Shown: positions 1 to 32,531 of the stretch, in pieces | How the letters are laid out: the number at the start of each line of letters is the position of its first letter | How positions within the stretch are numbered: the stretch's first letter is position 1 | Source of the DNA: Clostridiales bacterium | GTDB lineage: Bacteria > Bacillota > Clostridia > Oscillospirales > Oscillospiraceae | Reading direction: 5' to 3' | Length of the DNA stretch: 32,531 nucleotides | Assembly (NCBI GenBank): GCA_021205695.1 | Contig: JAJPXB010000070.1 | Coordinates: 1-32,531, forward strand | Position numbers and translations under genes: made by a program | The notes under the pieces: generated by a model | Database searches by the model: none | What the model was told of the DNA's origin: nothing | What the model saw: the letters and a program-made list of their open reading frames with translations, nothing else

Positions 1-368
1 CCCCCGATCCTGTCCCCGCTCCGGAGCCCCCCGCCCAACAGCCGGAGATTACCTTCGCCGTCTTTGAGCAGGTGGAGCTGACCGTGGTAAAGGTAAAGGA
101 GTGCGACCATGTGAAAAAGTCCAAAAAGCTCCTCCGCTTCCAGCTGGACGACGGCACGCCGGAGGGCCGCCAGATCCTCTCCGGCATCGCCGCCTGGTAC
201 GAGCCGGAGGATCTGGTGGGCAAGACCCTGGTGGCCGTGACCAACCTGGCCCCCCGGAAGATGATGGGCCTGGAGTCTAACGGGATGTTGCTCTCCGCGG
301 AAAACGGGGACGGCTATACCCTGGTGATGCTGGACGACGCCATCCCCGCCGGTTCAAAGCTGTGCTGA
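1..368 (+). CDS. metG: Methionyl-tRNA synthetase, C-terminal tRNA-binding domain (5' end outside window)
   Basis: The reading frame is open from the window edge and ends at TGA 366-368. About 20 linker residues rich in Pro/Glu/Ala are followed by a ~100-residue OB-fold domain. Its pattern matches the EMAP-II/Trbp111-like tail of bacterial MetRS: a V-x-L-x-V-V-K-V start, KKSKKLLRFQLDDG, then QILSGIAAWY, PEDLVGKTL and GLESNGMLL. In MetRS this appendage dimerises and binds tRNA nonspecifically, while the catalytic part charges tRNA-Met. A GTG at 72 could start a free-standing domain (CsaA/Trbp111-like), but the in-frame linker upstream without a stop argues for the end of a full metG. A strong terminator follows immediately, so this is the last gene of its transcript. 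The family call is confident; the N-terminus cannot be seen. Confidence 0.88.
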   Translation, partial: PDPVPAPEPPAQQPEITFAVFEQVELTVVKVKECDHVKKSKKLLRFQLDDGTPEGRQILSGIAAWYEPEDLVGKTLVAVTNLAPRKMMGLESNGMLLSAENGDGYTLVMLDDAIPAGSKLC

Positions 369-379
369 GCGCCCCTCCT

Positions 380-410
380 GGCGGACAGGCTGCGTCCTGT
401 CCGCCTTTTT
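380..410 (+). terminator. Intrinsic terminator after metG
   Basis: A perfect 10-bp stem (GGCGGACAGG 380-389 with CCTGTCCGCC 396-405) and a 6-nt loop are followed by five T. It starts 11 bp after the metG stop. Confidence 0.9.
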
Positions 411-498
411 CCTGCCCCGGGACGGAGCGACGCACATTTATCACAAAAACAGACTGCAAACAGTGTGTGAAATTTTTATCAAATCTTTTCGTTCCCTA

Positions 499-527
499 TT
501 GCACTTTCCGGCGGAGGGGGCTATAAT
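499..527 (+). promoter_or_regulatory. Sigma-A promoter of the thiolase gene
   Basis: TTGCAC at 499-504 and TATAAT at 522-527 are separated by exactly 17 bp. The thiolase start lies 66 bp downstream, preceded by GGAGG at 581-585. Confidence 0.85.
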
Positions 528-593
528 CGTATCGTTAAAGAATAAACAATCTCCCATCCGCCAAACTATGAATCAAACACGGAGGTCATCAGT

Positions 594-1850
594 ATGAAGG
601 ATATCTATGTAGTCAACTGCTGCCGGACTGCCATCGGCAAGTTCCAGGGCGCGCTGTCCAATGTCAAGCCCGCCGACATGGGGGCCATCGTGGTGAAGGA
701 GGCCCTGAAGCGGGCCAACGTCGCCCCGGAGAACGTGGACGAGGTCATGTTCGGCTGCATCCTCACTGCCGCCCAGGGCCAGAATGTGGCCCGCCAGGTC
801 TCCCTCAAGGCAGGGATCCCCATGGAGGTCCCCGCCTACACCGTGGGCATGGTCTGCGGCTCCGGCATGAAGAGCGTTATCGAGGGCGCGCGGGCCATCA
901 CCGCCGGGGACGCTGAGATCGTGGTCGCCGGCGGCACCGAGAATATGACCATGGCGCCCTATGCCGTTCCCACCGCCCGCGGCGGCGCCCGGATGTTCAA
1001 CACCACCATGGTGGACACCATGGTGAACGACGGCCTGTGGGATGTGTTCAACGACTACCACATGGGCTCCACCGCAGAGAACATCTGCGACATCTGGGGC
1101 ATCACCCGGGAGGAGCTGGACGCGTTCGCCGCCTCCTCTCAGCAGAAGTGCGAGGCCGCCCAGAAGTCCGGCCGCTTTGAGGACGAGATCGTCCCTGTGC
1201 CCGTCAAGGTGAAGCGGCAGGTGGTGGAATTCAAGGTGGATGAGTTCCCCCGTTCCGGCGTCACCGCCGAGGGCCTGGCCAAGCTGAAGCCCTGCTTCCC
1301 CACCACCGCCGACGGCTCCCTGGACAAGGTCAACATGACCTTTGAGGCGGACGGCATCCGGGAGGCGGAGTCCGACGGCGCCGGCCGCGTCACCGCCGCC
1401 AACGCCTCCGGCATCAACGACGGCGCAGCCGCCATCATCCTGGCCTCCGCCGAGGCGGTGGAGAAATACGGCCTCAAGCCCATGGCCAGGCTGGTCTCCT
1501 ACGGTCAGGGAGGCGTTGACCCCAAGATCATGGGTGTCGGCCCCGTCCCCGCCACCCGTCAGGCCCTGAAAAAAGCCAATCTGACCATCGACGACATGGA
1601 TCTCATCGAGGCCAACGAGGCCTTTGCCGCCCAGTCCGTGGCCGTGGCCCGGGAGCTGCATTTTGACATGAGCAAGGTCAACGTCAACGGCGGCGCTCTC
1701 GCTCTGGGCCACCCCGTGGGGGCCTCCGGCGCCCGTATCATCGTCACCCTGCTTCACGAGATGCAGAAGCGCCCCGAGGCCCACAAGGGCCTGGCTACTC
1801 TCTGCATCGGCGGCGGCATGGGCGTCGCCACCATCTTCGAGAAGTGCTGA
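594..1850 (+). CDS. thlA: Acetyl-CoA C-acetyltransferase (thiolase) with an internal insertion
   Basis: This enzyme condenses two acetyl-CoA to acetoacetyl-CoA, the first step towards butyrate/butyryl-CoA in clostridia, in the cytoplasm. The nucleophile is Cys88 in VCGSGMKS. The second active-site set is visible as NEAFAAQS, His373 in GHPVGASG and Cys404 in LCIGGGMG. The start is ATG 594, with GGAGG 8 bp upstream. At 418 residues it is about 26 longer than clostridial ThlA (392). The surplus sits in one place, roughly residues 235-260, between LAKLKP and ANASGINDG, where classical thiolases have only a short KDG turn. All catalytic motifs are intact, so it should be active. It is a single-gene unit with its own promoter. 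No crotonase or Bcd/Etf genes are adjacent, so the pathway role is inferred from the family. Confidence 0.95.
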
Positions 1851-2147
1851 GCAACCGGTTCGGGCTGTCAAAAAGCGTCTGAGACTCCCGCGACAGAGTA
1901 GCGGGACGGGTAGATGGGAAGCAAAAAAGCCCCTTCGCGTGCAATAAAAAGCGCCTTTGGAACTTTCCCAGGATTCAAAAAATATGCAGCGTGTCAAAAG
2001 GGATTTTTGACGCGCAGAACCGGCTGTCGGGTCATCCCGGCAGCCGGTTTTTGCGGGAAGGGCGGATTTTCCCTTCAAACGGGGAGCGTGCTGCGCCGCA
2101 TTTGTGAAGAATTTGGATTTCACCTTTTTATGGGCGGCGAAATGTGG
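1851..2147. other. Intergenic stretch after thiolase: hairpins, no gene
   Basis: No credible coding region is seen. It holds an imperfect inverted repeat at 1989-2015 (GCGTGTCAAAA / TTTTGACGCGC, one mismatch, 5-nt loop) directly followed by the terminator at 2018-2052. A further GTCAAAAAGCGTC copy of the same short word lies at 1867-1879. The next promoter is at its right edge. Confidence 0.5.
2018..2052 (+). terminator. Intrinsic terminator downstream of thiolase
   Basis: A 14-bp stem (AACCGGCTGTCGGG 2018-2031 with CCCGGCAGCCGGTT 2036-2049, one G-U pair) and a TCAT loop run into a T tract. It lies 168 bp after the stop, so the thl mRNA would have a long 3' tail. Confidence 0.8.
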
Positions 2148-2153
2148 TATACT
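2145..2153 (+). promoter_or_regulatory. Extended -10 promoter of rlmB
   Basis: TATACT at 2148-2153 is preceded by TG at 2145-2146 (TGN extended -10). Seventeen bp upstream is only a T-rich, poor -35 (TTTTTA, 2125-2130). The expected transcript start is near 2160, giving a very short leader. Confidence 0.6.
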
Positions 2154-2182
2154 GTTAGTCGGATCATGGGGGAATGTGTCCC

Positions 2183-2998
2183 ATGGCCGCTGAGGAACGA
2201 GAGGTGTCTCCATTGAACGACAGAAGAGATCGGCGCGCGGAGCCGGACAGCCCGGCGGACGGGGTGATCGAGGGCCGTAATGCGGTGATCGAGGCCCTGC
2301 GGGCCGGGACGAACATCGACAAGATCATGATCGCCCGGGGAGAGACGGACGCCGCCCTGGGGCATATTGCGGCAAAGGCCCGGGAAAGGGGCATCGTGGT
2401 GGTGGACGTGGATCGGCGGAAGCTGGACCATATGAGCCAGACCCATGCTCACCAGGGGGTCATCGCCGTCGCCGCCGTCCGGGAGTACGCCAGCGTGGAG
2501 GACATTCTGGCCGCCGCCCGGCAGAAGGGGGAGCCGCCCCTGGTGCTGGTGTGCGACGAGCTGTCCGACCCCCACAACCTGGGGGCGGTGATCCGCACCG
2601 CCGAGTGCGCCGGGGCCCACGGGGTCATCATCCCCAAGCGCCGGAGCGCAGGACTGACCGCCGTGGTGGCCAAGACCTCCGCCGGGGCGGTGTCCTATGT
2701 GCCGGTGGCAAGGGTGCCCAACCTGACCGCCTGTCTGAAGGAGCTGAAGGAGGAGGGACTCTGGGTCTTTGGCACGGCGGCAGAGGGCGGCGTCAGCCTT
2801 TACAACGCCGATCTGAAGGGCCCCGCCGCCATCGTCATCGGCTCCGAGGGCAGCGGTATGAGCCGCCTGGTGGCGGAGAACTGTGATTTTACCGTCAGCA
2901 TTCCCATGAAGGGAAAGCTGAATTCACTCAATGCGTCTGCGGCGGCGGCGATCCTGCTCTATGAGGCGGTGCGCCAGCGCCTGGGCGGGAACGGATGA
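2183..2998 (+). CDS. rlmB: 23S rRNA 2'-O-ribose methyltransferase, TrmH/SpoU group 3 (RlmB-like)
   Basis: This is an AdoMet-dependent 2'-O-methyltransferase of the SPOUT superfamily; RlmB itself methylates G2251 of 23S rRNA. An N-terminal substrate-binding domain begins at EGRNAVIEALRAG. The SpoU domain carries motif 1 (DPHNLGAVIRTAE, with the catalytic Asn/Arg), motif 2 (IVIGSEGSGM) and motif 3 (IPMKGKLNSLNASAAAAI), which form the knotted cofactor site. About 270 residues is normal for the family. The start is uncertain. ATG 2183 has GGGGGA 9 bp upstream and fits the short leader. ATG 2174 lies too close to that RBS, and TTG 2213 has AGAGGTG 6 bp upstream. The large membrane protein begins 12 bp after the stop, so the two are probably co-transcribed. 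Confidence 0.88.
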   Translation: MAAEEREVSPLNDRRDRRAEPDSPADGVIEGRNAVIEALRAGTNIDKIMIARGETDAALGHIAAKARERGIVVVDVDRRKLDHMSQTHAHQGVIAVAAVREYASVEDILAAARQKGEPPLVLVCDELSDPHNLGAVIRTAECAGAHGVIIPKRRSAGLTAVVAKTSAGAVSYVPVARVPNLTACLKELKEEGLWVFGTAAEGGVSLYNADLKGPAAIVIGSEGSGMSRLVAENCDFTVSIPMKGKLNSLNASAAAAILLYEAVRQRLGGNG

Positions 2999-3010
2999 TA
3001 AGGTGATACT

Positions 3011-6000
3011 GTGACAAACAAAAACAGCCGACCGGACGGGCCGGACGCCGACGGTCTGCGCAAGGACACCCGGGCGCCGGAAGCCACCCCTTCCCCTGCC
3101 CCGGAGCCGCCTCCGGTACAGGGGACTCCCGGCCCGGAGGCAGCCGGAAAGGATGCCGACGACAACGTGGCGGCCATGCGGGAGCAGATCCGCACCCTGA
3201 TGGGGACATGGGAGACGGAAGCAGCGGAGGAGCCCGCCGCTTCGGCCCCTTCCCCGGAGCCTGCCGCTCCCGCGCCTGAGCCGGAGCCGGAGCAGCCGCG
3301 CCAGCGCCTCCAACGGGCAGAGCCCGGGGAGCCGAGATCGACCTCCCCGGCAAAGCCAGAGGAGCCGGAGGAGCCGGAGCTGCCGGAACCGGAGCCGGTC
3401 GTGTACGCAGAGGAGCCGCCAGAGGAAGCGCCGGAGCCTGCGGAGGAATCCTCCGCATCTGCGGCGCCGCCGGAGAGGGAGGCCCCGCCCAAAAAGTCCC
3501 GCCGCTCCCTGTGGGAGCTGCCGGTGCTCCGCCTGTTCCGGCGGGATCGGCCGAAGGCACAGGAGAAGGAGCCGCCCCGGAGAGAGCCGCCGGTGTCGGC
3601 ATACATACCGGACGGCCCGGAGGACGGAGAGGATGTCTCTGCGCCGGACGAGGGTCCAGAACTGCTCACCGACATCCTTCCCCCCAGTCATATGCGGCGG
3701 GAGGAGCCTGTCTCTGCGCCGGAGACCGCTGCGCAGACGGAGGAGCCGGAAACGTGCGAGGCAGAGGAGCCGCCGGAGGCTGCTGTGGCCCCGGAGGAGC
3801 CGGTGCATACCGCGCCGCCGGAGGATATCCCCGACGACGTGCCGCTGAGCGATTCCGAGTGGGCAGAGCTGTCGGAGGCCGCCGGTCATCAGGAGCCGCC
3901 GAAGAAGCCCTCTGTCCAGGAGGAGCGCCGGGTGCAGGTGCTGACGCTGAACATCCGCAGGCGGGAGGAGCCCTCTTCGGACGCCCCCGCTGACCACCGG
4001 GCGTTCGACCAGGATGAGATGGAGATCGCGTCCCGCCGTCCGGCGCCAGAGGAGCCGGAGGAGGACTGGGAGCAGATGGTCATCCCCGGCCTGCCGCCGG
4101 AGGAGCCGACGGCGTCGGAGGCCGAGCCTTCGGAGACGTCAGCCCGGCCGGAGACGGCGAAAGCCGCGCCATCAGAGGCGGACGATTCCCGGCCTGTCTC
4201 CCCCGGGCCCGCCACGGAAAAGGCGTCGGCCCAGGGCGAGGAGGACGACGGGGACGACAGAGCGCCGGAGGACTGGGAGGAGGATATCCCGGACGAGTCG
4301 TTGCTGGAGCGCCCGGAGCGGGGCCCCGGCCTGCTTCAGCGGGCCGCCGCGGGCGCTGCCGTTGTGGGCGCCAACCTGCAAAAGGAGTGGGCCAAACGCA
4401 GAGCCGCCGCCGGGGAGCGGCGGCGCGCAGCGGAGGAAAAACGCCGTGCCGCACGGGAGGAAGAACGCGCCGCACGGCGGGAGGCCCGCGCCGACGGGGA
4501 GGCGGAGGAGCAGTCTCCCCAGGAGACGCCGGCTTCCCGGCCTGTCCGTCGGAAGAGGCCGCCTGCGCCCGCAAAGGACAACGTGGTGGAAATGCCTCCC
4601 CCGGAGCAGCCCGGCCTGTTCCAGCGAAAGCTGGAGGAGATGGAGGAGCGGGCCAACGAGTTTGCCGACTCCATGTTCCAGAGCGAGAGCGAGGAGGAGC
4701 AGGAGCAGGAGGCCATGCACCGCATCGCCGAGCAGCACATCCCCGGCACCGACGAGGAGCGGCCGCCCCGAAAGCCCAAAAAACAGAAAAAGCCGGAGCG
4801 GGACAAGCGCCCCGCCCGGCGTATCCCGGACACCTCTCCCCGGGAGCTGGCCCGTATTTACAACGGGAGCTGGCGGAGCGTCCGGGGCCGTCTGCCCTTC
4901 CAGCTGGTCATCGCCGTTCTTCTGCTGGCCGTCACTGCGGTGGCGGGGGACGAGCTCCCCTTCCTCACCGGAACGCTTCTGAGCGAGGACGCCCACATCT
5001 CCGGGCTGCTGCTGGCGGGCGGGTTGCTGCTGGCCTGCGCCCTGGGGCTGGATACCCTGCTGGAGGGCATCCTCCAGCTGTTCCGGGGCCGTCCGGGGCT
5101 GAACACCCTGTCCTCCATCGGGGTGGTGTTTACCCTGATCGACGCCCTGTGGTACGCCACGCTGGGCCGGGACGGCCCGCTCCCCTTCTGCGGCTTTGCG
5201 GCGCTTAGCCTGTGGACGGTGGCCTGGGGCAACAGCCGGAAAAAGGAGGGGCAGAAGCGCTCCTGCGAGGACGTGGCCGCCCGGACCAGCTTCGAGCGTC
5301 TGACCATGGACGAGGGCAAGTGGGAGGATCGGGGCACCTTCATGAAGGAGCCGGGGTCCGCCCGGGGCTTCGGCCGTCAGATGCAGGATCTGGACGGGGC
5401 GGAGCAGGTGTACCGGTACGCCGCCCCGGTGATGATGATCGCCTGTCTGGCCTTCGGTATCCTGTCCGCCGTGGGACAGGACGCCCCGCAGCGGCTCATC
5501 TGGAGCTGGTCGGTCATTTTTATCCTGGCCACGCCGCTGTCTGCCACCCTGGCCTATGGCCTGCCCTATGCCAGACTGGTCAAGCGCCTCCACTCCGCCG
5601 GCGCGGTGATCGCCGGGTGGGACGGGGCCGCCTCCATGCAGGGAGAGGCGGGCATCGTGTTCACCGATCGGGATCTGTTCCCCGAGGGCTCGGTAGAGCG
5701 GAAGGACGTCCGCAGCTTCGGTTACGTCTCTCTGGAGAAGCTCATCGGCTGCACTGCCTCCATTATCCGGGAGGCGGACGTGGGCCTGGCCGGGGTGTTT
5801 GACGACCTGGTTCGCATTCACGGCGGCTTTTACCGTCGGGTAGACGACCTGAGCTACTCCGACGCCGGAGGCTTTACCGGTACGATCCGGGGCGACCAGG
5901 TGCTGGTGGGCACGGCAGATTTTATGCAGGTGATGAAGATCGAGATCAGCCCGGGCTACCAGGTGCGAAACGCCGTGTTCTGCGCCATCAACGGGCAGCT

Positions 6001-6475
6001 CCAGGGCGTGTTCCCCCTGATTTACAGCCTGCCGCCCCAGGTCCGACCGGCGGTGAACTATCTCATCGCCGCAGGCGTTCACCCCATCCTGGCCACCCGG
6101 GACTTCAACACCACCCCGGCAGTGCTGCGTCAGCGGTTCCACCTGCCGGTGAACCGGATGCAGTATCCCTCGGTGGAGCATCGGTTTGCCCTCTCCGCCA
6201 AGGGTCAGCCCCACAACGACACGCTGGGCGCGTTGATCTTCCGGGAGGGAGTGGAGGCCTATACCGCCGCCATCCTGGGGGGCCGCCGCCTGGTGACGGT
6301 GGTGCGGCTGAACACCATCCTGACTGTGGCTGCGTCGGTGATCGGCGGGCTGCTGGGCTTCTATCTGACCCTGATGAGCGCTTACGCCTCTCTCAGTCCG
6401 GTGAACATCCTGGTGTTTCTGTTGGCCTGGCTGGTGCCCACTCTGCTCATCTCCAACGGCGCGGACAAGTTCTGA
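3011..6475 (+). CDS. Large membrane protein: acidic/proline-rich N-terminus plus degenerate P-type ATPase core
   Basis: The protein has 1154 residues and starts at GTG 3011 (AAGGTG upstream). Residues 1-~600 have no globular pattern. They are Pro/Glu/Ala-rich repeats (many EEP, PEP and APE steps), with a charged Arg/Glu/Ala helix at ~445-500 that looks like coiled coil. The C-terminal half has membrane segments near 628-648, 663-680, 697-740, 803-823, 829-857 and two or three at ~1100-1150. Segment order and linker patterns fit P1B-type ATPases: a TPLSATLAYGLP helix where metal pumps have CPC-ALGLATP, then VFTDRDLFPEG (883-893) where pumps have VFDKTGTLTxG, VLVGTADFM in the N-domain region, and LATRDFN (1027-1033) at the TGDN position. 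The phosphorylated Asp aligns with Thr885, and no TGE actuator motif is visible, so ion pumping is unlikely. The function is unknown. The compositional tail resembles cytoplasmic scaffold or partner-binding regions. Confidence 0.72.
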   Translation: MTNKNSRPDGPDADGLRKDTRAPEATPSPAPEPPPVQGTPGPEAAGKDADDNVAAMREQIRTLMGTWETEAAEEPAASAPSPEPAAPAPEPEPEQPRQRLQRAEPGEPRSTSPAKPEEPEEPELPEPEPVVYAEEPPEEAPEPAEESSASAAPPEREAPPKKSRRSLWELPVLRLFRRDRPKAQEKEPPRREPPVSAYIPDGPEDGEDVSAPDEGPELLTDILPPSHMRREEPVSAPETAAQTEEPETCEAEEPPEAAVAPEEPVHTAPPEDIPDDVPLSDSEWAELSEAAGHQEPPKKPSVQEERRVQVLTLNIRRREEPSSDAPADHRAFDQDEMEIASRRPAPEEPEEDWEQMVIPGLPPEEPTASEAEPSETSARPETAKAAPSEADDSRPVSPGPATEKASAQGEEDDGDDRAPEDWEEDIPDESLLERPERGPGLLQRAAAGAAVVGANLQKEWAKRRAAAGERRRAAEEKRRAAREEERAARREARADGEAEEQSPQETPASRPVRRKRPPAPAKDNVVEMPPPEQPGLFQRKLEEMEERANEFADSMFQSESEEEQEQEAMHRIAEQHIPGTDEERPPRKPKKQKKPERDKRPARRIPDTSPRELARIYNGSWRSVRGRLPFQLVIAVLLLAVTAVAGDELPFLTGTLLSEDAHISGLLLAGGLLLACALGLDTLLEGILQLFRGRPGLNTLSSIGVVFTLIDALWYATLGRDGPLPFCGFAALSLWTVAWGNSRKKEGQKRSCEDVAARTSFERLTMDEGKWEDRGTFMKEPGSARGFGRQMQDLDGAEQVYRYAAPVMMIACLAFGILSAVGQDAPQRLIWSWSVIFILATPLSATLAYGLPYARLVKRLHSAGAVIAGWDGAASMQGEAGIVFTDRDLFPEGSVERKDVRSFGYVSLEKLIGCTASIIREADVGLAGVFDDLVRIHGGFYRRVDDLSYSDAGGFTGTIRGDQVLVGTADFMQVMKIEISPGYQVRNAVFCAINGQLQGVFPLIYSLPPQVRPAVNYLIAAGVHPILATRDFNTTPAVLRQRFHLPVNRMQYPSVEHRFALSAKGQPHNDTLGALIFREGVEAYTAAILGGRRLVTVVRLNTILTVAASVIGGLLGFYLTLMSAYASLSPVNILVFLLAWLVPTLLISNGADKF

Positions 6476-6517
6476 TACAGAGTCCGCCTCTCTACCGGTG
6501 CATCTCTGCGCCGCTGC

Positions 6518-6577
6518 ACACAGTCGGCCCCTGTTTCCCTAGTGACATTGGAAACGGGGGCCGACTGTGTTATTTTT
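6518..6577 (+). terminator. Strong intrinsic terminator after the pseudo-ATPase gene
   Basis: A 21-bp stem (6518-6538 with 6550-6570, a single G-U position) and an 11-nt loop are followed by TATTTTT. The next gene starts 70 bp further on. Confidence 0.9.
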
Positions 6578-6646
6578 GACGGGCCGGCATTTTCTCCGCC
6601 CTCTCCCGATAGAAATAGATACCACACCCTGAGGAGGTATCCTGTC

Positions 6647-6919
6647 ATGACGCCAGAGCTGCTCGTCCCAATCCTGGCCCTGTGCTGCGGAATCCTGGCC
6701 CTTCACCGGGCCGCCCGCCCGCTGTTGCGTCTGCTCTGCCGGACGGCGGCAGGGGGGCTGTTTCTCGCCCTGGCTGCCCCTGTGGGGAGCTGGCTGGGGA
6801 TCGGCCTGGGGGTCAACCTGTTCAATTCCCTGGTCCTGGGACTGCTGGGCCCCGCCGGTCTGGGGCTGCTGCTTATGCTCCGATGGAGCCTTTTGCCCGG
6901 CACCTGGGGGCTGTTTTGA
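6647..6919 (+). CDS. bofA: BofA-like pro-sigma-K processing regulator
   Basis: This is a 90-residue, very hydrophobic protein. A first membrane segment spans ~residues 4-20 and two more spans make up the C-terminal half. The family signature is the near-terminal block GVNLFNSLVLGLLGPAGLGLLL, matching BofA proteins (G-x-N-x-x-x-x-x-x-x-G-x-x-G-x-P-G). In Bacillus, BofA sits in the outer forespore membrane and holds the SpoIVFB protease inactive until SpoIVB signals. Many Clostridia keep bofA, often as a single gene. The start is ATG 6647 with GAGGAGG 10 bp upstream; an upstream in-frame extension to 6542 runs through the terminator and is not credible. Its presence implies a spore former. Confidence 0.75.
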   Translation: MTPELLVPILALCCGILALHRAARPLLRLLCRTAAGGLFLALAAPVGSWLGIGLGVNLFNSLVLGLLGPAGLGLLLMLRWSLLPGTWGLF

Positions 6920-7011
6920 GAAAATTTAAAAAATGAAAGTGAGCAAACAAGAGCATTTGAGAGAATCTGAGCGAATTTGCGAGAATTCAATGAGCTAAAT
7001 CAAATTTCCTG

Positions 7012-7040
7012 TTGACAGGGGAGCGACGGCGTGCTATAAA
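7012..7040 (+). promoter_or_regulatory. Promoter of the rplM-rpsI operon
   Basis: A perfect TTGACA at 7012-7017 and TATAAA at 7035-7040 have a 17-bp spacer. This is one of the strongest promoters in the window, as expected for ribosomal protein genes. Confidence 0.9.
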
Positions 7041-7046
7041 TATACC

Positions 7047-7136
7047 TGCGCCGTTTTGTGCCCTTTCCCACTCACAGATGGCGAATTGCAGGTTATTTGT
7101 AGCAGCGTATGCTTACAAGAGAAGAACGTTTGGAGG
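7047..7136 (+). promoter_or_regulatory. Leader of rplM, candidate L13 autoregulatory leader
   Basis: A ~100-nt untranslated leader lies between the promoter and rplM and ends in GGAGG (7132-7136). Firmicutes often carry a structured L13 leader here through which L13 represses its own operon. The position and length fit, but the fold was not verified, so the assignment rests on context. Confidence 0.35.
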
Positions 7137-7144
7137 TTCTCATA

Positions 7145-7570
7145 ATGTCCACCTATATGGCTAAAAAAGAGGACGTCGTCCGCAAGTGGTATGTGCTGGA
7201 CGCCGCCGGAAAGCCCCTGGGCAAGACCGCCGTTGCCGCCGCTGACATTCTGCGGGGCAAGGTCAAGCCCGATTTCACCCCCCATGTGGATACCGGTGAT
7301 TTTGTCATCATCATCAATGCCGACAAGGCAGTCCTCACCGGCAACAAGCCCACCCAGAAGTATTACCGGCACCACTCCGGCTGGACCGGCGGCCTGAAGC
7401 AGGTTCAGTACAAGACGCTGATGGCCAAGCGGCCGGAGTTTGCCATGGAGCTGGCGGTCAAGGGTATGTTGCCCAAGAACAGCATCGGCGATGCCTGCCT
7501 GCGCCGTCTCCGCGTCTATAAGGGCGCCGAGCACGGCCACGAGGCCCAGAAGCCCATCGTTGTGGAATAA
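7145..7570 (+). CDS. rplM: 50S ribosomal protein L13
   Basis: The protein has 141 residues, the standard bacterial length. Typical blocks are [52 protein letters not shown]-like [19 protein letters not shown], and the [16 protein letters not shown] tail. L13 binds 23S rRNA early in 50S assembly. The start at ATG 7145 is fixed by GGAGG 8 bp upstream; in-frame codons back to 7109 lie in the leader. rpsI follows 16 bp after the stop, the universal rplM-rpsI pair. Confidence 0.98.
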
Positions 7571-7586
7571 GGGGAGGTAATCGAAG

Positions 7587-7991
7587 ATGTATCAGAGCAA
7601 GAAGCCCTATGTGTACGGCACTGGCCGTCGTAAGTCCTCTGTCGCCCGGGTTCGCCTGTATGAGGGCGGCACCGGCTCCATCACCATCAACGGCCGGGAT
7701 ATCGATGATTACTTCGGCCTGGACACCCTGAAGCTCATCACCCGTCAGCCCCTGGTCCTCACCGACACCGTGGGCAAGGTGGACGTGGTGGCCACCGTCT
7801 CCGGCGGCGGTGTCAGCGGACAGGCCGGCGCCCTGCGCCACGGCATCGCCCGCGCCCTGCTGGAGGTCAACCCCGATTACCGGGGCGCCCTGAAGAAGGC
7901 CGGTTTCCTAACCCGCGATCCCCGTATGAAGGAGCGGAAGAAATACGGCCTCAAAGCCGCCCGTCGTGCGCCGCAGTTCAGCAAACGTTGA
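7587..7991 (+). CDS. rpsI: 30S ribosomal protein S9
   Basis: The protein has 134 residues. Landmarks are [14 protein letters not shown], the GSITINGRD turn, [33 protein letters not shown] and the basic C-terminal tail [17 protein letters not shown], which reaches the P-site tRNA in the 30S subunit. AGGGGAGG lies upstream of ATG 7587. It is the second gene of the rplM operon and is closed by the terminator at 8022. The 3' end of rpsI is a recognised integration site for some Firmicute conjugative elements, and here element debris begins within ~450 bp downstream. Confidence 0.98.
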
Positions 7992-8021
7992 TTTTTCACA
8001 AAAATCAAATCAAAACAGTTC

Positions 8022-8057
8022 AAAACCCCGGAAAATTACGATTTTCCGGGGTTTTTC
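8022..8057 (+). terminator. Intrinsic terminator of the rplM-rpsI operon
   Basis: A perfect 15-bp stem (8022-8036 with 8041-8055) with a TACG loop and a T tract. Confidence 0.95.
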
Positions 8058-8107
8058 TATATAAATCAGTTTGATACGGTTTGTCTGATTTTGACCTGAT
8101 AAGACGC

Positions 8108-8190
8108 TTTTTGACCCGTTTTTTTTGAGTTAAAGATGGGGCAACCGGCCTTTTTTGACCCCGTTTGAGTTAAAAAATGGGGCAACTCTT
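8108..8190. repeat. Imperfect tandem repeat (~42-bp unit, two copies)
   Basis: Each copy has the order TTTTTGACCC - T-rich spacer - GAGTTAAA(G/A)ATGGGGCAAC. Copy 1 begins at 8108, with GAGTTAAA at 8127; copy 2 begins at 8152, with GAGTTAAA at 8167. The GTTAAAxATGGGGCAAC part is almost identical in both. Confidence 0.6.
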
Positions 8191-8338
8191 TCCCATTTTG
8201 ACGGCTCAAAAAATGAAGTTTTGAATTGTCTTCCATGCTTCACTCAGACCTCAAAACGCAGATACAGATTCTTTGAGGGCTTTCTCTGAATTTGTCCTAA
8301 TCTGCCCAAATCAAATCCTGTTTATCAAAAAGATATAG

Positions 8339-8398
8339 AGCGCATCTGCCACCCCGTCATTGGGGGAGATCCTTTTGGATGGTGGATGCGCTTTTTTT
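8339..8398 (+). terminator. Terminator-like hairpin upstream of the element genes
   Basis: AGCGCATC(TG)CCACC at 8339-8353 pairs with GGTGGATGCGCT at 8381-8392, followed by seven T. No gene lies immediately upstream, so it may insulate or attenuate the downstream element genes. Confidence 0.55.
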
Positions 8399-8428
8399 AT
8401 GCTCAAAAACAGATGGAGGTGAAGGAAA

Positions 8429-8716
8429 ATGAGCAGAAGCACAGCAGATAGCAACGTGCGATATTCCAGAGACAAGCCCAATGACTGCAAGTTCTGTTAC
8501 TACTGGCAGGGCCGGAAGAAGGGTTGCCTGATGGGGGAACAGAACTGCGCCTACCTCATCCGGGAGGAAGAACCGGCGAAGCGAAGCCGGTGCGCTGGCT
8601 GTCCCTACGGAAGATACTCGCCCTGCATCGGCTGGTGTACCGTGGATGTGATAAACGCTGTTTTCAAGAACCGGCTGGCCGCAAGAGCAGACCGGGAACG
8701 AGAAAGGAGTCCGTAA
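8429..8716 (+). CDS. Small Cys-rich conjugative-element protein
   Basis: This is a 95-residue protein with eight cysteines, mostly in pairs (CKFC, then single Cys, CAGC, and PCIGWC), a pattern suggesting one or two zinc-binding knuckles. The C-terminus is Arg/Glu-rich. It starts at ATG 8429 after GGAGGTGAAGG. It resembles uncharacterised proteins carried by Tn1549-like integrative conjugative elements of Clostridia, and the downstream neighbours support that origin. The stop overlaps the next start (TAATG), implying translational coupling. No function is assigned. Confidence 0.6.
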   Translation: MSRSTADSNVRYSRDKPNDCKFCYYWQGRKKGCLMGEQNCAYLIREEEPAKRSRCAGCPYGRYSPCIGWCTVDVINAVFKNRLAARADRERERSP

Positions 8717-8877
8717 TGGGAAAGAAGAAATACCTGGAGGACGGCTACGACAAGGGCAGGGACGGAAAGTTCCCGGACTGCCGCTATTGCCGTTATCACA
8801 CTTCCGGCAGCAAAGGCATCCGGTGCCGCTACAAGCACTGTCTGTACCGCAAGCGGCAGGCCGCCAGGAGGAGGTGA
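8716..8877 (+). CDS. Very small Cys-rich basic protein
   Basis: This is a 53-residue protein with a CRYCRYH - RCRYKHC four-cysteine arrangement that could bind one zinc ion, ending in an Arg/Lys-rich tail. ATG 8716 shares one base with the TAA of the preceding gene. AAAGGAG lies just upstream. It has the same style as its neighbour, and the pair may descend from one Cys-knuckle family of conjugative elements. Coding is supported by the coupling and the RBS, but function is unknown. Confidence 0.55.
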   Translation: MGKKKYLEDGYDKGRDGKFPDCRYCRYHTSGSKGIRCRYKHCLYRKRQAARRR

Positions 8878-8883
8878 GCTTTC

Positions 8884-9357
8884 ATGCCGGTCTTTCGAGT
8901 TGAGAAAAACACAAATTATACAACCATGTGCAACTACCACCTGAGAGACAGGAACCTGACGCTGAAAGCGAAGGGTTTGCTCTCCCTCTGTCTGAGCCTG
9001 CCGGAGACTTGGGACTACAGCGTCCGGGGGCTGGTTGCCATCTGCAAGGAGGGCAAAGACAGCATCGTCAAAATCTTGCAGGAGTTGGAGCAGTATGATG
9101 AGGACGGCAATCCCTACGGCGGCGGCAATAACGATGTAGCCACAGCCGCCATCATTGGTAAATGGGCTTCTGATGCGGGCATGACCCTGCTCATCGACTT
9201 CCACTACTCTGACTTCTGGGCTGACCCCGGCCGTCAGCTTGCTCCCAAGGCGTGGACAAGCATGACCATTGACGAGAAATCCAGTGCCCTTTCATCAAGT
9301 TATGTATGGCAGCAAAACAGCAGGATACGGCAGCGATACTGCCGCCCCGCTGTTTGA
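8884..9357 (+). pseudogene. Chimeric ORF: element replication/HTH protein N-terminus fused to a GH53 fragment
   Basis: The start at ATG 8884 has AGGAGGTGAG upstream. Residues 1-70 match the N-terminal winged-helix region of conjugative-element replication initiator/HTH proteins: MPVFRVEKNTNYTTMCNYHL, LTLKAKGLLSLCLSLPE, LVAICKEGKDSIVKILQELE. After codon 70 (about 9093) the similarity stops abruptly and the sequence becomes part of a glycoside hydrolase family 53 enzyme (separate entry). From about 9292 the frame reads through sequence I do not recognise and stops at 9357. An intact element protein of this kind would be several hundred residues. The ORF is open only because the junction happens to be in frame, so it is most likely non-functional. 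Confidence 0.65.
9094..9291 (+). pseudogene. GH53 endo-beta-1,4-galactanase internal fragment
   Basis: About 66 residues carry the hallmarks of arabinogalactan endo-beta-1,4-galactanase: YGGGNNDVATAAIIGKWA, GMTLLIDFHYSDFWADPG and APKAW. These form the second and third beta/alpha units of the GH53 barrel. The catalytic glutamates lie further downstream in the family and are absent. Both ends are abrupt, with no signal peptide, no start codon and no remainder of the enzyme in the window. It is a fragment inserted within mobile-element DNA, or an assembly chimera. Confidence 0.7.
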
Positions 9358-9429
9358 ACTACCATGTCAACCAGCACCACCTGATGCAACACACAGAAGG
9401 CGCTGCCTGTCAGGGAGAGGGACTTCCTT

Positions 9430-9672
9430 TTAGGCTGTAGCCTCCGTCTGACGGAAATAGCCGATCTCCTCCCATACCTTGCGGTCAGGACAATAGTAGT
9501 TGTACTCATTGGAATCATCCAGTTTGATGGCATAACCAAAAGTCAGGATTCCTTTCTGGAGTCCAATGCGGACATACTGTGCATCCTTTTTCATTGCCTT
9601 GGCGATCTCAGTGATCGGCACGTTGCGCCCGGTAAAAGGCGGCAGCTCAACGTAGAGCCTGCTCTCAGACAT
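9430..9672 (-). CDS. Small conjugative-element protein, probable DNA-binding/excision regulator
   Basis: This is an 80-residue protein beginning at ATG 9672-9670 (GGGGGTGA 7 bp upstream; in-frame codons back to 9729 run through the operators). The segment VPITEIAKAMKKDAQYVRIGLQKGIL reads like a helix-turn-helix (ITEIAKAM ... YVRIGLQKG), followed by a small beta region with YNYYCPDRKVWEEIGY. Proteins of this type occur next to the XRE repressor and integrase in Clostridial conjugative elements and are xis-like in size. It is divergent from the repressor gene, and the two share the operator region. The 3' end is intact. The function is inferred from context only. Confidence 0.6.
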   Translation of the reverse strand: MSESRLYVELPPFTGRNVPITEIAKAMKKDAQYVRIGLQKGILTFGYAIKLDDSNEYNYYCPDRKVWEEIGYFRQTEATA

Positions 9673-9694
9673 ATCTATCACCCCCATTCCTAAA

Positions 9695-9786
9695 AATACG
9701 TATTCTGAGTTCGTATTTTGATTATACACCTCTCAATTTCGTATGTCAACCCACTTAACCCTAAAATACGAAAAAATAATTCGTAT
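9695..9786. promoter_or_regulatory. Operator array between divergent element genes
   Basis: Five copies of a TTCGTAT/ATACGAA-type word occur: the palindrome AATACGTATT 9695-9704, TTCGTAT 9710-9716, TTCGTAT 9738-9744, ATACGAA 9766-9772 and TTCGTAT 9780-9786. The last pair forms an inverted repeat (ATACGAA-N7-TTCGTAT). They occupy the space between the 9672 gene and the XRE gene at 9839, as expected for a repressor controlling both directions. Confidence 0.65.
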
Positions 9787-9791
9787 ACCTC

Positions 9792-9820
9792 TTGAAATCT
9801 ACCCACGACTATGCTATGAT
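9792..9820 (+). promoter_or_regulatory. Promoter of the XRE repressor gene
   Basis: TTGAAA 9792-9797 and TATGAT 9815-9820 have a 17-bp spacer with TGC directly before the -10. The last operator ends 5 bp upstream of the -35, so autoregulation is likely. Confidence 0.75.
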
Positions 9821-9838
9821 GTCAGTGAGGTGGTTTAA

Positions 9839-10474
9839 ATGGCAACAGCAACTCCTGCGGAAATTGGAAACAGAATCCGTACAGCACGAAAACAGAAGGG
9901 CCTCAGTCAAACCGAGCTGGCGAACCTACTCGGAAAAAGCATGAGAACCATTCAAAAGTATGAAAGCGGCGAGATCGAACCGTCCATTGCCATCATCAAT
10001 GAGATTGCAAAACAGCTGGATGTAGAATCTGCTTATCTGATGGGCTACGGACGGACAGACGAAACGATGGATACCCTCTCCGATGTCATGGCTCTGATTG
10101 CGGAGCTGAGTGACAAAGCTGGGATTCGGTTTGAAATCGATGTGAAGCGTCCGCCCCACGCTGAAGAATGGTCCTGTGCAATCCGATTCAACGGGAATCA
10201 GGCGGACGCTGAGCATAACGCCGACCTCTGTCTGTTCCTGGAATCCTTCCGGGATGAACGGGAACGGCTCGAAACCTATTGGTCTGACAGAGCGCAGTAT
10301 GACGAGTGGCTCGATCATCAGCTGGCCTACTATGCGCCCATCCCGCTGGCTGACAGAGAGCGGGAGACATTGACACCAGAAGAACGGATTCACCGCAGGG
10401 ATATGCTTGTGGCCCAACAGGTAGAGCAGGCAAAGCAAAAAGCTGCCGGTTTGGAAACCGACAGCGAAAATTAG
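9839..10474 (+). CDS. XRE/Cro-CI family transcriptional repressor of a mobile element
   Basis: The protein has 211 residues. Residues ~8-65 form a Cro/CI helix-turn-helix: IGNRIRTARKQKGLSQTELA, LLGKSMRTIQKYESGEIEPS, then a third helix and LDVESAYLMG. The C-terminal ~140 residues are acidic/aromatic with no protease active site visible, so it is not a LexA-type self-cleaving repressor. It would bind the TTCGTAT array just upstream and keep the element quiet. ATG 9839 has AGGTGG 5 bp upstream. The integrase fragment follows 28 bp after the stop, the usual order in these elements. Confidence 0.85.
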   Translation: MATATPAEIGNRIRTARKQKGLSQTELANLLGKSMRTIQKYESGEIEPSIAIINEIAKQLDVESAYLMGYGRTDETMDTLSDVMALIAELSDKAGIRFEIDVKRPPHAEEWSCAIRFNGNQADAEHNADLCLFLESFRDERERLETYWSDRAQYDEWLDHQLAYYAPIPLADRERETLTPEERIHRRDMLVAQQVEQAKQKAAGLETDSEN

Positions 10475-10502
10475 AACTGGGAGAAAGGAAGTTTGATAGT
10501 TT

Positions 10503-10778
10503 TTGAAATTACCCAACGGATATGGAAGCGTAAAGAAAATGTCCGGAAAGCGCAGAAAACCCTATATGGTTCGCAAGACCGCAGGCTGGAGATATGATGA
10601 GGCAAAGGATAAAATGGTGCAGGAGTATGTCATCATCGGCTATGCCGCAACCAAGGCAGAAGGCTTACAGATGCTGGCAGAGTTCAACCAGAATCCCTTT
10701 GATGTAAAAGCCTCGAAAGTCACCTTCCAGGAGGTTTACGAGCTGTGGTCGAAGTCCAAATATCCGACCATATCCAAA
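10503..10778 (+). pseudogene. Tyrosine integrase, N-terminal 92 codons only
   Basis: Starting at TTG 10503 (AAAGGAAG upstream), the protein begins LPNGYGSVKKMSGKRRKPYM and continues VRKTAGW, VIIGYAATKAEGLQMLAEFN, FQEVYELWSKSKYP. This is the arm-binding domain and the beginning of the SAM-like core-binding domain of Tn1549-type integrases, normally ~400 residues. After about codon 92 the sequence is the antisense of the GH3 gene. The catalytic domain with the R-H-R-Y residues is missing, so it cannot recombine DNA. It marks a rearrangement breakpoint at ~10778. Confidence 0.8.
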
Positions 10779-11844
10779 TGTACTCGTTGTACAGCCGATT
10801 GTATTCCTCGGTGCCTTCCCCGGTGTAGCCAGGAGTACTCACTGTCAGGTTGCTGTAGGTGTAGGTCCCCACTGACTGATAGCTGGGATCGGCAGTCAAG
10901 TCAGAGGGATAGATGTCCACGGTCCGCCCTGAGGGGTTCACATCGCCGTCCAGCAGGTCAGAGAGGGTATTGAACCCCTTCTCACCGGGATGCCCCACCC
11001 ACAGAATGGCATCCACCTCCAGCTCGCCAGTCATCAAATCGCCCAGCTCCATCACTGCGGAGCTGACCAGAATCACGACCACGCTACCGCAGGTCTCCTT
11101 GGCCGCCCGGATGGCACCTTTCTCATTTTCCGATAGTGCCAGATAGTGTGGGGTGCCATCCTCATAGGCGTCGTACTTCTGATCCTGGCCCTCCTGGCCG
11201 GAACGGGAGATAAAGACGATGCCGGTGGTGTCGGAGACCGGCTCCAGACTGTCGTAAATGGAGGAGTCATACTCGTAGATACGGCAGTCGCCACCCAGAA
11301 CAGAACCGGCTTCTCCTGCCGCAGTGGTGCCCTCCGCTTCCTCCAGAGCTTCTGGCTCACCGGCAGCCTCCATCAGATCGGCGGCGGCGGTGTTGATGTT
11401 AAAGGCGGACAACCCCTCCTCCGGGGTGACCGGGTCTACCACCCACTTGGCTGAGCCACCGCTAGACAGCTGACCGTAGATAGGAGAGAGATAGGCGTAG
11501 CCGAAGGGCATGACGCTGCTCCCCTTTTCCAGCGGCAGAACGCCGTTATTCTTGAGCAGCACGCTACCCTCCTCCGCCACCTGCTGGGCCACCTCATAGG
11601 CGGCCTCAGTGGCCTCCTCGGCGCTGGAATACAGCTCGGTGTAGTAATTTGCATCCAGGTCGACGGATTCGCTGGGGGTGTAAAGGTAGGTCTCTCCTGC
11701 CCCCAGGTAGGTGTCCAGAGTGGTGGACAGCGCCACAGCCGCCACATTGAGCACGATACAGACCACCGTGAGGATGGCCAGCAGGGGGGTCAGGATGCGT
11801 CGGAACACTTTGTTGGACATTTTCAAGCGTTTTCCCTTTTCCAT
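10720..11844 (-). pseudogene. GH3-family membrane-anchored protein, 3'-truncated
   Basis: It begins at ATG 11844 (AAAGGAGA upstream). Residues ~17-40 are an N-terminal membrane segment; next come TYLGAGETY and an alpha/beta-sandwich (GH3 C-type domain) with EEGSVLLKNNGVLPL, VMPFGYAY, VFISRSGQEGQD, NEKGAIRAAKE and WVGHPGEKGFNTLSDLLDG, NPSGRTVD. This is the same domain order as the intact paralogue at 27550-30522, where a fibronectin-like domain and the catalytic barrel follow. Here similarity ends at EYNRLYNEY (~10780), where integrase DNA begins in antisense; the last ~20 codons of the ORF (to 10720) are read from that DNA. About two thirds of the gene, including the catalytic Asp, is lost. 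It is the third gene of the regulator-kinase-GH3 cassette. Confidence 0.8.
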
Positions 11845-11892
11845 GTTTCGTTTCTCCTTTCGTTGTTGTCTGGTCAGGAAGGGACTTCCTGT

Positions 11893-11959
11893 ATTGTAAA
11901 AAAAGAGGGACACCCGGTCAACCCAGGTGTCCTAACCTTGCAAATATTGGCGTAACCTT
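11893..11959 (-). promoter_or_regulatory. LytTR-type direct repeats and promoter of the truncated GH3 gene
   Basis: Read on the - strand: 9-bp repeats AAGGTTACG (11959-11951) and AAGGTTAGG (11939-11931) start 20 bp apart. A 9-bp gap separates them from TTGACC (11921-11916), then 17 bp, then TACAAT (11898-11893). LytTR regulators such as AgrA bind 9-bp direct repeats with ~12-bp spacing next to the -35. A short stem with a T run (11932-11897) overlaps the promoter and could also end the kinase transcript. Confidence 0.65.
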
Positions 11960-13277
11960 ACGTCTTTTCCGGCACGGGGAGCAGTACACAGAGATGGAAC
12001 AGCTCATCCGCCGTGACCGTCACCTCTCCGCCGTATTTCTCCGCCACCAGGCGGATGGATTTCAGGCCAAAGCCGTGGTCTGCTCCCTCCGGCTTGCTGG
12101 TCTGGGGCAGTCCGTCCCGAAAGACCAGCTCGCCGGAATAGTTGTTGTCCACCAGGACGACCAGCATACCCCGTTGCTCCCGGATCTGGAGGCTGATGAT
12201 GCGGTCCTCGGGCCGCTCCAGCCGGGAGACCGCCTCGATGGCGTTCTCCAATGCGTTTCCAAACAGGGCGCAGATCTCCCCCACAGGGAGGAAGCAGAGC
12301 CTGCTCCCATCCGCAATGCAAGAGAGGCGGATGCCGTGCTCCTGGCAGTAGAGGCTGTTTCTGGTCAGTATGGTGTCCAGGGTCTCGTTGCCGGTCTTGA
12401 CTGAGGAGTCGTAGATGCTCACCATATGGCGGGTCTCCCGCAACTCCTCCAGATTGACATTGCCCCCCTGCTGCTCCCAGCTCTCCATCCGGTGTCGCAG
12501 ATCGTGGCACTTGATGTTGATAAGCTCGATGTTCTCCCGGCTCTGTTCATACTGCTCCCGCTGGATCTCGTTGATTCGCTGTAACAGTGTGCGTTCCTGC
12601 TCCCACTCCACCTGCTCCAGCACGCTGGTGCGGAGGCACAAGACAAAGCCGCAACAGAAAACGGAAAAGATGCGGGAGATGAGGGTCAGGGCGAAGCTCT
12701 CTCCGGCGTAGGTGTCCCGGACGCTGCTGAGGACGATGACCAGGCCCAAGGTGACGACGGACAACACCGCCAGATTCCGATACACCGTCTTGGAATAGGA
12801 GGCTGGCCATTTCTGCCTGGCAAACAGCCAGTAGCTCAGACAGAAAATGGGAAGATAGACCACTGCCGCAGAGAGTAAATACGGTAACATCCATGCACCG
12901 TCGCCGAGCTGGAACGCCTGAGAATTTTCATTCCAGAAAATCTGGAGAATCTGAGAGCCCATATGCTGGAGCAGGTAACCGCAGACGGCGCAAAAGACCA
13001 GGGGGATGGGTTCCTCCTGAAAACACAGAAAGGGGAGTAGCAGGGAGACGGCGAACATGAGCAGATAATACAGGGTATTGCTGACCAGCCAAAGCTCGCT
13101 GTTCACCGTCAACGCATATAGTGCTCCGCACAGCGCCATCTCTGCCAGAAAGGCCAACAGCAGCCTCCGGCCAAAGTGGGCCTTTCTCCGGTAGGAGGCG
13201 GCAAAGATCAGTTCGCCAACGGTCAGTTCCAATAAAAACAGAAGCTGTGTAATGAGGAAAACGGCTATATTCAGCAT
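11958..13277 (-). CDS. Sensor histidine kinase, GHKL (AgrC/ComD-like), module 1
   Basis: The protein has 439 residues. Five to seven hydrophobic segments fill residues ~1-215 (polytopic sensor region), then a linker helix and the kinase core. The H-box is INIKCHDLRHRM with the likely phosphorylated His258; the N-box is NALENAIEAV with Asn341/Asn345; the G-box is DHGFGLKSIR near residue 400. This architecture is typical of peptide-sensing HPK10 kinases that pair with LytTR regulators. Its ATG 13277 lies one base after the regulator stop, so the two are translated together. The signal is unknown, and no AgrD-like peptide or AgrB protease is visible nearby. It aligns closely with the kinase of module 2, His258 included. 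Confidence 0.88.
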   Translation of the reverse strand: MLNIAVFLITQLLFLLELTVGELIFAASYRRKAHFGRRLLLAFLAEMALCGALYALTVNSELWLVSNTLYYLLMFAVSLLLPFLCFQEEPIPLVFCAVCGYLLQHMGSQILQIFWNENSQAFQLGDGAWMLPYLLSAAVVYLPIFCLSYWLFARQKWPASYSKTVYRNLAVLSVVTLGLVIVLSSVRDTYAGESFALTLISRIFSVFCCGFVLCLRTSVLEQVEWEQERTLLQRINEIQREQYEQSRENIELINIKCHDLRHRMESWEQQGGNVNLEELRETRHMVSIYDSSVKTGNETLDTILTRNSLYCQEHGIRLSCIADGSRLCFLPVGEICALFGNALENAIEAVSRLERPEDRIISLQIREQRGMLVVLVDNNYSGELVFRDGLPQTSKPEGADHGFGLKSIRLVAEKYGGEVTVTADELFHLCVLLPVPEKT

Positions 13278-13278
13278 A

Positions 13279-13989
13279 TCAAGCGCCTCTTTTCGTATAC
13301 CATTCGCACAGCTCCTTCAGGAACTGTTTTCGCCTGGGATGGCTGATCTGCAGCTCGTCCCCGCCCACGTTTACGAGATACCCCCGTACCCATCGTATCT
13401 TCTCCGGGTTGACCAGGTAGCAGTTGTTGCAGCGCAGAAAGTGGCACTGACGCAGTGACTGCTCCGCATCGGACAGAGTCCCCCTTGCCTTGACATGCTC
13501 CTGTCGCTCCAGATGATAGGTCAGAGTGTGTCCCTGCACCTCCACATAGAGCAGCTCCCCGGAGGAGATGCGGGTCAGGCCGGTGGACTGCTGGATCACT
13601 AGCCATTGCGTCCGGCTCATCTCGATGGCCGACAGCGCCCGCTTCATCTTGAAGGAGAAGTCTGCGTAGGTCACCGGCTTGACCATGAAGTCCAGGGCGT
13701 CCACCTGATAGCCCTCCACCGCATACTGGGCCATATTGGTGACAAAGATCAGTTTTGCCTGCCGGTCCTTCGTGCGGAGCCGCCTGGCGGCCTCCATGCC
13801 GCTCATCCCCGGCAGCTCGATGTCCATAAACACCAGGTCATAGCCTGTTCCGGCATTCAAAAGGGGACGAGCGTCCGCAAAACGAGTGATTTTGACAGAC
13901 TCTCCCGTATCCGATTCAAACCGACGCAAATAGCTGCAGAGCGTATCTGCAGCCTTATCCTCGTCCTCTATAATCGCGATATGGAGCAT
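13279..13989 (-). CDS. LytTR response regulator, module 1
   Basis: The protein has 236 residues. The receiver domain (1-~118) has the acidic pocket E8-D9, phospho-acceptor Asp56 in LVFMDIELPGMSG, a Thr/Asn position in VTNMAQYA and Lys104 in MVKP. The LytTR DNA-binding domain (~135-236) includes LLYVEVQGHTLTYHL, RGTLSDAEQSL, FLRCNNCYLVNPEKI and the basic SHPRRKQFLKEL end. ATG 13989 is preceded by AGGGTGAG. It is first in the cassette; the likely target is the direct-repeat promoter ahead of the GH3 gene. Its upstream DNA meets recombinase debris within ~130 bp, in an AT-rich stretch with several TATAAT-like words at 14080-14100. Confidence 0.9.
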   Translation of the reverse strand: MLHIAIIEDEDKAADTLCSYLRRFESDTGESVKITRFADARPLLNAGTGYDLVFMDIELPGMSGMEAARRLRTKDRQAKLIFVTNMAQYAVEGYQVDALDFMVKPVTYADFSFKMKRALSAIEMSRTQWLVIQQSTGLTRISSGELLYVEVQGHTLTYHLERQEHVKARGTLSDAEQSLRQCHFLRCNNCYLVNPEKIRWVRGYLVNVGGDELQISHPRRKQFLKELCEWYTKRGA

Positions 13990-14121
13990 GTTCTCACCCT
14001 ACTTTCGGGAATGCAGTTGTGCCAGTGCGCCGTTCAGACGGGAGATGTCTGAGCTTTTGACGTTATTGCTGTTAGCTATTATAATTATAGTATACGTTAT
14101 AGAGTTTCGTACCGCTCAATC

Positions 14122-14987
14122 CGTGCTTCGCCGAGATCGTCCGGAGGCTCTTTCGGGAGTTCGTCGCCGGTCGCCCTCTGAGCGCGATCGCGCGGGACTT
14201 TAACGCCGAGGGTATCCAGACACCCAACGGCTCAAAATGGTACGGGACGTCGTTCCACAGTATTCTAAAACACCGCGCGTATATCGGCGAGGTTGAGTAC
14301 ATGGGAGAAGTGTACCCCGGAGAGCATGATCCAATCATTGACCGGGAGACGTTCGACGCCGCTCAGGATCGCCTCAGAGATCGGAAACTAAACGACGAGA
14401 GGTATTTACACTTTTCGCAGAAATCGAGCTTTTTGACCGGCCTGTGTTACTGCGAGCACTGTAAAGCGCGTAAGACCATTATCACGGATCCTCAGAGCCG
14501 TAAGTTCGTAACGTGCCGGGATAAAAAGAAAAAGCAATGTCCGGACGAGAGGATCCCGCTCGAGATCGCCGAGGATCGTGTACTCGAGGAAATAAAAAAG
14601 CTCCGGCTCGACCCGGAGTATCTGAGAGCAAACAGGAAAAACTCACCGAACACGGCGACAAAAGAAAAGATCCGGATCCTCGAGGAGCGGATCGCGGACA
14701 ATGACAAGAAAATGAAACGCTTGACCGATCTCTATCTCGTGGACGGGATCGACCTCAATATGATCCGGGAGAAAGTCGATCAAATCACCCGCGAGAACGA
14801 GTCCTCGAGAGAGCGGATCCAACGGCTCAAGAAATTACTCAAAGAGGAGCGCCCGGACGAGGAGATCGTCGACCTCGCGGCCGAGATCGAGGACACCGAC
14901 GAGGAGACCGTCAAGATCATAGTCGGAGCACTGATCGAGCGGATCACATTCTCCGGCGGGACTATGGTTATACAGTGGCGCTTTTAA
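14122..14987 (+). pseudogene. Large serine recombinase, 5'-truncated (C-terminal half)
   Basis: In frame from ~14122 the translation reads AEIVRRLFREFVAGRPLSAI, ARDFNAEGIQTPNGSKWYGT, ILKHRAYIGEVEYMGE, then the DRETFDAAQDRL segment. This is the Recombinase domain of large serine recombinases. It is followed by a zinc ribbon (CYCEHCKARKTIIT ... FVTCRDKKKKQC) and a long charged coiled coil ending in a beta segment ERITFSGGTM. The ~150-residue resolvase domain with the catalytic Ser is absent, and TAG at 14100 closes the frame upstream. Codon use (many CGC/GAC/ATC, fewer CTG) differs from neighbours, as expected for transferred DNA. A start at ATG 14301 could make a 228-residue piece, but it would be catalytically dead. 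Confidence 0.8.
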
Positions 14988-15168
14988 TTTTATCGCTAAA
15001 AAGGCAAACGCGAGTAACCGCTTTACTGTTCTAAGCTGTCATTTCCCCAGATACGCAGGTTGGAGCTCCACCCGACCCTTCCGGCACGGGTACGCTCCCT
15101 GCCGGGTGACAAGCCCCGCCGCAAGCTTCCTGCGTAGATTCGTAAAAGAATCCTCTGCCCTCTGCGAA

Positions 15169-16749
15169 TCAGCTGCCGTTTTTCAGACGCAGCTCGCCCA
15201 TCAGCTTCCACGCGTAATCACCGTAGGCCTGCTCCTGAGGGGCAAGGGATTCGTAGGCGCAGATGCCAGGGTCCTGACGGAGGGCCGGATTTCGCACGGC
15301 GCCATATGTCCAGTTGTGGTAGAGGTAAAAGCGGAGCCACCGCAGATGCTCGATTTCCCGGTACTCCTCCAGGCGGGCGGGGTTTTGGATATTCTCGCTG
15401 TAGACAGCGTAGGCCCGGGCCAGGGTGTCCGCGGTCAGCTCGGTCAGGTTTTCCTCCTCCAGCAAAATGCGCACCTTGACGAACAGGTGCTCCGACGCAG
15501 CAATTTTGGACTGCCGCAGGTTGTCGGTGAGATGATCCCAGTCCAGCGCGGTCTCCGGGTGGCTGCTGCGGTACAGATTGTTCATGGAGACGGCCACCTG
15601 GTTCAGGGTCGTCCGGAGGACGTGCTCCGGCGTGTAGATGTCCGAGATGACGCCGAAGTGGGACACGTCTGGGATAGGTCGGCTGCTCCGCAGGTCGATG
15701 CGTCCCCGGATGGGGTAGTACCGGCGCAGATGCCAGAAAATATTCCAGCCCTTTTGTTCATCGTCGTCACAGAGGATGATGCGGTCCGCGGTGGCCAGCA
15801 CCTCATGGGCCGCAGCCCAGTCGCCGGTGTGGAAAATCAGGGAATCCCGGTCCTCGGCCTCCCGCTGCATGGAGAAAGCCGCCCCCAACTGGTCGTGCAT
15901 CTGCAAAAACTGTTCCGCATTTCCAAAAATATGGTATGCCACATGATAATCCGGCGAGAGAACGTTGGTGAGGATGGCATATTTCAGCAGCGCAGCGCCG
16001 TAATGGCCAAAGCCGATCAATACAATGCGCCGCTCCCGGCGCAGCAGCGGCTTTTGCCGCCAGTATTCCCTGGCGCAGCACTCATAGCACTGGAAGAAAT
16101 GGATATTTCCGGAGAGTGTATCCTCCCCGTTGACCGTTCTGGCGTACACCTCCACCGGCAGGGCGGAGATGTTGACCGCCCTGGCGTCCACCCCAATGGC
16201 GTTTTCCTGCATGAAAAAGACGCTGCACTTGCTCCCCACGCTTCCCTTAAGTCGGGCAATGCGTGCCGGGGAGACGTTGGCAAACAGGCAGGGATAGTCC
16301 GGTGCTTCCTCCATCCTGTTCCGGCTTTGACCGTAGATGATTACCGCCTGTTCGTCGCTCTGTGAAATTTGCCGGGCCAGTGTGGCGGACTCGATACCGG
16401 TATCCGCAAAATAGTACCAGTTTTTCCGGCGTTGGAAGGACAGCCGCAGCAGCGGGAACCCTTCGCTGGCCAGGAAGGAAATCAGCGCGCTGACCAGTGT
16501 GACCAGAATACCGGTGGAGAGCAGCACAAACACGGTGCCGATGGCCCGGCCCAGAGGCGTGACCGGCGTGATATCTCCGTACCCCACTGTGGTCAGGGTG
16601 GCCACAGAATACCACAGGGCGTCAATAAAGGTGTTGATGGACGATGTAGGTTCGGGGTATTCTGCCCACATCAGCAGGAGCAGAAGGGAAATATAAATCA
16701 AAACCACCACCAGGATGACGGTGGTGAGGAACCTGCGTCTGTGCTTCAT
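15169..16749 (-). CDS. K+ channel with RCK/TrkA-like and C-terminal RyR-like domains
   Basis: The protein has 526 residues, starting at ATG 16749 with AAGGAGCG upstream (the frame extends to 16902, but the promoter lies inside that extension). Two membrane helices (~8-29 and ~70-95) flank a pore with the K+ selectivity filter TTVGYGD. The cytoplasmic part has two nucleotide-binding-like folds. The first is degenerate (NWYYFADTGIESATLARQI); the second is RRIVLIGFGHYGAALLKYA, a GxGxxG-type Rossmann start. The last ~70 residues, EIEHLRWLRFYLYHNWTYG ... NPALRQDPGICAYESL ... YAWKLM, resemble the RyR repeat of ryanodine receptors (E-x-x-H-x-x-W core). RyR domains are known in some bacterial channels and TrkA-type proteins and are thought to sense ligands. 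It stands alone, with mobile-element scraps on both sides. Confidence 0.85.
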   Translation of the reverse strand: MKHRRRFLTTVILVVVLIYISLLLLLMWAEYPEPTSSINTFIDALWYSVATLTTVGYGDITPVTPLGRAIGTVFVLLSTGILVTLVSALISFLASEGFPLLRLSFQRRKNWYYFADTGIESATLARQISQSDEQAVIIYGQSRNRMEEAPDYPCLFANVSPARIARLKGSVGSKCSVFFMQENAIGVDARAVNISALPVEVYARTVNGEDTLSGNIHFFQCYECCAREYWRQKPLLRRERRIVLIGFGHYGAALLKYAILTNVLSPDYHVAYHIFGNAEQFLQMHDQLGAAFSMQREAEDRDSLIFHTGDWAAAHEVLATADRIILCDDDEQKGWNIFWHLRRYYPIRGRIDLRSSRPIPDVSHFGVISDIYTPEHVLRTTLNQVAVSMNNLYRSSHPETALDWDHLTDNLRQSKIAASEHLFVKVRILLEEENLTELTADTLARAYAVYSENIQNPARLEEYREIEHLRWLRFYLYHNWTYGAVRNPALRQDPGICAYESLAPQEQAYGDYAWKLMGELRLKNGS

Positions 16750-16792
16750 TTTTCGCTCCTTTTTTGGCGGGGAAGGGTTTTCTGACGAAACC

Positions 16793-16821
16793 AGTATAGC
16801 CGATTCGCCGCCAAAACGCAA
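16793..16821 (-). promoter_or_regulatory. Promoter of the K+ channel gene
   Basis: On the - strand, TTGCGT (16821-16816), a 17-bp spacer and TATACT (16798-16793) lie 43 bp before ATG 16749. Confidence 0.75.
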
Positions 16822-16918
16822 CGTGGAATCGGCATTTACACAAAAATCAGATAAATTAACGGAGCTGTCACGGAGGTGATGTGCGAAAGGAGGAAAAAGC
16901 AAAGTGCAGGAACAGCGG

Positions 16919-17068
16919 CAAGCCTGTTCTGTCGAGAAAGTGCAACGTATCTTTTCCTGCTTGCAAAAGGAACCTTTGCAATGGCATTGCTATGTTACCC
17001 CATCAATTGACGGGGGGATTCGCTGGGATGAACTATGTGGGCTACAATGGCAAGGCATTGATTTCGTC
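16919..17068 (+). pseudogene. Tyrosine recombinase scrap (core of catalytic domain start)
   Basis: About 50 codons read SVEKVQRIFSCLQKEPLQWH, then DGGIRWDELCGLQWQGIDF. This matches the first helix of the catalytic domain and the TGxRxGEixGLxWxDiD box of tyrosine integrases, with Trp-Asp replacing the usual Arg-Gly around the Arg nucleophile-activating site. The frame loses similarity after 17068. It comes from a different integrase family region than the fragment at 10503, so it is not simply the missing piece. Confidence 0.5.
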
Positions 17069-17479
17069 CTTTTCTTATTACTGTTCGTCACAATTTGCAG
17101 TATACCACACAGGCGAGAATCCGTTTGGCAACCCTAAAATCAGGCCAAATCCGTCAAGCAGGTATCAGGCCAGAGGGCTCATCCACGCCAAATTATTTTG
17201 TGTTTTGATTCCTTTTCAAATCGTTCCGTCTTGTTTTATTTAGCGCAGGTTCGCCAGAACCTGCGCTGTTTTTGCACCCGCAATACTCCTGCACTCCCCC
17301 CATTTCAAGGAGAATCTGAGCCGTACAATCTCCATCAGCATTCCAACATAATCTTGTATTTTGAGCATGATACACACTTTCACAGGCAGTGCTTTGCTGC
17401 AGGCACATCATAACTTTACACATGTAAAAAGCGTGCTTTTTCGAGGATTCTTAATTCTTCTTAAAAATCACGGATGAAA
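17069..17479. other. Non-coding stretch with one hairpin
   Basis: No convincing gene is seen. It contains a perfect 10-bp stem (AGCGCAGGTT 17242-17251 with AACCTGCGCT 17258-17267) followed by GTTTTT, which would terminate + strand transcription coming from the recombinase scrap. The rest is AT-rich, apparently eroded mobile DNA. Confidence 0.5.
17242..17273 (+). terminator. Intrinsic terminator upstream of the PqqD/VWA operon
   Basis: A perfect 10-bp stem with a 6-nt loop, then GTTTTT. It insulates the operon that begins at ~17480. Confidence 0.7.
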
Positions 17480-17508
17480 TTGACAGACGAAAGAGGATGT
17501 CATAAGAT
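17480..17508 (+). promoter_or_regulatory. Promoter of the PqqD-VWA-radical SAM operon
   Basis: TTGACA 17480-17485 and TAAGAT 17503-17508 have a 17-bp spacer. Further -10-like words (TATACT 17525-17530, TATAAT 17530-17535) follow. The leader to the first start codon is ~150 nt. Confidence 0.7.
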
Positions 17509-17672
17509 AAAAGGGAAACGCGGGTATACTATAATTGTTATGTTACTTTGCACATTTATAGATTGCTCCGAGTGAAATTTGCCGGAACTCTCCTGATTCC
17601 GACTGCTTTTGAATAACGACTTAAAAGAGAAGCAGTCAGAAAGGATCAGATGGTGCGCGTGAGGTGAAAACG

Positions 17673-17960
17673 GTGGAAAAGTCATCCCGTTACAGAAGAA
17701 ACCCTGATTACGTCTTTCGGGAGATTGTCGGGGAAAGCGTGATTGTACCGACCGGAGCTGCAAGCAAACGGTTTGCCGGCATGGGCACCATGAACCGTAC
17801 GGGCGCTTTTCTGTGGGGACTCCTGGAGCAGGAACGTTCCCTGGGAGAACTGAGCGAGTTGTTTGCCGGGGAATATGGCCTGACGGAAGAACAGAGCCTG
17901 CAGGATGTGGCGGAGTTTCTGGAGGCGGCCCAGTCCCACGATGCAGTGCTTCCATGTTAG
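17673..17960 (+). CDS. PqqD-family protein (RiPP recognition element)
   Basis: The protein has 95 residues. The pattern fits PqqD/RRE domains: an N-terminal beta strand pair (DYVFREIVGESVIVPTG), GTMNRTGAFLWGLLEQERSL (the MN-x-T-G/A-x-x-I/L-W signature), then ELSELFAGEYGLTEEQSLQDVAEFLEAA. RRE domains bind the leader of ribosomally made peptides and hand it to a radical SAM or other modifying enzyme. GTG 17673 has GAGGTG 6 bp upstream; GTG 17664 is an alternative without a good RBS. It is first gene of an operon that also holds a radical SAM/SPASM enzyme and a candidate precursor, which strongly supports the RiPP reading. Confidence 0.85.
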   Translation: MEKSSRYRRNPDYVFREIVGESVIVPTGAASKRFAGMGTMNRTGAFLWGLLEQERSLGELSELFAGEYGLTEEQSLQDVAEFLEAAQSHDAVLPC

Positions 17961-18028
17961 TTCGGCTACCCATTGCCTACAGCAATTTTACATAGACTAT
18001 CATTACCAGTTTGAGGAGGAAAGAAACC

Positions 18029-21000
18029 ATGAAAAAGGGAATTCCACGACGGATTCTGACAGCGGTTCTGTCTCTGGCCATGGTCTTGACCCTCTTGCCT
18101 GCCGCGGCGCTGGCGGTCGACGATACCGGAGAGACCAGCACCAGCGGCATCGAGCTGAGCAAGACCGCCACGCTGGAAGACGACGGTACCTATACCATCG
18201 ATTTGGAAGCGTATGCCACCGGTACGACCACAACGACGACCACTACCAGTAGCGTACCGCTGGACATTGTGCTGGTCATCGACCAGTCGGGGTCTATGAC
18301 CGACAGCATCACCACCAGCACAAGCTATACTGCAAGGGACAGCCAAGGCTATACCTATAGTAATTTAAGCAGTAGTTGGGGTCAGTCAGCTCCCACCTAT
18401 TATTATCTGGCCGAAGATGGGAATTATTATCAGGTGAAGCAGGGCAGTCAAAGTACTGGCTCTTTCTTTAGCCGCACAACCTACTATTATCTTTATTACA
18501 CTGATTCCAACGGTAATAATGTCTATCTGAGCGGTACCGGCACTACCAGTACCCAGCCCACGAATGTGACGAGTGACAGCACTACCATTTGGACCGGCAT
18601 CCTGTACACCGTTACGTCCACCACTACCACCAAACTGGCTGCGTTGAAGGATGCTGTCACCAGCTTCGTAAGCACCATTCAGGAGGATGCAGAGGCTAAT
18701 GACGTCGACCACCGCATTGCCATTGTGGGTTTTGCGTCTGACAACAATGACGGTACAAGCGGAACTACTTCGGAGGGTTATAGCATCAGCTCCGGCAGTA
18801 GCTCAAGCTACTGGATCAATACGGGTTTGTTTATTGGCGGCTCTCTGAAAAACTATGGCTCCAGCAGTAATAACACAAACACCCAGCTGACCACCAGCGA
18901 TTATCAGAGCGCTCTGGTCTCTGTTAATAGCAACGGCAGCGTGGCTACCTCTATCACCACGGCCATCGACAACTTCGCCGCTAGTGGTGGTACCCGGACT
19001 TCCTACGGTATGAAAATGGCGGAACAGGTGTTCGCCAACAATTCCGCAAGCTATACAAAGGATGACGGCACGACAGGTACCCGCAAACGCATTGTGGTCG
19101 TGTTCACCGATGGTCAGCCCGGCACAGGTTCCTCTGTTGATACCACTGAGGCGAACTCCTCCATCAGTTCGGCTTATACGCTGAAAAACACCTATGGCGC
19201 AACTGTGTATTCGGTGGGACTGTATACGACAACACAGGACACTGACGTCACGACCTTTATGAACTACATCTCCTCGAACTATCCTAACGCCACGTCGATG
19301 ACCATTGGTGGGACACAGAGCGCGACCAAATATTCTATGACTGCGTCCAATGCAACTGAGCTGAACAACATCTTCCAGATCATCACAGAAGATGTCTCCC
19401 AAGACTCCACCACCGTCACCCTGGACGCCGAATCCGTGATGAAGGACATCATGGGGGATGGCTTCACGCTGCCGAATGATTTTACGGTTGAAAAGAATGT
19501 GACTATCAAGACGGTTGCGGGCAGCGTTAACGCAGACACCGGAAAAATTGAGTGGGGAAGTGAAACGGAGAATGAGGCGAGCGCCTCTGTCAACGGAAAC
19601 ACCGTCTCCGTCACCGGCTTTAACTATGCGGACAAGTACATTTCCAGTGGTCATGCGGGTGAGAAGATTTGTGTCACCATCACCAACGTCCTGCCCACCG
19701 AGAGCGTGACCACCGGTGATCCGGTCTACACCAACGACGCCGACTCCGGCATCTACGCCACCGCGGACGCAGAGGAAGCGACCGCGACCTTCGAGCAGCC
19801 GCAGACCATTATCACTAAGAAGCTTTACGTTCTGGACTACGCTAAGACTGCTACGCTGACCGACCTTGACCAGTCCAGCGTCACCAGTATCGTCAGCAGC
19901 TACCAGAAGGTTTCTGCCAGCGATGAGAAGACTCTGACCCTGACCTACGGCACCTCCGCTCTGGCGACCGCGCTGACCTACACCCCCACCACCATGCAGT
20001 GGAGCGGCTATGACAGCTTCTATGTGTTCGGTCGGACCACCAACAGCGAGGTCATGACCTACGCCACCAACACCGCCGCCCGTGTGGAAAACGGTGACAC
20101 TACCACCGCCAACCTGTGGAGCAAGGTCAGCGTCATCCCCGCCAACAATGTGTACTATGAAGATGATTTCATCACCACCTCTACAGATGGCACAACCAGC
20201 ACCGGGACTGTCGGCATCGTCTACACCGGCGAATGGCAGACGGTTGGCGAGAGCGCAGGCAACACCGAGACCGCCAATAATGACACCTACGGCTGGGAAA
20301 CCACCCTTGCTAACGACATCGGCGATAGCGATGGCGCCTCCCGTGTGTCCAGCACAGACGGCGCAACCGCCAGCTTCACTTTCACCGGCACTGGTGTTGA
20401 CATTTATAGCCGCACCGACCTGACCACTGGCACAGTATATGCGAAGCTGACAGGAAAGACAAGTTCCGGCACTTCTGTTACCAAGCGTCTGATCGTAGAT
20501 GATCTGGCCGAATCCGCCGGAGTGGGAACCTATTACCAAATTCCTACTGTCTCCTTCGAAGTCGAGTACGGCACCTACACCGTGACCTTGACCGTCACCA
20601 ACCAGGCCGATAATGGCGAGCGTTGCACCTATTATCTTGACGGTATTCGTGTCTACAATCCATTGGGTAACAGCAATGTTACCGGTGATGCCTATGACGC
20701 TTACGCAGCCGACAACGAGCTGAACGCCGTGTTCAAAGAAGTCCGAGACATCCTGATTAACGATGTTAAGGGCTACAGTGCAGACTCCACCGTAACCGGC
20801 GCAGTTTTCATCGATGAGATTAACGATGAGACGAGCATCACCACCGGCAGCCTGAGTGACTATGTGGCCTATGGACCTAAGAACGAGGTCTACCTGGATA
20901 CGGATCAGGCCATCGTCTTTAAGGTGGACGCAAGTAGCGATTACACCTACTATCTGGGGCTCAAGTCTGCCGGCGGTTCCGGCACCACTGTTGAATTTAC

Positions 21001-21466
21001 CAAAGGCAGTGGCAAGAGCGAAACGACTATTAGCCATTCCACCGATCTCTACTATGAGGTTACACCGGACAGCAATGGCTATATCATGGTGAAGAACACC
21101 GGCGAGAGCCTGCTCTCCATCACCAAACTGCGCACCACGACCACGGCTGCCTCTGCTTCTGATGGCATTTCCTCCGCCAGCCTGGACGACCTGGTCAGCT
21201 ATGCCAACAGCTTTAGCTTGTTGAGTACGGTTGCTTACACCGTGGACGCCGTCACTGAGGACGAGCTGGATACCAGCATCGATGCCGAGACGGACACTGA
21301 TGCAAGCGCCAAAACTGACGATGTAGTCGAGGATTTGGATGAGGCCGATATAGCCATTGACAACCCTACGGAGGATACCGTGGAGGAGACTGAGGAAAAC
21401 GGTCGGCAGTCCGCCTTCAGCAGCCTGTTCGATACCATCCGGAACTGGTTCAATGGAAGGAGATGA
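18029..21466 (+). CDS. Giant secreted von Willebrand factor A protein
   Basis: The protein has 1145 residues, starting at ATG 18029 (GAGGAGGA upstream). A signal peptide (KKGIPRR, hydrophobic core ~9-25, cleavage near AALA-V at ~29) precedes a poly-Thr run (~66-73) and a VWA domain whose MIDAS begins at DIVLVIDQSGSM (D85, S87, S89) and ends with VVVFTDGQPG. About 110 Ser/Thr/Tyr-rich residues are inserted between the MIDAS loop and the first VWA helix. Then come beta-rich, Thr/Ser/Asp-rich regions, one (~800-880) resembling a sugar-binding jelly roll (SFEVEYGTYTVTLTVTNQAD, YYLDGIRVYNP). The C-terminus is acidic (TEDTVEETEEN) with a final amphipathic basic helix (LFDTIRNWFNGRR). No LPxTG motif or transmembrane anchor is seen. 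It shares the operon with the RiPP genes. An extracellular adhesion or scaffold role is inferred. Confidence 0.82.
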   Translation: MKKGIPRRILTAVLSLAMVLTLLPAAALAVDDTGETSTSGIELSKTATLEDDGTYTIDLEAYATGTTTTTTTTSSVPLDIVLVIDQSGSMTDSITTSTSYTARDSQGYTYSNLSSSWGQSAPTYYYLAEDGNYYQVKQGSQSTGSFFSRTTYYYLYYTDSNGNNVYLSGTGTTSTQPTNVTSDSTTIWTGILYTVTSTTTTKLAALKDAVTSFVSTIQEDAEANDVDHRIAIVGFASDNNDGTSGTTSEGYSISSGSSSSYWINTGLFIGGSLKNYGSSSNNTNTQLTTSDYQSALVSVNSNGSVATSITTAIDNFAASGGTRTSYGMKMAEQVFANNSASYTKDDGTTGTRKRIVVVFTDGQPGTGSSVDTTEANSSISSAYTLKNTYGATVYSVGLYTTTQDTDVTTFMNYISSNYPNATSMTIGGTQSATKYSMTASNATELNNIFQIITEDVSQDSTTVTLDAESVMKDIMGDGFTLPNDFTVEKNVTIKTVAGSVNADTGKIEWGSETENEASASVNGNTVSVTGFNYADKYISSGHAGEKICVTITNVLPTESVTTGDPVYTNDADSGIYATADAEEATATFEQPQTIITKKLYVLDYAKTATLTDLDQSSVTSIVSSYQKVSASDEKTLTLTYGTSALATALTYTPTTMQWSGYDSFYVFGRTTNSEVMTYATNTAARVENGDTTTANLWSKVSVIPANNVYYEDDFITTSTDGTTSTGTVGIVYTGEWQTVGESAGNTETANNDTYGWETTLANDIGDSDGASRVSSTDGATASFTFTGTGVDIYSRTDLTTGTVYAKLTGKTSSGTSVTKRLIVDDLAESAGVGTYYQIPTVSFEVEYGTYTVTLTVTNQADNGERCTYYLDGIRVYNPLGNSNVTGDAYDAYAADNELNAVFKEVRDILINDVKGYSADSTVTGAVFIDEINDETSITTGSLSDYVAYGPKNEVYLDTDQAIVFKVDASSDYTYYLGLKSAGGSGTTVEFTKGSGKSETTISHSTDLYYEVTPDSNGYIMVKNTGESLLSITKLRTTTTAASASDGISSASLDDLVSYANSFSLLSTVAYTVDAVTEDELDTSIDAETDTDASAKTDDVVEDLDEADIAIDNPTEDTVEETEENGRQSAFSSLFDTIRNWFNGRR

Positions 21467-21471
21467 TTGAT

Positions 21472-21744
21472 ATGAAAGCAAATTATGAAAAGCCAATGAT
21501 TCTGTTCGAGTCCTTCGAACTGAACCAATCTATCGCAGAGAGCTGTGGCGTGACCGGCGGTGGAAATAGTCTGGGTAAGCCGACCCATTGGAGCAAGGCC
21601 ACTTGCGGCTGGAGCATCGGCGGAACCATTGTCATCTGGGTCAGCGAAGAAACCGGCTGTAACGATTTCGCTGGCGTGGACGAAGATGTCGATGGCCTGT
21701 GCTACAACAACCCATCCCCTGGTCAGTCGATTTTCAGCTCCTGA
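21472..21744 (+). CDS. Candidate RiPP precursor peptide, four cysteines
   Basis: The product is a 90-residue peptide. ATG 21472 has AAGGAG 9 bp upstream; ATG 21463 overlaps the VWA stop and is less likely. The N-terminal ~24 residues (YEKPMILFESFELNQSIAES) look like a leader of the type seen ahead of Cys-rich peptides in gut Firmicutes. The remainder is rich in Gly/Ser/Thr, with Cys25, Cys45, Cys63 and Cys77 separated by 20, 18 and 14 residues, Trp at 40, 47 and 56, and a DGLCYNNPSPG ... FSS end. It has no membrane segment or enzyme fold. Radical SAM thioether (sactipeptide/ranthipeptide-like) linkage at the Cys or aromatic residues is plausible, as is a partner role for the VWA protein. An immediate terminator behind it is typical for a precursor made in excess over its enzymes. 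Confidence 0.65.
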   Translation: MKANYEKPMILFESFELNQSIAESCGVTGGGNSLGKPTHWSKATCGWSIGGTIVIWVSEETGCNDFAGVDEDVDGLCYNNPSPGQSIFSS

Positions 21745-21784
21745 TACCAAATAAACAACGGTCCCATTCCGGGCAATCACGCTG

Positions 21785-21815
21785 GGGCGGTCGGGCATGG
21801 CCCGGCCGCCCTTTT
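21785..21815 (+). terminator. Internal terminator after the precursor gene
   Basis: A 12-bp GC stem (GGGCGGTCGGGC 21785-21796 with GCCCGGCCGCCC 21800-21811, one G-U pair) and an ATG loop are followed by TTTT. It lies inside the operon and would partly shut off transcription into the maturation genes, keeping precursor and VWA mRNA in excess. Confidence 0.8.
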
Positions 21816-21834
21816 CTTGATAGGACAAAACCAT

Positions 21835-22716
21835 ATGAACTATGAATACCGGATGGCCGGGATCAGGGTTTTGCTTGAGCTGCCCTTTGCGATCTCCATT
21901 CAGCCATCTTCAGAATCGTTTATCAGAAAACCCGCTGATGAAAATCCAAATATGCGCTTTGTCTGCCGTCCTGTCTCAAAATTACCCACTCCGCCGGAGG
22001 GCGGACATGAGGAGAGCAACCGGTGCTATGTGGAGACGGGCACAGAACGACGGGTTTTCTTTCGTCCTTCGCCTTCGGGAGAGCCGTATGCCTGCGTCGC
22101 CTGGCGGGCAGCGGAGCCGAATCTTCTCCGTTGCGACTATTTGCAGGGGCAGGAATTCCGTCTGAACTTTTCCATGCGGCTTTGCGACATGCTGGGGCTG
22201 GAATCCCTGCTGCTCCAGTTTGGCGGACTCTTACTCCACTCCGCATTTATCCGCTGGCAGGGGCAGGGCATCCTGTTTTCCGCCGATTCCGGCGTGGGAA
22301 AGTCCACCCAAGCGGATCTATGGGTGAAATATCAGGGAGCAGAGATCTTAAACGGCGACCGGGCGGGGCTCAGAAAGGTAAACGGTGTGTGGACGGCCTA
22401 CGGCCTGCCCTATGCCGGCTCCTCCCGGGTCTATCGGAATGAATCCGCTCCGGTGGCCGCCGTTTTCATGCTGGAACAGGCGAAGGTCAACGAGGTGCAG
22501 CCGCTCACTCCGGCCCAGGCCCTGCGAAAGCTCTACCCCCAGACCACCGTTCACGGCTGGGATACGGACTATGTGCAGCAGGCACTGCCCCTCATCGAGA
22601 ACCTTGTGACCTCTGTGCCGGTCTATCTGCTTCGCTGCCTGCCGGACGCGGGGGCGACGGAGGCGGCAAAACGTACGCTTTTGGCTCCGCCCCGGAAAGG
22701 AACTGACGAAATATGA
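21835..22716 (+). CDS. HPr kinase-like P-loop protein
   Basis: The protein has 293 residues. A poorly conserved N-terminal ~120 residues lead to LLLHSAFIRWQGQGILFSA and a Walker A SADSGVGKST (149-158) of the HprK/P type, then ILNGDRAGL at the Walker B-like position (Asp175) and GLPYAGSSR. Proteins of this family occur in lasso-peptide and other RiPP clusters, where a related kinase phosphorylates the precursor, and with PqqD proteins. A role in precursor phosphorylation or nucleotide-driven handling is an inference. The start is uncertain: ATG 21835 (weak AGGA) was chosen, with TTG 21817 an alternative. Its last codons overlap the radical SAM start by 4 bp (ATGA). Confidence 0.72.
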   Translation: MNYEYRMAGIRVLLELPFAISIQPSSESFIRKPADENPNMRFVCRPVSKLPTPPEGGHEESNRCYVETGTERRVFFRPSPSGEPYACVAWRAAEPNLLRCDYLQGQEFRLNFSMRLCDMLGLESLLLQFGGLLLHSAFIRWQGQGILFSADSGVGKSTQADLWVKYQGAEILNGDRAGLRKVNGVWTAYGLPYAGSSRVYRNESAPVAAVFMLEQAKVNEVQPLTPAQALRKLYPQTTVHGWDTDYVQQALPLIENLVTSVPVYLLRCLPDAGATEAAKRTLLAPPRKGTDEI

Positions 22717-23852
22717 ACAACATCAAATATGTGGAGGCGCCCATCACGGAATACCTGCACCGGAAAGCTTCCAAACTGCTGTCACCCTTGAGCGGCACCT
22801 TTGAAGTGACGCCCGTGTGCAACATGAGCTGCCGGATGTGCTATGTGCGCATGACAAAAGCGGAGCAGGAGGCCGTCCGCCCCCTGCGCACGGCGGAGGA
22901 ATGGCTGCGCCTGGGCGAAACCGCAAAGGAGCGGGGGATGCTCTATCTGCTGCTCACCGGCGGAGAACCCTTTTCCCGTCCGGACTTCCGCAAAATCATG
23001 GAGGGACTGCATCGGATGGGCCTGCTCATCTCCATCAATTCCAATGCCACGCTTATCACAGAGGATACGGTGGAATGGCTGAAGGAGGTTCCGCCTGTCC
23101 GCATGAATATCACGCTGTATGGAGCCTCTGACGAGACGTATGCGCGCCTGTGCCGCAATCCGAACGGGTTTACGCAGGTCACACGCGCGATTCATCTGCT
23201 GAAGGATGCGGGCATCCCCATCAAGATCAATTGCAGCGTCACCCCATTCAACTGCGACGATCTGGAGGAGATTTTCGCCTTCTGCGAGCGGGAGGCGTTG
23301 ATCGTCCAGGCCACCAGCTATATGTTTCCGCCCCTGCGCCGGGACGCCTCCATGGTGGGAAAGAATGAGCGCTTTTCTCCGGAGGATGCGGCGGCATATT
23401 CCGCCAAAATCGAATACCTGTCCAACGGGCGGGAGCGGTTTTTGCAGCACGTTGCCGACGATAAGATGAGCGGCCTTCCCGTCGACCAGGACAGCGACTG
23501 TCAGGAGATCGAGGGCGAGGGGATCCACTGCCGGGCCGGAAAGTGCAGCTTCTGGGTGACCTGGGATGGGCGGCTGCTGCCCTGCGGGATGCTGCCGGGA
23601 AAAGAAAATGCAGATGTGTTTGACATCGGCTTTGACGAGGCGTGGCGCAGGGCGACAGAGGAGGCGGCGGCCATCCGGCTCCCCGCCAAATGCACCAACT
23701 GCAAAAACAAGGAGATTTGCCGTCCCTGTGCGGCCTCAGTGCTGACCGAGACGGGAACCTACTGCAACGTGCCGGAATACCGCTGTCGGATGGCAGAGTC
23801 CTATCCACAGGCGGCAAAACGTCTGGCGGAGCAGCTGAAAAGGGAGGCGTAG
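22713..23852 (+). CDS. Radical SAM enzyme with SPASM domain (peptide maturase)
   Basis: The protein has 379 residues. The CxxxCxxC cluster motif is C36-NMS-C40-RM-C43, followed by the AdoMet-binding GGEP (LLTGGEPFSRPDF), the SINSNATLI strand and the NITLYGA motif. The SPASM region carries Cys273, Cys278, Cys291 (WDGRLLPCGM), Cys327, Cys330, Cys336, Cys339, Cys351 and Cys358, enough for two auxiliary Fe-S clusters. SPASM enzymes of the PqqE/AlbA/anSME type cut or cross-link peptide side chains and usually need an RRE partner, which is present as the first gene of the operon. The ATGA overlap with the kinase-like gene implies coupled translation. The candidate substrate is the four-Cys peptide encoded at 21472. 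Confidence 0.92.
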   Translation: MNNIKYVEAPITEYLHRKASKLLSPLSGTFEVTPVCNMSCRMCYVRMTKAEQEAVRPLRTAEEWLRLGETAKERGMLYLLLTGGEPFSRPDFRKIMEGLHRMGLLISINSNATLITEDTVEWLKEVPPVRMNITLYGASDETYARLCRNPNGFTQVTRAIHLLKDAGIPIKINCSVTPFNCDDLEEIFAFCEREALIVQATSYMFPPLRRDASMVGKNERFSPEDAAAYSAKIEYLSNGRERFLQHVADDKMSGLPVDQDSDCQEIEGEGIHCRAGKCSFWVTWDGRLLPCGMLPGKENADVFDIGFDEAWRRATEEAAAIRLPAKCTNCKNKEICRPCAASVLTETGTYCNVPEYRCRMAESYPQAAKRLAEQLKREA

Positions 23853-23855
23853 GTC

Positions 23856-24803
23856 ATGGGAAAACGTGAAAAGCGGGAGAAACAGAGCGTCCTCCCGCTG
23901 GTGATTGCAGCTGTTGTCCTTCTGGTGGTCATCGTCGCCCTGGTCCTGGCGCTCACAGGGAGCGACATCGGGGATTCGTCCAAGGAGAGCGACCTGTCCG
24001 CTACGGTAGATACCGAAGCGACGACGGAGGAGGCAACTGAAACGGAGGCCGCCGATGAAGCAGACGACGGGGTGTCGACTCAGGAGAGCGGATCGGAGGA
24101 GACGGCCTCGAGCGAAGAGGGCAGCTCCGGGGAGACAGAGGCTCAGAGTGCCATTTCCGGCGGCAATACAGGCAGTGATGCACAGGCCGACACGCCAGCG
24201 CAGAATTCGGGCAGCGCTGCCAGCGAGACCGATGCAGGCATTTCCTTTCCCTACACTGCCACGGCGGACGAGCTGAAATTGCTGGCAGTCTATGATTACA
24301 GCGGCTATTACATTGAGGACGGCACAGAGACCGCCATCGACAGCGTTGCGGTTCTGGAGATTGAGAATACCTCCAGCCAGGCGATTGAGTACGCCGTTAT
24401 CTCCCTGACCGCAGACGGAGAGACCCTGACCTTTGAGGTGTCCCTGTTGCCTGCTGGGGGGACCGCCCTGGTGATGGAGGCGGACAAAAAATCCTGCAGC
24501 GAGACGGCAACCTTTACCTACGAGGGCAGTGAAATTGCAGCCCTCGACTCCTTTGACCTGTGCGAGGGCCAGGTAAGCGTTTCCACAGACGAATCCGGCG
24601 CCGTCACCGTTGCCAACATCAGCGGGGAGGATATCTCCGAACTGAGACTGTTCTACAAGAACCAATTGGATACCGGAGAATATGTGGGCGGCATCGCCTA
24701 CACGGTGAAGCTGGAAGACCTGGCGGCCGGAGAGAGCCAGACAGTCTATCCTTCCCATTTTGACCCGGAGTACGGCGTGGTTATGATGGTGCGTATTTAC
24801 TGA
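23856..24803 (+). CDS. Single-pass membrane protein with acidic stalk and extracytoplasmic domain
   Basis: The protein has 315 residues. A basic start (GKREKREKQ), one membrane helix (~12-34), a ~95-residue Glu/Ser/Thr/Ala stalk (repeated EE, ETE and SGS steps) and a beta-rich domain from ~130, with ELKLLAVYDYSGYYIEDGTE, a VLEIENTSSQAIEYAVISL Ig-like strand pair and YVGGIAYTVKLEDLAAGESQ. The topology puts the C-terminal domain outside the cell. It starts 3 bp after the radical SAM stop, so it is the last gene of the operon. It is unrecognised; an anchor or receptor for the VWA protein or the processed peptide is a possible role. The 5' half has a different composition (poly-acidic) but ordinary codon use. 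Confidence 0.75.
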   Translation: MGKREKREKQSVLPLVIAAVVLLVVIVALVLALTGSDIGDSSKESDLSATVDTEATTEEATETEAADEADDGVSTQESGSEETASSEEGSSGETEAQSAISGGNTGSDAQADTPAQNSGSAASETDAGISFPYTATADELKLLAVYDYSGYYIEDGTETAIDSVAVLEIENTSSQAIEYAVISLTADGETLTFEVSLLPAGGTALVMEADKKSCSETATFTYEGSEIAALDSFDLCEGQVSVSTDESGAVTVANISGEDISELRLFYKNQLDTGEYVGGIAYTVKLEDLAAGESQTVYPSHFDPEYGVVMMVRIY

Positions 24804-25233
24804 CCGCTATATAAAAGAGCAGAAGAATCTGTCCTTGCTCCCCGATATTTGACGGCATTCATCTTCATTTTGTAGGCCCATGCCCGTTCGCTGGAGAGGA
24901 TTGCATCTCTTTGCAGATCGGAATCGACCATCGCGATTATGGCTTCGTCACCGTTCACCTCCCAGGCAATGACGGGTATAGCTTCCAGCCCGGCCTGTTC
25001 CGCCGCATGGTAGCGCCGGTGGCCGGAAATGATTTCGTAGCCACCGCCCGGTCAAGCTGCCCCAACAGTGGAGAAATCACACCAAACTGCGAAATGCTCT
25101 CCACCGCCCGGGTCATAGCTTCATCATCAGAACGTGCATTCGCAGGCGCAGAGGAAGAGCACTCCATTCGATACACACATTGCAGATACCTGGCAGCCAT
25201 CACAAGGCGGGTCAGGCTGAAATTTGCTGCCAT
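24804..25233 (-). pseudogene. parB: ParB-like partition protein fragment, frameshifted
   Basis: On the - strand, the first part (DEAMTRAVESISQFGVISPL) is in one frame. After about 25070 the reading continues one frame over as GGYEIISGHRRYHAAEQAGL, EAIPVIAWEVNGDEAIIAM, VDSDLQRDAILSSERAWAY, KMKMNAVKYRG. GHRRYHAAE is the ParB/Spo0J box. The protein is cut off at ~24804 where the RiPP operon ends, and the N-terminus is short. ParB-like proteins of this subtype belong to Clostridial conjugative elements, so this is another piece of element debris. A single base loss or gain within the Gly-rich turn explains the shift. Confidence 0.75.
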
Positions 25234-25353
25234 GAGCCTGGAAAGCTGGCAAATTGGAGTTGGAATAACTCCTTTTCAGCCGATTTTATGTTTTTTGCTC
25301 TCTTTGCTATGTGAAAACCCTTCATTTACGTTGTAAAGATAGGCGTTCTTTGA

Positions 25354-25395
25354 CAGGAAAACGCTCCCCGACCATACCACCGGTCGGGGAGCGTT
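25354..25395 (-). terminator. Intrinsic terminator after comM
   Basis: A perfect 14-bp stem on the - strand (25395-25382 with 25373-25360) and an 8-nt loop, followed by TTTTCC. It starts 12 bp after the comM stop. Confidence 0.85.
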
Positions 25396-25407
25396 GTTCC
25401 GCCGTAC

Positions 25408-26040
25408 TCACTTGAAATATTTGCTGGTGCGGTAGCCGATGGCCTCCGCCAGATGGAGGGCGGAGATCTGCTCTGCTCCCTCCAGGTCGGCCACCGTCCG
25501 GGCCACCCGGAGGATGCGGTCATAGCTCCGGGCGGTCAGGCCCAGCCGCTCAAACGCCTGGCGGAGCAGGGTGTTTCCCGCCTCGTCCAGAACGCAGTAC
25601 CGGGACAGCTCCGGCTGACCCATGTGGGCGTTACAGTCCACTCCGGTGCCCTGATAGCGCTGCCGTTGCCGCTCTCTGGCCCGCTCCACCCGCTCCTTGA
25701 TCTGAGCGGAGGACTCCCCGGGCTTTCGGTGGCTCAGCTCCTCGTAGCTCAGGGCGGGGACGTCTACCTGGAGGTCGATCCGGTCCAGCAGCGGCCCGGA
25801 GATCCGGGAGCGATACCGCTCCACGTCCCGCTGGCTGCACCGGCACCGCCCGTCGTCATAGCCGTACCAGCCGCATTTACAGGGGTTCATGGCGCAGACC
25901 AGCATGAACTGGCTGGGATAGACCACTGTCCCCGCGACCCGGGAGATCTGCACCCTTCCGTCCTCCAAGGGCTGGCGGAGCACCTCCAGGGTGTCCCGAC
26001 TGAACTCGGGCAGCTCGTCCAGGAAGAGGACGCCCCACAG
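25408..26040 (-). pseudogene. comM: Mg-chelatase-like ATPase ComM/YifB, 5'-truncated
   Basis: About 210 residues of a protein that is normally ~510. It contains the Walker B region GVLFLDELPEFSRDTLEVLR, QPLEDGRVQISR, VCAMNPCKCGWYG with the Cys-rich loop (CKCG ... CRCS), YRSRISGPLLDRIDLQVDVP (sensor/Arg finger) and the C-terminal helical lid ARSYDRILRVARTVADLEG ... HLAEAIGYR. The N-terminal S5-like/Lon-like domain and the Walker A motif are missing. Upstream of GVLFLDEL the DNA changes at ~26040 to unrelated mobile-element-like sequence; an open frame continues to 26058, but those codons are not comM. In other bacteria ComM is a DNA helicase for branch migration in natural transformation. Without Walker A it cannot hydrolyse ATP. 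The 3' end and terminator are intact. Confidence 0.85.
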
Positions 26041-26083
26041 ACGTCGTGGTAAATACAATTTCGCTATTCATATCGGCCATTGT

Positions 26084-26198
26084 AGTAGCGCATCACATGG
26101 GGTATCCCCGGTGTCGCACGCTCCGCACCCCGGTAATCCCCCCATTTATCCCCTTTCACCCCGTTTCTTTAAGTAGCGCACTTAGAGAGCGGCGCTCT
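26084..26198 (-). other. Possible oriT region (MobQ-like nic word)
   Basis: On the - strand an inverted repeat AGAGC-GCC-GCTCT (26198-26186) is followed one base later by TAAGTGCGC (26184-26176), itself within TAAGT-GCGCT-ACTTA. The RSF1010/MobQ family nicks in TAARTGCGCCCT just after an inverted repeat. The word TGCGCTACT recurs 88 bp on (26092-26084). No relaxase gene is in the window, so this rests on motif resemblance only. Confidence 0.3.
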
Positions 26199-26235
26199 AG
26201 TTGCTCCCTTTAAGAACGGCATATGCCGAATTTAG

Positions 26236-27285
26236 TCATGGATTTAGAGTAATTGTTTCACTGACATAGTTGTCGACTGCCCAGTCATCGTTGTCATATA
26301 TATTGAGTTCGAATTCGATTTCATCAACCTCCGTAATTCCGTTGTCTTCTAAGTCTTCACTATACCAGTACATAGAGCTAAATGCACACGTCCCGGCTGC
26401 GACAGTATCTGCATAGTAAGGATCAACCATGTAGCCGTTTACAGAAGCATTATCCACGCTGTACATAACTTTAGAATCTGTTTTATTCACCAAGTACAGA
26501 TTGACAGCATATCCCCAAACATCATCGTATTCACATCCAGTCACAATCACGGTCACATACTCATTGTCAACAAGAACGATATCTGTATCCAGATTCTCTC
26601 GCTCGAAGGTAGTGGCGTTTTCCTCACCATATGGATAAACGTGAACCGTCACATTTGCTACGTCATCCGCTGTCCAATCATCGTTATCATATACGCTGAA
26701 TGTCAGTTCAATATCCGTAAACACTGTAATTCCGTTTTCTTCGAGCGTATCCGAATTATAAAAACTAATCTCTTCATTGGATTTTTTCCCCGCTGTTACT
26801 TCAGATGCAAAGTAGGGGTCACACTTGACTCCATTGATAGAAGCATCATCAACAGAGAACATATAGGTCTTATCAGAAGATTTATTTTCCAAGAGGGCAG
26901 TGAGTGTGTATCCCCATATGTTGTCAGCATCTATCCCGGTGATTGTGATGGCACATTCGTCATTATCAACCACCACTAGTTCTTCAAAACTGGTCTCAGT
27001 CTCTTCGGTATCGCTCTCAATGGATTCGTCCTCTTCGGTCTCAATTCCTTCGGCCTCTGTATCTTGGGCCTCGGTCTCATCATCTATGACATCTTCAATC
27101 AGAGCTTTATCATCATTGTTATCGGTGTTTTCAACAACGGTTTCATCTTCGTCACTATTGCTTTCCTCTTCCACTGTGCTGCTGGATTCCTCCTCAGTAT
27201 TGGAAGTGGTAGTATTACCATCTCCACAAGCAGCAAGGCTCATCAGTAATAAGGACGAAAGAAACAGTGCCATTACTTTTTTCAT
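26236..27285 (-). CDS. Lipoprotein with two copies of a ~115-residue beta domain
   Basis: The protein has 349 residues, starting at ATG 27285 (AAAGGAGA upstream; the in-frame ATG 27303 overlaps the RBS). It has a type II signal peptide, KKVMALFLSSLLLMSLAAC with lipobox LAAC. An ~85-residue acidic Glu/Asp/Thr/Ser stalk follows, then two homologous domains. Domain 1 begins VDNDECAITITGIDADNIWG and domain 2 VDNEYVTVIVTGCEYDDVWG. Both continue with a leucine-containing strand, a VD(D/N)AS(I/V)NG turn, DPY(F/Y)A, an E(D/E)NGIT segment and YDNDDW near the end. It is exported and anchored to the outer face of the membrane. The gene is clearly AT-richer than its neighbours. No partner gene is adjacent. 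The function is unknown; an Ig-like (DUF4352-type) binding role is possible. Confidence 0.82.
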   Translation of the reverse strand: MKKVMALFLSSLLLMSLAACGDGNTTTSNTEEESSSTVEEESNSDEDETVVENTDNNDDKALIEDVIDDETEAQDTEAEGIETEEDESIESDTEETETSFEELVVVDNDECAITITGIDADNIWGYTLTALLENKSSDKTYMFSVDDASINGVKCDPYFASEVTAGKKSNEEISFYNSDTLEENGITVFTDIELTFSVYDNDDWTADDVANVTVHVYPYGEENATTFERENLDTDIVLVDNEYVTVIVTGCEYDDVWGYAVNLYLVNKTDSKVMYSVDNASVNGYMVDPYYADTVAAGTCAFSSMYWYSEDLEDNGITEVDEIEFELNIYDNDDWAVDNYVSETITLNP

Positions 27286-27338
27286 TTTAATTTCTCCTTT
27301 CATCGATTATTCGTCGAGTACAAAGTACTTTCTAGCAC

Positions 27339-27367
27339 ATTGTATGATAATTCATCATAAGAGTCAA
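27339..27367 (-). promoter_or_regulatory. Promoter of the lipoprotein gene
   Basis: On the - strand, TTGACT (27367-27362), a 17-bp spacer and TACAAT (27344-27339) lie 53 bp ahead of ATG 27285. Confidence 0.8.
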
Positions 27368-27439
27368 TGATTTTGTGCAATCCCCTCCAAAGGGAAATCA
27401 TTATGCTGTTTATGTACAGAATTAAACTATGCCGAAGTA

Positions 27440-27490
27440 ATAACCCCAAGCCATTCCACCCAAAAGAAATGGAAGGAACAGCTTGGGGCA
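27440..27490 (-). terminator. Terminator after the GH3 gene of module 2
   Basis: GCCCCAAGC-type arm at 27489-27481 pairs with GCTTGGGG at 27451-27444 on the - strand. A partial inner stem (CCATT/AATGG-like) is followed by TTATT. It lies ~60 bp after the GH3 stop. Confidence 0.65.
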
Positions 27491-27549
27491 TTTTACCTGT
27501 CTTAGTCAGCCTCTTGGTTGCTTAGGGAGCGGAGGCAGCTTGGACAGAC

Positions 27550-30522
27550 TTATTCAGGCTTTTTCCACTGGGTCTTTCTCACCAGGACAATCACACCTGC
27601 CAGAGCTGCCACGCCCACGACTACATCCAGGGCGATCAGCCAGTATTCCCACAGAGGCAGCGTCTGTTCCACCGTGGCAGAGGAGGAGATACCGTTCATG
27701 GCAGCACTCCGAGAGACAGCATACAGGATGTGCTTGGAAGCAGTGCGGAGCTCAGTCATGACCGTGGCATTGCTTTCGTAGCCTTCGATCTGCCAGTTAT
27801 CAGTACCAGAGTTCAGCCAGAGGTCAACGCCGCCTTCCAGGCCACCCCGGATAGCCAGAGCGGGGAACGCTTCAGGATAGGACGCCTGGTCAGTGATGAG
27901 GACACCGTCAAAACCCCATTCGTTTCGGAGCACTTCGGTCATCAGGCCATAGTGGTCACCGCTCCAGGTCAGGCCCACCCGGTTCATGCTGGCCATAACG
28001 CCCAGTGCGCCACCATCGGTGATACTGGTTTCAAAGGGCTTGAGATAGATTTCACGGATAGACTGCTCGTTGGCAAAGGTGTTGATGGTCGTCCGGTTGG
28101 TCTCCTGGTCATTCAGGGCAAAGTGCTTGATGAAGCAGATGACACCCTGAGAGGTCGCACCCCGAACTGTAGCGGCGCCCATCTGTCCAGAGAGGAAGCC
28201 GTCTTCGGAGTAATACTCAAAGTTTCGACCGGAGAAGGCGGTGCGGTGAATGTTCATGGAGGGAGCGTACCAGCCTACAAAGTTCAGTTCGCCCTGGGCC
28301 AGGCAGTCCTGTCCAATCAGGGTGCCCATAGTCTCCAGGATCTCCACATTCCAGGTGGAAGCCAGCACTACCTCAGAGCACCAGGCATAGGTGGACTCCA
28401 CCACATTGACGCCGGTAGTACCTGCGTTACCCACATAGGCAGGGCCATCCACGCAAACGGTAGCAGGTGCACTGACGGAGTTGACTGCCTGAGTCTGATA
28501 TCCGCCTACCCGAACCAGGTTGTACATCTCCTCTGCTGTAAGCTGATCTAACAGGTCATCCCACAGAGGATCGTCTGCATCTACGTCACGCATCATAGCC
28601 AGGGTCAGGCCGTTGTCCGCCCCGGTGGTGGGCATTTCCGCATCGGGATCATCTGTGCCCTCAGCGATCGCCAGCGCCGCAATCATCTCATCGGTGGCAA
28701 CTACCTGATAGGTCTGAGGGTAAGTGCCTTCCCAATCGCTGCGAGTCAAGTAGGTAAAGCTTTCATCATAGGTCTGCATATCGGCATCGGTAAACTGGTT
28801 TGTAATGGCATAGCCGGTATCTGTGGAAACAGAATAGGTCTCAGTGGACTCCACTGCGAAGCTCACTGCGTTGGCAGCACTATATTCACCATCCAGGTCA
28901 GTATAGCCCTTAGCAGCCAAAATATTGTTTACTGCGTTATGCGCATCGGTGGCTGCGGTAAAGTAATAATCGCCAGCCTCCAGAATATAGGTGCCCTCAC
29001 CATTATTGGCAGTGGAGTCGTATGCTTTCAGCTCTTCCTCCTCCACGGTGATGGCCAGGGTGGCCGTCTCACCAGGCTGGATCGTGTCGGTCTTGCCAAA
29101 GCCCACCAGCTGTACGGAGGCCTTCTCCACACCGGCTGTCTTGTCGTAGTCGGTATAGGGGGACTGGAGGTAGAGCTGAACCACGTCCTTGCCTGCAACG
29201 TCGCCGGTATTGGTGACCGCCACCTCGAAAGTGAACAGTCCATCCTCATAGGAGGAACTGACCAGCTCTTGAGTGAAGGTAGTGTAGCTCAGGCCATAGC
29301 CAAAGGGGAACTGCACCTCGTCGGCATACACCCAGGTATCGTTGCCCTCAGCTGTAACACCCACGGAGGCGTCTGCATTGCCCTGGCCCATGACCACGTC
29401 CTCATACCGAGTCTCGTAGTACTTGTAACCAACATAGATGCCCTCCTGGTAAACCACATATGTGCTGTACCATTCCGTCTCTGCATTGGTCATGACAGCG
29501 TTGCCGAAGTTCTGAACAGCGGGAGCCCCGGTGGAGTCATAGGCATAAGTGTCTACCAAGTGGCCGGACGGATTGATGTTGCCATTGAGGATCTCGCCCA
29601 GCGCATACAGACCATCCTGACCGGGATTGCCGATCCACAGACAGGCATCCACACCATAGGCCTCTTCATCCAGGAAGGACAATTCCATAGCGTTGCCGGA
29701 GTTGATGATGACGATCACCTTGTCAAACTGGCTGCTGACATAGGAAAGTAAGTCTTCTTCGTTTTTGGTCAGTTCCAGATAGCTCCGGCCAAGATCCTCC
29801 TCAGAGTCCAGCCCCTCGGAGTGGACGGTGCCATAATATCCCTCAATGTCCATCGTTTCCAGATAACTCTCATCGTAGGCCACTGGTACGTCAGAACTCT
29901 CACTTCCGGATCGAGCAAAGACGACGATAGCTGCATCGCCATACTCCGCAAAGCTGTCCGTTTCGGTGTCAGTAAGCAAATCGGTGCTGGCCTCGTGGAT
30001 AACATATCGACCAGTCCCTGCAATATCTGCTACATCCATGCGAATGTCCGCTGCAGCGCCGGTTGTGTAGAAATCCCACATGACCTCATTGACTGTGAAG
30101 CCAGAGGCTTCCAGTGCGGTTTTCAATGTTGGCGCAGTGGTCGTGTCTACTGCACCGGAGCCGCCGCCGCCATACAAAATGTCTGCAGAGGCCACACCAA
30201 ACAGCGTCACGCTTTCGCTGCCAGTCATAGGCAAAGCGTTGTCCTCGTTTTTCAGCAGGACAGTACCCTCGCCAGAGGCCTCAGTAGCAGCGGCAGCATC
30301 CGCTTGAAGGCGCTCATCCTCGCTGCTGAACAAGTACTCGAAGTACTCTGTGTTCTCCGTTGTGTCACCTTCCTTCACCGTGTAGCTGGTTTGTCCCAGG
30401 TAGGTGGTAATGATGGGGGCATATTTCAGTGCGTAGAAATTGCCCACGATCAATGCTATTACCAGGATGGCAATGAGTACCAAGCAAGGGATGGACTTAC
30501 GTTTTGACATGGTTTTCTTCAT
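27550..30522 (-). CDS. Glycoside hydrolase family 3, permuted domain order, membrane-anchored at both ends
   Basis: The protein has 990 residues, starting at ATG 30522 with AAGGAGG upstream. Domains in order: N-terminal membrane helix (~11-33); alpha/beta sandwich (GEGTVLLKNEDNALPM, LFGVASADILYGGGGSG, WIGNPGQDGLYALGEIL, NPSGHLVDTYA); QFPFGYGLSYTTF and a fibronectin-like domain (VTNTGDVAGKDVVQLYL); then the catalytic (alpha/beta)8 barrel with STWNVEILETMG, ICFIKHFALNDQETNR and GFDGVLITDQA, where Asp878 is the expected nucleophile; finally a second membrane helix (~960-983) and a basic tail. Classical GH3 enzymes have the barrel first, so this is the swapped order found in a Firmicute subgroup. 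The active domains should face outward. Beta-glucosidase/xylosidase-type activity is inferred and the substrate unknown. It is the last gene of the second LytTR-kinase-GH3 module. Confidence 0.88.
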   Translation of the reverse strand: MKKTMSKRKSIPCLVLIAILVIALIVGNFYALKYAPIITTYLGQTSYTVKEGDTTENTEYFEYLFSSEDERLQADAAAATEASGEGTVLLKNEDNALPMTGSESVTLFGVASADILYGGGGSGAVDTTTAPTLKTALEASGFTVNEVMWDFYTTGAAADIRMDVADIAGTGRYVIHEASTDLLTDTETDSFAEYGDAAIVVFARSGSESSDVPVAYDESYLETMDIEGYYGTVHSEGLDSEEDLGRSYLELTKNEEDLLSYVSSQFDKVIVIINSGNAMELSFLDEEAYGVDACLWIGNPGQDGLYALGEILNGNINPSGHLVDTYAYDSTGAPAVQNFGNAVMTNAETEWYSTYVVYQEGIYVGYKYYETRYEDVVMGQGNADASVGVTAEGNDTWVYADEVQFPFGYGLSYTTFTQELVSSSYEDGLFTFEVAVTNTGDVAGKDVVQLYLQSPYTDYDKTAGVEKASVQLVGFGKTDTIQPGETATLAITVEEEELKAYDSTANNGEGTYILEAGDYYFTAATDAHNAVNNILAAKGYTDLDGEYSAANAVSFAVESTETYSVSTDTGYAITNQFTDADMQTYDESFTYLTRSDWEGTYPQTYQVVATDEMIAALAIAEGTDDPDAEMPTTGADNGLTLAMMRDVDADDPLWDDLLDQLTAEEMYNLVRVGGYQTQAVNSVSAPATVCVDGPAYVGNAGTTGVNVVESTYAWCSEVVLASTWNVEILETMGTLIGQDCLAQGELNFVGWYAPSMNIHRTAFSGRNFEYYSEDGFLSGQMGAATVRGATSQGVICFIKHFALNDQETNRTTINTFANEQSIREIYLKPFETSITDGGALGVMASMNRVGLTWSGDHYGLMTEVLRNEWGFDGVLITDQASYPEAFPALAIRGGLEGGVDLWLNSGTDNWQIEGYESNATVMTELRTASKHILYAVSRSAAMNGISSSATVEQTLPLWEYWLIALDVVVGVAALAGVIVLVRKTQWKKPE

Positions 30523-30605
30523 TTTTTCCTCCTTTTCTGTGCGTCCGGCGGTGCGTTTTCCTGCGTCCTGCCTATAGCCTTGTTTCTTGCGAAACGGATG
30601 TATTC

Positions 30606-30674
30606 TTTATATCAGTACATCAAAACATCTTCAAGCGACCTGGCAGAATTTGCGAAAATGAGGCAGAATCTGCC
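30606..30674 (-). promoter_or_regulatory. LytTR-type direct repeats and promoter of the intact GH3 gene
   Basis: On the - strand, AGATTCTGCC (30671-30662) and AAATTCTGCC (30651-30642) start 20 bp apart. A 7-bp gap leads to TTGAAG (30634-30629), then a 17-bp spacer and TATAAA (30611-30606). The layout copies that of module 1 although the repeat sequence differs, as expected if each regulator has its own site. The upstream copy is also part of a palindrome, GGCAGAATCTGCC (30662-30674). Confidence 0.7.
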
Positions 30675-30683
30675 TTTTGGCGT

Positions 30684-30713
30684 AAAAAAAGTGCCCAGAA
30701 CTTTGGGCACTTT
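30684..30713 (-). terminator. Terminator between sensor kinase and GH3, module 2
   Basis: On the - strand, AAAGTGCCCA (30713-30704) pairs with TGGGCACTTT (30697-30688), a perfect 10-bp stem with a 6-nt loop and a T run. It starts 23 bp after the kinase stop, so GH3 expression depends on its own promoter. Confidence 0.85.
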
Positions 30714-30735
30714 GACAGATAATTTGTTTGAACGT

Positions 30736-32052
30736 TCACCCCTGCACAGGCAGCATGATTTGGAGGATAAAAACTTGATCTTTGGCGCTGACATACATGG
30801 ACCCGCCGTATTTTTCTGCCAGATAGCGAATGCTTTTCAGACCATAACCGTGCTGGAAGGCATCTTCCTTGGTGGTGCGGGGCAGGCCAGCGTGAAACTG
30901 CAATTCTCCCTGGAAAAAATTGTTGGTCTGGATACTGACGATGGAATGGTGCTGCCGAATCGATAAGCTGATGATCCTCTGTTCTGGGTCGGTGAGCTTA
31001 CTGACACTTTCAATGGCGTTGTCAATCGCATTGCCCAGTAGGGTGTAAAGGTCAGGTAACGAGAGAAAGTCAAGCCTTGCCTGTTCCAGGGAGCAGGTAA
31101 AGCGAATGTTCTGCTTATCGCAAAGGAGGCTTTTCTCTGCCAGAATCGTGTTGAGCGCCTCATTGTCTGTATGAACCAACTGTTGATATTGGTGAATGCT
31201 CCGTTCTGTCTCTTGGATGAACTGCTGACGCTCTCCCTCATCTGCCATTTTCAGCGCCCCAAGGGTATGCTTTAAATCGTGGACACTGCGGTTGATTACC
31301 TCAATCAAGTCTCTGGAAAGGGCATAATTCCGCTCTCCAGTATGGAGCATTTGTTGAATTTCTGCCTGCTCACGACTGTAGAGGGTCATTCTTACCGAGG
31401 AGTACTGAATTGCCAATATCATGACGCAAATCAACAATCCAAGTTCTGCACTCAACATCTCAATGTCAGGGTCGAAGTGGAACAGGTATTGACAACTAAA
31501 AGTGCAAAACATAAGCGCTGTTAGGAAAATAGCATAAAAAAGAATATGGAGAGGCGTGTCCTCCAAGAGTCGTCCCCTGCACTGCCGAAGCTTGGGGGCA
31601 AATAAATGGTAAAGGACAGCGTAGAGCAGAAGACAGGTTATTGCGCTGAGTGGCGTATATAGGATCAAGTGTTCCGAAAGCTCAGGCCAAAGATGCAATG
31701 CCAGCACCTCATGGATGAGAACATAGACGATATGCTGTGTTGCATAACTTGCAATACAGATATAGAGGGCATCACAAATGGTGAGTTCAAAGCAGAAGCG
31801 CAAATAGAGCATCATGAGGAGCGTGAGACAGATATACCAACATCCGACGACAATATCAGGGATTTCAAGGTGGGTTCCCATCCAGGTTCGTAGCGGAAAG
31901 TACCCCAACGAGAGGACAGAGAAAATCAGGAAACCCAAAATCTCCCGCCACCAACTACCCTTCCGCCGAGCAAAGGGAAGTAGGAAAATCAGATTTGCAC
32001 CCATAAGCTCCCACACAAATCGAAGCTCTTCAAACACTCCTTGGGCCGTCAT
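30736..32052 (-). CDS. Sensor histidine kinase, GHKL (AgrC/ComD-like), module 2
   Basis: The protein has 438 residues, one shorter than the module 1 kinase. Hydrophobic segments fill ~1-220; the H-box is INRSVHDLKHTL with His258, the same position as in module 1. The N-box is GNAIDNAIESV, and the ATP lid/G-box QHGYGLKSIRYLAEKYGGS. The membrane part is hardly similar to module 1 while the kinase core is, suggesting different input signals. ATG 32052 overlaps the regulator stop by 4 bp (ATGA). A terminator closes the transcript right after it. Confidence 0.88.
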   Translation of the reverse strand: MTAQGVFEELRFVWELMGANLIFLLPFARRKGSWWREILGFLIFSVLSLGYFPLRTWMGTHLEIPDIVVGCWYICLTLLMMLYLRFCFELTICDALYICIASYATQHIVYVLIHEVLALHLWPELSEHLILYTPLSAITCLLLYAVLYHLFAPKLRQCRGRLLEDTPLHILFYAIFLTALMFCTFSCQYLFHFDPDIEMLSAELGLLICVMILAIQYSSVRMTLYSREQAEIQQMLHTGERNYALSRDLIEVINRSVHDLKHTLGALKMADEGERQQFIQETERSIHQYQQLVHTDNEALNTILAEKSLLCDKQNIRFTCSLEQARLDFLSLPDLYTLLGNAIDNAIESVSKLTDPEQRIISLSIRQHHSIVSIQTNNFFQGELQFHAGLPRTTKEDAFQHGYGLKSIRYLAEKYGGSMYVSAKDQVFILQIMLPVQG

Positions 32053-32531
32053 TGTTCCACCCCTCCCAAATAACGAGTGTATTGCTCCAAAAAAGATGCT
32101 CTTTTGCTCCGGCTCATTTTCAGCCTATCCACACCCACGAGTACATCTTCTTGTTGTATGGCTGACACGTGGCGGAGGTTTACGAGATAGCTGTTGCTGC
32201 ATCGGGCAAAAGATGCATCTTTCAATATTGCTTCCGCTTCGTTTAAGGTTCCTCTTACACGGTATATTCGTTCAAATGTGTGATACATCAGATAATGGAG
32301 CTCAGATTCCACATAGAGGATTTCTCTTGGCATAACACTGATGGTGCCTTCCGTTGCACGTAATAGAACCCGTTGTTCCCGGTTTCGCTCGATATAACGT
32401 GCAGCCTTGCGGAGCTTGAGTGAAAAATCCGCATATGAGATCGGCTTTAACACATAGTCTACCGCTTCCACCTCGTAGTGTTCATTTGTCAATGATGTGA
32501 GACCAGGGAAAGCGAAAGCGTTTGTTCGTTA
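32049..32531 (-). CDS. LytTR response regulator, module 2 (N-terminal part missing at the window edge)
   Basis: About 155 C-terminal residues are visible. The last receiver strands and helix are TSLTNEHYEVEAVDYVLKPI, with the conserved Lys in LKP, and SYADFSLKLRKA, followed by a full LytTR domain: REILYVESELHYLMYHTFER, RVRGTLNEAEAILKD, FARCSNSYLVNLRHV and KMSRSKRASFLEQY. The phospho-acceptor Asp would lie further upstream. The frame has a TAA at the outermost bases of the window (32531-32529), only ~12 codons beyond recognisable receiver sequence. The gene is therefore either frameshifted/truncated here or meets another rearrangement junction. It is the first gene of the module and is coupled to the kinase. 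Confidence 0.75.

Follow-up and report, generated by a model that had tools for sequence, protein, structure and literature searches.

Gene Content and Transcription Signals

The window, as the whole stretch of 32,531 nucleotides analysed here is called, contains a cassette of six genes on the + strand. All six reading frames were found where the first-pass annotation had placed them, which confirms the cassette as real. The first gene encodes a PqqD-family RiPP recognition element (RRE) of 98 aa with a GTG start (17664..17960; PF05402 E 2e-11, 44.5 bits against a cut-off of 23.4). It is followed by genes for a giant secreted protein of 1145 aa (18029..21466; VWA_2 8.4e-7, VWA 2e-5), a putative precursor peptide of 90 aa with 4 Cys (21472..21744), an HprK-like P-loop protein of 293 aa (21835..22716), a radical SAM/SPASM enzyme of 379 aa (22713..23852), and an acidic single-pass membrane protein of 315 aa (23856..24803), its membrane pass assigned by eye. 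The last genes are closely joined, as had been described: an ATGA overlap links the kinase stop to the radical SAM gene, and a 3-bp gap separates the latter from the membrane protein gene. The peptide ATG at 21472 has AAGGAG 9 nt upstream, and another in-frame ATG at 21463 overlaps the giant stop. No RNA family reaches its gathering score in the window.

A sigma-70-like promoter, TTGACA-17-TAAGAT with 10/12 consensus matches, lies at 17480..17508 on the + strand. The site of the single promoter proposed earlier is therefore present, but promoter-like sites across the region number 8 against 5.1 +/- 2.1 expected, which is not above chance. Upstream of the cassette, a consensus scan places a terminator-like hairpin with a 12-bp stem and a T tail (17241..17268, + strand); with 7 such hairpins observed vs 8.1 expected in shuffles, it is no evidence by itself. 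Another terminator-like hairpin occupies the gap between the peptide and enzyme genes (21784..21812, + strand; 13 pairs, 11 of them G-C, then T-rich). Absent from the first-pass annotation, it splits the six genes into PqqD, giant, and peptide on one side and kinase, radical SAM enzyme, and membrane protein on the other. A terminator-like hairpin 3' of the peptide gene recurs in 15/28 loci vs 0/560 shuffles, the detector finding none in the remaining 13/28, and follows the HprK-like gene in 1/26 and the radical SAM gene in 0/25.

A Transferable Module

The arrangement is beyond chance, as it is found again in many genomes. Three further cassettes, four in total, are present in the window's own genome, each encoding PqqD, giant, peptide, HprK-like protein, and radical SAM enzyme in the same order. 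The membrane protein is missing from the three others, matches no Pfam family over the cut-off, and is an optional component; kinship with the acidic lipoprotein encoded at 26236-27303 was rejected by BLASTP. In five orthologous loci, DNA similarity to the window is confined to 17606-24803, which together with the three additional cassettes argues that the six-gene set is a transferable module. Integrases lie directly upstream of the cassette in loci L033 and L039, and L040 has an integrase with the same N-terminus as those two. Since genus mates lack the cassette and integrases precede it, the cassette probably moves. Comparison with an empty site in the genus mate G046 gave no clean junction, similarity to the window ending at an ion-channel gene. 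A plasmid or phage origin was rejected, as neither the plasmids nor the phages searched contain a radical SAM relative at E 1e-20; viral contigs give only partial matches of 19-27% identity.

The Probable Precursor Peptide

The window peptide combines a YEKP...SIAESC leader, four Cys, and a C-terminal Ser, and no signal peptide was seen by eye. The YxKP leader and the four Cys positions are common to the precursors, and Tyr and Pro of the YxxP motif occur in 28/28 peptides, a count favoured by the collection of this set by similarity to the window peptide. Ser is the last residue in 26/28 precursors of the giant-linked group (window included) vs 10/163 other cassette proteins, the 28 excluding L035 and L162 (incomplete), L058, L059, and L149, and a further set of distant kin. 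The L160 peptide ends in Tyr with a kinase gene present, and that of L078, a single-Asp locus (see below), ends in Gly. Two peptides found later, outside the 28, end in FTS (L251) and AFS (L263). The peptide gene has a dN/dS of 0.09-0.43 in the 6/10 pairs where computable, which likewise speaks against a chance arrangement.

A profile of the peptide gives exactly 4 matches in the window's own genome, all at cassettes, and none among 3 genus mates (0/3) and 13 other family genomes (0/13) serving as controls. Its matches are confined to genomes also carrying the enzymes (16/35 searched), and absence by profile is no proof, as the profile misses L251 (genome G394 gives no match). The small peptide, proposed earlier as the substrate, is the probable one given its leader, Cys positions, and C-terminal Ser, and the combination of RRE, SPASM enzyme, HprK-like protein, and Cys-rich precursor is indeed a RiPP-type set. 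A RiPP is very probably made from this peptide.

The Probable Modifying Enzymes

A CxxxCxxC motif and a seven-Cys SPASM motif mark radical SAM/SPASM peptide maturases. The window enzyme has both, with C36, C40, C43, C273, C291, C327, C330, C336, C339, and C358 invariant in 23/23 radical SAM sequences. In Pfam, it scores 92.8 bits for Radical_SAM (cut-off 29.5) and 20.0 bits for the SPASM model, slightly below the cut-off of 21.5. The best solved relatives of the family profile are SkfB (6efn, E 9e-30) and 5v1q (E 1e-19), which we take to be CteB, and sulfatase maturases are also among its matches.

The P-loop protein is less easily placed. It scores 13.3 bits for Hpr_kinase_C against a cut-off of 33.3; the PF07475 gathering score is not reached, 1/21 clade members matching at E 0.01, and solved HPr kinases match the HprK-like family profile at E 0.006. 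The latter match and that to ScmC (37 bits against a cut-off of 125), weak yet co-linear, hint at kinship with HprK. His135, Lys156, and Asp175 are kept in the window protein, with Gly in place of the preceding Asp of HprK. Every clade member (21/21) keeps the His, the P-loop Lys, and the second Asp, and none (0/21) has the first Asp, whose position is held by Gly, Asn, Ser, or Ala (21/21). The resulting single-Asp site, xD[RK], is accompanied by a TQAxLW signature after the P-loop. The RiPP kinases PadeK, ThcoK, and BsfK are instead recognized by His, Lys, and two adjacent Asp. In PMC10368454, these two Asp of BsfK, D186/D187, are reported as important for catalysis; the clade lacks the first of them, so kinase activity is not assured.

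The other hallmark of the PadeK/ThcoK type, a precursor ending in Ser, is present here. C-terminal Ser peptides accompany single-Asp enzymes in 34/37 loci vs 2/15 for two-Asp enzymes (Fisher 8e-8, uncorrected for kinship), where the 52 loci are those with an identifiable peptide, each place being counted once, and site types were assigned by hand, an automated pattern leaving 35 rows undecided. L096, in which Glu precedes the Asp, was grouped with the single-Asp loci, and the Ser group includes L035 despite a peptide cut at its 5' end and L033 despite a split kinase gene. Extending the C-terminal Ser to every HprK-like RiPP locus was rejected, two-Asp relatives ending otherwise in 13/15. As reported, PadeK and ThcoK phosphorylate the C-terminal Ser of their precursors (PMC9266682), and BsfK (PMC10368454) and LppK (PMC13381572) phosphorylate Ser3, not the C-terminus. 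For the cassette studied here, phosphorylation of the C-terminal Ser could fall either way.

The Giant Protein and Its Pairing with the Peptide

The giant has a Sec-type N-terminus, judged by eye, and a VWA domain in its N-terminal half that passes both Pfam cut-offs (VWA_2 30.0 bits against 27, VWA 25.4 against 23.8). This is not general among cassettes. The description of an operon built around a VWA protein does not hold, as Pfam recognizes VWA in 2/8 scanned giants, those of the window and L041. Near orthologues in L033, L034, and L036 align to the N-terminal half of the window giant; the L045 giant has GH20 in place of VWA, that of L051 has sub-threshold Pfam matches only, and those of L038, L039, L040, and L050 have no recognised Pfam domain in this half. 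Common to giants with differing N-terminal halves is a C-terminal region of ~410 residues, encoded in the window at 19970..21205 (+ strand), where it matches no Pfam family. By this comparison, VWA is an exchangeable front end and the ~410 residues are the conserved part. No LPxTG-like motif occurs in the window giant, and a sortase-type anchor was rejected after a pattern search close to the ends of 14 giants found none. By eye, the L053 giant ends in a PQTGD-type tail.

A profile of the C-terminal region gives exactly 4 matches in the window's own genome. Among 394 sampled genomes of the order, 12 encode this region, 13 a close kinase, and 11 both (Fisher p 1.2e-18, uncorrected for kinship, with a kinase threshold of E 1e-69 chosen after the gap from 5.2e-71 in G370 to 1.1e-53 in G310 was seen). 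Of 24 loci that have the giant as the upstream neighbour, 21 place the peptide start -23 to +44 nt from the giant stop, distances that are approximate because gene starts were taken from the longest frames. The peptide stays beside the giant in L251, although the enzymes are on the other side, and in L166, where the enzymes are absent next to the pair; L262 has the order radical SAM enzyme, giant, peptide, kinase.

The first-pass annotation would have been undermined by radical SAM homologues lacking the peptide and VWA genes, and the picture among 21 family loci (radical SAM E <=7.2e-79) is mixed. The peptide is in the same cassette in 18/21, L046 and L047 running off the contig end and L057 being without it. 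A giant with the conserved region is found in 16/21; L042, L046, and L047 run off the contig end, and L048 and L057 are without one. VWA itself does not follow the radical SAM gene. Genome G052 breaks the pairing: the peptide occurs without a giant in L048 (C21, 14 kb) and L263 (C29, 18 kb), the giants on C25 and C16 lack an adjacent peptide, and a giant on C14 is at the contig edge. Relatives mostly seem to retain the peptide and the giant tail together while the front end of the giant varies, and the two rather probably act together.

Export and Known Systems

The cassette was said to contain no exporter, peptidase, or immunity gene. By Pfam this is true of the cassette itself, but eight ABC_membrane matches lie on other contigs of the genome. 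The view that the set differs from ordinary bacteriocin clusters is supported. The genome has no C39 peptidase, for which reason a PCAT-type exporter was rejected; no SipW-type peptidase is over its cut-off, and the best SpI peptidase match is below its cut-off and on another contig. By eye, L053 and L063 have their own ABC transporter.

The enzyme combination resembles SynChlorMet (TIGR04249-04251), as ScmC, which is HprK-like, and the radical SAM proteins ScmE and ScmF are among the NCBIfam matches, all far under their cut-offs (37/125 bits for ScmC with the P-loop protein, 88/400 for ScmE, 60/400 for ScmF). To our knowledge, a giant partner and a C-terminal Ser are not part of the description of SynChlorMet. 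Sactipeptide and ranthipeptide maturases (SkfB 6efn; 5v1q) are the closest solved relatives of the radical SAM enzyme and share its full SPASM Cys set, whereas the window RRE is a separate PqqD and an HprK-like enzyme and a giant are added. Paeninodin-type phosphorylated lasso peptides (PadeK, ThcoK; PMC9266682) likewise have an HprK-like kinase in a RiPP cluster, its target being a conserved Ser at the precursor C-terminus. The window instead has a radical SAM enzyme and an active site without one Asp, and no macrolactam cyclase or B2 peptidase is among the cassette Pfam matches.

Linear polyphosphorylated peptides (LPPs; PMC13381572, Popov et al. 2026) share with the cassette a discrete RRE, an HprK-like kinase, a YxxP leader, occurrence in Bacillota, and a patchy distribution. 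According to that paper, RRE binding depends on the YxxP of the leader, and linear RiPPs are modified by HprK-like kinases; the words "radical SAM" are absent from its main text. The window has the discrete RRE, PqqD, and the YxxP leader by sequence. Its leader, YEKPMILFESFELNQSIAES, departs from the LPP consensus YxxPxVLxHQxIxFETxxS in lacking HQ...FET. Compared with LPPs, the cassette adds a radical SAM/SPASM enzyme and a giant secreted partner, and its precursor ends in Ser, the LppK target being Ser3. LPP-like relatives such as L059 carry NTP_transf_5 together with an ABC transporter and have Wzz as a neighbour; no SpI peptidase, NTP transferase, or MsbA-like transporter is found among the six cassette proteins and the thirteen other window proteins scanned.

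Proposed Mechanism and Alternatives

Beyond the observed gene set, its recurrence, the usual pairing of peptide and giant, the hairpin, and the motifs, we infer a course of chemistry, export, and docking. Transcription of PqqD, giant, and peptide would be strong, with only part of it passing the hairpin behind the peptide gene to reach the enzymes. PqqD would bind the YxKP leader and present the precursor for cross-linking of its Cys-containing core by the radical SAM/SPASM enzyme; the HprK-like enzyme would phosphorylate the conserved C-terminal Ser. The product may then exit the cell via a transporter encoded elsewhere and dock on the Sec-exported giant at its conserved C-terminal region. 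What the assembly binds or does would depend on the N-terminal half of the giant, which varies (VWA, GH20, or other). That the cassette makes an LPP-related RRE/radical-SAM/HprK-like RiPP as the partner of a giant secreted protein is the preferred reading, held at about even confidence; physical docking on the C-terminal region is plausible but somewhat doubtful. Such a cassette would couple radical SAM and HprK-like chemistry in a RiPP family whose product serves a macromolecule and not as a free small molecule. The tie of a peptide to one secreted-protein class in many genomes offers a concrete, testable role, and the module is frequent enough to seek in cultivable strains, with radical SAM homologues at E 1e-30 in 17/200 family genomes, the window's own included.

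Diffusible RiPPs have precursors that diversify fast. Orthologous precursors here are 0.48-0.79 identical vs 0.81-0.92 for the radical SAM enzyme, which together with the mobility of the cassette and the L048 and L263 peptides without a giant nearby would suit a free antimicrobial or signal, the giant being an independent adhesin on a shared transcript. This alternative is rather unlikely, as a shared transcript by itself does not account for a C-terminal region kept with the peptide through the rearranged L251, L262, L166, and L160 while the N-terminal half changes, and the cassette has no recognised immunity gene or exporter. The lack of a recognised exporter or leader peptidase in the cassette, and of C39 or above-threshold SipW-type peptidases in the genome, would fit a modified peptide that stays inside and aids or controls expression or folding of the giant. 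Sec exports proteins unfolded, which leaves an inside partner little time, and the ABC transporters of LPP-like relatives with the same enzyme types (L059, L053, L063) suggest that export is the norm across the wider group; an intracellular role is thus quite improbable.

The single-Asp site with its TQAxLW signature, and its tracking of the C-terminal Ser, also suit an HprK-like protein that is no Ser kinase, being a non-catalytic ATP-binding adaptor or spending ATP on another C-terminal step, such as activating the carboxylate to link the peptide to another molecule. The invariant His, P-loop Lys, and second Asp and the kinase precedent in related RiPPs, including two-Asp PadeK-type enzymes reported to act on a C-terminal Ser (PMC9266682), make this unlikely. 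More speculative still, the RiPP may be a built-in part of the giant, whose C-terminal region would be dedicated to receiving the cross-linked neighbour peptide with the C-terminal (phospho)Ser as the attachment handle. If the single-Asp enzyme arose with the C-terminal Ser, the substrate carboxylate may replace the missing Asp, or its activation may link the peptide to the giant. It is very improbable that the small protein is no RiPP precursor at all. Its four Cys could make two disulfides in a secreted or surface subunit, and SPASM enzymes, which include sulfatase maturases, act on proteins too, leaving the cassette enzymes to another substrate; against this stand the lack of a visible signal peptide, the YxKP leader and PqqD in one cassette, and the restriction of peptide matches to enzyme-bearing genomes.

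The cassette and its enzymes

The RRE, radical SAM, and HprK-like genes belong to a real, recurring module that is predicted to make a RiPP and is coupled to giant secreted proteins through a conserved C-terminal region. The first-pass annotation had described one RiPP-like operon built around a giant VWA protein. The RiPP-like operon stands, it recurs as a module, and its coupling to the giants runs through the C-terminal region in place of the VWA domain. All six plus-strand frames of the window cassette (PqqD, giant, precursor peptide, HprK-like protein, radical SAM/SPASM protein or rSAM, and membrane protein) are present, with the sizes and junctions originally given. PqqD, VWA, and Radical_SAM lie above their Pfam cut-offs, the SPASM match of the rSAM falls slightly short of its threshold, and the HprK-like protein scores far under that of Hpr_kinase_C. 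Kinship of the latter to HprK was checked further: it scores 37 bits with NCBIfam ScmC, and the best solved structures for its profile are HPr kinase/phosphorylases (E 0.006), aligned co-linearly from the His through the P-loop to the final Asp. The rSAM carries CxxxCxxC and seven more Cys, invariant in 23/23 relatives, in the order C-x12-G-x4-C ... CxxCx5CxxC ... C, as in a two-cluster SPASM domain.

Recurrence and mobility

The window's own genome carries four PqqD genes and as many close rSAM genes (contigs C12, C47, C5, and C40), and the order PqqD - giant - peptide - HprK-like - rSAM is kept in all four loci. The three paralogous cassettes, L038, L039, and L040, are without the membrane protein and are followed by further large proteins: a BspA-type LRR protein, a glycoside hydrolase of family 2, and a protein of 1565 residues, respectively. 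At E 1e-30, the rSAM is found in 17 of 200 genomes of the family, the own genome included. Among the 21 close-rSAM loci of the family (E 7.2e-79 or better), the peptide is within the cassette in 18, two reach a contig edge, and L057 is without it; a giant with the conserved region is present in 16, three reach a contig edge, and L048 and L057 are without one. The membrane protein is an optional component, present among 52 scanned stretches in the window, L033, L034, L035, L037, L041, L042, L044, L047, L053, L054, L055, L150, and L159.

Metagenome bins supply five orthologous loci (L033-L037) whose rSAMs are 84-92% identical to that of the window and whose DNA similarity to the window is confined to 17606-24803, which argues that the cassette transfers as one unit between different surroundings. 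The left edge is based on L033 and, less precisely, L036, with L034, L035, and L037 starting within the cassette. The right edge is based on L033, L034, L035, and L037, three of which end their similarity at 24803, the final base of the membrane-protein gene; L036 stops within the cassette. A phage-type integrase gene lies immediately upstream of PqqD in L033 and L039, and L040 encodes an integrase that shares its N-terminal sequence with the L039 enzyme. The genus mates G046, G134, and G194 are without the rSAM at E 1e-30, and profile searches find neither the conserved region of the giant nor the peptide in them. At 25408-26058 on the minus strand of the window, just the last 216 codons of a Mg-chelatase/ComM-type gene remain, covering the C-terminal domain together with positions 108-206 of the Mg_chelatase profile. 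This frame stops abruptly near 26058, which suggests an insertion boundary to the right of the cassette.

The giant and its conserved region

Compared by Blast with 17 other giants from cassette loci, the C-terminal half of the window giant matches 16, and L054 is added through an iterated search. For the N-terminal half, matches are limited to near orthologues, parts of L041 and L056, and the L039 and L040 signal peptides. The conserved stretch is ~410 residues long (residues ~654-1065 of the window ORF; 19970-21205 of the window), and its profile scores 15 of its copies at E 1e-79 or better and the partial or diverged copies at 6.8e-21 (L054), 8.5e-19 (L044), 1.2e-10 (L037), and 3.5e-7 (L055). 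Pfam places VWA in the N-terminal halves of the window and L041 giants and GH20 in that of L045; the L051 giant has sub-threshold bMG3/PA14 there. No domain is recognised by Pfam in the N-terminal halves of L038, L039, L040, and L050, and the Big_9 and Cadherin-like matches of these four fall in or border the C-terminal part. Pfam has no family spanning this conserved stretch, with Big_9 touched in 2 of 11 members. Its match to solved structures is to one glycosyl hydrolase over a 72-position piece (E 0.002); a carbohydrate-binding-like fold is faintly suggested.

The profile of this region has exactly four matches in the own genome, and these are the four cassettes. Among 394 genomes of the order, sampled in the same way for both searches, the region is found in 12, a close kinase (E 1e-69 or better) in 13, and both in 11 (Fisher p 1.2e-18, which is only a guide because the genomes are related). 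The sole genome with the region and without a close kinase, G359, has a giant that extends past the contig end. The kinase occurs without the region in G411 and in G370, where it lies at a contig start.

The precursor peptide

Similarity to the window peptide (21472-21744) yields 28 complete precursors. The Tyr and Pro of the YxKP leader are present in all of them, the four Cys positions are occupied in 28, 27, 28, and 25, and Ser is the last residue in 26, against a background of 10/163 other cassette proteins. The L056 precursor ends in Phe, and the stretch read there shows no kinase gene; the L160 precursor ends in Tyr despite the presence of a kinase. The L251 and L263 peptides, beyond the 28, likewise end in Ser. 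The peptide gene is under purifying selection among orthologues (dN/dS 0.09-0.43 in 6 of 10 pairs, the remaining pairs being saturated) and is more variable than the rSAM gene.

Pairing of peptide and giant is usual, not strict. The peptide starts -23 to +44 nt from the giant stop in 21 of 24 loci with a giant immediately upstream, and the gap is 128-180 nt in L044, L054, and L055. The two genes still adjoin in L251, where the enzymes stand upstream; in L262, with the rSAM ahead of the giant and the kinase behind the peptide; in L166, without neighbouring enzymes; and in L160, with the peptide first. Genome G052 provides the counter-example: neither the peptide on C21 (L048, with enzymes) nor the lone one on C29 (L263) has a giant close by, and the giants of C25 and C16 stand without a peptide. 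Its four peptides and five giants (L048, L056, L160, L263, L167, L249, and L250) are mostly unpaired or rearranged, and perhaps work in trans as a set.

At 15 of 28 loci, the peptide gene is followed by a long G-C-rich hairpin and then T, compared with 0/560 dinucleotide shuffles; the detector finds none there at the other 13. The same detector finds it after 1/26 HprK-like, 0/25 rSAM, 2/24 giant, 1/11 membrane-protein, and 5/19 PqqD genes. The window hairpin has 13 pairs, 11 of them G-C, within an intergenic stretch of folding z -2.6. The simplest reading, on consensus evidence, is partial termination at this hairpin, which would yield giant and peptide in excess of enzyme.

The HprK-like active site

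His135, Lys156 of the P-loop, and Asp175 are invariant in a 21-member HprK-like alignment, where Gly, Asn, Ser, or Ala precedes Asp175. The HprK-like RiPP kinase BsfK is reported to require both D186 and D187, with a stabilising role for the His towards the last Asp (PMC10368454). PadeK-type kinases carry the set His-Lys-Asp-Asp and target a C-terminal Ser (PMC9266682), and the target of BsfK and LppK is Ser3 (PMC10368454, PMC13381572). In the 52 loci whose peptide could be assigned, the peptide ends in Ser with 34/37 single-Asp enzymes (second of the adjacent Asp only) and 2/15 two-Asp enzymes. An exploratory, midpoint-rooted tree places the single-Asp/Ser combination in the giant-linked clade, in L077/L080/L113, and in L058/L059/L096; this third group nests within two-Asp enzymes with modest support. 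The link between a single-Asp site and a C-terminal Ser is only suggestive because about three groups carry it. This Ser is the best candidate for the target of the HprK-like enzyme, whose chemistry may be plain phosphorylation or another reaction. At L033, the HprK-like gene (5894-6775) is in two frames, through sequencing error or decay, and the peptide nonetheless ends in Ser.

Loci L097/L157, L098, L099/L158, and L100 have an rSAM, a two-Asp HprK-like enzyme, and two short YxxP peptides per locus with non-Ser ends; by eye, L157 and L158 have polysaccharide-type gene surroundings. Short peptides with related leader types adjoin rSAM genes in L061 (7317-7448, ending in Ile) and L062 (6126-6425, ending in Cys), with no HprK-like gene found in either stretch.

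Related pathways and export

Tested for membership, the module falls outside the linear polyphosphorylated peptides (LPPs), the lasso peptides, and SynChlorMet. By analogy, it would act like a phosphorylated RiPP pathway, with modification, export, and docking predicted. Related locus L059 contains PqqD, NTP_transf_5, Wzz/AAA, an rSAM, a 60-aa peptide ending in SSS, an HprK-like gene, and an ABC transporter. Since it has the ABC transporter, NTP_transf_5, and Wzz, it resembles an LPP cluster (PMC13381572) with a radical SAM gene added, and it is a plausible bridge between LPPs and giant-linked cassettes. As the first-pass annotation had claimed, neither an exporter nor a leader peptidase is recognised in the window cassette by Pfam. 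The own genome has no C39 peptidase and no SipW-type peptidase above cut-off, and its eight ABC_membrane matches are all on contigs other than that of the window. ABC transporters are encoded within L059 (confirmed by Pfam) and within L053 and L063 (read from sequence). In the open-licence PMC literature, no title or abstract start among the matches listed describes the HprK-like/radical SAM/RRE/giant combination, which leaves its absence unproven, and no paper on SynChlorMet was found there.

Other genes of the window

A lipoprotein-like protein, very acidic and with two repeats that look alike by eye, is encoded at 26236-27303 on the minus strand. It matches no Pfam family at E 0.01, and BLASTP gives no kinship with the membrane protein of the cassette. 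Two sets of a GH3-domain protein and a GHKL histidine kinase lie at 10720-13989 and 27550-32492, both on the minus strand; a LytTR response regulator adjoins the former, and a short LytTR-like frame is seen by eye at the latter.

What the first reader, a model, noticed from the sequence alone, without database searches (positions are those of the whole stretch)
17480..24803. Six-gene RiPP-like operon built around a giant VWA protein
Directly seen: one promoter, then PqqD/RRE - secreted VWA (1145 residues) - 90-residue four-Cys peptide - HprK-like P-loop - radical SAM/SPASM - acidic membrane protein, all on the + strand with ATGA or 3-bp junctions between the last three. Established: RRE + SPASM enzymes modify ribosomal peptides, and HprK-like kinases occur in lasso-peptide clusters. 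Inferred: the small peptide is the substrate, and the VWA and membrane proteins display, sense or use the product. There is no ABC exporter, peptidase or immunity gene, so it does not look like an ordinary bacteriocin cluster.
Basis: partly seen in the sequence, partly recalled or inferred. Interest (0 to 1): 0.88.

Follow-up and report, generated by a model that had tools for sequence, protein, structure and literature searches.

The report
Kinase-and-radical-SAM peptide cassette
A set of genes found in many gut bacteria seems to make a small four-cysteine peptide that is probably cross-linked and phosphorylated on its very last amino acid, and it usually sits beside one giant secreted protein with a sugar-binding-type domain, which suggests a peptide made for a surface protein rather than an ordinary antibiotic.

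Summary
The six genes are real and in the stated order. They belong to a recurrent RiPP-type cassette of mostly gut Clostridia (by record titles): four copies in this genome, at least 587 kinase-encoding stretches in genome contigs (best 80 fetched). I found no description of it.

(1) The precursor family (leader YxKPx4ExFxLx3IAxxC, usually four Cys) nearly always ends in serine. Picked by leader alone, 70 of 75 peptides near the HprK-like gene end in Ser. Of the other five, four have Ser second to last and one is a spurious ORF. 456 of 4934 other small ORFs end in Ser. HprK homologs of lasso clusters phosphorylate a C-terminal Ser (PMC9266682, PMC8498205), so this kinase probably does too.

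(2) VWA is not the constant partner. Giants carry different heads (VWA, GH20, none recognised) on a shared ~190-residue CBM35/CBM6-like module: four copies in this genome, one per cassette; in 200 family genomes 12 of 13 with the module have the kinase.

A GC-rich hairpin separates peptide from enzymes. Exporter genes lie near a minority of relatives. Best reading: rSAM/SPASM plus HprK-type kinase mature a C-terminally phosphorylated miniprotein for a giant surface protein. The chemistry is untested.

The parts
17664..17960 (+). Discrete PqqD-type RRE (98 aa, GTG start)
   Evidence: Pfam PqqD 44.8 bits, cut-off 23.4; homologs within 5 kb of 39 of 53 full-flank HprK ORFs
18029..21466 (+). Giant protein (1145 aa), probably secreted: hydrophobic N-terminal segment, VWA head with a DxSxS motif (by eye), C-terminal shared module
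   Evidence: Pfam VWA_2 and VWA over cut-off; hydropathy
20099..20698 (+). CBM35/CBM6-like module shared by giant partners (motif PANxVYYExxF...FTGTGxD...YLDGIRVYNP)
21472..21744 (+). Precursor peptide (90 aa): leader MKANYEKPMILFESFELNQSIAESC, Cys25/45/63/77, C-terminal Ser90
   Evidence: Alignments A1 and A3; C-terminal Ser statistics
21784..21812 (+). GC-rich 13-bp hairpin with T-rich tail between peptide and kinase genes (read-through terminator, inferred)
   Evidence: strong perfect stems after 26 of 42 peptides whose gap to the kinase is 30-400 nt, against 2 of 92 after rSAM genes
21835..22716 (+). HprK-like P-loop protein (293 aa), predicted PEPCK/HprK fold, H135, K156, D175
   Evidence: AF2 pLDDT 94.5; PEPCK and HprK/P matches; H, K, D present in 103 of 103 aligned homologs
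22713..23852 (+). Radical SAM/SPASM enzyme (379 aa), CX3CX2C motif (by eye)
   Evidence: Pfam Radical_SAM 92.8 bits; PDB sequence matches SkfB (6efn), a 'Radical SAM' entry (5v1q), PqqE (6c8v)
23856..24803 (+). Membrane-anchored acidic protein (MemF): one N-terminal TM, acidic linker, conserved C-terminal region
   Evidence: homologs near 21 of 53 full-flank HprK ORFs
17480..17508 (+). Promoter-like site TTGACA-17-TAAGAT (consensus match only)
   Evidence: number of such sites within shuffle range

Best explanation
This is a RiPP-type maturation cassette. The PqqD/RRE protein binds the leader of the 90-aa precursor. The radical SAM/SPASM enzyme modifies the Cys-containing core, most simply by thioether or C-C cross-links. 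The PEPCK/HprK-fold kinase phosphorylates the C-terminal Ser90. The modified miniprotein is co-made, in excess over its enzymes because of a read-through hairpin after its gene, with one giant exported protein. That giant's constant feature is a CBM35/CBM6-like beta-sandwich and its head is interchangeable (here VWA). The peptide probably acts outside the cell as a partner, cap or ligand of that giant protein. Shown by sequence: gene set, recurrence, leader and Ser conservation, kinase residues, module linkage, hairpin. Predicted: both folds. Inferred: phosphorylation of Ser90, type of cross-link, partial termination, export through an unlinked exporter, partnership with the giant protein.
Against: No modification was observed. 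Four peptides have one residue after the Ser (SN, SG, SY, SY), as has one in a locus without a nearby kinase (L162, SF). The first Asp of the HprK/P 'DD' pair is mostly Gly (position 174: G 92, N 6, D 3 of 103), so the catalytic set is not identical to HprK/P or to the lasso His-Lys-Asp-Asp motif named in PMC9266682. Sequence matches to known HprK families stay under their cut-offs and PDB HprK/P matches at E about 0.06. Foldseek TM-scores are low (at most 0.42 by query length for the kinase rows seen). The P-loop pattern GK[ST]TQAxLW selected the 80 loci, so K156 invariance is partly built in. No peptide-positive genome with a full cassette but no kinase was found to serve as a negative control. 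13 of 107 HprK ORFs have no rSAM within 2.5 kb by tblastn, several at contig ends. 31 of 106 HprK ORFs have no leader-model peptide on their strand within 3 kb; 9 of the 31 have under 700 nt of upstream room and seven show a peptide by eye. 29 of 41 HprK-positive family genomes lack the module. G161 has module and peptide but no kinase found; its 3.7-kb contig ends after MemF. No local exporter or leader peptidase.
Confidence: 0.6

Rival explanations
1. The P-loop enzyme uses ATP for another reaction at the C-terminus, for example activating it for attachment to the giant protein or to a sugar, so the end product is a conjugate and not a phosphopeptide.
For: The missing first Asp of the DD pair; weak matches to known HprK models; close pairing with a giant protein.
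Against: HprK-type enzymes with experimental data in lasso clusters phosphorylate the C-terminal Ser (PMC9266682, PMC8498205, passages). The predicted fold matches PEPCK over the chain.
Confidence: 0.15
2. The peptide is a small Cys-rich subunit or chaperone of the giant protein, and its conserved C-terminal Ser serves structure or sorting rather than phosphorylation.
For: Direct adjacency to the giant gene (39 of 53 within 120 nt); no hydrophobic signal segment in the peptide and no exporter gene in this operon.
Against: Dedicated RRE, rSAM and kinase recur with it. The Ser is kept in long-type peptides: 15 of 15 end in Ser, 11 of them near a kinase, and none of the 14 with over 3 kb upstream has a module ORF within 7.5 kb.
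Confidence: 0.15
3. It is a bacteriocin or sactibiotic cluster whose exporter and immunity genes lie elsewhere.
For: SPASM rSAM, Cys-rich core; ABC exporter and S26 peptidase genes in the locus of a minority of relatives (13 of 53 each); one strong unlinked ABC homolog in this genome (E 1.5e-141, next best 9.7e-46).
Against: No immunity gene recognised in the operon; close link of the short-peptide type to a giant CBM-type protein; four parallel cassettes in one genome.
Confidence: 0.1

Closest known systems
Phosphorylated lasso peptides (paeninodin, PadeK/ThcoK; pseudomycoidin PsmK)
   Same: HprK-homologous kinase and a precursor whose conserved feature is a C-terminal Ser (PMC9266682 and PMC8498205, passages); a PqqD-type B1 protein (recalled)
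   Different: No lasso cyclase or B2 peptidase in the operon; a radical SAM/SPASM enzyme instead; longer four-Cys precursor; giant partner
SynChlorMet cassette (ScmC, ScmE, ScmF; TIGR04249-51)
   Same: Best NCBIfam match of the kinase is ScmC (37.2 bits); ScmE is second for the rSAM (88 bits)
   Different: Far below cut-offs (125 and 400 bits); one rSAM in the operon; different peptide and partner (cassette make-up recalled)
Sactipeptides and ranthipeptides (SkfB, SCIFF, PapB)
   Same: Radical SAM/SPASM maturase, RRE, Cys-containing precursor; SkfB is the best PDB sequence match
   Different: Extra kinase and C-terminal Ser; no local exporter; giant CBM-type partner; thioether not shown
HPr kinase/phosphorylase and PEPCK
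   Same: Predicted fold; His, P-loop Lys and Asp align
   Different: Below the Pfam Hpr_kinase_C cut-off; one Asp of the DD pair mostly replaced; found beside RiPP-type genes

Membership tests
RiPP maturation system (general) | Short precursor with conserved leader encoded beside modifying enzymes | tested here: met
   Leader model finds 80 distinct peptides (one of them spurious) in the fetched loci, 75 near an HprK gene; Y5 and P8 invariant, K7 and E13 near-invariant in 40
RiPP maturation system (general) | RRE for leader binding | tested here: met
   Discrete PqqD over Pfam cut-off; binding itself not tested
RiPP maturation system (general) | Modified product detected | not testable with these tools
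   Needs expression and mass spectrometry
Lasso peptide with tailoring kinase | Asparagine-synthetase-like cyclase and B2 peptidase in the cluster | tested here: not met
   None among the six operon proteins in Pfam or NCBIfam scans
Lasso peptide with tailoring kinase | HprK homolog and C-terminal Ser precursor | tested here: met
   supports 'works like', not membership
SynChlorMet | ScmC and ScmE model scores over cut-off | tested here: not met
   ScmC 37.2 of 125 bits; ScmE 88 of 400 bits
Sactipeptide/ranthipeptide | SPASM rSAM plus Cys-rich core | tested here: inconclusive
   rSAM met; SPASM 20.0 of 21.5 bits; four Cys near-invariant
Sactipeptide/ranthipeptide | Thioether cross-links | not testable with these tools
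   No chemistry data
HPr kinase/phosphorylase | Pfam Hpr_kinase_C over cut-off | tested here: not met
   13.3 of 33.3 bits
HPr kinase/phosphorylase | PEPCK/HprK fold with His, P-loop Lys and Asp pair | tested here: inconclusive
   Predicted fold, His, Lys and second Asp met; first Asp mostly Gly
Carbohydrate-binding module, CBM35/CBM6 type | Beta-sandwich fold | tested here: met
Ordinary bacteriocin cluster | Exporter and immunity gene in the operon | tested here: not met
   None recognised among the six proteins; an unknown immunity protein cannot be excluded

The most novel reading that the evidence does not exclude
A widespread class of RiPPs in gut Clostridia whose product is not a secreted antibiotic. 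It would be a C-terminally phosphorylated, cross-linked miniprotein dedicated to a giant glycan-binding surface protein: a ribosomally made prosthetic peptide or ligand that the CBM-like module recognises, and that lets one maturation cassette serve many different heads (VWA, GH20 and others).
Probability: 0.3. Interest if true: 0.85.

Novelty: new variant of a known kind. Interest (0 to 1): 0.68.

Why it matters
It gives a directly testable prediction (+80 Da on the last residue) for a cassette whose kinase gene was confirmed in at least 587 stretches of public genomes. It would extend HprK-type C-terminal phosphorylation from lasso peptides to radical SAM peptides. The close pairing of a modified peptide with giant CBM-bearing proteins offers a new way to ask what non-antibiotic RiPPs do in the gut. 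In the held open-access library one paper contains both 'HPr kinase' and 'radical SAM', and its HPr kinase passage is about lasso clusters (PMC4289311, passages); 'HprK' with 'RiPP' and 'radical SAM' gave none. Most subscription journals were not searchable.

Tried and rejected
VWA as the defining partner: rejected, because heads vary. My first 'VWAd' profile mixed VWA with the shared module, so the giant-partner count is of that mixed profile; coverage by residue separated them.

Kinase-free control for the C-terminal Ser: attempted with the peptide alignment in 394 order genomes and 391 class genomes. All 12 positive genomes also had the kinase, so no clean control exists. L161, L162 and L164 lack a local kinase but their genomes have one. 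L202 (44 aa, ends in F, no cassette gene found in 13 kb) looks like a chance leader match.

A first rSAM absence count was spoiled by query ORFs overlapping the kinase (0 of 107); with the window rSAM alone gives 13 of 107. A first module-peptide count (50 of 57 short, 1 of 15 long) kept rows with little upstream room only if the module was seen and put L111 with the long type; one search counts by upstream room alone (46 of 53 and 0 of 14) and replaces it; six short rows without room and without a module are outside it. Long-type peptides having more local ABC exporters than short-type: 5 of 15 against 9 of 57, not significant (p 0.15). Pfam and NCBIfam gave no match over cut-off for MemF and none for the peptide. 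The name PF27840 was printed for kinase homologs but its description was not seen. The S26 homolog of this genome is weak (29% identity) and lies beside unrelated-looking genes. The JBC paper on paeninodin is not held; its content is taken from review passages. Two RRE papers and one rSAM review were searched for kinase terms without a hit; PMC8939145 was seen only in a listing. Rows dropped: L074 (duplicate of L045); L103_6405 (spurious) but not from the 75; four HprK ORFs of unusual length or duplicate from the 103. The folded gaps were chosen by me from near relatives; two of the 12 have z-scores weaker than -2.
Full report
Observation. The promoter is only a consensus match. A 90-nt gap with a 13-bp GC-rich hairpin and a T-rich tail follows the peptide gene.

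Recurrence. The own genome has four HprK-like genes of this kind, each beside a radical SAM gene and in a PqqD - giant protein - peptide - HprK - rSAM order. 41 of 200 family genomes, this one included, have an HprK match; the three sampled congeners have none. Their titles are mostly MAGs of Lachnospiraceae, Oscillospiraceae and other Clostridia, many named after gut or rumen samples, with a few Erysipelotrichaceae and one Bacteroidaceae. With window, own-genome and family loci this gives 53 HprK ORFs with over 5 kb on both sides: rSAM within 5 kb in 46, PqqD 39, leader peptide (within 3 kb, either strand) 42, giant partner by the mixed profile 32, membrane protein 21.

Precursor. A model built from the leader alone was iterated over ORFs of the loci. 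It yields 80 distinct peptides, 75 within 2.5 kb of an HprK gene on the same strand. 70 of 75 end in Ser; four have Ser second to last; the fifth exception is a spurious ORF in a locus whose real peptide ends in Ser. In clusters at 40% identity over the last 60 residues (final residue left out), 44 of 46 representatives end in Ser. Controls from the same loci: Ser is 7.7% of peptide residues; 456 of 4934 other small ORFs, 1 of 72 PqqD, 7 of 106 HprK, 3 of 94 rSAM, 9 of 51 MemF and 4 of 53 giants end in Ser. A protein-database search with the alignment of 40 peptides gave 98 proteins, 96 ending in Ser (this profile did include the C-terminus). Near-invariant core positions are C25, C45, C63, C77, Y78 and S90. 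A second, longer type (125-153 aa) shares, as far as I could see, only leader and final Ser: 15 of 15 end in Ser. 31 of 106 HprK ORFs have no leader-model peptide nearby on their strand; in seven of these loci a peptide ending in Ser was seen by eye.

Expression and export. Strong perfect hairpins (at least 9 bp, 6 GC) lie within 100 nt after 35 of 72 peptides with a kinase downstream: 26 of 42 with a gap of 30-400 nt, 3 of 14 with gaps under 30 nt. After other genes: 2 of 92 (rSAM), 8 of 71 (PqqD), 5 of 53 (giants), 5 of 106 (HprK), 8 of 50 (MemF). All 12 gaps chosen from near relatives fold into a GC-rich stem (z -1.7 to -5.5). I infer partial termination that favours the peptide over its enzymes. 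ABC exporter and S26-type peptidase genes are in the loci of 13 and 13 of 53 full-flank relatives. The own genome has one strong unlinked exporter homolog (C54, E 1.5e-141, next best 9.7e-46) and one weak S26 homolog (C69, E 1.5e-14), which could act in trans.

Conclusion. The finding is a real, recurrent RiPP-type cassette, partly misread as VWA-centred. The most likely chemistry is radical SAM cross-linking plus C-terminal serine phosphorylation. The most likely role is a dedicated partner of giant CBM-type proteins. None of the chemistry or partnership is shown. I know of no description of it; the ten searches of the held open-access papers showed none.

Noticed in passing
L134:6549-8501: One 650-aa ORF joins the radical SAM/SPASM enzyme and the HprK-like kinase, a natural fusion.
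   Followed up: partly
L042:1435-2553 and L043:15333-16451: Two 372-aa integrase-like proteins (name by eye), 347 of 372 residues identical, lie just outside the PqqD gene of two sister cassettes of this genome, suggesting mobility or recent duplication.
   Followed up: partly
L042:9548-16056, L043:1099-8704, L044:812-7741, L061:1435-6165: Further giant proteins downstream of these cassettes (one with GH2 domains) share a C-terminal end like GKTVYVYSDxxxxSYxxL.
   Followed up: partly
L104, L109, L112, L117, L122, L123, L125, L129, L131, L139, L140: A second precursor type of 125-153 aa with the same leader and final Ser (HPNRS, ETEKS, YQLS) but no giant module seen, sometimes with ABC and S26 genes nearby.
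   Followed up: partly
L052, L055: Cassettes beside chain-length-regulator or exopolysaccharide-like genes (named by eye), with 60-88 aa peptides that also end in Ser.
   Followed up: no
window 11958-13989 and 30736-32052: GHKL histidine kinase plus LytTR regulator, and a second GHKL kinase, on the minus strand; GH3 domains at 10720-11913 and 27550-30522.
   Followed up: no
window 26236-27303: Lipoprotein-like minus-strand protein with two similar halves (by eye) and no Pfam match at 0.001.
   Followed up: no
L162:3929-5725: rSAM and PqqD with a peptide ending FGSF and no kinase nearby, beside a giant protein.
   Followed up: partly
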